Assembly: GCF_041320705.1 (NCBI RefSeq)
Contig: NZ_JBGGTQ010000009.1
Span: 124,001-188,000 of the forward strand
DNA length: 64,000 nucleotides
DNA from: Kineococcus mangrovi
GTDB taxonomy: Bacteria > Actinomycetota > Actinomycetes > Actinomycetales > Kineococcaceae
Reading direction: 5' to 3'
Of the stretch, positions 1-64,000 are shown one piece after another. Position numbers and translations under genes: made by a program. Within the stretch, counting starts at the first letter, position 1. Each line of letters begins with the position of its first letter. Under the pieces are notes generated by a model. That model searched no databases and had not been told where the DNA came from. It saw nothing but the letters and a program-made list of their open reading frames with translations.

Positions 1-14
1 ACCCGGCCATCGAC

Positions 15-49
15 ATGTGCGTGAAGTCCGACCATGCGGACGGCGCCAT
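15..49. repeat. Direct repeat copy A flanking the IS110 element
   Basis: A 25-bp segment beginning ATGTGCGTGAAGTCC (15-39) recurs exactly at 1769-1793. After a two-base difference, GGCGCCAT (42-49) also recurs at 1796-1803. The two 35-bp copies lie in the same orientation, about 1.75 kb apart, and bracket the transposase. This is seen directly in the sequence. They could be element ends, a repeated target, or relics of a second insertion; IS110 elements do not normally make long target duplications. Confidence 0.85.
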
Positions 50-166
50 AGTGATTCGTTCTGCGAGTCGGATCAGGCCGGACGGAGACCCATAGGGGTC
101 TTGTCGTAGGGACGTCCCCCTGGTGCGCTACTCGGGCTTGGTGTCCCAGCGCAGAAGGAGGACGTC
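50..166 (+). other. 5' non-coding flank of the transposase, possible bridge-RNA region
   Basis: This is untranslated sequence between the left direct repeat and the transposase start. It contains a hairpin with a 6-bp stem (AGACCC/GGGTCT, 86-101, four-base loop) and the palindrome GGGACGTCCC (109-118). Known IS110 elements such as IS621 encode a structured bridge RNA upstream of the gene, so this position fits; the assignment is inference. The strong GAAGGAGG just before 167 is the transposase ribosome-binding site. Confidence 0.3.
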
Positions 167-1516
167 GTGAACAACCGTAGCCAGATCTCTCATGGTGACA
201 AGAGCCGCAACACCCGCCTGGGACGCCTGCGGGATCTCGTCCCGGTGACCAGCGCCATCGTCGGCATCGACCTGGCCGACGCTAAGCAGATGGTCGTGGT
301 CTGCGATCACGACTCCCGCGTCCTGGCCCGCAAGACCTTCCGCGTCCGGGCCTGGGACCTCGGTGCGGCGCTGGACTGGGCCGGGCAGAAAGCAGCGACC
401 GCCGGCTTCGCGGGCGTGACGGTGGCCTGTGAGCCGACCGGGCATCGGTGGCGGATCCTGGGCCAGCTGGCCGCGGAGCGGGACATGGCCTTCGTCTGCG
501 TGCAGCCGCTGATCTCGGCCTGGGCCAGGCGCGGGGAGGACCTGACGACGGACAAGACCGATGAGAAGGACGCGGTGATCATCGCCCGCCTGACCGCGCA
601 GCTGCGCTGCTACGTCCCCGAGGTCGTGGATGAGACGTGGGGCCGACTGCGTCACCTCGGAGCCCGCCGGGAACGACTGGTGGTCGAGCTGACCGCGCAG
701 GTCCAGCAGATGCGGGATCTGTTGGAGTGCGTCTGGCCGGCGGCGTTGACCGCGGCGAACTACCCGTTCCGCTCGACGACGTGGGCGGCGACCATGACGG
801 TCATCCTCGACCGCGACGGCGGGGACTTCACCCGCACCAAGCGGTTGGGCCTGGATCGGTTGGAGAACCTGGTTCGCAAGGAGGTGATCCGTTGGGGTGC
901 TGAGAAACCGGGGCTGCGGATCACCCGGAACCTCTTCGCTGCCCTGGATGATCGGGCTGGGGTCATCGCCCACCGCCGCGGGGCGTTGGAACGGGTGGAG
1001 TTCCTCCTGGCGGACTGGCTGGAGACCCGCCGACGTCGCCTTGAGGTCGAGCAGCGCATGGTCGCAGTCCTCGACGGGTTGGAGCTGACCGAACTGGTCA
1101 CCTCGATCCCGGGCTTGAGCGCCATCGGGGCGGCGACGATCCTGGCCGAGACCGGTGATCCACACCGGTTCAGCTCCGCGCGGGCACTGGTCAAACACGC
1201 CGGCCTCGCTCCGCGCGAGCGTTCCTCGGGGACGTTCGTGGGCCGGACGAAGGTGACCGGCCAGGGCCGGCCGGGATTGCGGTTGGCGGCTTGGCGCGGG
1301 ATCTGGGGAACGCTGCGTGTCAACCCTGTTCACGCTGCCCGCTACACGCATCTGACGACGCGGGGGCACAACCGGCTCAAACCCACCCAAGCCCAGGCTG
1401 CGGTCGCGGCGGCGTTGTTGCGGCAGTTGCACGCGGTGATCGTCACTGGCCGGTCCTGGGATCCCGACGTCGCCACCTTCGGCTCGCGTCGGCGTCCGGT
1501 GGAGGTCGCCGCCTGA
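167..1516 (+). CDS. IS110 family transposase (DEDD)
   Basis: A 449-aa RNA-guided type transposase/recombinase that mobilises its own element. The N-terminal RuvC-like DEDD domain shows D35 (in VGIDLADAK), E89 (ACEPTGH) and D132/D135 (DKTDEKDA). The C-terminal Tnp_20 domain (about 308-395) carries SIPGLSAIGA, HAGLAPRE and a serine pair S353/S354 where the family has its catalytic serine. The GTG start follows GAAGGAGG by 5 nt. Length is at the upper end for the family, and all catalytic positions are present, so the enzyme appears intact. Confidence 0.95.
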   Translation: MNNRSQISHGDKSRNTRLGRLRDLVPVTSAIVGIDLADAKQMVVVCDHDSRVLARKTFRVRAWDLGAALDWAGQKAATAGFAGVTVACEPTGHRWRILGQLAAERDMAFVCVQPLISAWARRGEDLTTDKTDEKDAVIIARLTAQLRCYVPEVVDETWGRLRHLGARRERLVVELTAQVQQMRDLLECVWPAALTAANYPFRSTTWAATMTVILDRDGGDFTRTKRLGLDRLENLVRKEVIRWGAEKPGLRITRNLFAALDDRAGVIAHRRGALERVEFLLADWLETRRRRLEVEQRMVAVLDGLELTELVTSIPGLSAIGAATILAETGDPHRFSSARALVKHAGLAPRERSSGTFVGRTKVTGQGRPGLRLAAWRGIWGTLRVNPVHAARYTHLTTRGHNRLKPTQAQAAVAAALLRQLHAVIVTGRSWDPDVATFGSRRRPVEVAA

Positions 1517-1768
1517 GGACCTGACCGGGGAAGTCCAGTCGCCGCTGGGGGACTCAGCGCGCCACGTTCTGCATCACCCGCTGGTGGGGCGAGCTCCTCT
1601 CGCCATCGAGGCCGAATCTTGGACCTCGCCGCACATCTTGAGCAGCCCCGCCCGTCGTCTCTTCAACCCGATCACACGCTGCTGGGCGCGAGCCCCGTCA
1701 TCGCTATGCAGGGCACCGACGATGAGTAGGGCACTCCGCCAGGACTTGACGCAGAACGTCTCACGCTG
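1517..1768. other. 3' non-coding flank of the IS110 gene
   Basis: About 250 bp without a convincing gene lie between the transposase stop and the right direct repeat. Short open frames on both strands (about 60-70 codons) match no family I recognise and are probably spurious. The stretch is expected to contain the right end of the element; in IS1111-type relatives the bridge RNA lies on this side. Confidence 0.4.
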
Positions 1769-1783
1769 ATGTGCGTGAAGTCC
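1742..1783. repeat. Hairpin overlapping the right direct repeat
   Basis: GGACTTGACGC (1742-1752) pairs with GCGTGAAGTCC (1773-1783) at 10 of 11 positions around a 20-nt loop. The right arm lies inside the direct repeat, so the left copy at 15-49 lacks the partner arm within this window. Such a subterminal structure could mark an element end; that role is inferred. Confidence 0.5.
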
Positions 1784-1803
1784 GACCATGCGGGTGGCGC
1801 CAT
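1769..1803. repeat. Direct repeat copy B flanking the IS110 element
   Basis: This is the second copy of the repeat at 15-49: 25 identical bases (1769-1793), a GT in place of AC, then GGCGCCAT. It lies just before the ECF sigma factor promoter region. Confidence 0.85.
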
Positions 1804-1944
1804 GATCGCGGGGCCGGCTCAGGACGGTGGCGAGTCCAACCCCGACGACCGCCCGCGCCTCCGAATCTCAGGACGATCACCTGTAACCGGCGACCGGCTG
1901 GAGACACTGGCAGCAGTGTGAGCAGCTACCAGCCGGAGGCGGTC

Positions 1945-2604
1945 ATGGACGCGGAGAGCCGCTTCACCGCGCTCTACCAGGCCCACTACGGCCGCGTCCT
2001 GGCGTACGCCCGCCGCCGCGTGGACGAGGAGACCGCCCGGGACGTCACCGCGGAGACCTTCGCCGTGGCCTGGCGCCGGCTGGAGGAGCCCACCGTCTCC
2101 AGCACTCTGTCGCTCGCCTCGGCGCAGTTGCCGTGGCTGTACGCCACCGCCCGCCGGGTCCTGGCCAACCAGCTGCGCCGCGACCATCACCGCCACCACC
2201 TCGACCTCACGGCCCTGGCCGCCGCGGCCGCCGGTGTCCCGGTCCTCACCGATCCCGCCGCCGGGGTCGTCGAGCGCGACGCCGTCCTACGGGCCCTGGC
2301 CCGCTTGACCCCCCGTGACCAGGAGGTCCTGCAGCTGAGCACCTGGGAAGAGCTGGACCCGACGACCGGGGCCGCGGTCCTCGGCTGCTCACCGACCGCG
2401 TTCAAGGTGCGGCTGCACCGGGCCCGGCGCCGGCTGCAGGTGGCGTTGCAACGCGACGACGAACTCGACCACCGCAGCGGTGCGCGCGTTCACGACGTCC
2501 AGCCACGGGCTTCACGCCCTGTGGTGCCACCAGGACCTGCGACGGTCTCCGGCGGTCCCGACCGCCGGACGTCGCGTTCCACGACCACTCAGGAGCCCCA
2601 GTGA
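1945..2604 (+). CDS. RNA polymerase ECF-type sigma factor
   Basis: A 219-aa extracytoplasmic-function sigma factor that would direct RNA polymerase to a small regulon. Region 2 (about 8-75: FTALYQAHYGRVLAYARRR, then ARDVTAETFAVAWRR) and region 4 (about 118-168: RALARLTPRDQEVLQLSTW, ending in a TAFKVRLHRARRRL helix) are clear. The ATG at 1945 is chosen because GGAGG lies 5 nt upstream; the frame is open further upstream but without a good site. A roughly 50-residue low-complexity tail follows region 4. Its stop overlaps the next gene by GTGA, so the two are cotranslated. Confidence 0.9.
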   Translation: MDAESRFTALYQAHYGRVLAYARRRVDEETARDVTAETFAVAWRRLEEPTVSSTLSLASAQLPWLYATARRVLANQLRRDHHRHHLDLTALAAAAAGVPVLTDPAAGVVERDAVLRALARLTPRDQEVLQLSTWEELDPTTGAAVLGCSPTAFKVRLHRARRRLQVALQRDDELDHRSGARVHDVQPRASRPVVPPGPATVSGGPDRRTSRSTTTQEPQ

Positions 2605-3845
2605 GCACCGATGACCGCCGTCGTCCCGTCTCATCGGCTCAGGCGCTGCAGGAGTTGCGCCGGGCCAACCCGGTGCCGGCGGCCGACGTGGTCGACGCCC
2701 GCACCGATCTGCGCGCCAGCTACGACCTGGACCGCATCCTCATCGGTGACATCACCCCCGACGACCTCGACGTCGCCCGCCTCGAGGAGTTCTCGCCCCA
2801 GAACCCCGGGGCCCGCCACCTGCCCGGCGCGCGGGACGACTCGGGCACCTCGGTGACCACGCTGCGCCCGCGCCGGGACCCCCGCACCCCCGCGGGGGTG
2901 GGCCGGCCCCCGTGGAGGCGCTCAGGCCCACGCCTGGCCGCCGCCGCGGTCGCGGTCGCGGTCGCGATCACCGTCGGCGTCGGCATCGCCCAGCCGGGCT
3001 CCGCGCCCGTCGCGCGGGCCGAAACCCCACCGGCCCTGGTCATCGATGCACCGGCCGCGAGGACGTCGGGCACCGGCACCCTGCAGCAGATGGCGCAGCT
3101 CGCCGCCGCGCAGCCGGCTCTGCCGGCGGCCAAGTGGCGCTACTTCTGCAGCATCGACTACAGCACCGTCACCTCCTACTACCGCAACGACAACGGTGAG
3201 GACGTCACCGCCGTCCAGGTCGTCCCGGGTCGCAGCGAGGTGTGGCTGGCCGCCGACGGCGCCGCGCACCGGCGGATGGTCAGTGCCGGGGGGTCGAAGG
3301 CGTGGAGCAGTGACGGCACGATCGACCCCAGCCTCATCGACCCCGCCGGCACCACCACCGATGACGTCACCTACGCCGGGCAGGACAGTGCCCAGGACCT
3401 GCCCACCGACCCCGTCGCGTTGAAGGCGCAACTGGACCGGGAGGAGCCGGCCCCCGAGGGCGGGAAGGTCTCCGGCTACCTCAGCGACCTGTACAACCGT
3501 TTCAGCGCGGGTCTGCCCACTCCGGCGCAGCAGGCCGCGATCTGGCAGGTGCTGGCCGACACCGACGACCTCGACTACCTGGGCACGACCACCGACCGCG
3601 CCGGCCGGGCGGCGCTGGTCGTCTCCTACGACACCACCGGCACCATCGCCGGGCAGAAGCGCTACCAGCTCCTGATCGACCCCGGCACCGGTCTGCTGCT
3701 GGCTCATGAGGAGATCGCCTTGAAGACCTCCGCGATGTGGGCCCAACAGGCGCCGGCGGTGATGGGCGGCACCACCTGGCTGGCGGCCGCGTCCGCGGAC
3801 AGCCTCGACGTCCCACCGGCGACGGGGACCATCCCACGCGGATGA
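2601..3845 (+). CDS. CU044_5270-like membrane protein, probable sigma-factor partner
   Basis: A 414-aa protein with a cytoplasmic N-terminus (1-110), one membrane segment (about 111-130, Ala/Val-rich) and a large extracytoplasmic C-terminal domain. The layout and sequence resemble the CU044_5270 family that accompanies actinobacterial ECF sigma factors. It starts at GTG inside the sigma gene stop (GTGA) with AGGAG upstream. An anti-sigma or sensor role is inferred from position; no zinc-binding HXXXCXXC anti-sigma motif is visible. Confidence 0.75.
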   Translation: MSTDDRRRPVSSAQALQELRRANPVPAADVVDARTDLRASYDLDRILIGDITPDDLDVARLEEFSPQNPGARHLPGARDDSGTSVTTLRPRRDPRTPAGVGRPPWRRSGPRLAAAAVAVAVAITVGVGIAQPGSAPVARAETPPALVIDAPAARTSGTGTLQQMAQLAAAQPALPAAKWRYFCSIDYSTVTSYYRNDNGEDVTAVQVVPGRSEVWLAADGAAHRRMVSAGGSKAWSSDGTIDPSLIDPAGTTTDDVTYAGQDSAQDLPTDPVALKAQLDREEPAPEGGKVSGYLSDLYNRFSAGLPTPAQQAAIWQVLADTDDLDYLGTTTDRAGRAALVVSYDTTGTIAGQKRYQLLIDPGTGLLLAHEEIALKTSAMWAQQAPAVMGGTTWLAAASADSLDVPPATGTIPRG

Positions 3846-4016
3846 GGCCCGCGAGTCAGGCCTACTGGTGTGGTTCGCAGCTGAGTGGGGCGCGCAGGCA
3901 CGATCGTGACGTCGTCGACGTCCTGGTCAGCGGGATGACCGTGCGCTCCGCGCACACCGCGGCGTGTCAGTGTGGTCGCGCGGTGCGCGGCGTGACCACA
4001 CGTCGCCCAGAGGCGT

Positions 4017-4317
4017 TCAGACGCTGGGCGTTTGCCCGGTGATCGGCCACAGGTCCAGCCGCACGACGAAGTCCGGCAACGCCTCCTGCCAGGCCAACAG
4101 GTCCTGCACCAGCGAGCCGGGCAGATGCAGCCGCTCGAGGTAGCCACGTCCGAGGCAGGCACCGACCCCGACCCACAGGGGGTGGGAGCGAGGTGATCGC
4201 TGTGAGCACCAGTGATCCGACCTGTTCGTCCACGGCGGGCACCACGGGGCCCACGGTGTCAGGTCCGGGCTCGGGAGGCGCTTGCGGCGCCCGCGCGACC
4301 GTCCGCGGATCGGTCAC
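4017..4317 (-). pseudogene. Broken minus-strand gene, function unknown
   Basis: Reading leftwards, a GTG-started frame (from 4317) runs through VPAVDEQVGSLVLTAITSL. Coding character then switches frame near a C-run at about 4180 and continues as WVGVGACLGRGYLERLHLPG and on to VRLDLWPITGQTPSV before a TGA at 4017-4019. Codons in both parts carry strong third-position G/C, unlike random sequence. A single frameshift would join them into a protein of about 100 aa. I do not recognise the family. Confidence 0.45.
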
Positions 4318-4398
4318 TCGTTCACTGGACCCGCGACGTCGAAGGCGACCCGCCGGCAGTCAGGCACGCCTTCCCACCCGCAGATCCGAGGAGCCCCG

Positions 4399-4866
4399 TT
4401 CCTGGGGCAGTTCCGCGCTGCGGTCGTCGTCACGGTGGTCGGGGTCGTGGCCCAGCTCGTCGTCGGCACCACCGCGGGGTACGGGTTCGCCCGCACGCGC
4501 TTCCGCGGTGGCGACGTGCTGCTGGGGCTCGTCCTGTCGGTGCTCGTGGTCCCTTCCCAGGTCCACCGCTGGCGCAGCACCGGATCGTCCAGGCCCTCGG
4601 GCTGCTCGACGGCCTCGGCGGGCTGGGGCTGCCCGGGTCCTCCAGCGCGTTCGGCACCTCCCTGGTGCGCCCCACCCTGAGCGTCCTGGCCACCACCTCG
4701 ACGTCGTGCTGTCGGTGGGGCCGGCCACCCTCGTCAGCGACCGCACGACGGACGACCCCGTCGTCGTGGCCGCCAGCCTGCTGGCGAAGGCACCGGTCCT
4801 GGCCCCCTTTGTGCTCCTGCAGCGGCGGGTCGTGGACGGGCCGGCCGGCTCAGGGCTGAAGTGGGC
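4399..4866 (+). pseudogene. Decayed sugar ABC transporter permease (MalG/UgpE type)
   Basis: Three consecutive fragments in three different frames match successive parts of a CUT1 permease: AAVVVTVVGVVAQLVVGTTA to VVPSQV (about 4414-4563), then IVQALGLLDGLGGLGLPG with SSAFGTSLVR (about 4580-4675), then VVVAASLLAKAPVLAPFVLL to GSGLK (about 4763-4860). The EAA-loop region between the second and third parts is missing. The intact homologue in this window is the permease at 52001-52903, which shows the same blocks in order. It is clearly non-functional. Confidence 0.75.
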
Positions 4867-4896
4867 GGCCGGTGCGGGCGCCCGTAGGCTGCCTTC

Positions 4897-5721
4897 GTGA
4901 GTGGGGGTCTGCAGGGCGTGCTCGTGGCGCTCGACGTCGACGGGACCGTGGTCGACCTGGACGAGTCGTTGTCCGACCGCGTGCGCGAGGCGGTGGGCCG
5001 GGTTGCCGCCGGTGGGGCCCACGTCGTCGTCGCGACGGGACGTTCGCTGCACGGGACGCTGCCGGTCCTGCAGCGGCTGGGCCTGCGCGAGGGGTTCGCG
5101 GTGTGCTCCAACGGGGCCGTCACCGTCCAGCTCGACCCCGCCGCCGAGGACGGCTACCGCGTGGTGTCCCTGCACACGTTCGACCCCTCCGGGGTCGCCG
5201 GGGTGCTGCGCGAGCAGTTGCCCGCCGGGTTGTTCGCGGTGGAGGTCCTGGGGCGCGGCTACAAGCTGACGGCCCCCTTCCCCGACGGGGAGCTCACGGG
5301 GGAGATGCACGTCGTCCCCTTCGACGACCTGTTCGCCGAACCCGTCCTGCGCGTCATCATCCGCAGCCCCGAGCACACCTCCGCGGAGTTCTCCCGCCTC
5401 GTCGACGAGATCGGCCTGCACGGCGTGGCCTACTCCGTGGGGTGGACCGCCTGGCTCGACCTCGCCCCGGACGGCGTGACGAAGGCCAGCGCGCTGGAGG
5501 AGGTCCGGTTGCGGCTCGACGTCGAGCCGGGCCGGACCCTCGCCGTCGGCGACGGCCGCAACGACGTCGAGATGCTGCGGTGGGCCGAGCGCGGGGTGGC
5601 CATGGGCAACGCCCCCGCCGAGGTGCAGGCGGTCGCGGACGAGGTCACCGGCACGGTCGGCGACGACGGTCTCGCCCAGGTGCTCGAGGAGCTCCTCGCC
5701 GCGGGGCCCACCGCCGCCTGA
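4897..5721 (+). CDS. HAD-superfamily hydrolase, Cof type
   Basis: A 274-aa cytoplasmic phosphatase of the Cof/HAD-IIB group, which dephosphorylate small metabolites such as sugar phosphates. Motif I is DVDGT (13-17), motif II ATGRS, and motif IV is GDGRNDVEML near the C-terminus with the usual capping domain between. The GTG start lies 31 bp after the permease pseudogene. Substrate cannot be read from sequence. A paralogue of the same type lies at 7776-8669, with the same GD..ND.EMLRWA motif IV and DDG.AQVLE.LL ending. Confidence 0.88.
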   Translation: MSGGLQGVLVALDVDGTVVDLDESLSDRVREAVGRVAAGGAHVVVATGRSLHGTLPVLQRLGLREGFAVCSNGAVTVQLDPAAEDGYRVVSLHTFDPSGVAGVLREQLPAGLFAVEVLGRGYKLTAPFPDGELTGEMHVVPFDDLFAEPVLRVIIRSPEHTSAEFSRLVDEIGLHGVAYSVGWTAWLDLAPDGVTKASALEEVRLRLDVEPGRTLAVGDGRNDVEMLRWAERGVAMGNAPAEVQAVADEVTGTVGDDGLAQVLEELLAAGPTAA

Positions 5722-5756
5722 CCCGCGGCCGCCCCGCCGCGGTCACCCGCCCGGGA

Positions 5757-5787
5757 GGGTCGAGCTGGGAAGGGTCGAGCTGGAACG
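5757..5787 (+). repeat. 15-bp tandem repeat upstream of the chemoreceptor gene
   Basis: GGGTCGAGCTGG occurs at 5757-5768 and again at 5772-5783, a 15-bp period, in the leader between the HAD gene and the chemoreceptor. It could be a regulator-binding site or chance. Confidence 0.4.
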
Positions 5788-5868
5788 GTCAAGCCCCGAC
5801 CTCCACCGGCCGATGACTGCAGGGTTGGAAGAAACCGGCGCAGCAGCACAGGCGTCCCCGCCCACCAG

Positions 5869-7473
5869 GTGCCGCGGGACGGAGACGGGGATCCCATGTT
5901 CCGAGCGACCGTGGCACGGAGGGCGGCCGAGTCGACGGCGGGGCAGGTCCAGGCGGCCGAGGCCGACCTGGAGGCCGTGACCGACCTCGTGCAGGCCCTG
6001 CAGGAGGCCCGGACCCCCGAGGCGGCGGTCGAGACGGCGCTGAGCACCATCCGCGCCCGCTTCGGCTGGGCCTACGGCTCGTTCTGGCGGCTGGAGCACC
6101 GTGCCGGTGCCGAACCCGTCCTCGTGTTCGCCCAGGACAGCGGCCAGGCGGGGGAGGACTTCCGGCGCGTGACGCTGTCGGCGTCCTTCGCGGAGGGGGT
6201 CGGGTTGTCGGGGCGGGCGTGGCGCCAGCGCGACCTCGTCCACGTCGCCGACCTCGGTGAGCTCACCGACTGCGTCCGCGCCCCCGTCGCCCAGCGCGCC
6301 GGGATCCGTTCGGGGATCTGCTTCCCCGTCCTCGAGGCCGGTGCCGTCGTCGGGACGATGGACTTCTTCACCACCGAGCGCGTCACGCTGTCCCCGGGCC
6401 GCTCCGCGGTGCTGCGGACGGTGGCCACGCTGGTGTCCACGACGCTGGCCCGGCTGGCCGAGGCGGTCCGCCAGGAGAAGGCGGCCCAGGACGTCGCCGC
6501 GGTGTCCACCCTCATCCACGAGCTGACCGCCGCCACGAGCGAGGAGCACGCCCTCCGGGTGGCGCTCGACACGATCCGCGCCGACTTCGACTGGCAGTAC
6601 GGCTCGTTCTGGCGGCTGGACGAGACCGGCCCGGTGTCGGGTCACGTCCTGCGCTTCGAGCTGGAGTCCGGCGACGCCGGCCCGGAGTTCCGGCAGGTGA
6701 CGTTGCAGGCGTCGTTCGCCAAGGGCGTCGGGCTGTCGGGCCGCACGTGGGCCCGGCAGGACCTGGTGTTCGTCGAGGACCTCGGGGAGATGACCGACTG
6801 CGTGCGCGCACCCGTGGCGCAGCGGGCCGGGGTGAAGTCGGGTGTCTGCCTGCCCGTCGTCGTCGGTGGCCGGGTCGTGGGGACGATGGACTTCTTCGCC
6901 ACCCGCACCCTCGTGATGTCCGACAGCCGGAGCGCCGCGCTGCGCAACACCGCCTTCCTCGTCGGTCAGGTCATGGAGCGCTTCGCCGCGGCCGGCCGGC
7001 TGGCCCACGCCGGGGGCGAACTGCTCTCCTCCATCGAGGAGGTCGAGCGCAACGTCGTGGTCGCGACCGGCGTCGCCGCGCACGGCGAGGCGCTGGCCGC
7101 GGAGGCCAACGCGGAGGTCGCCGCGCTGGAGGAGGCCTCGGCGGAGATCAACGACGTCGTCCGCGCGATCCAGTCGATCGCCGCGCAGACGAAGCTGCTC
7201 GCGCTCAACGCGACGATCGAGGCGGCCCGCGCGGGGGAGGCCGGGCGGGGTTTCGCGATCGTCGCCGAGGAGGTCAAGGAACTGTCCGGGGAGACCGAGC
7301 GCGCCACGAGCAGCGTCGGCAGCCGGGTCGCGACCATCCAGGCGCGGGTGGGGGCGGTGACGTCGTCCCTGGCGCAGATCAGCACCGCCGTGGAGGAGAT
7401 CAACCAGACGCAGTCCGTCATCGGCGGTGTGCTGACCGAGCAGTTCGCGGTGACCCGCGACATCCTCGGGTGA
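5869..7473 (+). CDS. Soluble methyl-accepting chemotaxis protein with two GAF domains
   Basis: A 534-aa cytoplasmic chemoreceptor-like protein without membrane segments. GAF1 (about 40-180) and GAF2 (about 215-350) are near-copies, each with YGSFWRL, a GVGLSGR.W block, [13 protein letters not shown] and GTMDFF. The C-terminal third is an MCP signalling hairpin with [20 protein letters not shown] and [11 protein letters not shown]. Conserved cysteines in both GAF copies (DCVRAPV and the C of GICFP/GVCLP) could serve in ligand or redox sensing. An ATG at 5896 with GGAG upstream is an alternative start. No che genes lie nearby, so the partner kinase is elsewhere. Confidence 0.88.
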
Positions 7474-7495
7474 CGTCGACCTGACGGCCCGTCCC

Positions 7496-7525
7496 CCCGC
7501 CCCCCTCCGGGAGGAGGGGGGCGGG
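7496..7525. terminator. Strong hairpin terminator after the chemoreceptor gene
   Basis: A perfect 13-bp stem (7496-7508 with 7513-7525, G/C-rich around CCCCCTCC/GGAGGGGG) with a 4-nt loop begins 22 bp after the stop. There is no T-run, which is common in high-GC actinomycetes. Confidence 0.75.
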
Positions 7526-7775
7526 CGCGCAGGGACCGCACCTTCGGCGGGTGGGATCCCCGCGGCACGTCCGGGACCGTGGTGACCGGTGCCGCCCGGT
7601 CGGCCCGCACCTCGGGGGAGGTGGGTCGTCGGGCGGTGAGGTCGGGGACGGCGAGGTCGGGGGCGCCGGTCCCGGGTGCCGGACGGCGGCGAGCGCGCCG
7701 CGCCAGGGGGACGAGCGCGTCCGGTGCCCGGACCGCGCCACCCGGGGCCCGCCGCACGGGTGCGAGGATGGGACG
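7526..7775. other. Intergenic region before the second HAD gene
   Basis: About 250 bp with no supported gene. It contains a loose repeat of GAGGTCGGG (around 7640-7665). The open frame running through it belongs to the downstream HAD gene frame but has no ribosome-binding site or conserved residues before 7776. Confidence 0.5.
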
Positions 7776-8669
7776 GTGACTCCCGAGGTGCCCGCGCTGG
7801 ACGACGTCGACCGCGGACGGGAGGCCACGGGCGGGGCCACCGCCGAACGCGACTTCGCGCAGGGCTGGGCGCTGGTGGCGACCGACCTCGACGGCACGGT
7901 GATCCCCCGCGAGCGCCCCGTCAGCCCCCGCACCCTCGCGGCCTTCGCCGCCTGCGACGCGGCCGGGATCCCCGTCGTCCCCGTCACGGGCCGGCCGCCG
8001 CGGTGGGTCACGCCGCTCGCCGACGAGGCGGGCCTGCGCGGGCAGGTCGTCTGCGCCAACGGCGCCGTCGTCTACGACCTCGACGCCGGCGAGGTCGTCC
8101 TGGAGCACCCCATCGCCCCCGACGTGCTGCGCGAGGTCGTGGCCCGGCTGCGGCCCGTGCTGCCCGGCATCGGGTTCGCCCTCGAGGCCGTCGTCGGCTT
8201 CCGCCGCGAGCCGGAGTACGCGACCCGGTTCGACAGCGGGCTGGAGCAGCGGGTCGCCGCCTTCGACGAGCTCGTCGTTGACGCGCCTCCGGTGGTCAAG
8301 ATCCTCGCCAAGTGCCCCGGCGTGCTGAGCGACGAGATGGTGGCGGTCGCGCACCGCGAGCTGGGTGGCCTGGTGAACGTGACGCACTCCAACGCCGCCG
8401 ACTCCCTCGTGGAGATCATGGCCGCCGGGGTCAGCAAGGCGACGACGCTCGCCGAGGTCGCCGCGGGCCGGGGGGTGGGGGCCGGGCAGGTCGTCGCCTT
8501 CGGCGACATGCCGAACGACCTGGAGATGCTGCGGTGGGCCGGGCGGTCCTACGCCATGGCCGACGGCCACCCCGACGCCCTGGTGGCGGCCGACGACGTG
8601 GCGCCGAACTGCGCCGACGACGGTGTGGCGCAGGTCCTGGAGCGGCTGCTCAGCTGGCGCGGGCGCTGA
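7776..8669 (+). CDS. HAD-superfamily hydrolase, Cof type (second copy)
   Basis: A 297-aa Cof-type phosphatase with an extended N-terminus. Motif I is DLDGT in ATDLDGTVIPRERP, motif II is VTGRP, the motif III lysine is probably in VVKILAK, and motif IV is GDMPNDLEML. The GTG at 7776 is preferred because GAGGA sits 7 nt upstream, although the frame is open much further. The gene sits alone after a terminator, convergent with the small gene at 8650-8871, whose end overlaps it by 20 bp. Confidence 0.87.
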   Translation: MTPEVPALDDVDRGREATGGATAERDFAQGWALVATDLDGTVIPRERPVSPRTLAAFAACDAAGIPVVPVTGRPPRWVTPLADEAGLRGQVVCANGAVVYDLDAGEVVLEHPIAPDVLREVVARLRPVLPGIGFALEAVVGFRREPEYATRFDSGLEQRVAAFDELVVDAPPVVKILAKCPGVLSDEMVAVAHRELGGLVNVTHSNAADSLVEIMAAGVSKATTLAEVAAGRGVGAGQVVAFGDMPNDLEMLRWAGRSYAMADGHPDALVAADDVAPNCADDGVAQVLERLLSWRGR

Positions 8670-8871
8670 TCCCGCCGACGCCGCGCACGACGACCCGGAC
8701 ACCCCCGACCCGTTCGGGCAGCTCCGGGTGGTCCTGGTCGTCGACGACGTTGACCTTGACGGCCCAGTCCGGGCCGACGTGCGTCAGGCCCACGCCGTTG
8801 ACGCGCGGGTCCCCGCCGATGAGGTCCTGCACGTGCGACTTGGCGGCGCGTGCAGCGTCTCGGTCGCTCAC
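8650..8871 (-). CDS. Small companion protein of the trypsin-like protease
   Basis: A 73-aa protein with the pattern DPRVNGVGLTHVGPDWAVKV, then ELPERVGGVRVVV and a final glycine-rich strand. From memory this GVG...LP..V.GV.V pattern is seen as an N-terminal module in larger bacterial trypsin-like proteases; here it stands alone, 57 bp downstream of a protease that lacks it. The GTG start is at 8871. It may act in trans on the protease as an inhibitor, chaperone or propeptide. Its 3' end overlaps the convergent HAD gene by 20 bp. Confidence 0.65.
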   Translation of the reverse strand: MSDRDAARAAKSHVQDLIGGDPRVNGVGLTHVGPDWAVKVNVVDDQDHPELPERVGGVRVVVRGVGGISARAS

Positions 8872-8927
8872 TACCGGCTCCCTGGTCCGTCCGCCGCGAC
8901 CGCCGGAGGACCGGGGGCCGCGCGTGC

Positions 8928-9929
8928 TCAGACGACCAGTGTGGCACCGAGCGCGGTGAGCACAAGGCCGATCGGGTTGCAGAACGTCAGACCGGCACCG
9001 TCCGGGCCACCGCGCTCGCTGCCCGCGAAGAGGAGCCCGACGGCCTGGCGGGTGTCCGGCCGGTAGACGAGCGAGCCCGAGTCCCCGCCGGCGGAGAACG
9101 CTCCGGCGTCGCCCGTCACCTCGATCTGACCGTCGAAGCCGACGACCCCCACGGGGTACTGCACGGCCACGTCGTCGAGCTCGATGGCGCTGATCCGGCC
9201 CGTCGTCCAGCCCGTGGTGCGGCCGACCTTCTCGACGGCGACCTCGTCGTCCGGTTCGGTCCACCCCGTCAGCCGGCCCGCGGGGTAGGACGGGTCGACG
9301 TCGGCGAGCGCGTCGGCGAGGTCACCCTCGAGCAGCGCGAGCGCCGCGTCGACGGCGTTGCCGCCGCCGGCCCCCAGCGGGACGGCCCGGGCGAGACGGC
9401 CCACCCGGTCGGCGGCCCGGCCGCCGTCGTGGGGTCCCGGCTGCAGGACCGGGTCCCCCAGGGCGGCCTGGTCGGAGTTCGCGAGGACGTGGTTGTTCGA
9501 CAGCACGTACAGCCCGTCCGACCCCTCGACCCTGACGAACCCGCCGAGGGTGCCTGCGGTGACGTCCCGCTGGGCGATCGACAGCCCGGGGTGCAGCGGA
9601 CGGGTCCTGCGCTGCAACGACTCCGGTGCCCACGTCCCGGGTTCGGTGGGGGCGCTGAGGGCCGTCACCATCCCGATCTCGCGGATGTCGACCTCGTCCC
9701 CGGCCGTGCCCGAGGCCAGGGCGCGCGCGCTGTCGGCGAGGACTTCGCCGCGGTTGCCGGAGTGGCGGATCGCGAGGCCGTACCGGGGCCCGGTCGCGCC
9801 GCCGGTGCCCGCGCGCGGCAGGACGCTGATGCCGACGCTCGCCACGCCCGTGGGCGCCTCGAGCGAGGAGGCCCGCACGACGCCCGAGAGCAGCCGGGTC
9901 TTCAGTTCACGAGCGTTGTCGATGTGCAC
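8928..9929 (-). CDS. Trypsin-like serine protease
   Basis: A 333-aa S1-like peptidase with a likely triad H147 (VLSNNHVLA), D195 (NAVDAALALL) and S284 (GGDSGSLVY). There is no signal peptide, so it would be cytoplasmic unless exported unusually. The start GTG at 9929 follows AGGGGGA in the mRNA and gives MHIDNARELK; the frame extends 28 codons further upstream without support. The sequence between N-terminus and His-147 contains a domain of about 100 residues of unknown role. It heads a two-gene unit with the 73-aa companion downstream. Confidence 0.8.
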   Translation of the reverse strand: MHIDNARELKTRLLSGVVRASSLEAPTGVASVGISVLPRAGTGGATGPRYGLAIRHSGNRGEVLADSARALASGTAGDEVDIREIGMVTALSAPTEPGTWAPESLQRRTRPLHPGLSIAQRDVTAGTLGGFVRVEGSDGLYVLSNNHVLANSDQAALGDPVLQPGPHDGGRAADRVGRLARAVPLGAGGGNAVDAALALLEGDLADALADVDPSYPAGRLTGWTEPDDEVAVEKVGRTTGWTTGRISAIELDDVAVQYPVGVVGFDGQIEVTGDAGAFSAGGDSGSLVYRPDTRQAVGLLFAGSERGGPDGAGLTFCNPIGLVLTALGATLVV

Positions 9930-10168
9930 GAGACGGTCCCCCTGGTCGTGTCGTCCGCTGTCACCACCGGTGGTCGACCGGGATGAGCACACGGTGGCAC
10001 CGACCTCCGACACGAGCCGCCCGACCGGAGGCGGGCCGGCTGCTCACCGGCGCCGCCGGGGCCGCGCACGCCGGCCCCCCACCCGGCGGGCTCCCCCGCA
10101 GCGTCGCGCGGGGCCCGCGGGAACGGTCGGCCTTGCCTCCCGGCACCGGGTCGCGAAAGGCTCCCGGG

Positions 10169-11059
10169 ATGATCGACACCCCCGACCGCGCGATGGTGCA
10201 GCGGCTGCTCGGCCTGGACCCGGCCCCGACGTACCGGCCGCTGGAGGTCCGGCGCCGCCCGGCGCCCCCGCCGCCGGGGGCGGACGACGTCCGCTGCGAG
10301 CACGTCGTCCTCCTCACCGCCGACGGGGAGGTCCCGTGCTGGCTGCTCACCCCCGGACGTCCCCGCGGCGTCGCGGTCCTCGCCCTGCACCAGCACGGCG
10401 GGGAGTTCGACCGCGGCAAGAGCGAGGTCGCCGGGATCGCCGGTGCACCGCACCTGGCCTACGGCCTGCGGCTGGCGCAGGCCGGTGCCGTGGTGCTCGC
10501 CCCCGACCTGGTGGGTTTCGAGGAACGTCAGCGGGGGTGGACGGCCGACGCGAGCGCCGACGAGGACCTCGACGCCTTCCACCGCATCGCCGCAGGCGGG
10601 TGCCTGCAGGCCCAGCACACCCGCGACGTCGCCGTGGCGACGTCCTGGCTGCGGGAGGAGGCCGGGGCGGGTTCCCGGCTCGGCGTCGTCGGGCACTCCC
10701 TGGGGGGTCAGGTGGCGTTGTTCGCGATGGCGTTCGACCCGCGGCTGACGAGCGGGGTCGTCAGCTGCGGCGCGGGGACGGTCGCCTCGCTCGTGCGTGA
10801 GCGCATCCCCCACAACCCGTCCTGGTTCGTGCCCGGGCTCCTCGCGGCGGGCGACCTGACCGCGGTGGCGGCCACCCTGCGCGAACAGCGGGTGCTGCTC
10901 ACCGCGGGGCGGACCGACCACCTCTTCACCGACGACGGGGTCCGGGACGTCGTCGCCGGTTTCGCCCCGGGTGTCTGCACGCCCCTGTTCTTCGACGGCG
11001 GCCACGAACTGCCCGACGACGTCACCCGGGCCGCCGTGGAGTTCCTCCTGGCGGGGTGA
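10169..11059 (+). CDS. Alpha/beta hydrolase (dienelactone-hydrolase-like)
   Basis: A 296-aa cytoplasmic hydrolase. The nucleophile elbow is GHSLGG (S167), an acid candidate is the D in LTAGRTDHLF, and the histidine lies in FFDGGHELPDD near the end. ALHQHGGEF provides an oxyanion-type HGG loop. Architecture matches acetyl-xylan-esterase/dienelactone hydrolase relatives; the substrate is unknown. The ATG at 10169 has GAAAGG 8 nt upstream. It is transcribed away from the protease gene at 8928-9929 and convergent with htrA. Confidence 0.85.
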   Translation: MIDTPDRAMVQRLLGLDPAPTYRPLEVRRRPAPPPPGADDVRCEHVVLLTADGEVPCWLLTPGRPRGVAVLALHQHGGEFDRGKSEVAGIAGAPHLAYGLRLAQAGAVVLAPDLVGFEERQRGWTADASADEDLDAFHRIAAGGCLQAQHTRDVAVATSWLREEAGAGSRLGVVGHSLGGQVALFAMAFDPRLTSGVVSCGAGTVASLVRERIPHNPSWFVPGLLAAGDLTAVAATLREQRVLLTAGRTDHLFTDDGVRDVVAGFAPGVCTPLFFDGGHELPDDVTRAAVEFLLAG

Positions 11060-11062
11060 ACC

Positions 11063-11082
11063 CGGGGGGTTTCAGCCCCCCG
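11063..11082. terminator. Bidirectional terminator between convergent genes
   Basis: A 7-bp CGGGGGG/CCCCCCG stem with a 6-nt loop lies between the hydrolase stop (11059) and the last htrA codons. The htrA stop codon is inside the loop, so one hairpin can serve both strands. Confidence 0.7.
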
Positions 11083-12169
11083 TGGTCAGTTCACCGAGGA
11101 CGACCTGCGCGGTCTGCTGCTGCCCGTCGCGGACGTACCGGACGTCGACGGACGACCCGACGGACTCCCCGGCGAGTACCGCGGACAACTGCGCGGTCGA
11201 GGTCACGTCCGTACCCGCCACGGCGGTGATGACGTCCCCCGCGCGCAGGCCCGCGGTGGCGGCCGGTCCGTCGGGGGCCACGTCGACGACCCCCACGCCG
11301 GCCGGCCGGCCGGACGCGTCGGCGACGGTCGTGACGCTCACCCCGAGCGCGGCGCGGTTGGAGTCCACGACCTCGCCGTCGTTCTGGATGAGCTGCTCGG
11401 CGATGTTCTTGGCGTCGTTGGACGGGATCGCGAACCCGATGCCGGGGGCGGCCCCGCCGAGCTGCTGGTCGGTCGCGGCGAGGGTCGGGATGCCGACGAC
11501 CTGCCCCTGCAGGTCGACGAGCGCGCCCCCGCTGTTGCCGGGGTTGATCGAGGCCGACGTCTGGATGGTGCCCGGCAGCGTGGCGCCCGGGGAACCCTGC
11601 TCGGCGGGTTCGGTGACGGTGCGGCCGACGGCCGAGACGATCCCGTCGGTGACGCTGCTCGACAGCCCCAGGGGGTTCCCCATCGCCAGCACGATGGCCC
11701 CGACGTCCACGGTGCTGGAGTCCGCGAAGGTGGCGGGCCGCAGGTCCGGCGCCCCCTGGACGTTGATGACCGCGATGTCGTTGGGCTGGTAGGTGCCCAC
11801 CAGGGTCGCGGGGTAGGACCTCGCGGAGTTGGCGAACTGCACCTGGAACCGCGTGGCCGACCCGACGACGTGGGCGTTGGTGACGATGTTGCCCTGGTCG
11901 TCGAAGACCACGCCGCTGCCCAGGCCGCTGTCCGTCCGGATCTCGACGACGGAGGGCAGCACGGAGGTGATGACCTGCTGGTAGGCGTCCTGCAACTGCA
12001 CGGCCGGGGCGACCGCGGCCGCCGAGGCGGTCGAGGCCGGGGAACTGCTGCCGGGGTCGTCGGTCGGGGAGTCCTGCCCGGTGCACGAGGCCAGCAGGAC
12101 CGGGGTGAGCAGGAGCGGTGCGGCGAGTTTCCACGGCGTCCGGCGGCGGTGGGTCGTGGTGGTGGTCAT
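11072..12169 (-). CDS. HtrA/DegP-like S1C serine protease, lipoprotein
   Basis: A 365-aa envelope protease for misfolded exported proteins. An Arg-rich n-region, a hydrophobic segment and lipobox LLASC (C29) indicate a lipid-anchored protein. The S1C domain has H100 (VTNAHVVG), D131 (NDIAVI) and S213 (NPGNSGGA); a PDZ domain (about 265-360) follows with GLRAGDVITAV. ATG 12169 follows AGGAGG. A GTG 66 nt upstream (12235) also has GAGGAGG and would add a 22-residue acidic extension. The MarR gene diverges from it. Confidence 0.9.
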   Translation of the reverse strand: MTTTTTHRRRTPWKLAAPLLLTPVLLASCTGQDSPTDDPGSSSPASTASAAAVAPAVQLQDAYQQVITSVLPSVVEIRTDSGLGSGVVFDDQGNIVTNAHVVGSATRFQVQFANSARSYPATLVGTYQPNDIAVINVQGAPDLRPATFADSSTVDVGAIVLAMGNPLGLSSSVTDGIVSAVGRTVTEPAEQGSPGATLPGTIQTSASINPGNSGGALVDLQGQVVGIPTLAATDQQLGGAAPGIGFAIPSNDAKNIAEQLIQNDGEVVDSNRAALGVSVTTVADASGRPAGVGVVDVAPDGPAATAGLRAGDVITAVAGTDVTSTAQLSAVLAGESVGSSVDVRYVRDGQQQTAQVVLGELTTGG

Positions 12170-12490
12170 GGTGTCCTCCTGGTGCGGGGTGTCGTCGTCG
12201 TTCTCCGGTGCCGGTGCGTCCAGCGGGTCCGTCACACCGCCTCCTCGATGCGGCGGCTGACGCCGACCGCCGCGCTCGCCCCGCCGCACGATCTGCACGA
12301 CCCGGTCCGCCGGTGGTGCCCGCGGCCGTCGACGGGCACGGCTGCCGCACAGGCGCAGGAGAGGGGCGGGCAGGACCGGGCCGCGACGGTGAGCCAGGTG
12401 GGGGGCACGGCGTTCCTCCTCGGTTCTCGGGGTGAACGCTAGGAACGGTTGTCGTGCTGCGCACTCTGAACATCGTGCAAGGATCGAGCG
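12170..12490. promoter_or_regulatory. Divergent control region htrA / marR
   Basis: About 320 bp separate the ATG of htrA from the MarR start. The first 66 bp (12170-12235) may be translated as an alternative htrA N-terminus. The rest has no supported gene and should contain both promoters. No convincing long palindrome was found, only GTGC-TGC-GCAC at about 12453. Confidence 0.5.
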
Positions 12491-12985
12491 GTGCCCCGCC
12501 GCGGGGCCGGGGGAGGGACGGCAGGGGTGGACGACACCGCGCGGGCCACGGTGGACGCCTCGCGCGCGCTCGTGGGGGTCGCGGTGCGGTCGATGGCGCA
12601 GGCCCTGGAGGAGGTGACGCTGACGCAGTACCGGACGCTCCTGCTCGTGGTGACCCACGGTCCGCTGCGCAGCGGTCTGCTGGCCGAGCACGTCGGGGTG
12701 CACGCCTCGAGCTTCACGCGACTGGCCGACCGGCTCGTCCAGGACGGCTGGGCCACCCGGCAGGAGAACGCGGCGAACCGCCGCGAGGTGCTGCTGGCGC
12801 CGACCGAGTCCGGGCGGCGGCTCGTCGAGGACGTGATGCGCCGGCGCGAGCAGGAGGTCGCCCGGATCCTGGCGGCGCTGCCGGCGGGGCGGCGGCGCGT
12901 CGTGGAACAGGGCATGCGGGCCTTCGCCGGCGCGGCGGACGAGGTCGCCGGTCCGGGGGACGACCCCGGGGGGCCGGTGATCTGA
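12491..12985 (+). CDS. MarR-family transcriptional regulator
   Basis: A 164-aa winged-helix regulator. The recognition region LLAEHVGVHASSFTRLADRL and wing RRE(V)LLAPTESGRRLVEDV are typical. It diverges from htrA, so autoregulation and control of htrA are plausible. GTG 12491 (AAGGA upstream) or GTG 12527 (GGAGGG upstream) could be the start. The effector is unknown. Confidence 0.85.
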   Translation: MPRRGAGGGTAGVDDTARATVDASRALVGVAVRSMAQALEEVTLTQYRTLLLVVTHGPLRSGLLAEHVGVHASSFTRLADRLVQDGWATRQENAANRREVLLAPTESGRRLVEDVMRRREQEVARILAALPAGRRRVVEQGMRAFAGAADEVAGPGDDPGGPVI

Positions 12986-13028
12986 CCCCCCGCCCGTAGC
13001 GTGGGGTTCCCGACCGGAGGAGCGTCCC

Positions 13029-13292
13029 GTGTTCCTGCTCGTCACGATCGTGTGCGTCGCCCTGGGGTACGCCTACGCCTGGCTGATCGAGCGCCGCTTC
13101 GACCTGCGGGACGCGCGGCGGTGGCTGTTCCTGGCGCCGGTCTGGGTGACCGTCGCGGTGGTGCTGCTCGCCGGCGCCCGGGGTGCGGGGGTGCAGGGCC
13201 TGCAGTCCTTCGCGTTCGCGACCCTCGTGAGCACCGTCTTCGACGTCGTGGGCCGCGCGAGGCGTCGCCGACGCCGTCCCGGTGTGCGCTGA
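13029..13292 (+). CDS. Small integral membrane protein
   Basis: An 87-aa protein with two or three hydrophobic segments (about 2-18, 33-49 and 58-73) and a basic tail. The GTG start follows GGAGGAG closely, 43 bp after the MarR gene, so the two may be cotranscribed. The family is not recognised. Confidence 0.65.
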   Translation: MFLLVTIVCVALGYAYAWLIERRFDLRDARRWLFLAPVWVTVAVVLLAGARGAGVQGLQSFAFATLVSTVFDVVGRARRRRRRPGVR

Positions 13293-13519
13293 CGTCACGC
13301 GTCCGGGCGGGTGCCGACGTCTCTCCTCGACGTCGACGAGCCAGCCGCCCGGGTTTCGGAGCGAGCGGCCCGTTCTCCCCGGGCCCGTCCCCGTCCGAGG
13401 CGTCGAGGAGACCCGTGACCGGCCCGGACGCCGCGACCTGCGCCGTCCGCGCCCCTCGACCTCCGGCTTCCCGGCGAGGAGCCGGAGGTCTCGACCCCAG
13501 GACGTGGCATTCTGCGGAC
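13293..13519. other. Intergenic region, nothing recognised
   Basis: About 225 bp between the small membrane protein and the glycosyltransferase. The glycosyltransferase frame is open here but shows no conserved residues; I see no clear promoter, hairpin or gene. Confidence 0.4.
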
Positions 13520-14797
13520 GTGCTCGACCCCGAGGACGACCGCCCGGGCGCCGCTGGCGGTGCACGTCGGCTGCTGCTGCTGACGGCCGGCTCCCGCGGT
13601 GACGTCGAACCCTTCCTCGCGCTGGCGCGGGAAGCTTCCCGCCGTGGCCACGAGGTGGTGCTGGCCGCCACCAGGAGCATGACGTCCGGGCTCGGACCCC
13701 AACCCTTCGAGGTCCGGGTCCTCGACGGTGACCTCGGTGACCTGATCGCCACCCGAGGCGTCTCGCCCGTCGCCGCGCTGCGGTCGTGGCGCACCACCGT
13801 CCACCCGGCGTTGCGGGGGTTGCTGTCGACGGCGCTGCGAACGGCCCTGGACGTGCGACCGGACGTCGTCGTCGCCCACCCCAAGGTGGTCTCGGCCCCC
13901 CTGGCCGCAGCGGTGCTCGACGTCCCCCACGTCGTCGTGGAAACCGCACCCACCCTCACGCCGACCGGTGACTTCCCCGCCGCGGGCATCGCCTCCCGCG
14001 ACCTGGGCCGGGGGGTGAACCGCTTGACCTACCGCGTCACCGCAGGCGCGGTAGCCGCGCTCGGCCCGGACCTGCGGCGCCTGCGCGCTGTCCACGGCTT
14101 CCCGCGGACAGCGCCCCTGCCTTCCCCCGCCGCGGTGCTCTGCCCGGTCAGCCCGGTCCTCGTCCCCCGCCCCCTGGACTGGCCGGACACCGCACACCTG
14201 ACCGGGTCGTGGCAGGACACCACGGCTGCCCGCCCGGACGCGGAGGTCGAGGACTTCCTCGCCGGGGCCCACGACGACCGCGTCCCGATCGTCGTGGCCG
14301 GGTTCGGTTCCATGGCGACGGGGACCGCAGCGGCTCGGGAACGCAGCCGGGTGGTGATCGCCGGGGCTCGTGCCGGCGGTGCTCGCGTGTTGATCGTGAC
14401 GGGCTGGGGCGGTGTGGACGCTGACGCGGCACGAACGGCGGCAGGAGCCGGCCAGGACGTGCTCGTCCGGTCCTCCGTCCCGCACTCGACGGTGTTCCCC
14501 CGAGTCGACGTCGTCGTGCACCACGGGGGAGCCGGCACCGTCCACGCTGTCGCTCGTGCCGGCGCCGTCTCGGTCGTGGTCCCCTTCATCGCCGACCAGC
14601 CGTGGTGGGCTGCACGCTTGCACCGCTACGGGCTGAGCCCTGCTCCCGTGCCGGCGCGGAAGCTGGACGTGGCCCGACTGGCGGACCGGCTCGGGGCCGC
14701 AGCCGGGTACCGGCGAGCGGCGATCGCGACGGCTGGCGCCATGGCCGGCGAGCAGGGAACGAGCACCGCGGTCGACGTCCTCGAAGGACTCCGCTGA
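13520..14797 (+). CDS. Glycosyltransferase, GT1/GT28 (UDP-glycosyltransferase-like)
   Basis: A 425-aa GT-B enzyme that would transfer a sugar to a lipid or natural product. The N-terminal LLLLTAGSRGDVEPFLALA is the acceptor-side Rossmann signature seen in sterol and macrolide glycosyltransferases. The C-terminal donor motif VVHHGGAGTVHAVARAGAV with FIADQPWWAARL is diagnostic. GTG 13520 starts just before this core but has no strong ribosome-binding site. No biosynthetic cluster lies around it. Confidence 0.85.
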   Translation: MLDPEDDRPGAAGGARRLLLLTAGSRGDVEPFLALAREASRRGHEVVLAATRSMTSGLGPQPFEVRVLDGDLGDLIATRGVSPVAALRSWRTTVHPALRGLLSTALRTALDVRPDVVVAHPKVVSAPLAAAVLDVPHVVVETAPTLTPTGDFPAAGIASRDLGRGVNRLTYRVTAGAVAALGPDLRRLRAVHGFPRTAPLPSPAAVLCPVSPVLVPRPLDWPDTAHLTGSWQDTTAARPDAEVEDFLAGAHDDRVPIVVAGFGSMATGTAAARERSRVVIAGARAGGARVLIVTGWGGVDADAARTAAGAGQDVLVRSSVPHSTVFPRVDVVVHHGGAGTVHAVARAGAVSVVVPFIADQPWWAARLHRYGLSPAPVPARKLDVARLADRLGAAAGYRRAAIATAGAMAGEQGTSTAVDVLEGLR

Positions 14798-14822
14798 CCG
14801 ACGCCCCCGAGGTCCGGGGTCG

Positions 14823-15113
14823 TCACGGGGTGCGCCGACGGCGCCGGGAACGCCTGACGGACAGCCACCGTGAGACGAGCGGGGGGATGCGGACGATCGC
14901 GACGGTGTAGACGGCGAAGGCCACCGCGGTGCGGCCACTCACCCAGCCCAGCAGGCAGCACGCCAGGGCGAGCGGCGCAGCTCCCAGGAGGGTCGCCGCC
15001 CACACCGTCGCGCCCTGGCGACCCGAGCGAGGTTCTCGTGTCGCTTCGTCGTCAGGGGTTGCCAGACCCAGGGCGATCACGGCTCGCTGGAGGCGTCCCC
15101 GCCTGGGGTTCAT
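14823..15113 (-). CDS. Small membrane protein, unknown function
   Basis: A 96-aa protein with two hydrophobic segments (about 38-56 and 62-80) and a strongly basic C-terminus (RRSRRRRR). It is convergent with the glycosyltransferase and divergent from the SnoaL-like gene. The family is not recognised. Confidence 0.55.
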   Translation of the reverse strand: MNPRRGRLQRAVIALGLATPDDEATREPRSGRQGATVWAATLLGAAPLALACCLLGWVSGRTAVAFAVYTVAIVRIPPLVSRWLSVRRSRRRRRTP

Positions 15114-15306
15114 CGCGACACCCCAGGACGGAGCACGGGTCGTTGCGACGGTTCGCCGTTCCCCGGGCCGAAGACGCCGCCGCGGACGGTGCTGGGGTGG
15201 CGGACTCGCGTGGAGGTGTTCGCCGGGCGGTTAGAGTCCTCGCGCCGGTCCGGTGCTGCATCGACCGGTCGAACTCGCCCACCACCGCGTCGACGGAGAC
15301 CACGTC

Positions 15307-15693
15307 ATGCCCCGCGCCCCCCAGGACACCCTCGACTTCCTCACCGGCTACTTCGCCGCCATGGAAGCCAAGGACCTCACCGCCCTGCGCGGCTACTACG
15401 CCCCCGACATCACCCTCACCTTCGCCAACGCCCCGACCGTGCACGGTCGTGACGTCGTCCTCGCGCAGATGAGCACCCTCCTCGACAAGGTCACCACGCT
15501 GGCCCACCCCCTCATCAACGTCTGGCAGGAGGAGGACGGTGTGGTCGTCTTCGAGGTCGCCAGCGTCTGGCGGTTCCCCGACGGCGTCGAGGAGACCATC
15601 AACGCGTGCTCGATCTTCACGATCGCCGAGGGCCGGTTCACCGACCAGCGCATCTACGTCGACAACAGCCCCATCGACACCTACCTGGCCTGA
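15307..15693 (+). CDS. SnoaL-like / NTF2-fold protein
   Basis: A 128-aa single-domain protein of the NTF2-like superfamily: an N-terminal helix (TLDFLTGYFAAMEAKDLTAL), then YYAPDITLTF, the G.DVV helix and a C-terminal strand IYVDNSPIDTYL. Members include small isomerases, cyclases and ligand-binding proteins; the role here is unknown. The ATG at 15307 has GGAGA 6 nt upstream. Confidence 0.8.
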   Translation: MPRAPQDTLDFLTGYFAAMEAKDLTALRGYYAPDITLTFANAPTVHGRDVVLAQMSTLLDKVTTLAHPLINVWQEEDGVVVFEVASVWRFPDGVEETINACSIFTIAEGRFTDQRIYVDNSPIDTYLA

Positions 15694-15789
15694 CCGGGGC
15701 CCGTGGCCGCCGCCGCTCCCCGTGCACGGTGCTCGCCCGGCCGGACCACCGCGGTACCCGAGCCCCCGGAGCAGGGGCGTGCCCGCTGC

Positions 15790-16227
15790 TCAGCGCAGGT
15801 CGGCCAGCGTCTCGGCCTTGACGACGGCACGTTCCACCGCGGCCAGCAGACCGGGGTCGACCGGGTCACCGTCCGCGCCCGCGACCCGCACCATCGCCGC
15901 GGCCTCGGCGACCTGCGCGCAGGCGGTGGCGGTCCGGGTCAGCCGGCGGTGGATCTCCGGGTGCTCGCCGTCGGGGCCGCCGGGCACGAGGAGGTCGCCG
16001 GCCGAGGGCGCCACCTCCTGAGCCCGCAGGCACTGGGCGCGGACGGCGCGGGCCACGAGGTCGACCCGGGGCAGGAACTCCTCCAGCGCCGCGCGGGCGG
16101 GCCCGGGCGGGGTGCCGCCCACCACCATCTCCACGCGCCGGACGGCGCGGTCGGCGGCGTGCGCGGCGCGCGCCCAGACCCCCTCACCGAGCGGGTCCGG
16201 GGTGCGCCGCCAGAACGCGAGCTTCAG
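15790..16227 (-). CDS. Conserved protein coupled to Bpa, probable CTG start
   Basis: A 145-aa helical protein if read from the CTG at 16227, which overlaps the bpa stop as CTGA and begins LKLAFWRRTPDPLGEGVW. That N-terminus looks conserved in actinobacterial homologues as I remember them (usually starting M-K-L). The only ATG in the frame (16134) would remove it. The sequence is rich in Ala/Arg helices with few aromatics. Coupling to bpa suggests a proteasome-related role, but no function is established. Confidence 0.6.
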   Translation of the reverse strand: MKLAFWRRTPDPLGEGVWARAAHAADRAVRRVEMVVGGTPPGPARAALEEFLPRVDLVARAVRAQCLRAQEVAPSAGDLLVPGGPDGEHPEIHRRLTRTATACAQVAEAAAMVRVAGADGDPVDPGLLAAVERAVVKAETLADLR

Positions 16228-16823
16228 AGGTACTGCCCCGTCCCGCCGGGGTGCACGCGCGGCATCCCGTCACCGCCCCCGGGACGTCCCTGCGGACCGG
16301 TCGCGGTCATCCCGCCGGGCAGGGCGCGCCGCATCTCCTGCAACTGCGCCTGCGCCGCCATCTGCTGGGCCACCAGAGCCGTCTGGATGCCGTGGAACAA
16401 CCCTTCGAGCCAGCCGACGAGCTGGGCCTGGGCGATGCGCAGCTCGCTCTCCGACGGGGTCTGGCCCTCGGCGAACGGCAGCGCGATCCGCCGCAGCTCC
16501 TCGACGAGATCGGTGGACAGACCGTCCTCGAGCTCGCTGAGGGAGCGCTCGTGGATCTCGGCGAGCCGGTTGCGCCCCGCCTCGTCCAGCGGAGCGGACC
16601 GCACCTCCTCCAGCAGCTGCTTGACCATGCTGCCGATCCGCATGACCTTCGCCGGCTGGGAGACCATGTCCGCCGGGCCGGGCTCGCCGTCCTCCGGCGG
16701 TTCGGCGATGCCCATGCCCTGCGGCGTCACGACGACGACGCGGGGGTCCGGGCCCTCGCCGGTCTCGCGCGGGGCGTCGGGCGGGGTCGGGTCCTCGGGG
16801 AAGGCGTGGGTCTGCTCGGACAT
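16224..16823 (-). CDS. bpa: Bacterial proteasome activator
   Basis: A 199-aa homologue of Mycobacterium tuberculosis Bpa (Rv3780, DUF2587). Bpa forms a ring that opens the 20S proteasome gate for ATP-independent degradation. The helical core (about 50-155) includes QPAKVMRIGSMVKQLLEEVR and QAQLVGWLEGLFHGIQTALV. The protein ends exactly in GQYL, the C-terminal activating tail. The acidic, Pro-rich N-terminus is longer than in mycobacteria. The proteasome genes are not in this window. Its stop overlaps the next gene. Confidence 0.93.
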   Translation of the reverse strand: MSEQTHAFPEDPTPPDAPRETGEGPDPRVVVVTPQGMGIAEPPEDGEPGPADMVSQPAKVMRIGSMVKQLLEEVRSAPLDEAGRNRLAEIHERSLSELEDGLSTDLVEELRRIALPFAEGQTPSESELRIAQAQLVGWLEGLFHGIQTALVAQQMAAQAQLQEMRRALPGGMTATGPQGRPGGGDGMPRVHPGGTGQYL

Positions 16824-16838
16824 GCCCCCATCCTGCCC

Positions 16839-17699
16839 TCAGGCCCTGCCGCGCACCTCTCGCGGCAGGGCCTGGGCCGCGGTGAGAACGGTCAGGGCCA
16901 CGACGGCCCCGGCGACGAGGTAGGACGTGGTGAGGGGGGCGCCGCCGGCGTAGACCACCACGAGCGCGGCGGCCGCGGCCCCCGGCACGACGAGCGCGAG
17001 CCGGACCAGGGCGGCACGTCGCCGCTCACCGCGGTGCGGCACCACCTGCACGAGGCAGAGGACGATCGAGCCGACCAGGGCCGAGGCGAGGACGTCGCTG
17101 ACCCGGTGCCAGCCGTCGGCGATGACGAAGGCGCCCATCGCCCCCGCGGCCACCGCCCCCGCGAGCGCCAGCGGCAGGCGCAGCCAGCGGGGCCCGGCGA
17201 CGAGGAGCCCCAGGGCCAGGCCGAGCACCGCGGACGTGTGCCCGCTCGGCAGGCTGTTGGCCGCCGAACCGTGCTCGAGCAGGTTCGGGCGTTCCAGCAG
17301 GACCAGCTTGAGCAGCTCCGTCAGCCCCAGCGTCCCGGCCGCGACGACGACACCCCTCACGGCCGCGCCGAAGCGCCCGCGCACGAGGCCCACGAGCCCG
17401 ACGACGGCCACCCCGAGGACGAGGTGCTGCGGCTGCAACCGGTCGACGAGGTCGAACGCGGTCCGCAACCACCCCGTCTCCGAACCGCGGTTCTCCAGCG
17501 CCAGGGAGTGCAGCCGGTTCTCCTCGCGCTGGCCCGGAGCCGTCCGCACGCACACGACGTACAGGACGCCGAGCGCCACGAGCTGCCCCCAGGCGGCCCC
17601 CAGCGCCACCGGGGACCAGCTGCGCCCGGTGGACGCGGATCGCGGGGGGCTCCAGGGCTGGGGCGCGGCTGTGGTGCTCACCCCACCACTCTGCGGCAC
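16839..17699 (-). CDS. PAP2-family phosphatase
   Basis: A 286-aa membrane phosphatase for lipid pyrophosphates or phosphatidic acid. The three-part signature is present: KLVLLERPN, PSGHTSAVLG and WHRVSDVLAS. About six membrane segments frame these loops. GTG 17699 is the outermost start; GTG 17681 (MSTTAAPQ) is equally likely. It lies 15 bp upstream of bpa on the same strand, so cotranscription is possible. Confidence 0.87.
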   Translation of the reverse strand: MPQSGGVSTTAAPQPWSPPRSASTGRSWSPVALGAAWGQLVALGVLYVVCVRTAPGQREENRLHSLALENRGSETGWLRTAFDLVDRLQPQHLVLGVAVVGLVGLVRGRFGAAVRGVVVAAGTLGLTELLKLVLLERPNLLEHGSAANSLPSGHTSAVLGLALGLLVAGPRWLRLPLALAGAVAAGAMGAFVIADGWHRVSDVLASALVGSIVLCLVQVVPHRGERRRAALVRLALVVPGAAAAALVVVYAGGAPLTTSYLVAGAVVALTVLTAAQALPREVRGRA

Positions 17700-17767
17700 G
17701 CGCGCACCCCGTGCGCACCTCGGCGCGTGCAGGGAACGTGATGTTCCCGTGCACCGCCGGTCCCCCC

Positions 17768-18700
17768 TCAGCGGGAGGCGTGCTCCAGCGCGTCGAGCTC
17801 GTCGGCCGTCAGCTCCAGGTCCATCGAGGCCAGCAGCGGGGCGAGCTGCTCGACGGTGCGGGCGCTCGCGATGGGGGCGAGCACGGTCGGCCGGGACCGC
17901 AGCCAGGCCAGGGCCACCGCGGCGACGTCGACGCCGTGGGCGGCGGCGGCCTCGTCGAGCGCCCCCAGCACCCGCGGCCCGCGGGGGGAGTCGAGGTAGG
18001 AGGAGGCCTTCGCCTGCCGCTGCGACTCAGCGAGCCGGCCGGGGCGGTACTTGCCGGTGAGGAAACCCGACGCGAGGGAGGAGTACGGCAGCGAGGCGAG
18101 CCCGTTGGCCTGCGCGACGGGCAGCGCGTCGCGCTCGTACTCCTCGCGCTCGAGGAGGTTGTAGTGGTTCTGCACCGCGACGTAGCTGGCGAAGCCCTCG
18201 CGCCGGGAGGTCTCCAGCGCCTCGGTGAGACGTGAGCCCGTGTAGTTCGAGGCGCCGATCGCGCGGACCTTGCCGGCGGTGACGAGCTCGTCGAACGCGC
18301 CGAGCGTCTCGGCCAGCGGGGTGTCGCGGTCGTCCTCGTGCGCCCAGTACAGGTCGATGCGGTCGGTCTGCAGGCGCTGCAGCGACTCGTCGACGGCCCG
18401 GCGGACGTTCTCGGCGCCCAGACCGGCGCGGTCGGCCTTCTTGGCGACCTTGGTGGCGATGACGACCTGGTCGCGCTTGCCGGACTTCGCCAGCCAGGTG
18501 CCGATGATCGTCTCGGAGATCCCGGCGCCGCCGTCGGACCACGCCGAGTACACGTCGGCGGTGTCGATGAAGTCGCCGCCGCCCTCGACGAAGGCGTCGA
18601 GGACGGCGTGCGAGGTGGGTTCGTCGGCCGTCCAGCCGAAGACGTTGCCGCCCAGGTTCAGCGGACGGACGTCGAGTTCAGAGGTGCCGATGCGTGTCAT
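17768..18700 (-). CDS. Aldo/keto reductase
   Basis: A 310-aa NADPH-dependent TIM-barrel oxidoreductase. Catalytic residues are D, Y, K and H in DTADVYSAW, the ATKVAKK lysine and LYWAHEDD. The C-terminal ALAWLRSRPTVLAPIASAR binds cofactor. ATG 18700 gives MTRIGTSELDVRPLNLGGN, the normal family N-terminus. The long open frame continuing upstream is antisense to other genes. Substrate is unknown. Confidence 0.88.
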   Translation of the reverse strand: MTRIGTSELDVRPLNLGGNVFGWTADEPTSHAVLDAFVEGGGDFIDTADVYSAWSDGGAGISETIIGTWLAKSGKRDQVVIATKVAKKADRAGLGAENVRRAVDESLQRLQTDRIDLYWAHEDDRDTPLAETLGAFDELVTAGKVRAIGASNYTGSRLTEALETSRREGFASYVAVQNHYNLLEREEYERDALPVAQANGLASLPYSSLASGFLTGKYRPGRLAESQRQAKASSYLDSPRGPRVLGALDEAAAAHGVDVAAVALAWLRSRPTVLAPIASARTVEQLAPLLASMDLELTADELDALEHASR

Positions 18701-18750
18701 GCCGTCAGGCAACCACGACCCGGCGCCGCCGACACCCGGACGGGACGGTC

Positions 18751-19575
18751 TCAGAAGTCGGTGCTGGTGCTCAGCTCCCGCCACACGTTGACCTCCGAGC
18801 GGCGCTGCTCCAGCACGCCCTCGATGGCCGACAGCGCGTCGGAACCCAGGAACACCGCCGACGGCGGGTTCTCCGCCTCGGCCAGCGCGATCATCGCCTC
18901 GGCGGCCTTCGCCGGGTCGCCCGGCTGGGTCCCGTGGGCGGTGTCGTTCTCGATGCGCCGCGGGCCGGCCGTGTCGGCGTAGTCGGCGATGGGTTCGGGC
19001 GACTGCGTCAGCGAGCGACCTGCGAAGTCGGTCCGGAACCCGCCGGGCGCGACGATCGTGACGGAGATGCCCAGGGGCGCCAGTTCGGTGCGCAGCGAGC
19101 GGGACACCGCCTCCAGCGCCGCCTTGGCCGCGGCGTAGTAGCCGGACCCGGGCGGGCAGACGTGCGCACCGATCGAGGAGACGTTGAGCACCGTGCCGCT
19201 GCGGCGCTCGCGCATCCCCGGCAGGACGGCCTTCAGGACGGAGGTGGCGCCGAAGACGTGGGTGGCGAACAGCTTCTCGACGTCCGCGTCCACCCCCTCC
19301 TCGACGGCGGCGCGGTAGCCGTAGCCGGCGTTGTTGACGACGACGTCGATGCCGCCGAAGCGTTCCTCGGCCCGGCGGACGGCCTCGGTGACCTGCTCGG
19401 GGGAGGTGACGTCCAGGGACAGGGCGAGGGCGGTGTCGGGGTGGCCGGCCGCGATGTCCTCGACCCTGGAGGCGTCGCGGGCGGTGACGACGGCGCGGTG
19501 GCCGCGGGCGAGGACGGCTTCGGCCAGCGAGCGACCCAGGCCGGTCGAGCAGCCGGTGATGAACCAGGTGGACAT
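18751..19575 (-). CDS. Short-chain dehydrogenase/reductase
   Basis: A 274-aa classical SDR. The cofactor motif TGCSTGLG, NNAGYG, catalytic Ser in NVSSIGA, and YYAAAK (Y and K of the YxxxK pair) are all present. DARDAS-like residues after strand 2 suggest NADP preference. It lies 50 bp upstream of the aldo/keto reductase on the same strand, and the two may form an operon. Confidence 0.88.
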   Translation of the reverse strand: MSTWFITGCSTGLGRSLAEAVLARGHRAVVTARDASRVEDIAAGHPDTALALSLDVTSPEQVTEAVRRAEERFGGIDVVVNNAGYGYRAAVEEGVDADVEKLFATHVFGATSVLKAVLPGMRERRSGTVLNVSSIGAHVCPPGSGYYAAAKAALEAVSRSLRTELAPLGISVTIVAPGGFRTDFAGRSLTQSPEPIADYADTAGPRRIENDTAHGTQPGDPAKAAEAMIALAEAENPPSAVFLGSDALSAIEGVLEQRRSEVNVWRELSTSTDF

Positions 19576-19648
19576 GACCGCACCCTGTCACCTGACGCCG
19601 CCCCTGTCTGCCCGGGACCGCCGCGGACCCGTCGGGTAGAACGGTGGG

Positions 19649-20887
19649 GTGACCACGCTCACCGAGGGCGGCAACGCCCCGCTCACCGGTTCGTCCCTGC
19701 AGGTGCGCGTCGAGGGGCCGGTCGACGTCACCGCTCTCGTCGTGAACCCCGACGGCAAGGTCGGCGGTGACGCCGACATGGTGTTCTTCAACCAGCCGTC
19801 CGCACCGGGGGTGCGGCTGGACGGGCGGGCGCTCGCGCTCGACCTCGATGCGTTGCGCCCGGGGGCCGACCGGGTCGTCGTCGTGGCCAGCCCCGAGGCC
19901 GAGGGGGCGACGTTCGCCGGCGCGCGGGTGCGGCTGAGCGTCGAGGACGGGTCCTCGACGCTGGAGTTCACGCCGTCCCGGCTCGGTGCCGAGACGGTCG
20001 TCGTGCTCGCCGAGGTCTACCGGCGGGGCGGGGCGTGGAAGGTGCGCGCCGTGGGACAGGGGTACGACGACGGTCTCGCGGGCCTGGCGACCGACTTCGG
20101 GGTCGACGTCGACGAACCCGTCGACGAACCGGCCGCCGAACCCGCCCCCGTGCCCCCCGCGGTGAACTTCACCAAGGGCGAGGAGAAGCTGCCCGTCGAC
20201 ATGCGCAAGGCGCTGAACCTGCGCAAGCAGCAGGTCGCGCTCGTCCTCACCAAGCACCGCATGACGGGGCTGCGGTGCCGGGTCGTCGTCGTCCTCGACG
20301 TCTCCGGCAGCACCAGTTCCCTCTACCGCAGGGGCGTGTTCTCCCGGGCCGTGGAACGGGTCGCGCCCGTGGCCGCGCAGGTCGACGACGGCGCCGAGAT
20401 GCAGGCGTGGGCGATGGGTGGGCGCGCGCAGCGGTTGGAGGACATCACCATCGGGGACCTCCCGACGTGGCTGCAGACGTACACCGCCAAGCGGTACACC
20501 GGGGCCGAGGGCTGGAACAACGAGAAGGCCGTCATCGAGGACGTCGCCCGCTACGTCGCCCGCGAACCCCTCGACATCCCCACCCTGGTGCTGTTCTTCC
20601 ACGACGGCGGGGTCACGGACGACAAGGGCACGGAGAGAGCGTTGCGCGCCGTGGAGCGCGAGCCGGTGTTCTGGCAGTTCATCGGCATCGGCCGCAGCGA
20701 CTACGGCATCCTCGAGAAGCTCGACACCCTCACGGGTCGCCGGCACGACAACACGGGGTTCTTCGCCCTCGACGACCTCGACACCGTGAGCGACGAGGAG
20801 CTGTACGACCGGATCCTGCAGGAGTTCCCGAGCTGGGTGCGGTCGTACTACCCCTCCGGGGCCCCGGCGCTGCAGGGCCTGTCCTGA
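19649..20887 (+). CDS. TerD-like plus VWA domain protein
   Basis: A 412-aa fusion. The N-terminal part (about 1-170) is TerD/stress-protein-like, with LVVNPDGKVGGDADMVFFNQ and VRLDGRALALDLDAL. A Pro/Glu linker (about 150-172) and a VWA domain (about 210-405) with a MIDAS DVSGSTSS motif follow. Tellurite-resistance gene products of this type couple calcium- or metal-binding modules to membrane stress responses. GTG start. The GNAT at 20889 begins one base after the stop, so they are cotranslated. Confidence 0.85.
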   Translation: MTTLTEGGNAPLTGSSLQVRVEGPVDVTALVVNPDGKVGGDADMVFFNQPSAPGVRLDGRALALDLDALRPGADRVVVVASPEAEGATFAGARVRLSVEDGSSTLEFTPSRLGAETVVVLAEVYRRGGAWKVRAVGQGYDDGLAGLATDFGVDVDEPVDEPAAEPAPVPPAVNFTKGEEKLPVDMRKALNLRKQQVALVLTKHRMTGLRCRVVVVLDVSGSTSSLYRRGVFSRAVERVAPVAAQVDDGAEMQAWAMGGRAQRLEDITIGDLPTWLQTYTAKRYTGAEGWNNEKAVIEDVARYVAREPLDIPTLVLFFHDGGVTDDKGTERALRAVEREPVFWQFIGIGRSDYGILEKLDTLTGRRHDNTGFFALDDLDTVSDEELYDRILQEFPSWVRSYYPSGAPALQGLS

Positions 20888-20888
20888 C

Positions 20889-21392
20889 GTGCCTGCCCTC
20901 GTCGTCCCGCGCTCGTCGGTGGCGGACTCGATCCGGCGCGCGGTGCGGGCCGGGGAGTGGGACGACCACCCCGCCTACGCCGGTGTCGCCGGTACCGACG
21001 ACGCGCAGTTCGACGACTGGGTCGACCGGCTCGCCGCCGACGCCCGGGAGGGCACCCCGCGACCGGAGGGTTTCGTCCCCTCCACCAACCTGTGGTGGGT
21101 GGAGGGGGCGGAGTACCTGGGCCGCGTGCAGGTGCGGCACCGCCTGACCCCGCGGCTGCGCGACCTCGGCGGTCACGTGGGCTACTGGATCGTCCCCGCC
21201 GCGCGGCGTCGTGGGCACGCCACGCGGATGCTCGCAGCCGCGCTGCCCGTCGCGAACGCGCTGGGGCTGGAGTGCGTCCTCGTCACGTGCGACGACGACA
21301 ACGTGGCCTCGCGGAAGGTGATCGAGGCGAACGGCGGGTTGTTCCAGGAGCGTCGTGGGGTGAAGCTGAGGTTCTGGGTCCCGACGGGCTGA
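20889..21392 (+). CDS. GNAT-family N-acetyltransferase
   Basis: A 167-aa acetyl-CoA-dependent acetyltransferase. GGHVGYWIVPAARRRGHATRM contains the Q/RxxGxG/A-type acetyl-CoA loop, and VLVTCDDDNVASRKVIEANG is the conserved C-terminal block. The length is normal. It is directly downstream of the TerD-VWA gene. Confidence 0.88.
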   Translation: MPALVVPRSSVADSIRRAVRAGEWDDHPAYAGVAGTDDAQFDDWVDRLAADAREGTPRPEGFVPSTNLWWVEGAEYLGRVQVRHRLTPRLRDLGGHVGYWIVPAARRRGHATRMLAAALPVANALGLECVLVTCDDDNVASRKVIEANGGLFQERRGVKLRFWVPTG

Positions 21393-21405
21393 TCGGCGTC
21401 CCCCG

Positions 21406-22512
21406 TCAGCCGCCGAGCCCTCCCGCCCACGCCTCGCTCGTCGTCGTGACCGGCCGGCCCGTGCGGACGGCCTCGTCGACCGCCAGCCCCAGCAGGTGGT
21501 CCTGCGCGGCCTCGGCCAGCGGGTACGGTCCGGGGCCCTCGCCCCGGGCCCAGGCCCCGGCGCGCTGCAGCAGGAGCGTCAGGGCGATCTCCTCGTCCGA
21601 CAGCCGCGAGCCCGTGAAGGGGTTGCGGAACACCACTCGCCCCTCGAACGCGATCTGGTCCAGGTCCAGACCCTGCACGTCCTGCCGGTGCCCGGTCTGG
21701 CGCCGTTCCAGCGACGAGGTCAGGACGGTCGTGGCGTCGGCCAGGCGCACCACGCGGTCGTCGACGAGTTCGCCCAGGCTGCCGCGGACGACCAGCCGGC
21801 GGGCCCGCAGGGGGTTCCGGGTCTGCGTCTGCGTGAAGTCGTACAGCGCGCTGCGACCGTCGCCGACGTCGAACGTCGCCACGGTGGTCGTCAACGGGTG
21901 CGGCTGCGCGTCGCCCGTCCAGCCCGGGCGGGCGATCGGGTCGGCCAGGGGAGCGGTGGTGGCGCTCGCGACCACGCGCACCGGTTCCGCCCCGAGGCCG
22001 AGGAAACCGCGGATCATCGAGGTCGCGTGGTAGGTCTGCGTCGAGGACACCTGCACCGACGTCGGTCCGCCCACGGCTCCGTCCCGCACGACCCGCAACC
22101 GCGCGGCGTTGTGGGGGAACAGCAGGTACTGCTCGGCGACCTGGACGCGGCCGCTCGCACCGACCACGTCCCACAGCGCGCGCAGCCCGTCCAGGTCCGG
22201 CGCGGGGGGCGTCTCGGTGAGGACGTGAGCGCCGCGCCCCACGAGGTCGGTCACGGTCGCCGCTGCCTGCGCCGCGGGCACCACGACGAGGACGAGTTCC
22301 GGGGACGTGGCCAGCAGCCCGGCCGGGTCGTCGGCGACGCGCAGCCCGCGACCGGCCACCACCGCCTCCGCCGAGGCGCGGGAGCGCCCCAGGACGCCCG
22401 TGACCTGGAGCAGGTGGGGGACCCGGGCCACGAGGTCCAGGAACAGACCGGCCCGGTAGCCCGTGCCGACGACACCGAGGCGGAGGGGTTCGCGGCGGGG
22501 TTCTGCGTCCAC
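21406..22512 (-). CDS. Gfo/Idh/MocA-family oxidoreductase
   Basis: A 368-aa NAD(P)-dependent sugar-type dehydrogenase. The Rossmann motif is LGVVGTGYRAG. The usual EKP is replaced by ETPPAP (LTETPPAP), so the conserved lysine is missing. VAEQYLLFPHNAARL follows in the catalytic region. Members lacking the lysine can act as lyases or non-redox enzymes. It diverges from the epimerase at 22608. Confidence 0.8.
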   Translation of the reverse strand: MDAEPRREPLRLGVVGTGYRAGLFLDLVARVPHLLQVTGVLGRSRASAEAVVAGRGLRVADDPAGLLATSPELVLVVVPAAQAAATVTDLVGRGAHVLTETPPAPDLDGLRALWDVVGASGRVQVAEQYLLFPHNAARLRVVRDGAVGGPTSVQVSSTQTYHATSMIRGFLGLGAEPVRVVASATTAPLADPIARPGWTGDAQPHPLTTTVATFDVGDGRSALYDFTQTQTRNPLRARRLVVRGSLGELVDDRVVRLADATTVLTSSLERRQTGHRQDVQGLDLDQIAFEGRVVFRNPFTGSRLSDEEIALTLLLQRAGAWARGEGPGPYPLAEAAQDHLLGLAVDEAVRTGRPVTTTSEAWAGGLGG

Positions 22513-22607
22513 GTCCGCGACCGTAGACCGCCCGCCCCGGCGCCGGGTAGGGGCGGCCGCGCCGGAACTGGCCTGGCGACTTCCGGCAGGGGTGGTTGGC
22601 TGGGCGC

Positions 22608-23522
22608 ATGCGCATCTTCTTCACGGGCGGCAGCGGCAAGGCCGGCCACCACGTCGCGCCGTACCTGGCCTCCCAGGGGCACCACGTGACGAACGCCGAC
22701 CTCACCCCGCTGGGCCACCCCGACGTCACCGACCTGCGCGTCGACCTCACCGACGCGGGGCAGGTGTACTCGGCGTTGGCGGGGATGCCGACGATGGCCG
22801 ACCTCGACGGCCCCGGCGGCAGCGCGGGTGGTTCGTCCTACGACGCCGTCGTCCACTTCGCCGCCATCCCCACCATCCTGCGCGCCCCGGACGCGACGAC
22901 GTTCGCGACGAACGTCCTCGCGCACTACAACGTGCTGGAGGCCGCGACGCGGCTCGGCGTCCGCAAGGTCGTCTTCGCCTCCTCGGAGACCACGTACGGC
23001 GTCTGCTTCGCCCAGGGCGAGCGCAAACCCCTGTACGTGCCCGTCGACGAGGAGCACCCGGTCGTCCCCGAGGACTCCTACGCGATGTCGAAGGTGGCGG
23101 GGGAGGTCGTCTCCCGGTCGTTCCAGGCCCGGACCGGCGCGGACGTCTACGGCTTCCGGATCAACAACGTCATCGAGCCGGACGAGTACGCCGAGAAGTT
23201 CCCGCCGTTCTTGACCGACCCCGCGCTGCGCCGTCGCAACGTCTTCGCCTACATCGACACCCGCGACCTGGGTCAGGCGACGCTCAAGGCGCTGCAGACG
23301 GACGGCCTGGGTTTCGAGGTGTTCAACGTCGCCAACGCGGACATGTCGGTCGCCGCGACCACGCAGGAGGTCATCGAGGAGTTCTACGGGGGCGTCGAGG
23401 TGCGGCGGGAGATGGGGCGCGACGAGACGTTCTACAGCATCGAGAAGGCCCGCCGACTGCTCGGGTACGAGCCGCAGCACTCCTGGCGGGACGTGCTGGA
23501 GGACCCCCGCAGGCAGGGGTGA
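22608..23522 (+). CDS. NAD-dependent epimerase/dehydratase
   Basis: A 304-aa extended SDR. The nucleotide motif FTGGSGKAG, the catalytic ASSETTYG serine/threonine and YAMSK (YxxxK) are present. Close relatives act on nucleotide sugars or uronates. It diverges from the Gfo/Idh gene by 95 bp and may work with it on a sugar substrate. ATG 22608 gives the compact N-terminus MRIFFTGG. Confidence 0.85.
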   Translation: MRIFFTGGSGKAGHHVAPYLASQGHHVTNADLTPLGHPDVTDLRVDLTDAGQVYSALAGMPTMADLDGPGGSAGGSSYDAVVHFAAIPTILRAPDATTFATNVLAHYNVLEAATRLGVRKVVFASSETTYGVCFAQGERKPLYVPVDEEHPVVPEDSYAMSKVAGEVVSRSFQARTGADVYGFRINNVIEPDEYAEKFPPFLTDPALRRRNVFAYIDTRDLGQATLKALQTDGLGFEVFNVANADMSVAATTQEVIEEFYGGVEVRREMGRDETFYSIEKARRLLGYEPQHSWRDVLEDPRRQG

Positions 23523-23552
23523 GCCGGCTCCTGCGGGCGACGGGGGGACGGG

Positions 23553-23666
23553 GTGAGGGACCCGCGGGTGCTCGGGGCGCTGCTCGTGCTCCTCGTCGTC
23601 GTCCTGGTGCTGGTGGGGCAGTGGCTCGTCGGTGAGCTGTGGCCGATGACGGCGGAGTCGTACTGA
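23553..23666 (+). CDS. Predicted 37-aa single-pass membrane peptide
   Basis: A GTG-started frame encodes a short N-terminus (MRDPR), one long Val/Leu segment (about 6-27) and a tail ending in MTAESY. It starts 30 bp after the epimerase stop. The hydrophobic helix with charged or polar ends looks like a genuine small membrane protein, but the ribosome-binding site is weak (GGGGGGA). Confidence 0.45.
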   Translation: MRDPRVLGALLVLLVVVLVLVGQWLVGELWPMTAESY

Positions 23667-23712
23667 CCTGCGGGGTGGCACCGGAGCGGGTGGCAGCAGA
23701 GCGGGCGGAACC

Positions 23713-24516
23713 TCAGGGGACCTCCGCACCCTCCCCGTCGGTCACGACGACCCGCACCCCCGCCGCGTGGAACGGGGCGAGGGCGGAGGGCTCGGCGGCG
23801 GCGTCCGTCACGAGCGTCCAGCCGGCCGGCATCGGCGCCCACGCGTGGAACGGGCGGCGGGAGAGCTTCACCGCGTGGGCCAGGACGTGCACGCGGTCGG
23901 CCCGGCGCGCCATGAGTTCCTTCAGGCGGGTCTGCTGCTGGTCGGCCTCGCAGATCCCGTCCTCGGCGCTCACGCCGTCCGCCCCGAGGAACACCGCGTC
24001 GGCGGTCACGCGTTCGAGGGCGGCCTCGGTGAGCGGGCCCACGAAACCCTGGCTGAGGTGGCGCAGGGAACCCCCGAGGGAGACGACCTCGACGTCGTCG
24101 GCGTCCGCGAGCTCGTCGAGGACGGTCAGGCCCGTCGTGACGACGGTGAGCGGCGCGCGGCGCCGGAGTTCGTGGGCGAGCGCTCCGACGGTCGTCCCCG
24201 CGTCCAGCATCACCGTCTCGCCCGGCCGGACCTGGCGCGCGGCCCAGCGGGCGATGCCGCGCTTGGCCTCGAACGCCTCGCCGGTGCGCTGCCGCAGCGA
24301 CTGCTCGGGGTGCGCGACCGAGGGGGCGGCGCCGCCGTAGGTGCGGGTGATGAGGCCCTGGTCGCGCAACCGCGCCAGGTCGCGACGGATGGTGGACGCC
24401 GTGACGCCCAGCCGTGCCGACAGCTCCTCCACGCTCGCGATCCCGGAGGTGCTGGCCAGGTGCAGGATCTCGCGACGGCGCGCGTCGGTCCCCGAGGCGG
24501 TGGCGGGCTCGCTCAC
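23713..24516 (-). CDS. DeoR-family transcriptional repressor
   Basis: A 267-aa sugar-phosphate-responsive repressor. The N-terminal HTH (about 12-65: SVEELSARLGVTASTIRRDL followed by TRTYGGA) and the C-terminal sensor domain (LDAGTTVGAL, SLGGSL, LGADGVSAEDGI) match the family. It sits 7 bp downstream of the pdxA2-like gene on the same strand, so it is probably cotranscribed and controls this catabolic region. The effector is likely a phosphorylated intermediate of the pathway. Confidence 0.9.
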   Translation of the reverse strand: MSEPATASGTDARRREILHLASTSGIASVEELSARLGVTASTIRRDLARLRDQGLITRTYGGAAPSVAHPEQSLRQRTGEAFEAKRGIARWAARQVRPGETVMLDAGTTVGALAHELRRRAPLTVVTTGLTVLDELADADDVEVVSLGGSLRHLSQGFVGPLTEAALERVTADAVFLGADGVSAEDGICEADQQQTRLKELMARRADRVHVLAHAVKLSRRPFHAWAPMPAGWTLVTDAAAEPSALAPFHAAGVRVVVTDGEGAEVP

Positions 24517-24523
24517 GCCGGTC

Positions 24524-25588
24524 TCACGACCCCGACGAGGCGGGTGCGCCCGCCAGCTCCGTGGCCTGCCGCAACGCCTCGACCATGCTGCCGACCTCCA
24601 CCCGTCCCGTCCCCGCGATGTCGAACGCCGTGCCGTGGTCGACCGACGTGCGGATGACGGGCAATCCCACCGTGATGTTGACCCCCGCCTCGATCCCGAG
24701 CACCTTCACCGGGCCGTGGCCCTGGTCGTGGTACATCGCGACGATGAGATCGTAGTCACCGCGGCCGCCGAGGAAGAACGCCGTGTCGGCCGGCAACGGA
24801 CCGACGGCGTCCACGCCCGCGGCGCGCGCCGCCTCGATGCCGGGGGTGACCTTCTCGGCCTCCTCGCCGTACCCGAACAGCCCGTTCTCCCCGGCGTGCG
24901 GGTTGATGGCGCAGACCCCGACGTGCGGGTTCGGGTTCCCCGCCCGCCGCAGCGCCTCCGCCCCGCGGCGGATCGTGCGTTCCACGAGTCCGGGTTCGAT
25001 GCGCGCGATCGCGTCGATGAGCCCGATGTGGGTCGTGACGTGGATGACCTTGATGCGCGGGGTCGTCAGCATCATCGACACCTCCTGCACGCCGCAGAAG
25101 TGGGCGAGGAGTTCGGTGTGCCCGGGGTAGAGGTGGCCGGCGGCGTGCAGGGCGGCCTTGTTGAGGGGGGCGGTGCAGATGGCCTGGACGTCCCCGGCCA
25201 TCGCGAGTTCGCAGGCGATCCGCACGTACTCGTGCGCCGCGTGCCCGGCCGCGGCGGACAGTTCCCCCCACGGCAGGTCCGCCGGCAGCAGACCCGGGTC
25301 GATCACGTTGACCCGGCCCGGTGCGAACTCGGCGGCGGCCACGTCCGGCACGACCACCACGTCCGCCTGGACGCCCAGGGCCCGCGCGGCCCGCCGCAAC
25401 CGCTCGGCGTCCCCGACGACGACGGGGCGTCCGTCCCGGTAGGCGGCCGGGTCGAGGAGGGCGCCGACGGTGACCTCGGGGCCGACCCCGGCGCCGTCGC
25501 CCATCGTGACGGCGATCGCGGGACGGGTGTCCCCACGGGTGCCCGCGGGAGCGGCCGAGGTGGCGTCGGTGACGGTCGAGGGGGTCAC
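24524..25588 (-). CDS. PdxA2-type 4-phospho-acid dehydrogenase
   Basis: A 354-aa member of the PdxA family, NAD-dependent oxidative decarboxylases using a divalent metal. MGDGAGVGPEV, TAPLNKAALHAAG, PGHTELLAHF and MYHDQGHGPVK carry the phosphate- and metal-binding residues. Next to a DUF1537 kinase this is the PdxA2 type, which converts 4-phospho-threonate or erythronate to DHAP, rather than vitamin B6 synthesis. GTG 25588 overlaps the kinase stop (GTGA) and follows AGGAGA. Confidence 0.9.
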   Translation of the reverse strand: MTPSTVTDATSAAPAGTRGDTRPAIAVTMGDGAGVGPEVTVGALLDPAAYRDGRPVVVGDAERLRRAARALGVQADVVVVPDVAAAEFAPGRVNVIDPGLLPADLPWGELSAAAGHAAHEYVRIACELAMAGDVQAICTAPLNKAALHAAGHLYPGHTELLAHFCGVQEVSMMLTTPRIKVIHVTTHIGLIDAIARIEPGLVERTIRRGAEALRRAGNPNPHVGVCAINPHAGENGLFGYGEEAEKVTPGIEAARAAGVDAVGPLPADTAFFLGGRGDYDLIVAMYHDQGHGPVKVLGIEAGVNITVGLPVIRTSVDHGTAFDIAGTGRVEVGSMVEALRQATELAGAPASSGS

Positions 25589-26745
25589 GGGATCTCCTGG
25601 GGTGCGCGGACGGGGACACCGCTGCGCAGAGCGCGCAGCAGCCGGACGAGGTCGGTGAGCGTCGGGTCCTGCCCGAAGCTGCCGGGTTTGGTGGCGACCA
25701 GGCGGCCGTCGTCGGCGAGGCTGACGACGACGCCGTGGTCGGGCTGGGTGACCGGTCGCAGCCACCGCACGCCGAGGTGGTCCAGGACGGCGCGCGCGGT
25801 CTGCCCGCCGGTGAGGACGAGGTCGGCGGTGGCGTGGGTCCGCCCGACCCGGCGCGCGAGGTCGGCGACCGCCTCCCCGGGGCCCGCACCGCTCGCGTCG
25901 ACCGTCAGCAGGTGGGTGTGCTCGTCGACGACGGCGGCTGCGCGCAGGTGCGCGGTCTGCGCGACGGCAGCGGCCGATCCGCTGCCCACGGCGAGGACGA
26001 CCGGCCGGTGGCCGGCGGCGGGGACGGGTGCGGGGGCGCGCCGGGACGGGGCGGGGGTCGTGTCGGCGACGGCGGCGACGAGGGCCGCGCTGCCGACGAG
26101 GGCCACGCGGCGACCGCGGGAGACGGCCCCGGCGGCGGCGGCCGCCGCGGCGCGCAGGTCGCTGCCGGTCTCCCCGTCGAGCACGCAGAGCTCCTGGCCC
26201 TGGAGGGTCCAGCCGGTGCGCAGGGCGTGGAGGGGGACGGCGGTGACGTGCCCGTCCAGCAGGTCCGCCACGGTCCGGGGCGCCGGACGCGGTTCGAGGG
26301 CCCACAGCGCGGTGTCCGCCAGCGGGACGTCGTGGACGAAGGGGGCACCGTCCCGGACCGACCGGCCCAGGGACGGCAGCGCTCCCGCCAGGACGACCTG
26401 GAAACCGTTGTCCCGCAGCCCCTCGACCGTGGCGGCGACGTTCCCCCGCCAGAGGGAGTCGAGCTTGACGACGACGAGGGCGGGACCGTCCGGGTCCGCC
26501 GTGGCCGCGCGGACGGCGCTCCGGGCCGACGGGGGCGCGCTCGCCCGGTGGTCGGTGTCCACGACGGTGGTGCCGTCCCCGCTGGGCGCGGCGGGCGCGC
26601 CGTCGGGACCGGCGAGGACGACGCGGCAGTCCCGGCCCCGGGCGAGCAGGGCACCGGCGACCTCCGCCGCGCCCGAGAGGTCGTCGGCCAGGACGTGCTG
26701 GAGGGCGGCGCGCGTCGGCGCGCGGGGGGTGGGTGGTGCGGTCAC
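25585..26745 (-). CDS. Four-carbon acid sugar kinase (DUF1537)
   Basis: A 386-aa ATP-dependent kinase. The N-terminal domain has LADDLSGAAEVAGALL and VVKLDSLWRGN; the C-terminal nucleotide domain has LTGGQTARAVLDHLG and TKPGSFG. Characterised relatives phosphorylate D-threonate, D- or L-erythronate or related acids at C4. GTG start with AGGAGG upstream. It is the first gene of the minus-strand kinase-pdxA2-deoR unit. Which acid it uses cannot be read from sequence. Confidence 0.88.
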   Translation of the reverse strand: MTAPPTPRAPTRAALQHVLADDLSGAAEVAGALLARGRDCRVVLAGPDGAPAAPSGDGTTVVDTDHRASAPPSARSAVRAATADPDGPALVVVKLDSLWRGNVAATVEGLRDNGFQVVLAGALPSLGRSVRDGAPFVHDVPLADTALWALEPRPAPRTVADLLDGHVTAVPLHALRTGWTLQGQELCVLDGETGSDLRAAAAAAAGAVSRGRRVALVGSAALVAAVADTTPAPSRRAPAPVPAAGHRPVVLAVGSGSAAAVAQTAHLRAAAVVDEHTHLLTVDASGAGPGEAVADLARRVGRTHATADLVLTGGQTARAVLDHLGVRWLRPVTQPDHGVVVSLADDGRLVATKPGSFGQDPTLTDLVRLLRALRSGVPVRAPQEIP

Positions 26746-26762
26746 GGGTCACCTCCTGGTGG

Positions 26763-26798
26763 CTCTCGCGGTGGGTCTCGCGGCGGCTCTCACGGCGA
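26763..26798. repeat. Three tandem 12-bp units
   Basis: CTCTCGCGGTGG, GTCTCGCGGCGG and CTCTCACGGCGA follow one another without gaps, just upstream of the kinase ribosome-binding site. They could be a regulatory array or a slippage-derived repeat. Confidence 0.5.
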
Positions 26799-26832
26799 CG
26801 TCGCCTGGCCCGGCGGGACCACGGTCCCACAG

Positions 26833-26867
26833 GTTGCGTGTTTCGCGCCAGACCGTTGCGCGTTCCG
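26833..26867. promoter_or_regulatory. Candidate DeoR operator (22-bp spaced direct repeat)
   Basis: GTTGCGTGTTTCG (26833-26845) and GTTGCGCGTTCCG (26855-26867) match at 11 of 13 positions and start 22 bp apart, two helical turns. DeoR-family repressors often bind direct repeats, and a deoR gene lies in the regulon. The operator role is inferred. Confidence 0.5.
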
Positions 26868-27029
26868 AGCAGGAGTGGCACAGTGCTCGTCGGACGACGC
26901 CGTCCGGACGACCCGGCACCGGCGCCCGCGAGACCGACCAGCACCCGCGCAGCACCGCGAGCAGCACCCGATCAGCAGCCGATCAGGACGAGCCCACCGG
27001 TCCCGTCCCGCCGAGATGAGGGGTCACCG

Positions 27030-28616
27030 ATGACCGCCGCGACACCCCGACCACCCGATCGCTCCGCCCAGCTCACCCGCCGCACGCTGCTCGCCGGCGG
27101 TGCGGGCCTCGGCGTGGCCGGTCTCGGTGCGCTCACGGGCTGCGCCGGCCCCACCGGGGCTCCCGGCCCCGACACGCTGACCCTCGCGCTCAACCGGTCC
27201 CTCGTGAGCCTGGACAACAAGCTGAACCAGTTCGACGCGGCCGTCACGGTGCAGCGCGCGGTGCGCCAGGCGCTGACCGAGATCGGCACGGACGTGAAAC
27301 CCGCGCTCGTCCTCGCGGAGAGCTTCGAGCTGACCGAACCCACGCGCTGGACCGTCCGGCTGCGCCCCGAGGCGTGCTACTCCGACGGTTCACCGGTCAC
27401 CGTCGAGGACGTCGCCACGGCGCTGCAGAGCTACGCCGACACCGGTGCCAGCTTCGTCGCGAGCTTCTTCCCCGAGATGCCCACCGTCAGCAAGCTCGAC
27501 GACCGCACGTTCACCCTCGACACCGAGCGCCCGCTGCCGATGCTGGACGCGCTGATGAGCAACATCCTCATCACCCCGGCCGCGGCCAACCGCCCCGAGG
27601 AACTGCAGGACGGGCTCGGTTCGGGCCCCTACGTCATGACCTCGCACGACCGGGGGACCGGCACCTACCGGCTGACGCGGAACGAGAGGTACTGGGGGAC
27701 CCCGGCGACGACCCGGACGGTCGACGTGCGGTTCTCCCCCGAGGAGTCCAGCCGGGTCATCGCCATCCGCAGCGGTGAGGTCGACGTCATCGACTCCATC
27801 ACCCCCGACTCGGCCCAGCAGCTCGAAGGCCTGCCCGGGATCCACCTGAGCCAGGTGCCGAGCCTGCGGCTGAACCAGATCTTCTACAACTTCCGCAAAC
27901 CCCCGGGTCACCCGCTGGCCGACCCGCGCGGCCGGCAGGCCCTCAGCATGGCGATCGACGGGAAGTCCCTCGTCGAGGAGGTCCTCGCGGGCACGGCCGT
28001 CCAGGCCGAGGGCGTCGTCACCTCCAACCAGGACGGGTACGTCAAGACCGGGGAGTACGTCTACGACCCCGGAGCCGCCCGGAAGATCCTGGCCTCGATG
28101 GGGGCGCAGGACCTCGAGGTCACCATCGTGTGGGAGTCCGGGGAGTTCCCCGGCGACACGTTCGTCATGGAGGCCCTCGTCGACATGTTCGGCGACATCG
28201 GTGTCCGCGCCCGGCTGCGGGAGTTCCAGCCCGGCGGGGACATCATGTCCTGGCGGCAGGGTCGCGCCGGCGACTGGGACCTGCTCGGCAACGGCTTCCC
28301 CGGACCCACCGGGCAGGCGATCGTCATGCTGCAGGGGATGTACGCGGGAACGGCCGAGAAGGAGCAGACCCGCGACACCTACCAGGGATACGTCGTCCCC
28401 GCCGTCACCGACCTCATCGCCGCGGCGTCCTCCGAGACCGACCCCGTGCGACGGCGCGAACTCACCGCCCAGGCGCAGCAGGCCGTCTGGGACACCTGGC
28501 CCTGCGCCTGGCAGTTCAACCCCAAGGCGATCCTCGCGCGCCGGGACCGGGTCCACGGGATCGACCTGTCGCCCGCGAACAACTACCGCCTGTCCGCCGT
28601 CGAGCTGAAGGGCTGA
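27030..28616 (+). CDS. ABC transporter substrate-binding lipoprotein (family 5, Dpp/Opp type)
   Basis: A 528-aa extracellular receptor for a peptide or oligosaccharide-like solute. A twin-arginine motif (TRRTLLAGG) is followed by lipobox LTGC (C at about 37), so it is Tat-exported and lipid-anchored. SBP_bac_5 features include FELTEPTRWTVRLRPEACYS near residue 110 and RQALSMAIDGKSLVEEVL. ATG 27030 has GATGAGGGG upstream. It is the first gene of the long plus-strand operon. Confidence 0.92.
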   Translation: MTAATPRPPDRSAQLTRRTLLAGGAGLGVAGLGALTGCAGPTGAPGPDTLTLALNRSLVSLDNKLNQFDAAVTVQRAVRQALTEIGTDVKPALVLAESFELTEPTRWTVRLRPEACYSDGSPVTVEDVATALQSYADTGASFVASFFPEMPTVSKLDDRTFTLDTERPLPMLDALMSNILITPAAANRPEELQDGLGSGPYVMTSHDRGTGTYRLTRNERYWGTPATTRTVDVRFSPEESSRVIAIRSGEVDVIDSITPDSAQQLEGLPGIHLSQVPSLRLNQIFYNFRKPPGHPLADPRGRQALSMAIDGKSLVEEVLAGTAVQAEGVVTSNQDGYVKTGEYVYDPGAARKILASMGAQDLEVTIVWESGEFPGDTFVMEALVDMFGDIGVRARLREFQPGGDIMSWRQGRAGDWDLLGNGFPGPTGQAIVMLQGMYAGTAEKEQTRDTYQGYVVPAVTDLIAAASSETDPVRRRELTAQAQQAVWDTWPCAWQFNPKAILARRDRVHGIDLSPANNYRLSAVELKG

Positions 28617-28620
28617 GGCC

Positions 28621-29556
28621 GTGGTCGCGTACGTCCTGAAGCGAGTGGGCCAGGGCCTGCTCACCGTCTTCCTCACGGTCTCGACCGTGTTCGTCCTCAT
28701 CCGCCTCGCCCCGGGCGACCCCGCCCGCGCGTTCGCCGGCCCGCTGGCCACGACCGAGCAGCTGCAGCAGGTGCGGGACCGGTTCGGCCTGGAGGACCCG
28801 CTCGCCTCGCAGTACCTGACGTTCCTGTCGCAGCTGCTGCACGGGAACCTGGGGGAGTCCTACAGCTTCCAGGCCCCCGCGCTGAGCGTCGTCGCGGACC
28901 GCGTGCCCTACACACTCACCCTGGCGTGCACGGCCATCGTCGTCGCCGCCGTCGTCTCGATCCCGCTCGGCGTGTGGATGTCGCGCCGTCGCGACAGCCG
29001 CTCCGAGCTGGCCGCGAACGTCGCGACCATCGCCGGGCAGTCCATGCCGGACTTCTGGATCGGCGTCCTGCTCCTCAGCGTCTTCGCGGTGGCCCTGCCG
29101 GTGCTGCCGGCGTCGGGGTTCGCGACGTGGAGCGGCCTGCTCCTGCCCGCCGTGACCATCGCGATCCTGCAGGTCGCCCTGCTGTCCCGGCTCGTGCGGC
29201 GCGAGATGGTGCAGAACCTCGCGGCGCCGTACTTCGTGGTCGCCCGCTCGCGCGGTTTCTCCGACCACGTCCTCACGTGGCGCTACGCGATGGGGAACTC
29301 CGCGATCCCCGTCTTCACGGCCCTCGGCACCCGGTTCGCCGCCATGCTCAACGGCGTCGTCGTCGTCGAGGTCGTGTTCGCCTGGCCCGGCGTCGGTTCG
29401 CTGGTCGTGCGCGCCCTGGAGACCCGCGACTACCCGCTGATCCAGGCCACCGTCCTCGTGACGTCCGTCCTGGCCATCGGCGTCCAGCTGCTCGTGGACC
29501 TCCTCTACCCCCTGCTCGACCCACGTGTGCGTCTCGGGAAGGCGAGTGCAGCATGA
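28621..29556 (+). CDS. ABC transporter permease, DppB type
   Basis: A 311-aa membrane permease with six segments. The N-terminal MVAYVLKRVGQGLLTVFLTV and RLAPGDPARAF are typical of DppB/OppB, as is the cytoplasmic EAA-type loop (VVARSRGFSDHVLTWRYAMG). GTG start 4 bp after the binding protein. It pairs with the DppC-type permease, whose ATG overlaps its stop. Confidence 0.92.
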   Translation: MVAYVLKRVGQGLLTVFLTVSTVFVLIRLAPGDPARAFAGPLATTEQLQQVRDRFGLEDPLASQYLTFLSQLLHGNLGESYSFQAPALSVVADRVPYTLTLACTAIVVAAVVSIPLGVWMSRRRDSRSELAANVATIAGQSMPDFWIGVLLLSVFAVALPVLPASGFATWSGLLLPAVTIAILQVALLSRLVRREMVQNLAAPYFVVARSRGFSDHVLTWRYAMGNSAIPVFTALGTRFAAMLNGVVVVEVVFAWPGVGSLVVRALETRDYPLIQATVLVTSVLAIGVQLLVDLLYPLLDPRVRLGKASAA

Positions 29557-30479
29557 GCACGCAGACCACCAGCCGGCCCAGCGCCGTCACGGCGGCCCAC
29601 CTCGCCCGCGCGGCGACGACGCGGCAGGCCCGCGCGAACCGCACCAAGACGGTCGCCGGCCTCGTCTGCGCGCTGATCGTCGTCGTCCCCATCCTGGTGG
29701 CGAACCTGCTGCCGCTGCCGGACCCGAACGCCCAGGACCTCGGCGACCGGCTGCTGCCGCCGCTGAGCGCCGGCCACCTGCTCGGCACCGACCAGCTGGG
29801 CCGCGACCTGCTGTCCCGCGTCCTGCACGGGGGGCAGGTCTCCCTCGCGGTCGGCGTCCTGGCGGTCGTCGTCTCCGGGGCCATCGGCCTCGCGCTCGGC
29901 TCGGCGGCCGGGTTCTACGGGCGCTGGGTCGACGTCGTGGTCTCCCGGTTGCTGGAGGCGCAGATGTCGCTGCCGCTGCTGATGATGCTGCTGCTCGTCG
30001 TGGCGCTGTTCGGGCAGTCGATCCTCGTCATCACCCTCGTCATCGCCGTCGCGCAGTGGCCCGAGGTGGCACGCCTGACCCGCTCCCTGGTGCTCGTGGA
30101 ACGGGAGAAGCCGTACGTCGCGGCCGCCCGCACCCTGGGGTTGCGGCGGGTGGGGATCCTCGTGCGCCACGTGGTCCCGAACGTCCTGCCGCAGACCCTG
30201 CTCGTCGTCCTGCTGCTGCTGGCGCAGGCCGTGCTGCTGGAGAGCGCGCTGAGCTTCCTCGGCGCGGGCCCGCAACGCCCCTTCGCCACCTGGGGCCGCA
30301 TCGTCTCCGACGGGCAGGACTACATCGGCACCGCCTGGTGGCTCGTCACCGCCCCCGGCGTGGCCATCGTGCTGCTCGTCGTCGGGGTGAACCTGCTGGG
30401 GGACGCGCTGCGCGACGGGGCGGCGACGTCCTGGCGCCGCCGCGTCCGTGGACTGCTGGACCGAGGGAGGACCGCGTGA
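29553..30479 (+). CDS. ABC transporter permease, DppC type
   Basis: A 308-aa permease. HLLGTDQLGRDLLSRVLHGG is the DppC/OppC signature, and the EAA loop is YVAAARTLGLRRVGILVRHV. The long polar N-terminus precedes the first membrane helix at about 34. It starts at an ATGA overlap with the DppB-type gene. Confidence 0.92.
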   Translation: MSTQTTSRPSAVTAAHLARAATTRQARANRTKTVAGLVCALIVVVPILVANLLPLPDPNAQDLGDRLLPPLSAGHLLGTDQLGRDLLSRVLHGGQVSLAVGVLAVVVSGAIGLALGSAAGFYGRWVDVVVSRLLEAQMSLPLLMMLLLVVALFGQSILVITLVIAVAQWPEVARLTRSLVLVEREKPYVAAARTLGLRRVGILVRHVVPNVLPQTLLVVLLLLAQAVLLESALSFLGAGPQRPFATWGRIVSDGQDYIGTAWWLVTAPGVAIVLLVVGVNLLGDALRDGAATSWRRRVRGLLDRGRTA

Positions 30480-31375
30480 AGACGCTCGACCGCACCGGAC
30501 CGCAGGTGCGCGACGCCGCCCGCGAGCGGCAGGGCCCCGACGCCCCGCCGCTGCTGGAGGTGCGCGACCTGCAGGTCGAACTCATGACCGCCCGCGGGAT
30601 CGTCCGCGCCGTCGACGGGGTCTCGTTCTCCGTCGACCGCGGTGAGACGGTGACGCTCATCGGGGAGTCGGGGTCGGGCAAGTCGACGACCGCGATGGGG
30701 GTCCTGGGGCTGCTGCCCGACGACCTCGCCGTCCTGTCCGGGGCGGTCGTGCTCGACGGCGTCGACGTGCTGCGCGAACCCCGCGCGATGGCCGCCGCCC
30801 GCGGCCGCACCGTGGCGCTCGTCCCGCAGGACCCCATGACGGCGCTCAGCCCGGTGCACAGCATCGGCAGCCAGTTGTGCGAGGCCGTCCGGCACGCCGG
30901 CGCCGCGAGCGGGGCGACGGCCGTGAAGGCCCGCGCCGAACGCCTGCTGGAGCAGGTCCACATCCCCGACCCGCCGGCGCAGCTGCGCAAGTTCCCGCAC
31001 CAGTTGTCCGGCGGGATGCTGCAACGCGTGCTCATCGCGATGGCACTGGCGAGCGAACCGCAGCTCATCGTCGCCGACGAGCCCACCTCGGCCCTCGACG
31101 TCACCGTCCAGGCCGGTGTCCTGGACCTGCTGCTGGAACTGCAGGAGCAGCGGGGCGTGGCGCTGCTCGTCATCACCCACGACCTGGGGGTCGCCCGGCT
31201 CGTGTCCGACCGCCTGCACGTCATGCGCGGCGGGGTGTTCGTGGAGTCCGGTGAGGTGGAGGCCGTCGTCGGGAACCCGCGCGAGGAGTACACGCGCGAG
31301 CTGCTCGCCGCCGTCCCCGCGCTGGGGGTCTGGGACGAGGACCCGGGGTTCACCCCGGCAGGAGGACGCTCGTGA
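30476..31375 (+). CDS. ABC transporter ATPase, DppD type
   Basis: A 299-aa ATPase with Walker A GESGSGKST, signature LSGGMLQR, Walker B LIVADEPTSALD and the switch histidine in VITHD. The C-terminal oligopeptide-type extension is short. It starts at a GTGA overlap, so transporter subunits are made in equal amounts. Confidence 0.93.
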   Translation: MKTLDRTGPQVRDAARERQGPDAPPLLEVRDLQVELMTARGIVRAVDGVSFSVDRGETVTLIGESGSGKSTTAMGVLGLLPDDLAVLSGAVVLDGVDVLREPRAMAAARGRTVALVPQDPMTALSPVHSIGSQLCEAVRHAGAASGATAVKARAERLLEQVHIPDPPAQLRKFPHQLSGGMLQRVLIAMALASEPQLIVADEPTSALDVTVQAGVLDLLLELQEQRGVALLVITHDLGVARLVSDRLHVMRGGVFVESGEVEAVVGNPREEYTRELLAAVPALGVWDEDPGFTPAGGRS

Positions 31376-32217
31376 ACGGCACCGGCACACCCGTCCTGGA
31401 GGTCGAGGGCCTCGTCGTCGAGTACGGCGCGGGGGCCGGGGCGTTCCGCGCCGTCGACGGCGTCTCGTTCCGCGTCCCGCGCGGGTCGACCGTCGCCGTC
31501 GTGGGGGAGTCCGGCTGCGGGAAGTCCACGGTCGCCAAGGCCGTCATGCGGCTGCTCGAACCCACGGCGGGCCGGGTCCTGCTCGACGGGACCGACATCA
31601 CCCACCTGCCCGACCGCCGGTTGCGTCCGTTGCGCCACCGCTGGCAGATGGTGTTCCAGGACCCCTACGGCTCCCTCGACCCGCACCTGACGGCCGCGGA
31701 GATCGTCGGTGAGGCGCTGCGGCAGCGGGGAACCCCGAAGGACCGCCGGGACGCCCGCGTCCGGGAGCTGTTCGACCGGGTGGGTCTGCCGGCCAGCGGC
31801 CTGGACCGCCGGCCCGCGGAGTTCTCCGGCGGTCAGCGCCAGCGCATCGGCATCGCCCGCGCCCTGGCGTCGGAACCCGAGCTGCTCCTGTGCGACGAGG
31901 CCACGAGCGCGCTCGACGTCTCCGTGCAGGCGCAGGTGCTCGACCTGCTGCGCGAGGTGCAGCGCGACAGCGGCATCAGCTGCCTGTTCATCTCCCACAA
32001 CCTCGGTGTCGTGCAGGGCATCAGCGACGAGGTGGTCGTCATGCGCCGGGGCCGGGTCGTCGAGACCGGGCCCACCACCCGGGTCCTCACGAGCCCGGCG
32101 GAGGACTACACGCGCCGGTTGCGCCGCGCCGCGCTCGACCCGGCCGCCATGGTCGGCCGCAAACCCCGCCACGTCGTCCGCGGCGTGCTCACCACCACCG
32201 GAGGGACCGCCGCATGA
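31372..32217 (+). CDS. ABC transporter ATPase, DppF type
   Basis: A 281-aa second ATPase with Walker A GESGCGKST, FQDPYGSLDP (typical of DppF), signature FSGGQRQR, Walker B LLLCDEATSALD and FISHN. It starts at a GTGA overlap and completes a five-gene Dpp/Opp importer. Confidence 0.93.
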   Translation: MNGTGTPVLEVEGLVVEYGAGAGAFRAVDGVSFRVPRGSTVAVVGESGCGKSTVAKAVMRLLEPTAGRVLLDGTDITHLPDRRLRPLRHRWQMVFQDPYGSLDPHLTAAEIVGEALRQRGTPKDRRDARVRELFDRVGLPASGLDRRPAEFSGGQRQRIGIARALASEPELLLCDEATSALDVSVQAQVLDLLREVQRDSGISCLFISHNLGVVQGISDEVVVMRRGRVVETGPTTRVLTSPAEDYTRRLRRAALDPAAMVGRKPRHVVRGVLTTTGGTAA

Positions 32218-33176
32218 CCACCACGGGGAACGGGGGCGCGCGCCCCGTGCTCGGCACCATGACGTTCGCCGACACCGTCGACGAGGGTGCGGCGAAGGAG
32301 ATGCTCGACGTGGCCCTCACCCACGGGGTGAGCGCGATCGACACCGCCAACGCCTACGCCGGCGGAGCGACCGAGGAACTCCTGGGGACCCTGCTCGCCG
32401 GCCGGCGCGACGAGGTCGAACTCGCCTCCAAGGTCGGGATGCCGCACCCGGACGCCGGGCAGGACGCCCCGCTCTCGCCCGCCGCCGTCCGGCGCTGCGT
32501 CGAGGCGAGCCTGCGCCGGTTGCGCACCGACCGGCTCGACCTGCTCTACCTGCACCAGCCCGACCGCTCCACCCCCGTCGAGGACACGCTGACGGCGGTC
32601 GCGGAACTCGTCGCCGAGGGCAAGGTGCGTCGCCTCGGCGTCTCGAACTACGCCGCCTGGCAGATCGCCGACGTCGAGACGGCCGCCGACCGCGTCGGTG
32701 CCCCCCGGCCGGTCGTGGCTCAGCAGCTCTACAACCTGCTGGCCCGCCGCATCGAGGAGGAGTACGTCGAGTTCGCCGCCGTCCACCAGCTCGCGACGAT
32801 GGTCTACAACCCCCTCGGCGGCGGGTTGCTGACGGGCCGGCACCGCTTCGCCGAACGCCCCTCGGAGGGGCGGTTCGGGTCGTCCCGGCTCGCGGGGACG
32901 TACACGCAGCGGTACTGGGACGAGCAGTTGTTCGACGGCGTCGAGCGGTTGCGCGTCGTGGCCGAGGGGGCGGGGCTGCCGATGGCCGAGCTCGCGCTGC
33001 GCTGGACGGCCCACCGCGACGTCGTGGACCAGTTGCTGCTCGGGGGGTCGCGCGCCGAGCAGCTGCGGCAGAACCTGCGGGCGCTGGCCGAGGGCCCGCT
33101 GCCCGCCGACGTCCTCGCGGCCTGCGACGAGGTGGGGACCGCGTTGCGCGGACCGGCCCCGGCCTACAACCGTTGA
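32214..33176 (+). CDS. Aldo/keto reductase
   Basis: A 320-aa AKR. The catalytic set is D and Y in DTANAYAGG, K in ELASKVGMP and H in LYLHQPDR. RWTAHRDVVDQLLLGGSRAE is the cofactor-binding end. ATG overlaps the DppF stop (ATGA). As part of the transporter operon it probably oxidises or reduces the imported sugar or sugar acid. Confidence 0.88.
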   Translation: MTTTGNGGARPVLGTMTFADTVDEGAAKEMLDVALTHGVSAIDTANAYAGGATEELLGTLLAGRRDEVELASKVGMPHPDAGQDAPLSPAAVRRCVEASLRRLRTDRLDLLYLHQPDRSTPVEDTLTAVAELVAEGKVRRLGVSNYAAWQIADVETAADRVGAPRPVVAQQLYNLLARRIEEEYVEFAAVHQLATMVYNPLGGGLLTGRHRFAERPSEGRFGSSRLAGTYTQRYWDEQLFDGVERLRVVAEGAGLPMAELALRWTAHRDVVDQLLLGGSRAEQLRQNLRALAEGPLPADVLAACDEVGTALRGPAPAYNR

Positions 33177-33211
33177 CCCCCCGACCCACGACCACCCGAG
33201 GAGCCCCACCC

Positions 33212-33994
33212 GTGCAGGCAGCAGATCGACCAGACCCCGCCGACTTCGCCCGGCGCGTGCGCGCCCGCGACCTCGTCGTCGGGTACTGGATCACCCTCGA
33301 CGCCCCGTTCGCGACCGAGCGCGTCGCGCGACTGGGTTACGACTACGTCGCGGTCGACGCCCAGCACGGCCTGCTCGGGCACAGCGGCGTCCTGCACGGG
33401 ATGCTCGCCGTCGACTGCGGCGGGTCGGCCGGGGTCGTGCGCGTCGCGGCGAACGACCCGACCGCCATCGGCCACGCCCTCGACGCCGGTGCGCGGGCCG
33501 TCGTCGTGCCCCTGGTGAACACCGCGGCCGAGGCCGCCGCGGCGGTCCGGTCCGCGAAGTACCCCCCGCACGGCGTCCGTTCCTACGGACCCATGCGGTC
33601 GGGGTTGCGCGTGGGTCCCGTCCCCGTGCAGGCCGACGAGCAGACGGCGGTGCTGGCGATGATCGAGACGTCCGACGGCCTGGCGAACGTCGAGGAGATC
33701 GCCGCGACCCCCGGCCTCGACGGGCTGTACGTCGGACCCTCGGACCTCTCGATCGGTCTCGGCGGTGCGTTCCCCGGCGATCCCGCCGTGCAGGAGGAGT
33801 TCGACGCGGCCCTCGCGCGGGTCCTGGCCGCCACCGCCGCGGCGGGCATCGCGGCGGGCATCCACACCCCGCACGGGGACGTGGCCCGCCAGCGCATCGA
33901 GGCGGGGTGGACCTTCGTCACCGTCGCCTCCGACGTCGTGCACCTGGAGCACGCCGCGCGGACGCACCTCTCGACCGCGAGGGGGCAGGCGTGA
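33212..33994 (+). CDS. HpcH/HpaI-family aldolase
   Basis: A 260-aa metal-dependent class II aldolase. DYVAVDAQHGLLGHSG, the arginine in VVRVAANDP, and AMIETSDGLANVEEI with GLYVGPSDLSIGLG give the base, metal ligands and product loop. Relatives cleave 2-keto-3-deoxy acids (rhamnonate, galactarate) to pyruvate plus an aldehyde. GTG 33212 follows GAGGAG. Its product could feed central metabolism in parallel with the kinase-PdxA2 arm. Confidence 0.88.
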   Translation: MQAADRPDPADFARRVRARDLVVGYWITLDAPFATERVARLGYDYVAVDAQHGLLGHSGVLHGMLAVDCGGSAGVVRVAANDPTAIGHALDAGARAVVVPLVNTAAEAAAAVRSAKYPPHGVRSYGPMRSGLRVGPVPVQADEQTAVLAMIETSDGLANVEEIAATPGLDGLYVGPSDLSIGLGGAFPGDPAVQEEFDAALARVLAATAAAGIAAGIHTPHGDVARQRIEAGWTFVTVASDVVHLEHAARTHLSTARGQA

Positions 33995-35187
33995 GCGTCC
34001 GGGAGTTCCTGTTGCCCGTCGTCGAGGACCCGTCGGTGACCACGCTCACCGGTGAGGGGGGTGTCGTCTCCGGGTTCCTGCCCGCCCCGACCGTGCAGTG
34101 CCACGCGGCGAACCTGTCCGTGCTCCCCGGCGGGGACCTGGCCTGCGTCTGGTTCGGCGGGACGCAGGAGGGCGTGGCGGACATCGACGTGTGGATGTCC
34201 GTCCTCGCCCCGTCCGCCGTCGAGTGGGCCGAACCGGTCCGGTTGTCCTCGGACCCGGAGCGCTCGGAGCAGAACCCGGTCCTGTGGACCACGCCGGCGG
34301 GTGAGGTGTGGTTGCTGCACACCGCGCAGAGCGCCGGGAACCAGGACACCGCCGAGGTGCGCCGCCGCGTGTCCACGGACGGTGGTCGGACGTTCGGGCC
34401 GACGCGGACGTTCGTCCCCGCGTCCGCGGCGGGTGGGGTGTTCGTGCGGCAACCACCCGTCGTGACCCCGGCCGGGCGCTGGCTGCTGCCGGTGTTCCGC
34501 TGCCCCGTCGCGCCGGGGGCCCGCTGGCGCGGGGACGAGGACGACAGCGTCGTGCTCGCCTCCGACGACGAGGGCCGCACCTGGCGCGAGGTCGTCGTCC
34601 CCGCCAGCACGGGGATGGTCCACATGAACGTGCTGGTCCGTCCCGACTCCTCGCTCGTGGCGTTCTACCGCAGCCGCTGGGCCGACGCGGTCCACCGGTC
34701 CGTCTCCACCGACGGTGGTGCGAGCTGGTCGGCGCCGGAACCCACCCCGCTGCCGAACAACAACTCCTCCGTCCAGGTGTCCGGCGACCCGGCCGGTGGC
34801 CTCGTCGTCGCCTTCAACCGCATCCGCGCCACCGAGGACACCCCGCGCCGGGAATCCCTCTACGACGAGATCGGGGACGAGGGGATCGTCGACCAGGTCG
34901 TGTCCCCGGTCGCGACGGCGGACGGGCCCCGCGCGGTGTGGGGAACCCCGCGGGCGCCCATGACGCTGGCCCGCTCGAGCGACGGCGGTCTCACCTGGGA
35001 CCGCTCCCTGGACCTGGAAGGCGGGGACGGGAACTGCCTGACGAACGACTCCCGGGCCGGGGCGAACCACGAACTGTCCTACCCGAGCGTCCTCGTCGTC
35101 GGTGACACCGTCCACGTCGCCTACACCTGGCACCGCCGGGCGATCCGGTACGCGCGACTGCCGCTGGCCCTGCTGGCGGCGGGGTGA
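33991..35187 (+). CDS. Cytoplasmic Asp-box (sialidase-fold) protein
   Basis: A 398-aa six-bladed propeller protein. Four Asp-boxes of the S-x-D-x-G-x-x-W/F type occur at about 128-135, 191-198, 239-246 and 329-336, with the first ending in F. No signal peptide is present, and no clear RIP motif of true sialidases. Such BNR-like proteins include lyases and glycosidases acting on acidic sugars. The GTG start overlaps the aldolase stop (GTGA). It probably acts on the imported substrate inside the cell. Confidence 0.8.
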   Translation: MSVREFLLPVVEDPSVTTLTGEGGVVSGFLPAPTVQCHAANLSVLPGGDLACVWFGGTQEGVADIDVWMSVLAPSAVEWAEPVRLSSDPERSEQNPVLWTTPAGEVWLLHTAQSAGNQDTAEVRRRVSTDGGRTFGPTRTFVPASAAGGVFVRQPPVVTPAGRWLLPVFRCPVAPGARWRGDEDDSVVLASDDEGRTWREVVVPASTGMVHMNVLVRPDSSLVAFYRSRWADAVHRSVSTDGGASWSAPEPTPLPNNNSSVQVSGDPAGGLVVAFNRIRATEDTPRRESLYDEIGDEGIVDQVVSPVATADGPRAVWGTPRAPMTLARSSDGGLTWDRSLDLEGGDGNCLTNDSRAGANHELSYPSVLVVGDTVHVAYTWHRRAIRYARLPLALLAAG

Positions 35188-35855
35188 GCCCCCTCGCCGT
35201 CGTCACCGGCTGCAGCTCGGGCATCGGACGAGCCGTCACCGAGCACCTGCTCGGGCGGGGTTTCCGGGTGCGGGGGTTGTCCCGCACCGCACCCGACCTC
35301 GCCGGGGTCGACTGGGTGGCGGCCGACCTCGCCGACGCCGAGCAGGTCGTGGCGGGCGTCGCGGACCTCGGCAGCGTCGACGCGGTCGTGCACTGCGCGG
35401 GGTTCCAGCGCACGAACCCCCTGGGGTCGTTGCGCGCCGGGGACCTGCGGGCCATGTTCGACGTCCACGTCGCCGCGGCCGCCCTGCTCGTCGACGCCCT
35501 CGCCGACCGGGTCGCCGACGGCGGGCGCGTCGTCCTGCTCGGCAGCCGGACGATGGTCGGGGTCGCGGGCAAGTCCCAGTACGCCGCGACGAAGGCCGCG
35601 CTGACGGGGCTGTCCCGCAGCTGGGCCCAGGAACTCGCCCCCCGCCGGATCACGGTGAACGTGGTGGCCCCCGGCCCCACCGAGACGGCCATGACGCACG
35701 ACCCCGGCCGCGCGAGCACGCCCGTGCGGGTCCCACCGCTGGGTGCCCTCGTCGACCCCGCCGACGTCGCCGAGCTCGTGGGGTTCCTGCTCGGGCCGGC
35801 GGGCAGGTCGGTGACGGGGCAGGCGGTCGTCGTGTGCGGGGGCGCGTCCCTGTGA
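35184..35855 (+). CDS. Short-chain dehydrogenase/reductase
   Basis: A 223-aa SDR with TGCSSGIG, CAGFQ, LLGSRTM (catalytic serine) and YAATK, followed by VNVVAPGPTETAM. It starts at a GTGA overlap with the Asp-box gene and is the last gene of the operon. A sugar-acid or keto-sugar redox role is inferred from context. Confidence 0.9.
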   Translation: MSPLAVVTGCSSGIGRAVTEHLLGRGFRVRGLSRTAPDLAGVDWVAADLADAEQVVAGVADLGSVDAVVHCAGFQRTNPLGSLRAGDLRAMFDVHVAAAALLVDALADRVADGGRVVLLGSRTMVGVAGKSQYAATKAALTGLSRSWAQELAPRRITVNVVAPGPTETAMTHDPGRASTPVRVPPLGALVDPADVAELVGFLLGPAGRSVTGQAVVVCGGASL

Positions 35856-35873
35856 ACCGCGTCCGTCGCCTCC

Positions 35874-36494
35874 TCAGCCGCCGGTGACGTCGCGCAGGGC
35901 CCGGCAGGTGCCGCGGTAGGTGGCCACGAGGTCGGCGTCCTCGCCCCGCTCGCGGCGAGCGGCCCAGTCGTCCAGGGCGGCGCGCAGCCCGGCGCCCAGG
36001 ACCTCGGCCAGGACGCGGGTGCGCAGGTCGACCGTCGCCGCCCCGGTCGCGGCCGCCACGCGGGCGAAGAAGGCGGCGGTCTGCTCGGCGTCCAGGCGCA
36101 GGAGCGCCCCGCGCAGGCCGGCGTCCTCGATGACGAGGCACCGCACCCGCAGCATCCGCTCGATCGCGCCCGCTGCCGCCGACAGCGTCGTCAGGACGTC
36201 CGCGATGCAGTCCTCGAGGTCGCTCAGGGACGCCGGGGAGCCGACGCGCTCTTCCAGCCGCTCGGTCAGCGCGGCGTCGAAGGCCCGGTTGGCGCCGAGG
36301 GCCGCGTCCTCCTTCGTCGCGAAGTACCGGAAGAAGGTGCGCGGCGAGACGCCCGCGGCGGCGGCGATGTCGTCGACCGTCGTCCGTTCGGACCCGTGGC
36401 GCGCGAACAGGTCGAGGGCGACCTGCTCGATCTCGGCCCGCGTGGCGAGGCGGCGGCGCTCGCGCAGGTCCGGGTGGGGCGTCGGGGTCGTCAC
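35874..36494 (-). CDS. TetR-family repressor
   Basis: A 206-aa regulator. The HTH is TTVDDIAAAAGVSPRTFFRY. GTG 36494 gives MTTPTPHPDLRERRRLATRAEIEQ, the normal start of the family; the longer frame lacks support. It diverges from the MFS exporter and probably represses it through the palindromes at 36522-36557. Confidence 0.88.
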   Translation of the reverse strand: MTTPTPHPDLRERRRLATRAEIEQVALDLFARHGSERTTVDDIAAAAGVSPRTFFRYFATKEDAALGANRAFDAALTERLEERVGSPASLSDLEDCIADVLTTLSAAAGAIERMLRVRCLVIEDAGLRGALLRLDAEQTAAFFARVAAATGAATVDLRTRVLAEVLGAGLRAALDDWAARRERGEDADLVATYRGTCRALRDVTGG

Positions 36495-36521
36495 GGCAAG
36501 GAGGATAGCGAGTGTCGAGTT

Positions 36522-36557
36522 GGCAGTGACTGCCATTAAGGTGGTGACTGTCACCAC
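36522..36557. promoter_or_regulatory. Two operator-like palindromes between tetR and the MFS gene
   Basis: GGCAGT-G-ACTGCC (36522-36534) and GTGGTGAC-T-GTCACCAC (36541-36557) are both perfect, share the GTGACTG core, and their centres lie 21 bp apart, two helical turns. This fits a TetR repressor binding twice on one DNA face. Confidence 0.75.
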
Positions 36558-36575
36558 ACCGAGGAGCCCTCACCC

Positions 36576-38081
36576 ATGTCCACGAACGAGGACGCGACCC
36601 TGCCGCCGGTCGAGTCCGCACCACCCGCACCACCCGCAGCCGCCGCGGAGCGCGACCGCCTCGCCCCCGGTGACGCCACCGTCATCGGGCTCCTGCTCGT
36701 CTCCGCCTTCGTCGTCATCCTCAACGAGACGATCATGGGGGTGGCCCTGCCGCGCCTCATGGCCGACCTGGGGATCACCGCCGCCACCGGTCAGTGGCTG
36801 ACGACCGGGTTCATGCTCACCATGGCCGTCGTCATCCCCGCCACCGGTTTCGTCATGGAGCGGTTCCGGTTGCGTCAGGTGTTCGTCGCCGCCATGGGGT
36901 TGTTCAGCCTCGGCACCGCCATCGCCGCCGTCGCGCCCGGGTTCGGCGTCCTGCTCCTCGGGCGCATCGTCCAGGCCGGCGGCACCGCCGTCATGATGCC
37001 GCTGCTCATGACGACCGCCCTGACGCTGGTCCCGGCGGCCAGCCGCGGCCGGACCATGGGGCTGATCTCCGTCGTCATCTCCGTCGCCCCCGCCATCGGC
37101 CCGACGATCTCTGGGGTCATCCTGAACTCCCTGTCGTGGCGGTGGATGTTCATCATCGTCCTGCCCATCGCGCTGATCGCGCTCGGTGCGGGGGCCTGGA
37201 AGGTCCGCGACGTGACCACCCCGCGCCCGGCACGGCTGGACGTCCTCTCGCTCGCCCTGTCCGCCGTCGGTTTCGGCGGGCTGATCTACGGGTTGTCGAG
37301 CATCGGGGAGTCGGCGACCGGGGACGCGCCCGTCGCGCCGTGGGTCCCCGTCCTCGTCGGTGTCGCGGCCCTGGTGACGTTCGTCGTCCGCCAGCTCCGC
37401 CTGGCCCGGACGGGCCGACCGCTCATGGACCTGCGGGTGTTCGCGAACCGCTCGTTCACCGTCTCGACGGTCGTGCTCGTCACGAGCTTCATGGGCCTGT
37501 TCGGCACCCTCATCGTGCTGCCGATCTTCCTGCAGACCGTGCTGCAGCTCGGGGCGCTCGAGACGGGTCTGCTGCTGCTGCCCGGCGGGGCGGTCATGGG
37601 GATCCTCTCGCCCGTCGTGGGCCGGTTGTTCGACCGCTACGGTCCCCGGCCGCTCGTGGTCCCGGGCGCGGTGCTCGTCAGCGGGGCCCTGTGGCTGCTG
37701 ACGACGCTGCACCCGGGAACGCCCGCGGGGGTGGTCGTCGTCGTGCACACGGTGCTCAGCACCGGGCTGGCGTTCATGTTCACCCCCCTGTTCACCTCGG
37801 CGCTGGGGTCCCTGCGCGCCGAGCTGTACCCGCACGGGTCGGCCACCGTCGGGACGGTGCAGCAGCTCGCCGGCGCGGCCGGGACGGCGCTGTTCGTCAC
37901 CGTCCTGTCGACCCGCTCGGCCGACAGCCTCGCCGCCGGCGCCGACCAGCTGCACGCCGTCGCCGACGGCGTGCAGGGCGCGTTCGTCTGGGGCGGGGTC
38001 ATCTCGCTCGTGGCGCTGGGGGTATCGCTGCTCGTGCGGCGCCCGCCCGTCGTCCCCGGCCCGCGGACGCCCGCGCACTGA
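36576..38081 (+). CDS. MFS drug exporter, DHA2 (EmrB/QacA) type
   Basis: A 501-aa proton-driven exporter with about 14 membrane segments. Motif A-like RLMADLGI..TGQWLTTGFMLT and antiporter motif C (the ISVAPAIGPTISGVILNSL segment) are present. It would export cationic drugs, dyes or other toxic compounds. ATG has GAGGAG upstream. Expression is probably induced when a substrate binds the divergent TetR. Confidence 0.92.
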   Translation: MSTNEDATLPPVESAPPAPPAAAAERDRLAPGDATVIGLLLVSAFVVILNETIMGVALPRLMADLGITAATGQWLTTGFMLTMAVVIPATGFVMERFRLRQVFVAAMGLFSLGTAIAAVAPGFGVLLLGRIVQAGGTAVMMPLLMTTALTLVPAASRGRTMGLISVVISVAPAIGPTISGVILNSLSWRWMFIIVLPIALIALGAGAWKVRDVTTPRPARLDVLSLALSAVGFGGLIYGLSSIGESATGDAPVAPWVPVLVGVAALVTFVVRQLRLARTGRPLMDLRVFANRSFTVSTVVLVTSFMGLFGTLIVLPIFLQTVLQLGALETGLLLLPGGAVMGILSPVVGRLFDRYGPRPLVVPGAVLVSGALWLLTTLHPGTPAGVVVVVHTVLSTGLAFMFTPLFTSALGSLRAELYPHGSATVGTVQQLAGAAGTALFVTVLSTRSADSLAAGADQLHAVADGVQGAFVWGGVISLVALGVSLLVRRPPVVPGPRTPAH

Positions 38082-38093
38082 CGGGCCCCGGCA

Positions 38094-38127
38094 CGACGGC
38101 CGGTCCCCGCGCGGGGACCGGCCGTCG
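38094..38127. terminator. 34-bp perfect palindrome, terminator after the MFS gene
   Basis: CGACGGCCGGTCCCCGC and its exact reverse complement abut without a loop, starting 13 bp after the MFS stop. Folded RNA would give a very stable hairpin. Confidence 0.75.
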
Positions 38128-38172
38128 CGCCGTCCGGGTGCGTGCGCGGAACGCCCGCCCGAGGATCGGTCC

Positions 38173-38484
38173 GTGACCGAACCCCTCCTGACCCCGGACG
38201 GTCGGTACCTCGTCGTCCGCGGACGGCTGTGGCGACGCTCGGACCCGGGTCTGCCGCAGGACCGGCGGCAGGAACTCGTCGAGGAGCTGATGGCCGCCCG
38301 GCGCGCCAAGCGGGACGCCGGCGACGACGCGGGGCGCGAGGCGGCGCGGGCGCGGGTCGACGCGGCCAAGCACGCGCTGGGGGAGCGGGGACCGGTCTGG
38401 TGGGACGACGGCGCCCCGGACCTGACCCGGCACCTGGCCCGGACGACGGAGTACGCGGACTGGTTCGCGCGGCAGCCGGGGTGA
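38173..38484 (+). CDS. Conserved hypothetical protein, 103 aa
   Basis: A soluble, charged protein with a conserved N-terminal pattern LTPDGRYLVVRGRLWRRSDP and a helical middle; ALGERGPVWWDDG follows near the C-terminus. From memory this pattern recurs in a DUF found in proteobacteria and actinobacteria. GTG start. No function is known. Confidence 0.7.
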   Translation: MTEPLLTPDGRYLVVRGRLWRRSDPGLPQDRRQELVEELMAARRAKRDAGDDAGREAARARVDAAKHALGERGPVWWDDGAPDLTRHLARTTEYADWFARQPG

Positions 38485-38533
38485 GCCCGCGCGGCCGCAG
38501 CGCCCGGGGGGCCCCGCCCGCGGACGCCCGGCC

Positions 38534-39544
38534 TCAGCCGAGGTCGACGGCGACCGTGCGGCCCTGCCGGGCCGACGTCTCCGCGGCGTCGGCCAGGAGC
38601 AGGGCCGCCCGGCCGTCCTCGAACCCCGGGACCCCGGGGGCCAGGTCCCCGCGGACGGCCGCGACGAACGCGGCCAGTTCCCGTTCGTACGCGTCGCGGT
38701 AGCGCTCCAGGAAGAACGGCCGGTACGGCTCGCCGGCCGAACTCGCGGTCGCGGTGGAGGAGCGGACGAGGGTCGGGGTGACGTTGCCGACCTCGAGCAT
38801 CCCGCCGTCGCCGAACGCCTCGAGGCGCTGGTCGTAGCCGTAGGCGCTGTGGCGGGAGTTCGTGATGGTGACCGACTCCCCGCCCGCGCCGACGAGCGTC
38901 GTGACCGCGGCGTCGAAGTCGCCCGCGGCGGCGGTGTCCGCGTCGAACTGCCGCAGGCCGACCGCCGTGACCGACACGACGTCCGGGACGAAGGAGCGGG
39001 CCGTGTCGAAGTCGTGGATCGCCATGTCGCGGAAGATCCCGCCCGAGACCCGCACGTAGTCCGCGGGCGGTGCCTGCGGGTCGCGGCTGGTGATGGCGAG
39101 GTGTTCCAGGCGCCCGATCTCCCCGGCCCGCACCCGGCGGCGCAGTTCGGCGAAGTGCGGGTCGAAACGGCGGTTGAACCCCAGGACGACCGGTGTCGAC
39201 GCGGTGCGGGCGCGCTCGCGGACGGCGTCGACACGGGTGATGTCCAGGTCGATCGGCTTCTCGCACAGGACGGCCTTGCCGGCTGCCAGCGCCGCGGCGA
39301 GCAGGTCCACGTGCGTCGGCGTCGGGGAGGCGATGACGACCGCGTCGACGTCGTCCGCCGCGACGGCCTCCAGCGCGTCGGCCGTCGCCCGGCCGCCGAA
39401 CCGCGCCACCGTCCGCTGCGCCCCGGCCACGACCGCGTCGGCCGCGACGGTGAGGACCGCGTCGGGGCTGCGGTGGATCGAGGCCGCGTGGACCTGGCCG
39501 ATGCGGCCGGTGCCGATGAGCGCGAAGCGGACGGGCTGGGACAT
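38534..39544 (-). CDS. Inositol 2-dehydrogenase-like Gfo/Idh/MocA enzyme
   Basis: A 336-aa NAD-dependent dehydrogenase. LIGTGRIGQVHAASI, the conserved CEKPID lysine motif, GFNRRFDPHF and GGIFRDMAIHDFDTARS (catalytic D and H) match IolG closely. Other polyols are possible. ATG follows AGAGGA. Upstream lie two GACCGGTC operator-like sites. No other iol genes are in the window. Confidence 0.85.
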   Translation of the reverse strand: MSQPVRFALIGTGRIGQVHAASIHRSPDAVLTVAADAVVAGAQRTVARFGGRATADALEAVAADDVDAVVIASPTPTHVDLLAAALAAGKAVLCEKPIDLDITRVDAVRERARTASTPVVLGFNRRFDPHFAELRRRVRAGEIGRLEHLAITSRDPQAPPADYVRVSGGIFRDMAIHDFDTARSFVPDVVSVTAVGLRQFDADTAAAGDFDAAVTTLVGAGGESVTITNSRHSAYGYDQRLEAFGDGGMLEVGNVTPTLVRSSTATASSAGEPYRPFFLERYRDAYERELAAFVAAVRGDLAPGVPGFEDGRAALLLADAAETSARQGRTVAVDLG

Positions 39545-39570
39545 CGCTGTCCTCTCGGGGAGGTGGGTGG

Positions 39571-39599
39571 TGGACCGGTCCAAAGCGTAGGGACCGGTC
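39571..39599. promoter_or_regulatory. Twin GACCGGTC operator-like sites upstream of the iolG-like gene
   Basis: TGGACCGGTCCA (39571-39582) is a 12-bp perfect palindrome, and GACCGGTC recurs at 39592-39599, 19 bp centre to centre. Their position just upstream of the start codon fits a LacI- or GntR-type repressor. Confidence 0.55.
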
Positions 39600-39655
39600 A
39601 CCGCCGGGGTCAACGCGACCGCCACCGGCCCGACCCACGGGAGGGCGGGGAGGGC

Positions 39656-40342
39656 TCAGAGCAGGCGGCGCGCGGCAGCCCAGCGGGTCAGCTCGTTGCG
39701 GTTGGACAGCTGCAGCTTGCGCAGCACCGCCGAGACGTGGGTCTCGACGGTCTTCACCGAGATGAACAGCTCCTTCGCGACCTCCTTGTAGGCGTAGCCG
39801 CGGGCGATGAGGCGCATGACCTCCCGCTCGCGCGCCGACAGGCGGTCCAGCTCGTCGTCGGCCGCGGCGACCTCACCGGCCCCCGCGCCGAAGGCGTCGA
39901 GGACGAAACCGGCCAGGCGGGGGGAGAACACGGCGTCCCCGTCGGCCACCCGGCGCACGGCCGCGGCCAGGTCGTCCCCGCTGATCGTCTTCGTCACGTA
40001 CCCGCGCGCGCCGCGGCGGATGACCGCGATGACGTCGTCGGCGGCGTCGGAGACCGACAGGGCCAGGAACCGCACGGGCGGACCGGCCGCGAGGAGGTCC
40101 GCGCACTGCGCGAGCACCTGCGCCCCGCCCGACCCCGCGCCGGGAGCGGGGTTCTCGTCCGGCCCGGCGGGCAGGTGGACGTCCAGGAGCACCACGTCGG
40201 GGCGCAACCGGCCGACGGCCGCGACCGCCCCGGCGACGTCGGCGGCCTCGCCGACCACCTCGAGGTCCTCGGCGCTGGACAGCTCGGCCCGCACCCCGGT
40301 GCGCACCATCCGGTGGTCGTCGACGACGAGGACCCTGATCAC
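39656..40342 (-). CDS. LuxR/NarL-family response regulator
   Basis: A 228-aa regulator. The receiver has DDHRMVRTG, phospho-acceptor D in LLDVHLP, and K in YVTKTI. The HTH is LSAREREVMRLIARGYAYKE with SVKTVETHVSAVLRKL. About 15 extra Gly/Pro-rich residues follow the phosphorylation site, where G-x-x-x normally occurs. It is the partner of the PspC-type kinase upstream. Confidence 0.92.
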   Translation of the reverse strand: MIRVLVVDDHRMVRTGVRAELSSAEDLEVVGEAADVAGAVAAVGRLRPDVVLLDVHLPAGPDENPAPGAGSGGAQVLAQCADLLAAGPPVRFLALSVSDAADDVIAVIRRGARGYVTKTISGDDLAAAVRRVADGDAVFSPRLAGFVLDAFGAGAGEVAAADDELDRLSAREREVMRLIARGYAYKEVAKELFISVKTVETHVSAVLRKLQLSNRNELTRWAAARRLL

Positions 40343-40364
40343 GACGAAACCGCCTCCCGCTCGC

Positions 40365-41609
40365 TCACGTGCCGCCGCCCGGGAGCCGCAGGGCCACCTC
40401 GGTGCCCCCGTCGGCGGGACGGCGGATGGTCGCCGACCCGCCGGCGCGCTGCATCCGGCCGACGATCGACTCCCGCACGCCGAGGCGGTCCTCGGGGATC
40501 GCGTCGAGGTCGAACCCGGCGCCGCGGTCGCGGACGAACACTTCGACACCGCCGCCGACCGGTTCGGCGTACAGCGACACCGTCCCACCCGCGTGCCGGC
40601 CGGCGTTGAGCAGGGCCTCGCGGGCCGCCTGGGCCAGCGCCGTCGTCCCGCGGTCCAGCGGCGCGGTGTCCAGGTCCCCGACGAGGACGACCTCGACGAC
40701 CGCGCCGGACACGTCCTCGACCTCGGTGGCCGCGGCCCTCAGCGCCGCCCCCAGGGTTCCCGCCGACGTCCCGTGGTCGCCGTACAGCCACTGCCGCAGT
40801 TCGCGCTCCTGGCGCCGGGCCAGCCGCGCGACCTCCCCGGGGTCGGCGGACCGCTTCTGGATGAGCGCGAGCGTCTGCAGCACCGAGTCGTGCACGTGGG
40901 CCGCGAACTCGGCGCGCTGCTGCTCGCGCGCGCGGGCCGCGCGCTCGGCGCCGAGGTCCTGCCACAGCCGGACCACCCACGGGGCCGCGACGAGCGCGAT
41001 CCCGCCCATGACGACGATCCCGGCGACGGCCGAGCGCCAGAACTGCCCGACGTCGCCGACGACCACGGGGAACAGGACCGCCCCGAGCACGACGAGCGAG
41101 GCGCCGGCCACGACCCGCACGACGGCGCCGCGGCCGTCCCCGGCCTCCTCGAGCAGCCGGCGCCGCCGGGTCGCGTCGAGCTGGCTCCACGCCAGCACGA
41201 TCCCCGTGCCGCCCACCAGGACCGGGACGACGAACCGGGCGGAGCCGTCGACGAGGTTCAGCGCCGGGACGAGGCCGAGCCCCACGACGACGGCCACCCC
41301 CACGAGGGTGTTGCGGTGCGCGAGGACCCAGCCGGCGGGGTCCGGGCGCCGGTCGGCGGGCAGTTCGCGCTGCCGGTCGTCGAGCACCAGCAGCCACAGC
41401 ACGACGTACAGGACGGCGCCGAAACCCCCGAGGAACGCCGAGGCGGCGAACACCGTGCGCACCTTCGCCGGCGGCACCCCGGTGTGCTCGGCGATCCCGG
41501 CGGCCACCCCCGCGACCCGGCGGTGGGAGGTGCTGCGCACCAGCGGGGGGCGGGCCGCACCGGGCCCACCCACCGGCCCGTCCGCGCGGTCCGTCGTCGC
41601 CGTCAGCAC
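40365..41609 (-). CDS. Sensor histidine kinase with N-terminal PspC domain
   Basis: A 414-aa LiaS/DesK-type kinase. The N-terminal PspC domain (about 25-80: STSHRRVAGVAAGIAEHTGV, FLGGFGAVLYVVLWLLV) is followed by further membrane segments. The H-box is AAHVHDSVLQTLALIQ; an HATPase ends the protein (GTTALAQAAREALLNAGRHA, VRDRGAGFDLDAI). Such kinases sense envelope damage. It precedes the response regulator by 22 bp. Confidence 0.9.
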   Translation of the reverse strand: MLTATTDRADGPVGGPGAARPPLVRSTSHRRVAGVAAGIAEHTGVPPAKVRTVFAASAFLGGFGAVLYVVLWLLVLDDRQRELPADRRPDPAGWVLAHRNTLVGVAVVVGLGLVPALNLVDGSARFVVPVLVGGTGIVLAWSQLDATRRRRLLEEAGDGRGAVVRVVAGASLVVLGAVLFPVVVGDVGQFWRSAVAGIVVMGGIALVAAPWVVRLWQDLGAERAARAREQQRAEFAAHVHDSVLQTLALIQKRSADPGEVARLARRQERELRQWLYGDHGTSAGTLGAALRAAATEVEDVSGAVVEVVLVGDLDTAPLDRGTTALAQAAREALLNAGRHAGGTVSLYAEPVGGGVEVFVRDRGAGFDLDAIPEDRLGVRESIVGRMQRAGGSATIRRPADGGTEVALRLPGGGT

Positions 41610-41660
41610 CCGCCGATCGTGACACGCGCCCGCGCCCCGCAGGTCCCCCGAGGCCGGGGT

Positions 41661-41679
41661 TCAGGGTCGTCTCAGGGTC
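41661..41679. promoter_or_regulatory. TCAGGGTC direct repeat in the divergent PspC promoter
   Basis: TCAGGGTC occurs at 41661-41668 and 41672-41679, an 11-bp period, between the kinase and the PspC gene. It is a candidate binding site for the NarL-type regulator; this is inference. Confidence 0.5.
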
Positions 41680-41722
41680 TCACCCGATGTGGCCGGGGGT
41701 CCGCGACGGGCAACCTCGAGGC

Positions 41723-42178
41723 ATGACCTCGAGCGAGCACCTCGGTTTCGGCCAGACCCGGCAGGACCCCGGACAGGAGACCCCCGTGAACGATTTCAGC
41801 GGCCAGTCCGCCGACCAGCCCGCCGACCAGCCCGCGCGGCCCACCGCCGCCGACCGGTTCTTCGGCTCGATCCGCCGCACGGGCCTGGTCCGCTCCCACG
41901 ACCGGTGGGTCGCCGGGGTCGCCGGCGGCATCGCCCGCCGCACCGGTGTCCACGTCAACGCCGTCCGCGCCGGCTTCGTCGTCCTGGCCCTCGTCGGCGG
42001 CATCGGCCTGGGCCTGTACGGCCTCGCCTGGGCGCTGCTGCCCGACGTGACCGGGCGCATCGAGGCGCAGGCCGCCCAGCGCGGGGACGTCTCCGCCGCC
42101 CTCGTCCTGGCCGTCGGCCTCGTCGTCCTCGACCTCGTCCTGGGCAACGGGCTGCTCGGCCTCGGCTGGGTGCTCTGA
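41723..42178 (+). CDS. PspC-domain membrane protein
   Basis: A 151-aa protein. A polar N-terminus is followed by a PspC domain (about 55-105: RSHDRWVAGVAGGIARRTGV, VGGIGLGLYGLAWALLP) and a second hydrophobic region. GTG 41786 is an alternative start. It diverges from the kinase operon. Confidence 0.82.
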   Translation: MTSSEHLGFGQTRQDPGQETPVNDFSGQSADQPADQPARPTAADRFFGSIRRTGLVRSHDRWVAGVAGGIARRTGVHVNAVRAGFVVLALVGGIGLGLYGLAWALLPDVTGRIEAQAAQRGDVSAALVLAVGLVVLDLVLGNGLLGLGWVL

Positions 42179-42204
42179 CCCCGGGGACCTGGGAGGGTCG
42201 GGCC

Positions 42205-43743
42205 GTGAGCACCACCACGCGCGGGGTCGGGAAGTTCTTCGCGACCGTCCGGTCCAGCGGCGTCGAACGCACGCAGGACCGGTGGTTCGCGGGGGTCTGC
42301 GGCGGCGTGGCCGAGCGGCTCGGCGTCGACCCCCTCCTCGTGCGTGGCGTCCTCGTCGCCCTGACCGTCGTCGGTGGCCTCGGGCTCGCCGCCTACGGCG
42401 TCTGCTGGTTGCTCCTGCCCGACGGCCGACCCGCGAGCGCCGGCGGGGACGACCCCGGCGAGCGGCCCGAGGACCCGCGCACCCCCGGCCGCATCGAGGC
42501 GGAGGCCGTCCTGCGCGGGGACGTCTCCGGACCCGCGTGGCTGGCCGGTGCCCTCGTCCTGGCCGACCTCGTGCTGCCCCGCGCACTGCTGGGCCTGCTC
42601 GACCAGAACCTCGACGGGCCCGGCTGGGGTTTCCTCACCACCGGGCTGCTCGCCCTCCTCGGGTGGGGGTTCCTGCGCGACTTCCGCGTCCCGCCGCTGG
42701 ACCCCGCCCGCCGCGCAGAACTCGACGCCCTCAGCGCCCGCGATGCCACTGACCGCGACGCCGCTGCCACCCGGCCGCTGTCGCTCGTGAAGGAGACCCC
42801 GCAGACCCCGCCCGGTCCCGCCGCGGGTTTCGGGTCGGTCACCGAACGCCGGGCCGCCGCCCGGGCGGCCCGGGAGCAGGCCCGCACCGCGGCGGTGCAG
42901 GCCAAGGAACAGGCCCAGGCCCGGGCCCGGGAGCAGGCGGCCCGCGCGCGGGCCGCGCGCCGTCCGGGTTCCCCGCTGCTGACCACCGGCACCCTGGGGC
43001 TCGCGCTGCTGACCGTCGGTCTCGTCGTCGCCGCGTCCCTGCTCACGGCCTCGGGCCCGTGGGCCGGCGCCCCCGTCGCCCGGGCCCTGCAGGACCGCAC
43101 CCTGCCCCTCGCCGCAGCCGCGGCCACCGTCGTCCTGGGGCTGGGGGCCGTGCTCGCCGGCCTGCGCGGGCGCCGCACCGCCCTGGTCGGGTTCGCCTGG
43201 CCCGTGGCGCTCGTCGCCCTCGCCACGGCCCTCGCCCCGCCCGCCGGGAACTGGACCGGGGAGTCCGAGCGCACCTGGACCCCCACCGGCACCTCGATGC
43301 TCAGCTCCGTCGCGGGCCGTCTGACGGTCGACCCGAGCGCCCTGGCCGACGGCACCGCCACCGCGACCGTCGCCGCGGGCCGGCTCGGCGTCGTCGTCCC
43401 CACCGACCGGACCGTGCTGGTCGACGTCACCGTCCTGGCCGGTTCGCTGCGCTGGCAGCCCGGCACCGACCTCGCCGAGGTCACCGACGACCCCTCGCGC
43501 GGCGGGCGGACCGGTGGCGGCACCGAGCGGGGCGCCGGCGACGCGGTCGCGGGTGGGCTGCACCTGCGGCGCGTGTTCGCCGTCGGCCCCGACGCCGCGG
43601 CCCTGGCCTCCGCCGTCACCGTCCGCGGGGGCGACCCCGCCGAGTGGGCCGTCCCGGCCGGGACCCCCCGGGTGCGGGCCACCGGCTGGACCGGGGAGGT
43701 CCGGATCGGCCCCGCCGGTTCGAGCGTCCTGGAGGCGCCGTGA
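42205..43743 (+). CDS. Large PspC-domain membrane protein
   Basis: A 512-aa protein. A PspC domain (about 20-75: RWFAGVCGGVAERLGVDP) precedes two hydrophobic segments, a long Ala/Arg/Gln coiled-coil stretch (about 210-252), two to three membrane helices, and a C-terminal extracytoplasmic domain of about 150 residues. The C-terminal part resembles LiaF-type adhesin-like strands. GTG after GGGAGGG. Confidence 0.8.
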   Translation: MSTTTRGVGKFFATVRSSGVERTQDRWFAGVCGGVAERLGVDPLLVRGVLVALTVVGGLGLAAYGVCWLLLPDGRPASAGGDDPGERPEDPRTPGRIEAEAVLRGDVSGPAWLAGALVLADLVLPRALLGLLDQNLDGPGWGFLTTGLLALLGWGFLRDFRVPPLDPARRAELDALSARDATDRDAAATRPLSLVKETPQTPPGPAAGFGSVTERRAAARAAREQARTAAVQAKEQAQARAREQAARARAARRPGSPLLTTGTLGLALLTVGLVVAASLLTASGPWAGAPVARALQDRTLPLAAAAATVVLGLGAVLAGLRGRRTALVGFAWPVALVALATALAPPAGNWTGESERTWTPTGTSMLSSVAGRLTVDPSALADGTATATVAAGRLGVVVPTDRTVLVDVTVLAGSLRWQPGTDLAEVTDDPSRGGRTGGGTERGAGDAVAGGLHLRRVFAVGPDAAALASAVTVRGGDPAEWAVPAGTPRVRATGWTGEVRIGPAGSSVLEAP

Positions 43744-44006
43744 GCACCCCCGGACCCGCGGCGGACCCCGGCCCCGCGCCCCGGCCCCCGCGCGGGCCCG
43801 ACCTCGGCACCGTCCTCGGCGGCCTCGTCCTCGTCGCGGTGGGGGCGGCCGTGGGCGGGCACGTCCTGTTCGGGCTCAGCTGGGACTGGAAGGTGTGGGC
43901 CGCGGGCGTCCTGCTGGTCGCCGGGTTCGGGGCGCTGCTCGCCACGGCCGTGGCGGCCGTGCGCCGTCCCTGCGACGAGCGCGACGAGGGGGCCGCCCGC
44001 CGGTAG
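43740..44006 (+). CDS. Small two-helix membrane protein
   Basis: An 88-aa protein with a Pro-rich N-terminus, two hydrophobic helices (about 23-45 and 51-72) and a charged tail. The GTG overlaps the preceding stop (GTGA), so it is coupled to the large PspC protein. Confidence 0.72.
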   Translation: MSTPGPAADPGPAPRPPRGPDLGTVLGGLVLVAVGAAVGGHVLFGLSWDWKVWAAGVLLVAGFGALLATAVAAVRRPCDERDEGAARR

Positions 44007-44016
44007 CGTCACCGCC

Positions 44017-45114
44017 GTGAACGAGCAGAACGGGTCGGCGGACCGGGACGGCGGGACAGGGGTGCGCCGCGAGCCGGACTGGGGGCGGCTCGCCGACGGC
44101 ACGCCCGTCGCGCGCTGGGTGCTGACGGACGGCGTCCTGGAGGTGGGCCTGCTCGAGCACGGCGCCCGGATCCAGTCCGTGCTGGCCCCCGACTGGGACG
44201 GCACCCGCGCCGACGTCGTCCTCGGGTTCCCGGGCCTGGCCCCCTACGCGGGCAAGGGCCGGTCGTTCGGCGCCACGATCGGGCGGTTCGCCAACCGCAT
44301 CGCCGGCGGCGAGTTCGACCTCGACGGGCAGCGGGTGTCCATCCCGACCACGGACCGCGGCAACGCCATCCACGGTGGACCGCACCCGTTCTCGGAGCAG
44401 CTGTGGACCGCGCACCCCGTCGACGGGGTCCGCGGGGTGCGGTTCTCGCTGTTCAGCCCCGACGGGGACAACGGGTTCCCCGGCGGGTTGTCGGTGCACG
44501 TGACCCACGTCCTGCGCGAGGGGGCGCTGACCATCACGTACTCCGCCACCACCGACGCCCCGACCGTCCTGAACCTCACCAACCACGCCTACTTCGACCT
44601 CGCCGGCGAGGGGTCCGGGACGATCGACGCCCACCTCGTGCAGGTCCTCGCCGACCGGTTCCTCCCCGTCGACGAGACGGGTCTGCCGACCGGGGAGTTC
44701 CGCGCCGTGGAGGGGACCCCGTTCGACCTGCGCGAGGCCGTCCCCGTCGGGTACCGCGTCGAGCTCGACGACGAGCAGCTGCACCGCGGGAAGGGTTTCG
44801 ACCACTGCTACGTCCTCGCCGACGTCCCGGGCGGGGCCCGGCCGCCGGCGCTCGCGGCCGTCGTCACCGAACCCGTGTCCGGCCGGACCCTGGAGGTCCG
44901 CACCGACCAGCCGGGCATCCAGTTCTTCACCGGCGGGTCGCTGGCCGGGACGCTGGTCGGCGCGTCGGGCACCGCGTACGGGCCGCGCGCCGGGCTGGCG
45001 CTGGAGACGCAGGCGTTCCCCGACGCGCCCAACCACCCGGAGTTCCCGACGACGGTGTTGCTGCCCGGGGAGGAGTTCCGTTCCGTCACGGAGTTCCGGT
45101 TCACCGCCGTCTAA
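44017..45114 (+). CDS. galM: Aldose 1-epimerase (galactose mutarotase)
   Basis: A 365-aa mutarotase interconverting sugar anomers. FGATIGRFANRIAGGEF, IHGGPHPF, LTNHAYFDLAG (catalytic H) and LALETQAFPDAPNHPEFPT (catalytic E) are all present. GTG start 10 bp after the PspC operon. Followed by a clear terminator. Confidence 0.92.
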   Translation: MNEQNGSADRDGGTGVRREPDWGRLADGTPVARWVLTDGVLEVGLLEHGARIQSVLAPDWDGTRADVVLGFPGLAPYAGKGRSFGATIGRFANRIAGGEFDLDGQRVSIPTTDRGNAIHGGPHPFSEQLWTAHPVDGVRGVRFSLFSPDGDNGFPGGLSVHVTHVLREGALTITYSATTDAPTVLNLTNHAYFDLAGEGSGTIDAHLVQVLADRFLPVDETGLPTGEFRAVEGTPFDLREAVPVGYRVELDDEQLHRGKGFDHCYVLADVPGGARPPALAAVVTEPVSGRTLEVRTDQPGIQFFTGGSLAGTLVGASGTAYGPRAGLALETQAFPDAPNHPEFPTTVLLPGEEFRSVTEFRFTAV

Positions 45115-45123
45115 GCTCGTCCT

Positions 45124-45146
45124 CCCGGTGGTCGTGCACCACCGGG
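45124..45146. terminator. Hairpin terminator after galM
   Basis: CCCGGTGGT and ACCACCGGG form a perfect 9-bp stem with a 5-nt loop, 10 bp after the galM stop. Confidence 0.8.
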
Positions 45147-45161
45147 ACCGATGTGGTGCAA

Positions 45162-45176
45162 TGAGAAGCGATCTCA
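45162..45176. promoter_or_regulatory. Candidate metalloregulator operator upstream of the pacL-like gene
   Basis: TGAGA-AGCGA-TCTCA is a perfect inverted repeat of 5-bp arms just upstream of the ribosome-binding site. It resembles the half-sites of metal repressors (ArsR/SmtB or Fur/Zur type), which would suit a metal efflux operon. The regulator is not in this window. Confidence 0.45.
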
Positions 45177-45188
45177 CCTGGAGGAACC

Positions 45189-45467
45189 GTGCTGCCCATC
45201 GCCGCCCCGCTCGGACGTCTCGTGCTCACCGCCGCCGCCTCGGCCGGGCTGGTCAAGGCCGTCGGCGACGGCCGGGGGACCGCCGCCCTGCGCCGCCTGG
45301 CCGTCGGTGGCGCGAAGGCCGGCATCCGCACCTCGCGCGCCGCCGAGACCGGCGTGGAGCGCCTGCGCCTGGGCGCCGGCGACATCGTCGCCCAGGCCTA
45401 CGACGAGATGGGGGAGCAGCCGCCCGTGCCGGCCACCCCGCAGGCCGGTCACGACCACCAGCACTGA
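45189..45467 (+). CDS. PacL-like metal chaperone (DUF1490)
   Basis: A 92-aa membrane-associated protein homologous to mycobacterial PacL1 (Rv3269), which partners the P-ATPase CtpC and forms efflux platforms for zinc. A hydrophobic N-terminus, a helical middle and the C-terminal metal-binding tail GHDHQH fit. GTG follows GGAGG. It is directly followed by the ATPase. Confidence 0.85.
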   Translation: MLPIAAPLGRLVLTAAASAGLVKAVGDGRGTAALRRLAVGGAKAGIRTSRAAETGVERLRLGAGDIVAQAYDEMGEQPPVPATPQAGHDHQH

Positions 45468-45471
45468 GCCC

Positions 45472-47700
45472 GTGGCGGTCGTGCAGCTCAGCCCGCTGAA
45501 CGTCCTGTCCGACGTCCCGGGCCGGGCCCGGGTCCAGGCGGACTGGCTGCGGCGCAGCCCCGGGCGCGCGGTCGCCGCCGAGGAGGCCCTGGACCGCCTC
45601 CCCGGGACGCGGCTGGCCCGCGCCCACCCGGTGACGGGCAACGTCGTCGTCCACTACGACCCGCAGGCCCTCACCCTGCCCGAGCTGCTCGCCGCCGTCG
45701 CCTCGGCCGCGGTCGTGCCCGCCGACGCCGAACCCGCCCGCACCCCGCGCTCGGCCGACGTCGGCAACGGCGAGGTCGCCCGCATCGCCGTCGGCGGGGC
45801 GGCACTGGCCCTGCTCGGGTTGCGCCGCTTCGCCTTCGGCCGCCCGCCGCTGCTGGGCCCGACCTCCCGGCTCGTGGCCACGGGCGTCACCGTCTTCTCC
45901 GGCTACCCCTTCCTCAAGGGGGCCGTCGGAGCCCTCGTCGGCCGTCGCAGCGCCGGCACCGACGCGCTCGTCTCGGCCGCCACCGTCGCGAGCCTGCTGC
46001 TGCGCGAGAACGTCGTGGCGCTCACGGTGCTGTGGCTGCTGAACATCGGCGAGTACCTGCAGGACCTCACCCTGCGCCGGACCCGCCGGGCGATCGCGGA
46101 CCTGCTGCGGGGCAGCGAGACCACCGCCTGGGTGCAGCGCGCGGCCGCCGACGGCCAGGTCGTCGAGCAGCGCGTGGACCTCACCGAGCTCGCGGTGGGC
46201 GACCTCGTCGTCGTCCACGACCAGTCGACGGTCCCCGTCGACGGCGAGGTCGTCGAGGGTGAGGCCGTCGTGGACCAGGCCGCGCTGACGGGCGAGAACC
46301 TCCCCGTCCAGCGCACCGTGGGGCACCCCGTCCTGGCGGGCAGCGTGAACCTGCGCGGGCGCCTCGTCGTGCGGGCCACCGCGACCGGTCAGGACACCGC
46401 CGTCGGTCGCATCGTCGCCCGCGTGGAGGACGCCCAGGCCGACCGCGCCCCCGTGCAGACGGTGGGGGACGCCTTCTCCCGCAAGTTCGTCCCCGCCTCC
46501 TTCGGGCTCGCCCTCGCCACGCTCGTCCTGACCCGCGACGTCCGCCGCGCCATGACGATGCTGCTCATCGCCTGCCCCTGCGCCGTCGGGCTGGCCACCC
46601 CCACCGCCATCAGCGCCGCCATCGGCAACGGCGCCCGCCGCGGGATCCTCGTCAAGGGCGGGTCCCACCTCGAGGCCGCCGGTCGCGTCGACGCGTTCGT
46701 GTTCGACAAGACCGGGACCCTGACCGTCGGGCGCCCCGTCGTCACGAACGTCCTCAGCTTCCGCGACGACTGGACGCCCGAGCAGGTGCTGTCCGAGGCC
46801 GCGAACTCCGAGGTGCACTCCAAGCACCCGCTGGCGCAGGCCGTCATCCGGTCCACCGAGGAACGCCACCTCGTCATCCCGACCCACGAGGAGTGCGAGG
46901 TCATCCTCGGTCTCGGGATGCGCGTGCAGGCCAACGGCCGCGTCCTGCTCGTCGGCTCCCCCGGGCTCATGCGCCGCGAGGGCGTTGCCGTCGACGCGGC
47001 GGCGCAGGACTGGGTCGACCGGCTGCAGACGGCCGCCGAGACCCCGCTGCTGCTCGCCGTCGACGGGACCCTCACCGGTCTCGTCAGCCTGCGCGACGAG
47101 GTGCGCCCGGAGTCCCGGGCGGTCCTGGCGGAACTGCGCCGCACCGGGGTCGAGCGGATCGTCATGCTCACCGGCGACAACGAGCGCACCGCGGCCGCCG
47201 TGGCCGCCGAGCTCGGGGTCACCGAGTGGCGCGCCGAGGCCATGCCGGAGGACAAGCAGGACGTCGTGCGGTCGCTGCAGGCGGAGGGGCTCACCGTCGC
47301 GGTCGTCGGGGACGGGACGAACGACGCCCCCGCCCTCGCGCTGGCCGACCTCGGCATCGCGATGGGGATGTCCGGCACCGACGTCGCGGTCGAGACGGCC
47401 GACGTCGCGCTCGTCGGCGACGACCTGCGCCGGTTGCTGCAACTGCGCGACCTCGGGGACCGGACCCTCGGGCTCATCCGGCAGAACTACGGCGCCTCGA
47501 TCGCCGTCAACGGGTTCGGGTTGGCCCTGGGGGCCGCGGGCGCGCTGTCGCCGGTCCTGGCCGCCGTCGCGCACAACGCCTCCTCGGTGTTCGTCGCCGT
47601 GAACTCCGCCCGGCTCATCAGGTACCGGCTCCCGGCCCGGCAGCGGGGCGCGAGCGCAGCACGAGAGCCGCGGCCAGAGCCGTCGTCAACGGGACGGTGA
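45472..47700 (+). CDS. ctpC: P1B-type metal ATPase (CtpC-like)
   Basis: A 742-aa heavy-metal exporter. After a degenerate HMA-like N-terminal domain, the A-domain TGEN, the membrane CPC in IACPCAVGLATP, the phosphorylated D412 in DKTGT, GDGTNDAPAL and HNASS are present. With PacL it resembles the mycobacterial Rv3269-Rv3270 pair, reported for zinc and manganese. GTG 45472 is 4 bp after pacL. Its last 83 bp overlap the convergent YibE/F gene. Confidence 0.88.
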   Translation: MAVVQLSPLNVLSDVPGRARVQADWLRRSPGRAVAAEEALDRLPGTRLARAHPVTGNVVVHYDPQALTLPELLAAVASAAVVPADAEPARTPRSADVGNGEVARIAVGGAALALLGLRRFAFGRPPLLGPTSRLVATGVTVFSGYPFLKGAVGALVGRRSAGTDALVSAATVASLLLRENVVALTVLWLLNIGEYLQDLTLRRTRRAIADLLRGSETTAWVQRAAADGQVVEQRVDLTELAVGDLVVVHDQSTVPVDGEVVEGEAVVDQAALTGENLPVQRTVGHPVLAGSVNLRGRLVVRATATGQDTAVGRIVARVEDAQADRAPVQTVGDAFSRKFVPASFGLALATLVLTRDVRRAMTMLLIACPCAVGLATPTAISAAIGNGARRGILVKGGSHLEAAGRVDAFVFDKTGTLTVGRPVVTNVLSFRDDWTPEQVLSEAANSEVHSKHPLAQAVIRSTEERHLVIPTHEECEVILGLGMRVQANGRVLLVGSPGLMRREGVAVDAAAQDWVDRLQTAAETPLLLAVDGTLTGLVSLRDEVRPESRAVLAELRRTGVERIVMLTGDNERTAAAVAAELGVTEWRAEAMPEDKQDVVRSLQAEGLTVAVVGDGTNDAPALALADLGIAMGMSGTDVAVETADVALVGDDLRRLLQLRDLGDRTLGLIRQNYGASIAVNGFGLALGAAGALSPVLAAVAHNASSVFVAVNSARLIRYRLPARQRGASAAREPRPEPSSTGR

Positions 47701-48865
47701 GGGCCAGGGCGATCCCGCCCACGGCCGATCGCACAAGTTCCTCCGCGATGGCCGCCGAGTTCACGAGCTGCCCCACGGGCTGGTCGTACAGCCGCAGCAG
47801 CAGCAGCGAGGGCATCGCCGCGCCCGCGTACGCGAACGTCACCGTGTAGACCGTCGAGGCCAGGTGGTCGCGGCCCACCCGCATCCCCGCGGCGAACAGC
47901 TCGCGGAAACCCCCGCCGCGGGCGGCCCGCACCTCCCACACCGCCGCGGCCTGCGTGATGGTCACGTCGTTCAGCAACCCCAGCGCCGCGACCAGCGTCC
48001 CCGCCAGCACGACGCCGCGCAGGTCGACCGCTCCCGTCAGCACGGTCACCGTGTAGGCGCTCTCGTCGCTGAGCCCGGTCAGGTGCGTCGCGTCGACGGC
48101 CAGCACGGCGGCCCCCGCGGTCACGAGCAACCCCGCCACCGTCCCGAGGTAGGCCACCGTCGTGCGCGCCGAGAACCCGTGCGTCAGGTAGAGCACGAAC
48201 CCCATGACGGCGACCGCGGAACTCAGGCCGACGACGACCGCGTTCTCCTCCGTCAGCAGGGCGGGGACGACGTGGAACGCGATGGCCGCTCCGCCCACCG
48301 CCAGCCCCGCGAGCGCCGCCAGGCCCCGCCGCCGTCCCACGGCGACGGTCAGCACGACGAACACCGTCACGAGGACGACCAGCGGGACGCGCCGGTCGAC
48401 GTCCTCCCACGCGTAGACCGCCGGTCCACCGGCCTCACCCGGGTACTCGGTCAGGACCACCCGGTCCCCCGCGGACAGGCCGCCGTGGAACACCGCGGCC
48501 GGAACCGTGACCGTGACCTCCCGGGCCGAACCGTCGACGCGGACCCTCGCCTCCGGGCACTCGACCGTCTCCGGCAGCGTGCCGTCCGGCAGGCGCTCCT
48601 CGGCCAGTTCGGCGCGGCACGTCAGCATCCGGGTACCCGTGACGTCGCCCCGCACCGTCTGCGCGCCGACGTACGTCGTCGAGGCCGAGGGGACCTCGCC
48701 CGGCCACGTCGCCACGACGCCGGCGACGGCCGCGGCCAGCACCACCAGCACGACCGCCGTCAGGGTGCGCCGGGTCCGCCGGGGCAGCGGTTCCAGCGCC
48801 TCGCCCGGCGCCCCGCCGTGCCCGTGCCCGTGCCCGTGTTCCTGCCCGTGTCCGTGTGCACCCAC
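47618..48865 (-). CDS. YibE/F-like membrane protein with His-rich N-terminus
   Basis: A 415-aa multi-pass protein of the YibE/YibF family. The N-terminus HGHGQEHGHGHGHGG (about 4-18) looks metal-binding. A membrane helix and an extracytoplasmic domain (about 60-160) follow, then six to seven helices with LGLLNDVTITQAAAVWE. The GTG at 48865 has GAGGA 7 nt upstream. It converges on and overlaps ctpC; a link to metal homeostasis is inferred. Confidence 0.82.
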   Translation of the reverse strand: MGAHGHGQEHGHGHGHGGAPGEALEPLPRRTRRTLTAVVLVVLAAAVAGVVATWPGEVPSASTTYVGAQTVRGDVTGTRMLTCRAELAEERLPDGTLPETVECPEARVRVDGSAREVTVTVPAAVFHGGLSAGDRVVLTEYPGEAGGPAVYAWEDVDRRVPLVVLVTVFVVLTVAVGRRRGLAALAGLAVGGAAIAFHVVPALLTEENAVVVGLSSAVAVMGFVLYLTHGFSARTTVAYLGTVAGLLVTAGAAVLAVDATHLTGLSDESAYTVTVLTGAVDLRGVVLAGTLVAALGLLNDVTITQAAAVWEVRAARGGGFRELFAAGMRVGRDHLASTVYTVTFAYAGAAMPSLLLLRLYDQPVGQLVNSAAIAEELVRSAVGGIALALTVPLTTALAAALVLRSRPAAGPGAGT

Positions 48866-48894
48866 CCGGCCATCCTCGCGGACGACCCGACGGG

Positions 48895-49872
48895 TCAGCG
48901 CGACCCGTGCTCCCGCAACCGCTCCCACTCGTCCCGGAACAGCGGCAGGACCGTCCCGTGCTTGGTCGAGGGCGGGATGGACACCTCCCGGTCCGGAACG
49001 GGGTCCCACCGGCCCGAGTCCAGGTCGTCGCACTGCAGGGCGAAGTACCCCTGCGGCCACTGCGCGTACTGGTCCAGGAACAGGTACCAGCGCTCGCGGT
49101 CGCGGGCGCGCACGATGAGCGGGGCCTCGACGCCGCCCGGGTAGCGGTCCCCGGCGATGTTCGTCGTCACGACCTCGAAGTCGTCGGCGAACAGGGCCGA
49201 GCCGCGTTCGAGGAAGATGCCCCAGCCACCCGTGCGGTCCTCGTCCTTGGAGAACCGGTAGACGCGGCCGTGCTCGTGCAGCACGGCGGTGTCGATGATG
49301 TCCCGGCCCCCGGTGTCGACCATGACCTCCGTCGGGCCGAACGTCCGGAAGTCGCGCGTGCGGGCGGCGAGGATGCGGCTGTAGCTCTCGCTCGCGTGCT
49401 CGACGTCGTCCTCGGGGTACAGCCGGGAGGACCAGAACACGACCTGCTCGCCGGTCGCGGGGTCCTTCGTCACCTCCGGCGCCCACGCCATGCCGGCCGT
49501 CGGCGGCGCCACCTCGACCAGCCGCGGTCCGTCCCAGGTCAGCAGGTCCTCGGAGTCCCACAGCACGAGGGAACGGCTGCCGTGCCGGCGCCACTCGTCC
49601 CACCGCAGGCCCCCGCCGTCCCACACGCGCAGGTCCGTCGCGAGGACGTGGAACCGGCCCTCGTCGTCGCGCACGATCGCGGGGTCGCGCACCCCGGTCG
49701 TGCCCACCCGCGACTCCAGGACGGGTTCCCCGCCCCACAGCGGGTCCCAGCGCAGCGGGGAGTCGTCCCGGCTGAGGGAGAAGTGGATCTTCTCGGCGTG
49801 CCCGTCGGGGTCCTCCCGGAAGTGCGCGAGGAGCCAGCCGAACTCGCTGCGGTCGTTCTCGAGGTCGCTCAC
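48895..49872 (-). CDS. GH43-like glycoside hydrolase
   Basis: A 325-aa five-bladed-propeller-type enzyme. VRDPAIVRDDEGRFHVLATD carries an aspartate base, MAWAPEVTKDPATGEQVVFW the second acidic site, and VEAPLIVRARDRERWYLFLD the third, as in GH43 arabinanases and xylosidases. No signal peptide is present. GTG 49872 follows GAGAGGG. Substrate unknown. Confidence 0.8.
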   Translation of the reverse strand: MSDLENDRSEFGWLLAHFREDPDGHAEKIHFSLSRDDSPLRWDPLWGGEPVLESRVGTTGVRDPAIVRDDEGRFHVLATDLRVWDGGGLRWDEWRRHGSRSLVLWDSEDLLTWDGPRLVEVAPPTAGMAWAPEVTKDPATGEQVVFWSSRLYPEDDVEHASESYSRILAARTRDFRTFGPTEVMVDTGGRDIIDTAVLHEHGRVYRFSKDEDRTGGWGIFLERGSALFADDFEVVTTNIAGDRYPGGVEAPLIVRARDRERWYLFLDQYAQWPQGYFALQCDDLDSGRWDPVPDREVSIPPSTKHGTVLPLFRDEWERLREHGSR

Positions 49873-50069
49873 GGGCACCACCCTCTCAACCCCTGCCGGT
49901 GTCGCGAGCCCACTCCGGCGGAGCCGTCGACGCGGCCAGCCGGTCCCACCACCTCCTCGGCGCCGGGGACCGCCACGGCGCGGGCCGAGCGGACGTCGAG
50001 CACGCACAGCTGGCCGCTCACGCCCCCGCCCGACGCGCGGGCGGGCCCCGCCTCGGGCACGGTGGACGG

Positions 50070-50897
50070 GTGCCCGAGGGCGACACCGTCTTCCTGCTCG
50101 CCCGCCGCCTCCAGGCCCGGCTGGCGGGCCGCCCGGTGCGCCGCAGCGACCTGCGCGTGCCGCGCTTCGCGACCGCCGACCTGTCGGGCACGCGGCTGGT
50201 GGGGACCGTCTCGCGCGGCAAGCACCTGCTGACCCGCCTCGTCCCCGACGGCCCCTCCGCGGTCACCGAACCCCTCACCCTGCACACCCACCTGCGGATG
50301 GACGGGGAGTGGGCCGTCCTCGGCCCCGGCAAGGTGCTGCCTGCCCGCCTCCGGCCCGACGTGCGGGTCGTGCTGGAGACGGACGGGCCGACGGCGGTGG
50401 CGCTGCGCATGCCGGTCGTCGAGCTCGTCCCGACCGCTCTGGAGCACACCGTCGTCGGGCACCTGGGTCCCGACCTGCTCGACGCGGGGCTCAGCGTCCA
50501 GGACCGGGTCGAGCGCTCCGTCGCGAACCTCGCCCTGCGGCCCGAGCGGGGGCTCAAGGCCGCGCTGCTGGACCAGCGCAACCTCGCCGGCATCGGCAAC
50601 CTCTGGGCCGACGAGCTGTGCTTCCTGCGCGGACGGTCCCCGTGGGCGGCCGTGGGGGACGTCGACCTGCCGCCGCTGGTGCGGTTGGCGGTGCGGATGC
50701 TCACGTTCTCCGTCGGCCCCTCGCGGGCGCGGCAGGTCACGACGGGCGACACCCGGCCGGGCCGGCAGCACTGGGTCTCGGGGCGCGCGGGCGAGCCGTG
50801 CCTGCGGTGCGGGACGACGGTGCGGGTCGAGGCCGAGGTGCCCGGGGACGCCGAACGGCGCCGCACGTGGTGGTGCCCGCACTGCCAACCGGGGTGA
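50070..50897 (+). CDS. Fpg/Nei-family DNA glycosylase (endonuclease VIII-like)
   Basis: A 275-aa base-excision repair enzyme. The protein begins PEGDT after the initiator, giving the catalytic proline and glutamate. The H2TH region is LDQRNLAGIGNLWADELCF, and a C-terminal zinc finger (CLRCGTTV, WWCPHC) completes it. The PEGDT start is typical of actinobacterial Nei enzymes. The GTG start is fixed by this motif. Confidence 0.9.
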   Translation: MPEGDTVFLLARRLQARLAGRPVRRSDLRVPRFATADLSGTRLVGTVSRGKHLLTRLVPDGPSAVTEPLTLHTHLRMDGEWAVLGPGKVLPARLRPDVRVVLETDGPTAVALRMPVVELVPTALEHTVVGHLGPDLLDAGLSVQDRVERSVANLALRPERGLKAALLDQRNLAGIGNLWADELCFLRGRSPWAAVGDVDLPPLVRLAVRMLTFSVGPSRARQVTTGDTRPGRQHWVSGRAGEPCLRCGTTVRVEAEVPGDAERRRTWWCPHCQPG

Positions 50898-50961
50898 ACC
50901 ACGGCCCGGCACGGTGAACGGGCGGTGTCGCGGACACCGCCCCGGACGGTTGCAGGTGAAC
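50893..50961. promoter_or_regulatory. Three GGTGAAC motifs upstream of the ugp-like operon
   Basis: GGTGAAC appears at 50893, 50913 and 50955 (GTTCACC on the other strand), 20 and 42 bp apart. GTTCACC is the core of PhoP boxes in Streptomyces, where the direct-repeat period is 11 bp. The first copy overlaps the Nei stop codon. Phosphate control of the Ugp-like genes is a hypothesis. Confidence 0.35.
50920..50942. terminator. Hairpin terminator after the Nei gene
   Basis: GGGCGGTGTC and GACACCGCCC form a perfect 10-bp stem with a 3-nt loop, 23 bp after the stop. Confidence 0.7.
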
Positions 50962-51068
50962 AGTCGATGACCGTTGGCCTCCCCGGGGTGCGAGCGCCCG
51001 GAACGCCCGGGAACGCGAACTACTGTTCCTGACGTCCAGCCCGCTCCTCGTCCTGGGAGGAGGTCGCG

Positions 51069-52004
51069 TTGACGACCCTCCACCAGGTTCCCGCACCGCG
51101 CACCCGGAACACCCGAACCGGGAGAACTCCGTGGCGGTCGTGGGGAACCTTCCTGCTGCTCGCCGGGCCCAACGTCGCGCTCCTCGTCCTGTTCGTCTAC
51201 AAGCCCCTCGTCCAGAACGTGCAGTACTCGCTGCTGCACTGGAACCTCGGCTCCGACACCGCCACCCACGTCGGGCTGCAGAACTACGAGAACTACTTCA
51301 CCAACCCCAAGACCCCCGCGGTCCTGCTGACGACGCTGGTCTTCGCCGTCGTCACGGTCGGCGGCTGCATGGCGCTCGGCCTCGCGCTCGCCCGCCTGCT
51401 CGACCGGAACCTGCGGGGCCGGACGTTCGTCCGCGCCGCGGTGTTCGCGCCGTACGTCCTGTCCGGTGTCGCGGTGGGCATGTGCTGGCTGTTCGTCTTC
51501 GACCCGCAGTACGGGCTGGTGTCGGGACTGCTGCGCGCGGTGGGGGTGGGTTCCCCGAACTGGTACAACGACCCCGACTGGGCCCTGGCCATGGTCTGCA
51601 TCGTGTACCTGTGGAAGTACGTCGGCTACGTCGCGATCATCTACCTGGCCGCGCTGCAGTCGGTCCCGCACGACATCCTCGAGGCCGCGCAGATCGACGG
51701 CGCGTCGCCGCTGCGGACGTTCTGGTCCATCGTCTTCCCGCTGCTGTCCCCGACGACGTTCTTCCTCGGTGTCACGGTGTTCATCGAGTCCAACGCCGGC
51801 GGGTCCTTCGACATCATCCGCGCCATGACCAAGGGCGGGCCGCTGGAGGGCACCACGACGATGGTCTACCAGGTCTACCAGGAAGCCTTCGTCGACGGTT
51901 CCGCCGGCTACGCCTCGGCGATCGCCACGCTGCTGTTCCTCGCCCTGCTCGTCGTGACCCTCGTCCAGATGGTCGTCGTGGAACGGAAGGTGCACTACCG
52001 GTGA
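51069..52004 (+). CDS. Sugar/glycerol-phosphate ABC permease (UgpA type)
   Basis: A 311-aa CUT1 permease with six membrane helices. The EAA loop is DILEAAQIDGASPLRTFWSI. VQYSLLHWNLGSDTATHVGL and GGPLEGTTTMVYQVYQEAF are typical of UgpA/MalF-like members. The start is TTG at 51069, preceded by GGGAGGAGG. Confidence 0.9.
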   Translation: MTTLHQVPAPRTRNTRTGRTPWRSWGTFLLLAGPNVALLVLFVYKPLVQNVQYSLLHWNLGSDTATHVGLQNYENYFTNPKTPAVLLTTLVFAVVTVGGCMALGLALARLLDRNLRGRTFVRAAVFAPYVLSGVAVGMCWLFVFDPQYGLVSGLLRAVGVGSPNWYNDPDWALAMVCIVYLWKYVGYVAIIYLAALQSVPHDILEAAQIDGASPLRTFWSIVFPLLSPTTFFLGVTVFIESNAGGSFDIIRAMTKGGPLEGTTTMVYQVYQEAFVDGSAGYASAIATLLFLALLVVTLVQMVVVERKVHYR

Positions 52005-52903
52005 GCGTCCAGGAGAGGACCACGTCGGGTTCCGGCAGGGTCCCGGCCCCGCGTCGCGGGGGCGCAGGACCCGCGCGCCCCCGTCGCCGCCGCGTCGACG
52101 TCCCCGGGTACGCCGGGCTCGTCGTGGCCGGTCTCGTCATGGTCGTGCCGATGCTCTGGATGCTGCTGGCGTCCTTCAAGCAGCGGGACGAGATCTACAC
52201 GATCCCGTCGCAGTGGCTGCCGCGGGCGCTGCAGTGGCAGAACTACGCGGACGTGTTCGCGACCGTCCCGTTCGCGCACTTCCTGCTCAACAGCGTCATC
52301 ACGACCGTCGCCGGCGCCGGGCTCAAGGTCGTCCTCGGGCTCATGTGCGCCTACGCGCTCGTGTTCGTCGAGTTCCCCGCCAGGCGCCTGGTGTTCCTCG
52401 TCGTCCTGGCGGCCCTCATGGTGCCGCCGCAGGTGACGCTCATCCCGAACTACACCCTCATCGCCCAGATCGGCTGGCTGAACTCCTACCAGGGGATCGT
52501 GCTGCCGGGACTGGCCAGCTCGCTCGGGACGTTCCTGTTCCGCCAGCACTTCCAGACGCTGCCCGCCTCGGTCCTGGAGGCCGCGACGCTGGACGGCGCG
52601 GGGCACTGGCGACGGCTGTGGCAGTTCGTCGTGCCGCTGTCCGCCCCCACCGTCTCGGCCGTCGCGCTCGTCTCGGTCGTGGGGGAGTGGAACCAGTACC
52701 TGTGGCCGCTCCTGGTCACCGACCGGGCGGACAGGATGACGCTGCCAGTCGGCCTGACCCTGCTGCAGAACAACGACGGCATCACCAACTGGGGCGTCCT
52801 CATGGCCGGCACCGTGCTGGTCATGCTGCCGATCCTGCTCGTCTTTCTCTTCTTCCAGCGACGCCTCGTGGCCGGTCTCGCCACGGGTGCGCTCGCCAAC
52901 TGA
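52001..52903 (+). CDS. Sugar/glycerol-phosphate ABC permease (UgpE type)
   Basis: A 300-aa partner permease. VLEAATLDGAGHWRRLWQFV is the EAA loop, and IVLPGLASSLGTFLFRQHF precedes it. GTG overlaps the first permease stop (GTGA). The decayed permease at 4399-4866 is of the same type. Confidence 0.9.
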   Translation: MSVQERTTSGSGRVPAPRRGGAGPARPRRRRVDVPGYAGLVVAGLVMVVPMLWMLLASFKQRDEIYTIPSQWLPRALQWQNYADVFATVPFAHFLLNSVITTVAGAGLKVVLGLMCAYALVFVEFPARRLVFLVVLAALMVPPQVTLIPNYTLIAQIGWLNSYQGIVLPGLASSLGTFLFRQHFQTLPASVLEAATLDGAGHWRRLWQFVVPLSAPTVSAVALVSVVGEWNQYLWPLLVTDRADRMTLPVGLTLLQNNDGITNWGVLMAGTVLVMLPILLVFLFFQRRLVAGLATGALAN

Positions 52904-52944
52904 CCCACCCACCCCTGTCAGCACCACCAGCATCAGGAGAACCC

Positions 52945-54306
52945 GTGAACACCTCGTCCCTCGTGCTGCCCCGACGCGGCGTCCTCGGCCTGGCCGGCCT
53001 CGGCGCCGCCGGGCTCGGCCTCGCCGCCTGCTCCGGCCCCTCCACCGCCTCCTCCGGCACCAGCTCGGCGTCCGCCTCGGGGACGGACTGGTCCAAGGTC
53101 ACCCCCGCCGACGAGGTCACCGTCTGGACCAACCACCCCGGGTCCTCCCAGGCCGTCGAGGCCGAGTTCCTGAAGCGGTGGAACGAGGAGAACTCCGACA
53201 TCCGGGTCGAGTTCGTCACCGCGGGATCGAACTACGACGAGATCTCGCAGAAGTTCCAGGCCGCGCTCACCGGTTCCGACCTGCCCGACCTGGTCCTGCT
53301 GAGCGACGTCTGGTGGTTCCGCTACGCCCTGAACGGCCAGCTCACCCCGCTGCAGGAGCTGCTGCCCGCCGCCGGGGTCGACCCCGGGAACTACCAGGAC
53401 GGCCTGTACGCCGACTACCAGTACGAGGGCTCGCAGTGGGCGGTCCCCTACTGCCGCTCGACCCCCGTCTTCTACTACAACAAGGAGCACTGGGCGAAGG
53501 CCGGTCTGCCCGACCGCGGCCCGCAGACCTGGTCGGAGTTCGAGGAGTGGCTGCCGAAGCTGCAGGCGGCCGGGACCGGGGCGCAGACCCCCTACGGGCT
53601 GGGCAAGGGGACGGGCAACGCGACCTGGATCCACCAGAACGTCATCTGGGGCATGGGAGGGGCGCTGTCGGACGAGTGGACGATGACCGTGGACAGCGAG
53701 AAGGTGCTCGCGGCCAGCGACTACGTCCGCTCCTACATCACCCGGGGGTGGGCGGCGGTCTCCTCCTCCGACCAGGCCTCGGACTTCGGGGCGGGCCTGT
53801 ACTCCTCGGTCATCGGCTCCACCGGATCGCTGTCCGGCATCCTCAAGGCTGCGGACTTCGAGGTCGGCAACGCCTTCCTGCCCGGTGGCCCGGCTGGGCA
53901 GTTCGTCCCCACCGGCGGGGCCGGGTTCGCCGTCCCGGCCAAGCGGACCCCGGAGCAGCAGCTCGCCGCGGCGACGTTCCTCGCCTTCCTCGCGCAGGAC
54001 GACAACACCGCCTACTTCTCCCAGAACACCGGGTACATGCCGGTCACCACCGGTGCGGTGAACTCCGCGACGATGCAGCAGGTCTACGCCCAGACCCCGC
54101 TGTTCAAGACCGCGGTCGACCAGCTCGCCCACACCAGGACGCAGGACTACGCCCGCGTCTTCGTGCCCGGCGGTGACCAGTCCACCGTGACGGCGTGGGA
54201 GAAGGTCATGCTGCAGGGCGCCGCGTCCCAGGACGCCTGGGGCGTCGCGCAGGGCGAGGTCGAGCAGTCCTACGAGGCCGACGTGAAGCCGCTGCTGAAC
54301 TCCTGA
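52945..54306 (+). CDS. ABC substrate-binding lipoprotein (UgpB type)
   Basis: A 453-aa binding protein. A twin-arginine-like LPRRGVLGLAG stretch and lipobox LAAC (C at about 29) mark export and lipid anchoring. The SBP_bac_1 fold has VTVWTNHPGSSQAVEAEFLK and VPYCRSTPVFYYNKEHW, as in glycerol-3-phosphate and glycerophosphodiester receptors. No ATPase gene follows, so a shared MsiK/UgpC-type ATPase elsewhere is expected. Confidence 0.9.
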   Translation: MNTSSLVLPRRGVLGLAGLGAAGLGLAACSGPSTASSGTSSASASGTDWSKVTPADEVTVWTNHPGSSQAVEAEFLKRWNEENSDIRVEFVTAGSNYDEISQKFQAALTGSDLPDLVLLSDVWWFRYALNGQLTPLQELLPAAGVDPGNYQDGLYADYQYEGSQWAVPYCRSTPVFYYNKEHWAKAGLPDRGPQTWSEFEEWLPKLQAAGTGAQTPYGLGKGTGNATWIHQNVIWGMGGALSDEWTMTVDSEKVLAASDYVRSYITRGWAAVSSSDQASDFGAGLYSSVIGSTGSLSGILKAADFEVGNAFLPGGPAGQFVPTGGAGFAVPAKRTPEQQLAAATFLAFLAQDDNTAYFSQNTGYMPVTTGAVNSATMQQVYAQTPLFKTAVDQLAHTRTQDYARVFVPGGDQSTVTAWEKVMLQGAASQDAWGVAQGEVEQSYEADVKPLLNS

Positions 54307-54349
54307 CCCCGTCCACCCACCCTTCGACACCAGGGGAGAACCCCGTCCC

Positions 54350-55300
54350 GTGAACCGACCGACCACCCGCCCGTCCGCCCGCCCGCTGGTCATCGCGCAC
54401 CGGGGGAGTTCGGCGAGCGCCCCGGAGAACACGCTCGCCGCCTTCGAGGCGGCGCTGCGCGCCGGGGCCGACCTGCTCGAGCTCGACGTGCGGCTCGACG
54501 GGGACGGGGTCCCCGTCGTCCTGCACGACGAGACCCTCGACCGGACCACCGACCGCTGCGGGGCCGTCGCGGAACTGCCCGGTCCCGTGGTGCGGGCGGC
54601 CGACGCCGGGTCGTGGTTCTCGCCGGCCTTCGCCGGGCAGCGGGTCCCGACGCTGCAGCAGGTCGTCGACCTCGTGGCGCTGCACGGGACCGGTGGCCTC
54701 CTCGTGGAGTTCAAGGGGGCCTGGACCCCCGCGGCGGTGGCGGGGGCGGTGGCCACGCTGCGGACGGCCGGGGTGGCCGGCCGCAGCGTCGTGCAGAGCT
54801 TCGAGGTCGAGACGGTGCGGACCCTGCGGGACGTCGCCCCCGACGTCCGACGGGCTCTGCTCGTCCTGCACCCCGGGGCCCGCGCCGCGGCGCAGGACGT
54901 GGCGGCGTCGTTCGGCGACCTCGCGCACGACCCGTTCACGGCGTTGTCGACGCCGGCCGGGCAGACGCTCGCCGCGGCGCAGGAGGTGGTCGCCGAGCTC
55001 GGGGTCGTCGCGGTCAACCCCCACGTGGCCGGTCTCGTGGCCAGCCCCCACGTCGTGGCCGAGTACCACGCGGCGGGTGTGGCGACGTACCCGTGGACGG
55101 TGGACGAACCCCGGCTGTGGGTGGACCTGCTGCGGCACCGGGTCGACGGGATCATCACCGACGACCCGGGCCGGTTGCGCGGTTTCCTCCAGGCGCGCGA
55201 GGTCCGCTCCTCGCAGGACGAGGCCCTCGAGGAGCGTGCGGAGCTGACCCTCGCCGCGACGCGGCAGGGCGCGCCGGCCGCCCGGCTCACCCCCGCGTGA
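54350..55300 (+). CDS. Glycerophosphodiester phosphodiesterase
   Basis: A 316-aa GDPD-domain enzyme cutting glycerophosphodiesters to glycerol-3-phosphate plus alcohol. IAHRGSSASAPENTLAAFEA (catalytic H and R, N), ELDVRLDGDGVPVVLHDETL (metal ligands, second H) and TDDPGRLRGFL are present. No signal peptide, so it works on imported diesters. It lies 43 bp after the binding-protein gene, which supports diesters as the transported substrate. Confidence 0.92.
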   Translation: MNRPTTRPSARPLVIAHRGSSASAPENTLAAFEAALRAGADLLELDVRLDGDGVPVVLHDETLDRTTDRCGAVAELPGPVVRAADAGSWFSPAFAGQRVPTLQQVVDLVALHGTGGLLVEFKGAWTPAAVAGAVATLRTAGVAGRSVVQSFEVETVRTLRDVAPDVRRALLVLHPGARAAAQDVAASFGDLAHDPFTALSTPAGQTLAAAQEVVAELGVVAVNPHVAGLVASPHVVAEYHAAGVATYPWTVDEPRLWVDLLRHRVDGIITDDPGRLRGFLQAREVRSSQDEALEERAELTLAATRQGAPAARLTPA

Positions 55301-55306
55301 GCCCGT

Positions 55307-55341
55307 CCGGTCCCCCCGCGGAACGCTTCGCGGGGGGCCGG
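55307..55341. terminator. Hairpin terminator after the phosphodiesterase gene
   Basis: CCCCCCGCG and CGCGGGGGG form a 9-bp stem (55312-55320 with 55329-55337) extended by CCGG/CCGG beyond a one-base bulge, 6 bp after the stop. Confidence 0.75.
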
Positions 55342-55407
55342 TGGGGGAACCGTGCAGGTCGGTGCGGTCGGGTCCGGCCGTGGCGGGCGGAAGGGACCAT
55401 CGGTCGC

Positions 55408-56382
55408 GTGAGGTTCCGTCCGTTCCCCGTGCTCGCGGCCCTGCTCGCCGCCGCCCTCCTCGTCGCCGGTTGTTCCGGGCAGGGCCCCGACGACCGGACC
55501 CCGCCGCCCCGGGGCGGGTCGCCGTCGTCCGCGACCCCCACCGCGACCCCCACCGCGACGCGGACGCACACCGCTGACGAGCAGCGGTTCAAGACCGTCG
55601 ACTTCGGTGCCGAGAACGTCCTGGAGACGACGCTGCACGGCGCGGCCTCCGGCGTGACGATGAAGGTGTGGGTCTGGACACCCCCGCAGTACGACGACCC
55701 CGCGTACGCCCACCAGGACTTCCCGGTGCTGTTCCTGTACCCGGGGGGCGACGGCGCCACGTACAACAACTGGACCGACCGGTCCTACTCGGCGCAGGAG
55801 GTCGTGGACTCCGCCTCGCGCGACGGGTCGGTGCTGCCGTTCGTCTTCGTCATGCCGGAGATGCAGGTCTCCAAGAACGTGGACACCGAGTGCACCGACC
55901 TCCCGGGCCAGCCGAAGGTCGGCACCTTCCTCGACACCGACGTCCCGGCGATGGTGCAGCACGACTTCCGCGTGCTGCCCCCCGGGAAGGGCTGGGGCAC
56001 GGCCGGTGCGTCGTCCGGTGCCTACTGCGCGGCCGCCATCGCGCTGCGCGAACCCGGCGAGTACGGGGCCGTCGTGAGCATCGCCGGGTACTTCGACATG
56101 GAGACCGAGCTGCCGCACTGGGACACCGCGACGCTCGCGCAGTACCCGACGGCGCTGGCGCCGACGTTCGCGGGCACGCTGGCCTGGCTCCTCGTCGCGG
56201 GGACCGCCAGTCCCGAGGACGTCGCGCAGGCGAAGCGGTTCTCGGGGCTCGTGCGTCCCCCGTCGACGGCCCAGGTGTTCCTGCAGGACGGGGGGAAGCA
56301 CCTCACGACGTCCTTCAAGGCCGCCATGCCCGAGGTGTTCGCCTTCTTCAGCGAGCACCTCGACGGGCCCCGGCCGCAGTGA
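55408..56382 (+). CDS. Secreted lipoprotein esterase (esterase D family)
   Basis: A 324-aa alpha/beta-hydrolase. Signal peptide and lipobox LVAGC (C at about 21) anchor it outside. A Thr/Pro/Ala linker (ATPTATPTATRTHT) made of short tandem repeats precedes the domain. The nucleophile is in AGASSGAYCAAAI, and the histidine in DGGKHLTTSF. PF00756 members include antigen-85-like and feruloyl-type esterases. Confidence 0.85.
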   Translation: MRFRPFPVLAALLAAALLVAGCSGQGPDDRTPPPRGGSPSSATPTATPTATRTHTADEQRFKTVDFGAENVLETTLHGAASGVTMKVWVWTPPQYDDPAYAHQDFPVLFLYPGGDGATYNNWTDRSYSAQEVVDSASRDGSVLPFVFVMPEMQVSKNVDTECTDLPGQPKVGTFLDTDVPAMVQHDFRVLPPGKGWGTAGASSGAYCAAAIALREPGEYGAVVSIAGYFDMETELPHWDTATLAQYPTALAPTFAGTLAWLLVAGTASPEDVAQAKRFSGLVRPPSTAQVFLQDGGKHLTTSFKAAMPEVFAFFSEHLDGPRPQ

Positions 56383-56409
56383 CGGCCAGGACCCGGGAGC
56401 CGGTCGTGA

Positions 56410-57675
56410 TCAGCCGGCGGTCAGGGGGGAGGGGTCGGAGAACGTCAGCCGACCCTCCTCCACCCGGGCCCGCACGACCTGGGAGTAGCCCTCGGTGACC
56501 AAGGCGTCGAACAGCGGCTGCATCCGCTTGGCCTGCCTGACCAGCACGACGCGGGCGCCACCGGCCTGCAGCTCACGCTGCTTGCGCAGTAGTTCGCCCG
56601 CCTCGACGCCGGCGGGGTGCACCAGCGCCACCGCGGGGGCCGCGTCCGCCGGCAGCGAGACCTCGTCGATGATGCGCTCGAACCCGATCGAGAAACCCGC
56701 CGCCGGCACGTCCCGGCCGGTGAACCGGCCGACCATGCCGTCGTAGCGCCCGCCCCCGGCGATCGAGGAACCCCCGCCCGGCAGGGACATCTCGAAGATC
56801 GGGCCGGTGTAGTAGCCCATGCCGCGCACGAGCGTGACGTCGAACTGCACGTCGAGGTCCGGGGCCGCGATCGCGACGGCCGCCGCGATCTCCTGCAACC
56901 GCGTGATCGAGGCGGCGGGGACCGCGTCCGGCAGGGCGCCGTCCCCCAACCGGGCCACGTCCCGCAGCGGCAGGAGGTCGGTGAGGGCCTTCTCCAGCGC
57001 CCCGACGGGTTCCTCGCCGAAACCCTTGGACCGCAGTTCGGCGAGCACGCCGTCGAGCCCGACCTTGTCGTTCTTGTCCACGGTGATGAGGACGCTGCCG
57101 TGGTCGGCCTCGGCGAACCCGCACCCGGTCAGCAGCCCGGTGAGGACGCCGCGGTCGTTGAGCCGCAGCGTCGTGCCGGTGAGCCCGAGCCGGGTGAGGG
57201 CGGTGTGGGTGGCCGTGACGAGTTCGACCTCGGCCAGGCTGCCCGCCTCCCCGAGGATGTCGATGTCGCACTGGACGAACTGGCGGTAGCGGCCCTTCTG
57301 CGGCCGTTCGGCCCGCCACACCGGACCGATCTGCAACGCCTTGAACGGCATCCGCAGCGCACCGGCGTTGGAGGCGACGTAGCGCGAGAGGGGGACGGTG
57401 AGGTCGAAGCGCAGGGCCAGGTCGGCCGCGTCCGCGGGCAGCACGGGTTCGTCGGCGGCCAGGCCGCGGCGCAGTACCTTGAAGAGCATCTTCTCGTTCT
57501 CGCCCCCCTGCCCGGACTCCATCCGCGACAGGTCCTCCAGGGCGGGCGTCTCGACCTCGTCGAAGCCGAACGAGCGGTAGACCGCGCGGATGACGTGCAG
57601 GGCGTGCTCCCGGCGAGCCTTCTCGACCGGCAGGACGTCGCGCATGCCCCGTGCGGGGACCACCTTGGAAGCCAT
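56410..57675 (-). CDS. hisS: Histidyl-tRNA synthetase
   Basis: A 421-aa class II aminoacyl-tRNA synthetase. Motif 2 contains WRAERPQKGRYRQFVQCDID; the histidine-specific RGMGYYTGPIFE and GGGRYDG are present, and an anticodon-binding domain ends the protein. ATG 57675 gives MASKVVPARGMRDVLP. Its only close neighbour, the esterase, is convergent. Confidence 0.95.
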   Translation of the reverse strand: MASKVVPARGMRDVLPVEKARREHALHVIRAVYRSFGFDEVETPALEDLSRMESGQGGENEKMLFKVLRRGLAADEPVLPADAADLALRFDLTVPLSRYVASNAGALRMPFKALQIGPVWRAERPQKGRYRQFVQCDIDILGEAGSLAEVELVTATHTALTRLGLTGTTLRLNDRGVLTGLLTGCGFAEADHGSVLITVDKNDKVGLDGVLAELRSKGFGEEPVGALEKALTDLLPLRDVARLGDGALPDAVPAASITRLQEIAAAVAIAAPDLDVQFDVTLVRGMGYYTGPIFEMSLPGGGSSIAGGGRYDGMVGRFTGRDVPAAGFSIGFERIIDEVSLPADAAPAVALVHPAGVEAGELLRKQRELQAGGARVVLVRQAKRMQPLFDALVTEGYSQVVRARVEEGRLTFSDPSPLTAG

Positions 57676-57716
57676 GGGGTCATGGTAGAGGGCGTGGAGC
57701 AGGCGCCGACGGCGTC

Positions 57717-57755
57717 GGGGACCCGGCACCACGCCGCTCGCGGCGTCGGGTCCCC
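57717..57755. terminator. Two-tier hairpin ending the pyrimidine operon
   Basis: GGGGACCCG (57717-57725) pairs with CGGGTCCCC (57747-57755), enclosing ACGCCG/CGGCGT around CTCG. It lies between the binding-protein stop (57806) and hisS on the minus strand. Confidence 0.7.
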
Positions 57756-57805
57756 GTGGGTCGTGCGCGCTGCCCGCCCCGGCCCGGTCAGGGGGGCGGG
57801 CGGGG

Positions 57806-58960
57806 TCAGGCGCCGCCGGGTTCCAGGGTGACGGTCCGGGGGCTGAACCCCGTCCCCGTCACGTCGACCCCGTCGGCGGACAGCTCGTCGAGGGCGCGCT
57901 GGACGTGGTCGTTGGTCCACGCCGCGTCGTCGGGTTCGGTGGTGATGACCGTCTGACCCTCGGCGTTGCGGGTGTCCCGGGCGATCTGGACCGTCCGCTG
58001 CCAGGCCGCCTCGTCGATCAGGCCGGCGCCGCCGGCTGCGGGCCACACGAGCTTGTTCACCTCGTTGACCTGCCACAGCTGGTGGCTGGCGCCCAGGGTC
58101 GACCCCTGCGCCACGACGATGTCGCGCGCCTGCTCGGGGTTGTCCCGCGCGAAGGCCCAGCCCCTGATCGAACCCTTGAGGAACTTCACCGTCTGCTCCT
58201 GGTAGGCCGTGTCGGCGAGCCTGTCCGTGCTGGCCCACACGGCGTCCTGCAGCATGGCGGTGCCCACCTCGTTCCAGTCCAGCACCGTGAAGTCCCCGGC
58301 GGTGTACTGCTCGCCCGTCTCCGGGTTCGTCGCCTCCAGGAGCTGGGCGTACTCGTTGTACGTCATGGCCTGCGCGGCGTCGATGTCGCCCTGCAGCAGT
58401 CCCAGCATGTCGAACTGCTGCTGCACGAGCACCACGTCCGAGCTCGGGTCGAGCCCCGCGGCCGTCATCGCGGCGAACAGCTCGTACTCGTTGCCGAACC
58501 CCCAGTTGCCCACCTTCTTGCCCCGCAACCCCGCGACGTCGGTGATGCCGGCGGAGGCGAAGGAGACCTGCAGGGTGCCCGACCGCTGGAACACCTGGGC
58601 GACGTTGGTGATGGCGGCACCCTGCTCCCGGGAGGCCAGGGCCTTGGGGACCCACGCGATGGCGTAGTCGGCCTGGCCCTGGGCCAGGACGGTCTGCGGG
58701 ACGATGTCGGAGCCGCCTTCGAGGATCTGGACGTCCAGACCCTCCTCGCGGTAGAAACCCTGGTCCACGGCGGCGAAGTACCCCGCGAACTGACCTTGCG
58801 TCACCCACTGCAGCTGCAGCTTCACCGGCGTTCCCCCCGAGCCGCCGGAACCACCGGCCCCGCCGGAGGACGTCTCCTGGTCGGCGCTCCCGCAGGCGGC
58901 CAGGCCGAGGGTCGCGGCGGCGCCGGCGAGGGCCGCTCGACGGGTGGGGTGGTGGGTCAT
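57806..58960 (-). CDS. ABC substrate-binding lipoprotein (NMT1/ThiY-like)
   Basis: A 384-aa receptor. TRRAALAGAAATLGLAAC gives a twin-arginine motif and lipobox (C at about 23). LQLQWVTQGQFAGYFAAVDQ and GSDIVPQTVLAQGQADYAIA are hallmarks of the NMT1/THI5-like family that binds pyrimidines and related small rings. ATG overlaps the permease stop (ATGA). It is the last gene of the minus-strand operon. Confidence 0.9.
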   Translation of the reverse strand: MTHHPTRRAALAGAAATLGLAACGSADQETSSGGAGGSGGSGGTPVKLQLQWVTQGQFAGYFAAVDQGFYREEGLDVQILEGGSDIVPQTVLAQGQADYAIAWVPKALASREQGAAITNVAQVFQRSGTLQVSFASAGITDVAGLRGKKVGNWGFGNEYELFAAMTAAGLDPSSDVVLVQQQFDMLGLLQGDIDAAQAMTYNEYAQLLEATNPETGEQYTAGDFTVLDWNEVGTAMLQDAVWASTDRLADTAYQEQTVKFLKGSIRGWAFARDNPEQARDIVVAQGSTLGASHQLWQVNEVNKLVWPAAGGAGLIDEAAWQRTVQIARDTRNAEGQTVITTEPDDAAWTNDHVQRALDELSADGVDVTGTGFSPRTVTLEPGGA

Positions 58961-59727
58961 CGGGTCCTCCGGAGGGTGGGAGACAGGAGACGTTCCAGCA
59001 GCAGAGCGGCGAGGTAGAACAACAACCCCAGGGCGACGGCCCCCAGGACGTAGGACCAGGCCCGCGGGTAGGCGGTGGCGCTGGCGGCGGAGGTGATGCG
59101 CGAGCCCAGACCGTCCTGGCGGCCGCCGAAGTACTCGGCGACGACCGCGGCGATGACGCTGAGGGACGAGGCCAACCGCAGGCCGGTGAACACGAACGGG
59201 ACGGCACCGGGGAGGCGGACGTACCGGGTGACGGTCCACCCCGACACGGCCAGGGACCGCATCAGGTCGGCGTGCACGGGGTCGATGCGCCGCAGACCGC
59301 GGGCGGTGTTGACGAACAGGGGGAAGAACACGGCCACGGCGACGACGAGGCGGCGGGGCACGGGACTGGTCGAACCGAACATCGCGTTGAACACGGGGGC
59401 GAGCGCGATGATGGGCATCGCGTTCGCCGCGGCCGACAACGGCGACAGGACCTCGTCCAGGAGGCGGAACCGGGCCGCCAGGACGGCGGCGAGGACGCCG
59501 GCGCAGGAGCCGGCGACCAGCCCCGTCACCGCCGTCGTGCCGGTGGCCACCGCGGCCTGCGCCACGTCCCCCGCGACCGTGCCCAGGGCGGAGGCGATGG
59601 CCGTGGGGGAGGGCAGCACGAACGTCGCGATCCGCCCGGCGACGACGACGAGCTGCCACAGCAGGAGTGCGCTGACACCGACCAGCACCGGCGGCAGCAG
59701 GACCTGCAGCCGGTTCCCCCGGGTCAC
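58957..59727 (-). CDS. ABC permease (ThiX/SsuC type), subunit 2
   Basis: A 256-aa permease with about six helices and the EAA-type loop HADLMRSLAVSGWTVTRYVR. PSPTAIASAL near the N-terminus is typical of the taurine/pyrimidine importer group. Its GTG overlaps the ATPase stop. Confidence 0.9.
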   Translation of the reverse strand: MTRGNRLQVLLPPVLVGVSALLLWQLVVVAGRIATFVLPSPTAIASALGTVAGDVAQAAVATGTTAVTGLVAGSCAGVLAAVLAARFRLLDEVLSPLSAAANAMPIIALAPVFNAMFGSTSPVPRRLVVAVAVFFPLFVNTARGLRRIDPVHADLMRSLAVSGWTVTRYVRLPGAVPFVFTGLRLASSLSVIAAVVAEYFGGRQDGLGSRITSAASATAYPRAWSYVLGAVALGLLFYLAALLLERLLSPTLRRTR

Positions 59728-60536
59728 CGGTCCTCCCCGCCCAGGGCCGGGGTGCGGGCCGTCCCCCCGCGCAACGCCTCCCGGACGTCGGTGATGGCCG
59801 CGAAGAAGGCCGGGTCCTCCCGCGTCGCCTCCGCCCGGTCGGGCAGGTCCACGTCGACGACGCGGACGACGCGCCCCGGCCGGGCCGACATGACGACGAC
59901 CTGGGTGGACAGGAACACGGCCTCGGAGATCGAGTGGGTGACGAACACCACCGTGGTGCCGGTGCGGGCGCGGATGGCCAGGAGTTCGGCCTGCAGGCGT
60001 TCCCTGGTCATCTCGTCGAGCGCGCCGAACGGTTCGTCCATGAGCAGCAGCGGCGGTTCCTCCGCCAGCGACCGGGCGATCGCGACCCGTTGCTGCATCC
60101 CGCCGGACAGTTCCGAGGGGCGCATCCGGGCGACGTCGGACAGCCCCACGAGGCCCAGGAGCTGGCGGGCCCGCTCGGCGCGTTCGCGCCGGCCGACGCC
60201 GTGCAGTTCCAGCGGCAGTTCGACGTTGCGCTGGACGGTGCGCCACTCCAGCAGGCCGGCCTGCTGGAACGCGATGCCGTAGTGGTGGGCCAGCCGGGCC
60301 TCGTGGGCGCTGCGCCCGCCGACCTCGACGGACCCGGCGGTCGGCTGGACCAGGTCGGCGATGCAGCGCAGCAGGGTCGACTTCCCGCAGCCGGACGGGC
60401 CGATGAGGGAGACGAACGCCCCGGGGGCGATGTCCAGGTCGATGCCGGACAGCGCGTGCACGTCGCCGTGGGCGGTGCCGAAGCGCTGGTGCAGCCCCGC
60501 GACGCGCACCGCGGGGGCCGGTGGGTGGGTCGTCAT
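59724..60536 (-). CDS. ABC ATPase (SsuB/TauB/ThiZ type)
   Basis: A 270-aa ATPase. Walker A GPSGCGKST, signature LSGGMQQR, Walker B LLLMDEPFGALD and switch VTHSI are intact. It lies between two permease genes and overlaps both by 4 bp. Confidence 0.93.
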   Translation of the reverse strand: MTTHPPAPAVRVAGLHQRFGTAHGDVHALSGIDLDIAPGAFVSLIGPSGCGKSTLLRCIADLVQPTAGSVEVGGRSAHEARLAHHYGIAFQQAGLLEWRTVQRNVELPLELHGVGRRERAERARQLLGLVGLSDVARMRPSELSGGMQQRVAIARSLAEEPPLLLMDEPFGALDEMTRERLQAELLAIRARTGTTVVFVTHSISEAVFLSTQVVVMSARPGRVVRVVDVDLPDRAEATREDPAFFAAITDVREALRGGTARTPALGGEDR

Positions 60537-61480
60537 CGCGGACCTCCCGAACGGTGGACGAGGACGCCGAGCACGGCGACGAGCGAGGCGACGAGGGCCG
60601 AGGCCAGCAGCCCCAGCAGGGCGGCGCCCAGGATCGCCGCGTACAACCGCCCCGGCGCGGACGTGGCCTGCTGGGCGTACTGCAGGACGAGCCGTCCGAT
60701 CCCGCCCCGGGTGCCGGTGGAGATCTCGGCCACGATCGCGCCGACGACGGCCTGCGCGGCGGCCAGCCGCAGGGCGGGGGCCAGGAAGGGCAGGCTGGCG
60801 GGGAACCGCAGGCCGAGCAGCGTCTGCCGGCCCGTGGCGGCGAAGCTGCGGAACAGCTCCCGGGCGATGCCCGTGGTGGCGTGCAGCCCGCGCAGCATCC
60901 CCACCGCCACCGGGCAGAACGCCAGGTAGGCGGACAGGACCACGACGGACATCCACGGTTGCCACGACAGCGCCGGGGTGAGCTGCAGACGCCCGCCCCA
61001 CCCGGCCACGAGGGGGGCGATGGCGATGACGGGCACCGTCTGGCTCAGCACGACGTAGGGGAGCAGCCCGCGCTCGACCAGGCGGAACCGCTGCATCAGG
61101 ACGGCCAGCCCGATGCCCACGACCGACCCGAGCACCCACCCGCCCGCGGCCATCAGCAGGGTCCCGCCCGCCGCGGCGAGCACCGCGACCCCGACGGTCC
61201 GCGACCCGGGCAGGGACACCTCCGGTCGGCCCAGGGTGCGCAGGACCTCCACCACGCCGGGCATGGAGCGCGGGTCGGCGCGCGGGAGCAGGCGCTCGCC
61301 GCCGACCTGCACCCCCTGCACCGGGCCGAGCGCCCGGTACAGCTCCCACACCAGGACCAGCACCGCCACCCCGACCAGGGCCATCGCGCCCCGGCGCAGG
61401 GCGGTGGCGAGCCGACCGGCGGGCGCCCCGGGCACGGGCGCGGCCCGTTCGGCCCGGGCGGTCGCCAGCAGCTCGGTCAC
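60533..61480 (-). CDS. ABC permease (ThiX/SsuC type), subunit 1
   Basis: A 315-aa permease. GIARELFRSFAATGRQTLLG is the EAA-type loop; LVLVWELYRALG marks helix 1. It is longer than its partner by about 60 residues, mostly between helices 1 and 2. GTG overlaps the LLM gene stop. Confidence 0.9.
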   Translation of the reverse strand: MTELLATARAERAAPVPGAPAGRLATALRRGAMALVGVAVLVLVWELYRALGPVQGVQVGGERLLPRADPRSMPGVVEVLRTLGRPEVSLPGSRTVGVAVLAAAGGTLLMAAGGWVLGSVVGIGLAVLMQRFRLVERGLLPYVVLSQTVPVIAIAPLVAGWGGRLQLTPALSWQPWMSVVVLSAYLAFCPVAVGMLRGLHATTGIARELFRSFAATGRQTLLGLRFPASLPFLAPALRLAAAQAVVGAIVAEISTGTRGGIGRLVLQYAQQATSAPGRLYAAILGAALLGLLASALVASLVAVLGVLVHRSGGPR

Positions 61481-62517
61481 GACACGGCCGTGGCGCGGCT
61501 GGTCATGGCCGGCAGGACGACGTCGCCGTAGGTGCGCAGGGTCTGGTCCTTGGCGTCGTGCTGCAGGTACAGCGCGAACTGGTCGACCCCGAGGTCGCGC
61601 AGCTGCTCCAGCCGGGCGAGGTGGTCCTGGGCGGTGCCGAGCAGGCAGAACCGGTCGACGATGTCGTCGGGGACGAAGGCCGCGTGGGTGTTGCCGGCGC
61701 GGCCGTGCTCGTTGTAGTCGTACCCCCGGCGGTCCTTGACGTAGTCCGTCAGGGCCTGCGGGACGGCGGAGTCGGACCCGTAGCGTTCGACGATGTCGGC
61801 GACGTGGTTGCCGACCATCCCGCCGAACCACCGGCACTGCTCGCGGGCGTGGGCCTGCTGCTCGCCCGACCCGTCGGTGACGTAGGCCGGCGCCGCGACG
61901 CACACCTTCACCGCGGCCGGGTCCCGGCCGGCGCGTTCGGCGGCCTCGCGGACGCTGCGGATGGTCCAGGCCGCGATGTCGGGGTCGGCCAGTTGCAGGA
62001 TGAACCCGTCGGCGACCTCCCCGGTGAGCTGCAACGCCTTGGGGCCGTAGGCGGCGACCCACACCTCGGTCTGGTGCCGGGGCCCGTGGTCGACCGCCCA
62101 GGGCAGCCGGACGGTCTGCCCGCGGTGCTCCACGGGGCGGCCGTTGGCCAGTTCCCGGATGACGTGCACGGACTCGCGCAGGGTCGCCAGGGTCGTCGGC
62201 TTGCCGGACAGCGTGCGGACGGCGGAGTCGCCGCGGCCGATGCCGCAGACGGTGCGCGGGCCGTACATCTCGTTGAGCGTGGCGCAGGTCGAGGCCGTCA
62301 CCGACCACTCGCGCGTGACGGGGTTGGTGACCATCGGGCCGACGACGACCTTGCGGGTGGCCTGCAGGATCGCCGAGTGCACGACGTACGGTTCCTCCCA
62401 CAGGACGTGGGAGTCGAAGGTCCAGACGTGGGAGAACCCGTAGGTCTCCGCCACCCTGGCCAGTTCCACCACGCGCGAGGCCGGGGGAGTGGTCTGCAGG
62501 ACGACGCCGAAATCCAT
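61477..62517 (-). CDS. LLM-class flavin/F420-dependent oxidoreductase
   Basis: A 346-aa luciferase-like TIM-barrel oxidoreductase. MDFGVVLQTTPPASRVVELA and GRGDSAVRTLSGKP with WVAAYGPKALQLTGEVADG match F420-linked members. From memory, a related subfamily is often found beside dihydropyrimidinase genes; its reaction is not known. It lies 11 bp after hydA and overlaps the permease gene. Confidence 0.85.
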   Translation of the reverse strand: MDFGVVLQTTPPASRVVELARVAETYGFSHVWTFDSHVLWEEPYVVHSAILQATRKVVVGPMVTNPVTREWSVTASTCATLNEMYGPRTVCGIGRGDSAVRTLSGKPTTLATLRESVHVIRELANGRPVEHRGQTVRLPWAVDHGPRHQTEVWVAAYGPKALQLTGEVADGFILQLADPDIAAWTIRSVREAAERAGRDPAAVKVCVAAPAYVTDGSGEQQAHAREQCRWFGGMVGNHVADIVERYGSDSAVPQALTDYVKDRRGYDYNEHGRAGNTHAAFVPDDIVDRFCLLGTAQDHLARLEQLRDLGVDQFALYLQHDAKDQTLRTYGDVVLPAMTSRATAVS

Positions 62518-62528
62518 GGAGAACCCTT

Positions 62529-63950
62529 TCAGCGCAGGTACTGGGACAGGCCGCGACGGACGAACTGCCCGTGGGAGGGCGAGCCGAGGTAGGTCCCGCG
62601 GTCGACGATCGTGCGTCCGCGGGACAGCACGGTGCGGACCCCGCCGGTCAGCTCGAAACCCTCGAACGCGGAGTAGTCGATGTTCATGTGGTGGGTCCGG
62701 GCGGAGATGCGCGTGGTCGCGCTCGGGTCGTAGACGACGATGTCGGCGTCGGACCCGGGGGCGATCGCGCCCTTGCGGGGGTACATGCCGAACATGCGGG
62801 CCGGGGTGGTGGAGCAGGTCTCGACCCAGCGCTGCAGCGACAGGTGCCCGTCGACGACCCCCTGGTGGACGAGGTCGAGGCGGTGCTCGACCCCGCCCAT
62901 GCCGTTGGGGATCTTGGAGAAGTCCCCCACCCCGAGCTGCTTCTGGTCGTTGAAGCAGAAGGGGCAGTGGTCGGTGGAGACCACGGCCAGGTCGTCGGTG
63001 CGCAGACCCTGCCACAGGTCGGCGGCGTGCCGTTCGTGCTTGGACCGCAACGGGGTCGAGCACGCGTACTTGGCGCCCTCGAAGCTGCCCGGGCCGCCGG
63101 CGCCGAGGTGGTCCTCCAGCGTCAGGTACAGGTACTGCGGGCAGGTCTCGGCGAAGACGTTGGCTCCCGCGGTGCGCTCGGCGGCGATGCGGGCCAGGGC
63201 CTGGGAGGCCGAGACGTGCACGACGTAGAGGGGGGTCCCCCCGGCCACCGCGGCCAGCGCGATCGCCCGGTTGACCGCCTCGGCCTCCAGCTCGGCCGGC
63301 CGGGTCAGGCCGTGGAAGACCGGGTCGGTGTTCCCTGCGGCCAGGGCCTGCTGGACCAGGACGTCGATCGCGATGCCGTTCTCGGCGTGCATCATGATCG
63401 TCGCGCCGTTGTCGGTCGCGCGCTGCATCGCCCGCAGGATCTGGCCGTCGTCGGAGTAGAAGACCCCGGGGTAGGCCATGAACAGCTTGAAGCTCGTGAT
63501 GCCCTCGTGCGCCACGAGCGAGTCCATCGCCGTGAGCGAGTCCTCGTCGACCCCGCCGAGGATCATGTGGAACCCGTAGTCCACCGCGCTGTTCCCGGCG
63601 GCCTTGGCGTGCCAGGTCTCCAGGGCGCGTTCGACGACCTCGCCGGTGCGCTGCACGACGAAGTCGACGACGGTGGTCGTCCCGCCGAACGCCGCGGCCC
63701 GCGTCCCGGTCTCGAACGTGTCGCTGGCCTCCGTACCCCCGAACGGCATCTCCATGTGCGTGTGGACGTCGACCCCGCCCGGCAGGACGTAGCACCCCGT
63801 GGCGTCGATGCGGTCCTCCGCCGCGATCTGCGTCCCGGGGGCGAGCAGGGCCACGACGCGTTCGCCCTCGACGAGGACGTCGGTGGGGGTGGTGGAGGTG
63901 GTGGAGACGAGGTCGCCGCCGGTGATGAGGGTCCGGCGCGCGGTGCTCAC
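62529..63950 (-). CDS. hydA: Dihydropyrimidinase
   Basis: A 473-aa zinc amidohydrolase that opens dihydrouracil or dihydrothymine (or hydantoins). GGVDVHTHMEMPFGG carries the HxH ligands, TSFKLFMAYPG the carbamylated lysine, and further ligands are H in MMHAENG, VVHVSA and the D in STDHCPF. GTG overlaps the stop of the preceding amidase gene (GTGA). It is the second step of reductive pyrimidine catabolism. Confidence 0.92.
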   Translation of the reverse strand: MSTARRTLITGGDLVSTTSTTPTDVLVEGERVVALLAPGTQIAAEDRIDATGCYVLPGGVDVHTHMEMPFGGTEASDTFETGTRAAAFGGTTTVVDFVVQRTGEVVERALETWHAKAAGNSAVDYGFHMILGGVDEDSLTAMDSLVAHEGITSFKLFMAYPGVFYSDDGQILRAMQRATDNGATIMMHAENGIAIDVLVQQALAAGNTDPVFHGLTRPAELEAEAVNRAIALAAVAGGTPLYVVHVSASQALARIAAERTAGANVFAETCPQYLYLTLEDHLGAGGPGSFEGAKYACSTPLRSKHERHAADLWQGLRTDDLAVVSTDHCPFCFNDQKQLGVGDFSKIPNGMGGVEHRLDLVHQGVVDGHLSLQRWVETCSTTPARMFGMYPRKGAIAPGSDADIVVYDPSATTRISARTHHMNIDYSAFEGFELTGGVRTVLSRGRTIVDRGTYLGSPSHGQFVRRGLSQYLR

Positions 63951-64000
63951 GGCCGCACCAGGTCGCCGTAGGAGTCCGGCCGGCGGTCGCGGTAGAACTG
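63947..64000 (-). CDS. C-terminal end of a beta-ureidopropionase-like amidohydrolase (partial)
   Basis: Only the last 17 codons are inside the window: QFYRDRRPDSYGDLVRP then TGA. FYRDRRP.SYG..V is the usual ending of N-carbamoyl-beta-alanine amidohydrolases of the nitrilase family. The stop overlaps the hydA start, so it heads this part of the operon and would provide the third step of the pathway. The rest lies beyond the window edge. Confidence 0.65.
   Translation of the reverse strand, partial: QFYRDRRPDSYGDLVRP

Follow-up and report, generated by a model that had tools for sequence, protein, structure and literature searches.

The divergent gene cluster at positions 23713-35855 of the window, by which we mean the whole 64,000-nucleotide stretch of Kineococcus mangrovi DNA analysed, probably imports and degrades 3-deoxy-D-lyxo-hept-2-ulosaric acid (Dha), either free or in a small glycoside, through pyruvate and D-threonate. 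Dha is a rare sugar of plant walls and the C7 diacid analogue of sialic acid; to our knowledge, it is known in plants only from rhamnogalacturonan-II (RG-II). We propose that a Dpp-type ABC importer would take up Dha or a small Dha glycoside (step 1), and that a cytoplasmic Asp-box protein would free or open the sugar as a glycosidase, anomerase or lactonase (step 2). An HpcH-type aldolase would cut the open chain into pyruvate and D-threuronate (step 3), which an aldo/keto reductase (AKR) would reduce to D-threonate (step 4). A DUF1537 kinase would then produce D-threonate 4-phosphate (step 5), to be oxidised and decarboxylated by PdxA2 to DHAP and CO2 (step 6), and a DeoR-family protein would regulate both halves of the cluster through one shared operator. 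The proposal draws on the gene families present, their co-conservation, an operator-like site shared by the two halves, and Klebsiella relatives that pass D-threonate cut-offs; Dha itself and steps 1 to 4 are what we infer.

Organisation of the locus

All genes named for this interval in the original prediction were recovered in place from Pfam profiles and open reading frames; the twelve genes are listed here with the palindromes that lie between the two halves.

23713-24516, minus strand: DeoR-family repressor, local regulator (PF00455/PF08220)
24524-25588, minus strand: PdxA2, predicted 4-phospho-D-threonate dehydrogenase yielding DHAP and CO2 (PF04166, 1e-99; NF002891)
25585-26745, minus strand: DUF1537 kinase, predicted D-threonate 4-kinase (PF07005, 7.8e-26; PF17042, 1.2e-11; NF047819)
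26834-26850 and 26856-26872, unstranded: two operator-like palindromes in the divergent promoter, consensus TTGCGCGWWWCGCGCAA
27030-28616, plus strand: family 5 solute-binding protein, SBP_bac_5 (PF00496, 8e-60)
28621-29556, plus strand: Dpp-type permease 1, BPD_transp_1 (PF00528, PF19300)
29553-30479, plus strand: Dpp-type permease 2, BPD_transp_1 (PF00528)
30476-31375, plus strand: ABC ATPase 1 (PF00005)
31372-32217, plus strand: ABC ATPase 2 (PF00005)
32214-33176, plus strand: AKR, predicted reductase of D-threuronate, an aldehyde acid (PF00248, 5.5e-64)
33212-33994, plus strand: HpcH/HpaI-type pyruvate aldolase, predicted Dha aldolase (PF03328, 2e-33; nearest solved relatives)
33991-35187, plus strand: cytoplasmic BNR_2 (Asp-box, sialidase-like) protein (PF13088, 9e-59; sialidase profile match; invariant residues)
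35184-35855, plus strand: SDR oxidoreductase (PF13561)

With the starts chosen, seven of the ten pairs of adjacent genes on one strand share a 4-base overlap, resembling a coupled operon. The 4.36 Mb genome holds one PdxA, two DUF1537 proteins and a single match to the Asp-box protein; since these genes are so scarce, and since loci retrieved with the Asp-box protein show similar surroundings, their grouping is more than chance. Within 2 mismatches, the entire genome contains no other match to the palindromic site that separates the halves, which is a cleaner test than the motif's enrichment, because the motif was derived from 64 regions (the window included) and its enrichment counted in those same regions. 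DeoR, as the presumed binder, may control both halves from this one putative operator.

Conservation of the gene set

Related loci comprised the best 80 of 379 relatives found by Asp-box similarity and 14 proteobacterial loci (L085-L098) hand-picked by organism from 307 plasmid records; the count of 84 with enough flank leaves out L001-L004 and ten of the remaining 94, which are short stretches. Presence denotes a tblastn match (E 1e-12) at any point of the locus, and single weak matches may therefore be other genes; the MFS match of L089, which is a ProP-type gene, illustrates this ambiguity. On this basis, and with query-supplying loci matching themselves, several loci coming from one genus and some gene calls being heuristic, the kinase occurs in 79 of 84 loci, PdxA2 in 82, an aldolase (HpcH or DHDPS) in 70, an aldehyde reductase (AKR or Fe-ADH) in 79, and all four jointly in 67. 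The two divergent halves are therefore conserved together, and these tallies support the earlier view of them as one pathway unit. The earlier idea that an acid sugar is imported is likewise supported.

The families performing a given step vary. HpcH is found in 54/84 loci and DHDPS in 16/84, never both, with the DHDPS-family protein replacing HpcH in proteobacterial loci and Curtobacterium; the reductase is an AKR in 64/84 and an Fe-ADH, its counterpart in proteobacterial loci, in 15/84; and SSF, MFS or citrate-type (SLC13) permeases stand in for the Dpp importer in some relatives. That aldolase, reductase and transporter families vary from lineage to lineage without loss of the steps, aldolase and reductase giving way to unrelated families of similar chemistry, argues for one pathway. 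Regulator relatives are DeoR in 60 loci and GntR in 13 (tblastn, of 84). The SDR, with relatives in 72/84 loci by the same search, has no step in the Dha scheme and may be accessory.

The 14 loci with no aldolase nearby are 12 from Streptomyces together with L019 and L089, both of which are without most of the gene set. An aldolase lies elsewhere in all 11 searchable genomes of these Streptomyces, one match having an internal stop, and eight such remote sites, when read, showed a DeoR relative (four), a GH78-like gene (two), an AKR (one) or two ABC ATPases (one). A Streptomyces downstream gene (cluster c21) was considered as an aldolase substitute and rejected, being an endonuclease-I family gene.

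Kinase and PdxA2 are found in the stretches read from seven of eight nearer relatives of the order (the exception being L135). The Asp-box family is sparse: among 12 genomes of Kineococcaceae at least 2 have it, among 297 of the order at least 21 and among 396 of the phylum at least 3, under differing E-value limits. The gene set spreads through actinobacteria and alpha-, beta- and gammaproteobacteria. Rhizobium, Sinorhizobium, Pantoea or Agrobacterium account for 250 of the 307 plasmid records, which suggests a connection with plants, and 1043 of the 5426 complete E. coli genomes carry the Asp-box gene.

From D-threonate back to the substrate

An SBD_N and NBD_C kinase adjoining a PdxA-family dehydrogenase places the locus among C4-acid pathways. 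The window kinase scores 90.6 bits against NF047819 (D-threonate; cut-off 450) and its PdxA2 332.8 bits against NF002891 (cut-off 583), both below threshold; the kinase shares only 28% identity with E. coli DtnK and gave no match in a PDB sequence search at E 0.001. Both Klebsiella proteins (L090) exceed the D-threonate cut-offs, the kinase at 505.7 bits and PdxA2 at 665.1, as does the Pantoea PdxA (L085) at 653.8, and E. coli Nissle 1917 and ATCC 25922 carry annotated dtnK and D-threonate 4-phosphate dehydrogenase genes. We infer that the window's own pair likewise acts on D-threonate. The predicted salvage of a C4 fragment by kinase and PdxA2 finds support in the Klebsiella scores and in co-conservation. 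Direct uptake of threonate was rejected, since aldolase, reductase and Asp-box protein would be superfluous.

The aldolase is a PF03328 member that fits the HpcH/HpaI class II aldolases, scoring 158 bits with HpaI and 149 with GarL, both below equivalog cut-offs; among NCBIfam profiles its best match is HpaI, whose name refers to a C7 2-oxo diacid. Because a pyruvate aldolase must here yield a C4 aldehyde acid, a C7 2-keto-3-deoxy diacid is required. When the stereochemistry of the eight isomers is worked back, D-lyxo and D-xylo lead to D-threonate and the other six do not; the stereochemistry of Dha fits the D-threonate route. Aldol cleavage, as originally envisaged, is supported, whereas an oxidation ahead of it is not needed, the conserved redox step fitting reduction of the C4 aldehyde acid to D-threonate. 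Instead of oligosaccharides containing glucuronate, rhamnose or sialate, as first suggested, the substrate choice narrows to a C7 2-keto-3-deoxy diacid, of which Dha is the best candidate.

The same scheme might act on a different C7 3-deoxy-ulosarate, such as the D-xylo isomer with its equal outcome, or on an unrelated threuronate or tetronate precursor, from a source other than plant RG-II, with the aldolase still supplying the tetronate branch; we consider this unlikely. The sub-threshold scores of the window's kinase and PdxA2 speak for it. So does pRL90101, a transporter gene whose placement in the gene set rests on counting genes, and which the accessible part of PMC3333776 describes as induced in the rhizosphere of alfalfa only, not of pea or sugar beet; this counts against an RG-II source because RG-II, being in all plants, predicts otherwise. 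Its induction around alfalfa roots is at the same time a sign of a link with plants, and to that extent favours the Dha reading. Against it, Dha is the only C7 3-deoxy-ulosarate named in the accessible parts of PMC12168206 and PMC6811678, and paralogous sets have a pectin context.

Five genomes of the window's order carry a DHDPS-SBP5-PdxA2-kinase-DeoR/AKR set no more than about 20 kb from an Asp-box paralogue, together with GH28 and pectinesterase genes and, depending on the genome, GH127, GH78, GH2, apiosidase-like and RuBisCO-like genes. Neither GH127 nor PF13204 is known to be confined to RG-II, and the only solved match of the apiosidase-like protein is an unnamed hydrolase. The paralogue is only 36% identical to the window protein, differs at H211 and R287, and in one genome (G660) is accompanied by neither PdxA2 nor kinase in the parts read; a large gene adjoining it in one locus (L121:4132-6615) belongs to no family found, with only 0.0065 matches to amylases. 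A search of the window's own genome found no GH28, and the 16 genes scanned at 21406-38081 include no pectin enzymes.

The Asp-box protein

The prediction of a sialidase-fold enzyme without a signal peptide agrees with the GH33-type repeat profile (PF13088), with profile matches to sialidases from 4e-10, and with the N-terminus MSVREFLLPVVEDPSV, in which no signal peptide is seen by eye; nine relatives likewise appear to have none by eye, two of them read from over-long starts. We take the GH33 signature positions to be an Arg triad, a Tyr nucleophile and a Tyr/Glu pair. The catalytic Glu (in the LTEC stretch of solved exo-alpha-sialidases) aligns with H211, which is His in 55 of 58 sequences and Gln in 3, so the Glu of the Tyr/Glu pair is not found. 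R227 aligns with one Arg of the triad, the first Arg was not found in the alignment, and R321 and Y364, invariant in 58/58 sequences, are matched to the GH33 motif by eye only. A weak profile match (E 0.0045) links the family to 5mqr, which we take to be the GH143 Dha hydrolase of Bacteroides thetaiotaomicron. From sequence profiles, on which this active-site reading rests, the protein may act on a ring form, lactone or glycoside of Dha, as a putative glycosidase, anomerase or lactonase.

The neighbours of relatives bear on the substrate. That SSF, MFS or SLC13 permeases can replace the Dpp importer suggests a small acid in free form, and a glycosidase in the cytosol would be odd in relatives with a single permease. 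YhcH, of an anomerase family, adjoins the Asp-box gene in Pantoea, Klebsiella and E. coli, in keeping with the handling of a ring-forming acid, and both E. coli genomes read have a CitMHS/SLC13 (citrate-type) permease beside it as well as the anomerase-family gene; this permease points to a diacid.

The scheme first put forward, in which an acidic oligosaccharide is imported, cleaved by an Asp-box glycosidase, oxidised by the SDR or AKR and then passed to the aldolase, appears distinctly improbable. It accords with the sialidase-type profile, with the frequency of the SDR and with the capacity of PepT-type importers to carry oligosaccharides (accessible part of PMC3333776), but the set has no dehydratase that could convert an oxidised sugar into a 2-keto-3-deoxy acid, and the SDR was not found by tblastn in rhizobial loci L086, L092-L095 and L097. 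The His in place of the catalytic Glu and the small-acid permeases also leave oligosaccharide cleavage without support so far.

Catabolism of sialic acid, KDN or Kdo with a cytosolic sialidase, suggested by the same profile, the YhcH-type gene and the NanA-like DHDPS, is very improbable and was rejected for its wrong carbon skeleton: sialic acids give hexose derivatives and Kdo, on working back, D-arabinose, not a C4 acid, while YhcH and DHDPS of Pantoea and Klebsiella score below sialic-acid cut-offs and the 12 genes include no enzyme of amino-sugar metabolism. Although the accessible part of PMC12928451, citing Thiaville 2016, ties the kinase-PdxA pair to pyridoxal phosphate synthesis, a vitamin B6 route in which the kinase phosphorylates 4-hydroxythreonine for PdxA can be dismissed as scarcely credible, because the genome, whose sole PdxA is the locus member, has PdxS, and because importer, aldolase and reductase would be left unexplained.

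Implications

Among the open-licence papers listed in literature searches, none assigns a pathway to this gene set or describes bacterial use of Dha after its release from RG-II. The original suggestion of an undescribed pathway stands to that extent, but the accessible part of PMC12928451 shows that the cluster as such had already been observed in E. coli and Sinorhizobium meliloti, without a pathway. By a narrow balance we favour the view that the locus encodes the first complete pathway for Dha to be recognisable in bacteria, giving a cytoplasmic sialidase-like protein a new role and turning a wall sugar into pyruvate and DHAP via D-threonate in all four bacterial groups named above, with a scavenging route in the E. 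coli genomes that carry the Asp-box gene.

The Dha reading offers a candidate enzyme for every conserved step except the SDR, and calls into question the label 'exo-alpha-sialidase' that rhizobial, Pantoea and E. coli relatives bear. If true, it would account for a set of genes that many plant-associated bacteria share, the marker gene of which also occurs in roughly one in five complete E. coli genomes, and would provide a likely natural source for D-threonate, for which we know of none so far. It also suggests cross-feeding in gut and root, from pectin degraders to scavengers.

Comparison with known systems

In the GarL/GarR galactarate-glucarate and HpaI homoprotocatechuate pathways, an HpcH-type aldolase cleaves a 2-oxo diacid and the aldehyde acid is then converted, as proposed here; the locus differs in passing a C4 acid to kinase and PdxA2 and in having no dehydratase. 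Sialic acid catabolism employs varied transporters, NanM/NanQ anomerases and the NanA aldolase, and shares the 2-keto-3-deoxy acid logic, pyruvate aldolase, enterobacterial YhcH-type gene, propeller-type protein and transporter range, but the present locus would yield a C4 acid, most actinobacterial loci use HpcH, and the window lacks amino-sugar enzymes. The DtnK and PdxA2 system has the same kinase-PdxA2 pair with DeoR, and the Klebsiella pair and Pantoea PdxA pass its cut-offs; here, however, the window's pair is divergent and apparently fed by aldolase, aldehyde reductase and Asp-box protein rather than by direct threonate uptake. E. coli region GR6 (nagE..glnS) and the S. meliloti cluster contain the same kind of gene set, which the accessible part of PMC12928451 links to pyridoxal phosphate synthesis and general sugar metabolism, assigning no substrate or pathway. 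Finally, the GH143 enzyme of B. thetaiotaomicron is, like our candidate, a propeller-type enzyme for Dha, but it is described as five-fold and as a single site within a bimodular protein (accessible part of PMC6811678), whereas the window protein is a stand-alone BNR_2 without a signal peptide.

Gene content and layout of the locus

Gene calls and Pfam matches placed every gene named in the original prediction where it had been reported, in a window with a G+C content of about 74% from a genome of 4.36 Mb:

23713-24516, minus strand: DeoR regulator
24524-25588, minus strand: PdxA
25585-26745, minus strand: DUF1537 kinase
27030-35855, plus strand, divergent from the kinase half: family 5 solute-binding protein (SBP), two permeases, two ATPases, aldo/keto reductase (AKR), HpcH/HpaI aldolase, BNR_2 Asp-box protein and SDR

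With starts as chosen in our analysis, seven of the ten same-strand neighbour pairs overlap by 4 bases, and the N-terminus of the Asp-box protein, judged by eye, looks cytoplasmic. The Asp-box gene occurs in only two of the 12 genomes of the family that were searched (E 1e-20); the set thus counts as accessory, and transfer between lineages may have occurred. A Gfo/Idh/MocA oxidoreductase (21406-22512, minus strand) and an NAD-dependent epimerase (22596-23522, plus strand) flank the locus; the epimerase matches D-erythronate dehydrogenase weakly (24 bits, cut-off 325) and has a relative (43%) near the set in only one (L130) of eight loci from the same order. A TetR regulator and an MFS gene (35874-38081) lie downstream of the operon, as in a same-genus genome (G002, locus L128), while an MFS relative (51%) is on the opposite side of the set in L135.

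The motif TTGCGCGAA is common to the intergenic regions between kinase and SBP, exactly in 37 of 64 loci and with at most one mismatch in 59; its exact density is 2.15 per kb there against 0.008 per kb outside, counted in the same 64 regions from which it was chosen. Shuffled 9-mers of the same make-up matched a mean of 0.05 regions (maximum 3). Within the window the extended motif TTGCGCGWWWCGCGCAA occurs at 26834-26850 (two mismatches) and 26856-26872 (three), against an expectation of 0.24, and the former is the sole match within two mismatches genome-wide, the reversed control giving 0. This sequence evidence points to a locus under one switch, in which one operator, presumably that of DeoR, may serve both halves.

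Conservation of the gene set

Loci were sampled by Asp-box protein similarity, taking the best 80 of 379 relatives among genome contigs and adding 14 of 307 plasmid records selected by organism; counts refer to those 84 of the 94 loci with at least 9 kb of left and 2 kb of right flank.

Gene families at 84 related loci
PdxA2: 82
Transporter: 81
DUF1537 kinase: 79
Reductase: 79 (AKR 64, iron alcohol dehydrogenase [Fe-ADH] 15)
SDR: 72
Aldolase: 70 (HpcH 54, DHDPS family 16, both 0)
Regulator: DeoR 60, GntR 13
YhcH: 3

The locus is real and conserved. Its two divergent halves, which had been proposed to belong together, are indeed kept together across relatives, since kinase, PdxA2, aldolase and reductase occur jointly in 67 of the 84; most of the set is absent from two loci (L019, L089). 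Gene order is fluid: Methylobacterium nodulans has GntR, kinase, PdxA, Fe-ADH, DHDPS, SSF symporter, Asp-box and SDR, Rhizobium etli has GntR-kinase-Opp importer divergent from DHDPS-Asp-box-Fe-ADH-PdxA, Agrobacterium has yet another arrangement, and in Sinomonas atrocyanea an MFS gene adjoins PdxA2, with no importer match there. That unrelated families are swapped for the same step while the rest is kept is strong evidence for one pathway. Nearer relatives from the window's order have AKR and HpcH in 8/8 and kinase and PdxA2 in 7/8 of the stretches read, and distant Asp-box genes (37-43%; L118, L125-L127) also adjoin PdxA2, kinase, AKR and an aldolase. In S. meliloti ml56 (L093:13171-14378) Fe-ADH was matched in two pieces and is absent from the annotated genes; it may be broken.

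Twelve Streptomyces loci lack an aldolase in the operon. All 11 of these genomes that could be searched encode HpcH elsewhere, sharing 60-64% identity with that of the window; in one (G688) the match contains a stop. At eight of these detached sites (about 3.75 kb each read), a DeoR relative (57%) is found at four, two ABC ATPases at one, AKR at one and nothing recognised at two. The AKR belongs to the very genome (G692) whose operon (L029) lacks one. Two of the DeoR sites (L149, L151) also have a GH78-like gene, and are perhaps a second half of the same regulon.

A predicted route from Dha to D-threonate

Pyruvate aldolases of the HpcH and DHDPS types release pyruvate from 2-keto-3-deoxy acids. 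A reductase placed between the aldolase and a kinase for tetronates calls for an aldehyde acid of four carbons, and hence for a C7 2-keto-3-deoxy diacid: the aldolase would cut this diacid into pyruvate and the aldehyde acid, which the reductase would turn into the tetronate used by the kinase. Fischer bookkeeping, verified on Kdo (D-arabinose), DAH (D-erythrose) and KDG (D-glyceraldehyde), assigns D-threonate to the D-lyxo (Dha) and D-xylo acids alike, and other tetronates to the remaining six isomers.

In Klebsiella (L090), where DeoR-PdxA2-kinase diverges from Fe-ADH-DHDPS-SSF-Asp-box-YhcH-SDR, both enzymes exceed curated cut-offs, the kinase with 505.7 bits (450 for D-threonate kinase) and PdxA2 with 665.1 bits (583 for D-threonate 4-phosphate dehydrogenase). 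On the latter profile Pantoea ananatis PdxA reaches 653.8 bits; a search of that locus found no kinase. The E. coli kinase and PdxA2 are likewise annotated as D-threonate enzymes. Since the window's own kinase and PdxA score 90.6 and 332.8 bits, D-threonate would be carried over to them from the matching set.

Dha is a seven-carbon sialic acid analogue in chain D of rhamnogalacturonan-II (RG-II), from which a GH143 enzyme of B. thetaiotaomicron cuts it once arabinofuranose is removed (PMC6811678), and RG-II is given as its sole plant source in PMC12168206. On balance we favour, at somewhat better than even odds, a Dha pathway feeding D-threonate catabolism.

The SDR has no step in this scheme. 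The Asp-box protein is not a proven sialidase: its profile matches those of sialidases at 4e-10, and R227 aligns with one presumed sialidase Arg, but the position that we take to be the sialidase catalytic Glu aligns with H211. Residues invariant over 58 sequences include H38, E60, R153, R227, R229, R321, Y364 and R382, and the numerous arginines would fit a diacid ligand. Because single-permease relatives perhaps import the free acid, a role as anomerase or lactonase is as likely as one as glycosidase.

Ecological and genomic context

Other genomes give hints that are independent of this reasoning. The Asp-box gene is present in 1043 of 5426 complete E. coli genomes. Two of these were examined (Nissle 1917 and ATCC 25922), and there the set sits between glnS and nagE and includes YhcH and a permease of CitMHS/SLC13, a di- and tricarboxylate carrier family. 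The YhcH family has an N-acetylneuraminate anomerase profile, and YhcH of Pantoea and Klebsiella scores below its cut-off. A TerC-family membrane protein (L116:11141-11899) lies between aldolase and Asp-box gene in the E. coli set.

Five genomes of the window's order (G458, G629, G573, G584, G417) carry DHDPS-SBP5-PdxA2-kinase-DeoR/AKR about 20 kb or less from an Asp-box paralogue that has a Dpp-type importer to itself. These genes lie among GH28 and pectinesterase genes in all five and, depending on the genome, among genes for GH127, GH78, GH2, an apiosidase-like protein, and a RuBisCO-like protein accompanied by another DUF1537 kinase, a combination characteristic of apionate catabolism. Each family was identified with Pfam in a single genome and followed into the rest by tblastn. 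PdxA2 and kinase were not found in the stretches read of G660, and the G679 contig spans 13 kb. A conserved large protein without a Pfam family (L121:4132-6615, L123:10023-12119) adjoins the paralogue and is a candidate new glycosidase. A genome search found no GH28 in the window's own genome, so that this organism would be a scavenger.

Counting annotated genes from the HlyD-family gene taken as rmrA (pRL90059) makes pRL90085 a sugar binding protein, as expected, and puts pRL90100-101 at the importer of the set. Induction of pRL90101 in the alfalfa rhizosphere (PMC3333776) is not seen with pea or sugar beet, which argues against so widespread a signal as RG-II.

Comparison with known systems

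Among the matches listed, the titles and abstract starts of the open-licence literature held no assignment of this pathway or of a Dha route, in keeping with the original remark that the combination was not known as a described one; known kinds of enzyme are combined in a pathway for which we found no published description. PMC12928451 places the E. coli genes of the set in its region GR6, mentions a comparable cluster in S. meliloti and, citing Thiaville 2016, links kinase and PdxA2 to the synthesis of B6.
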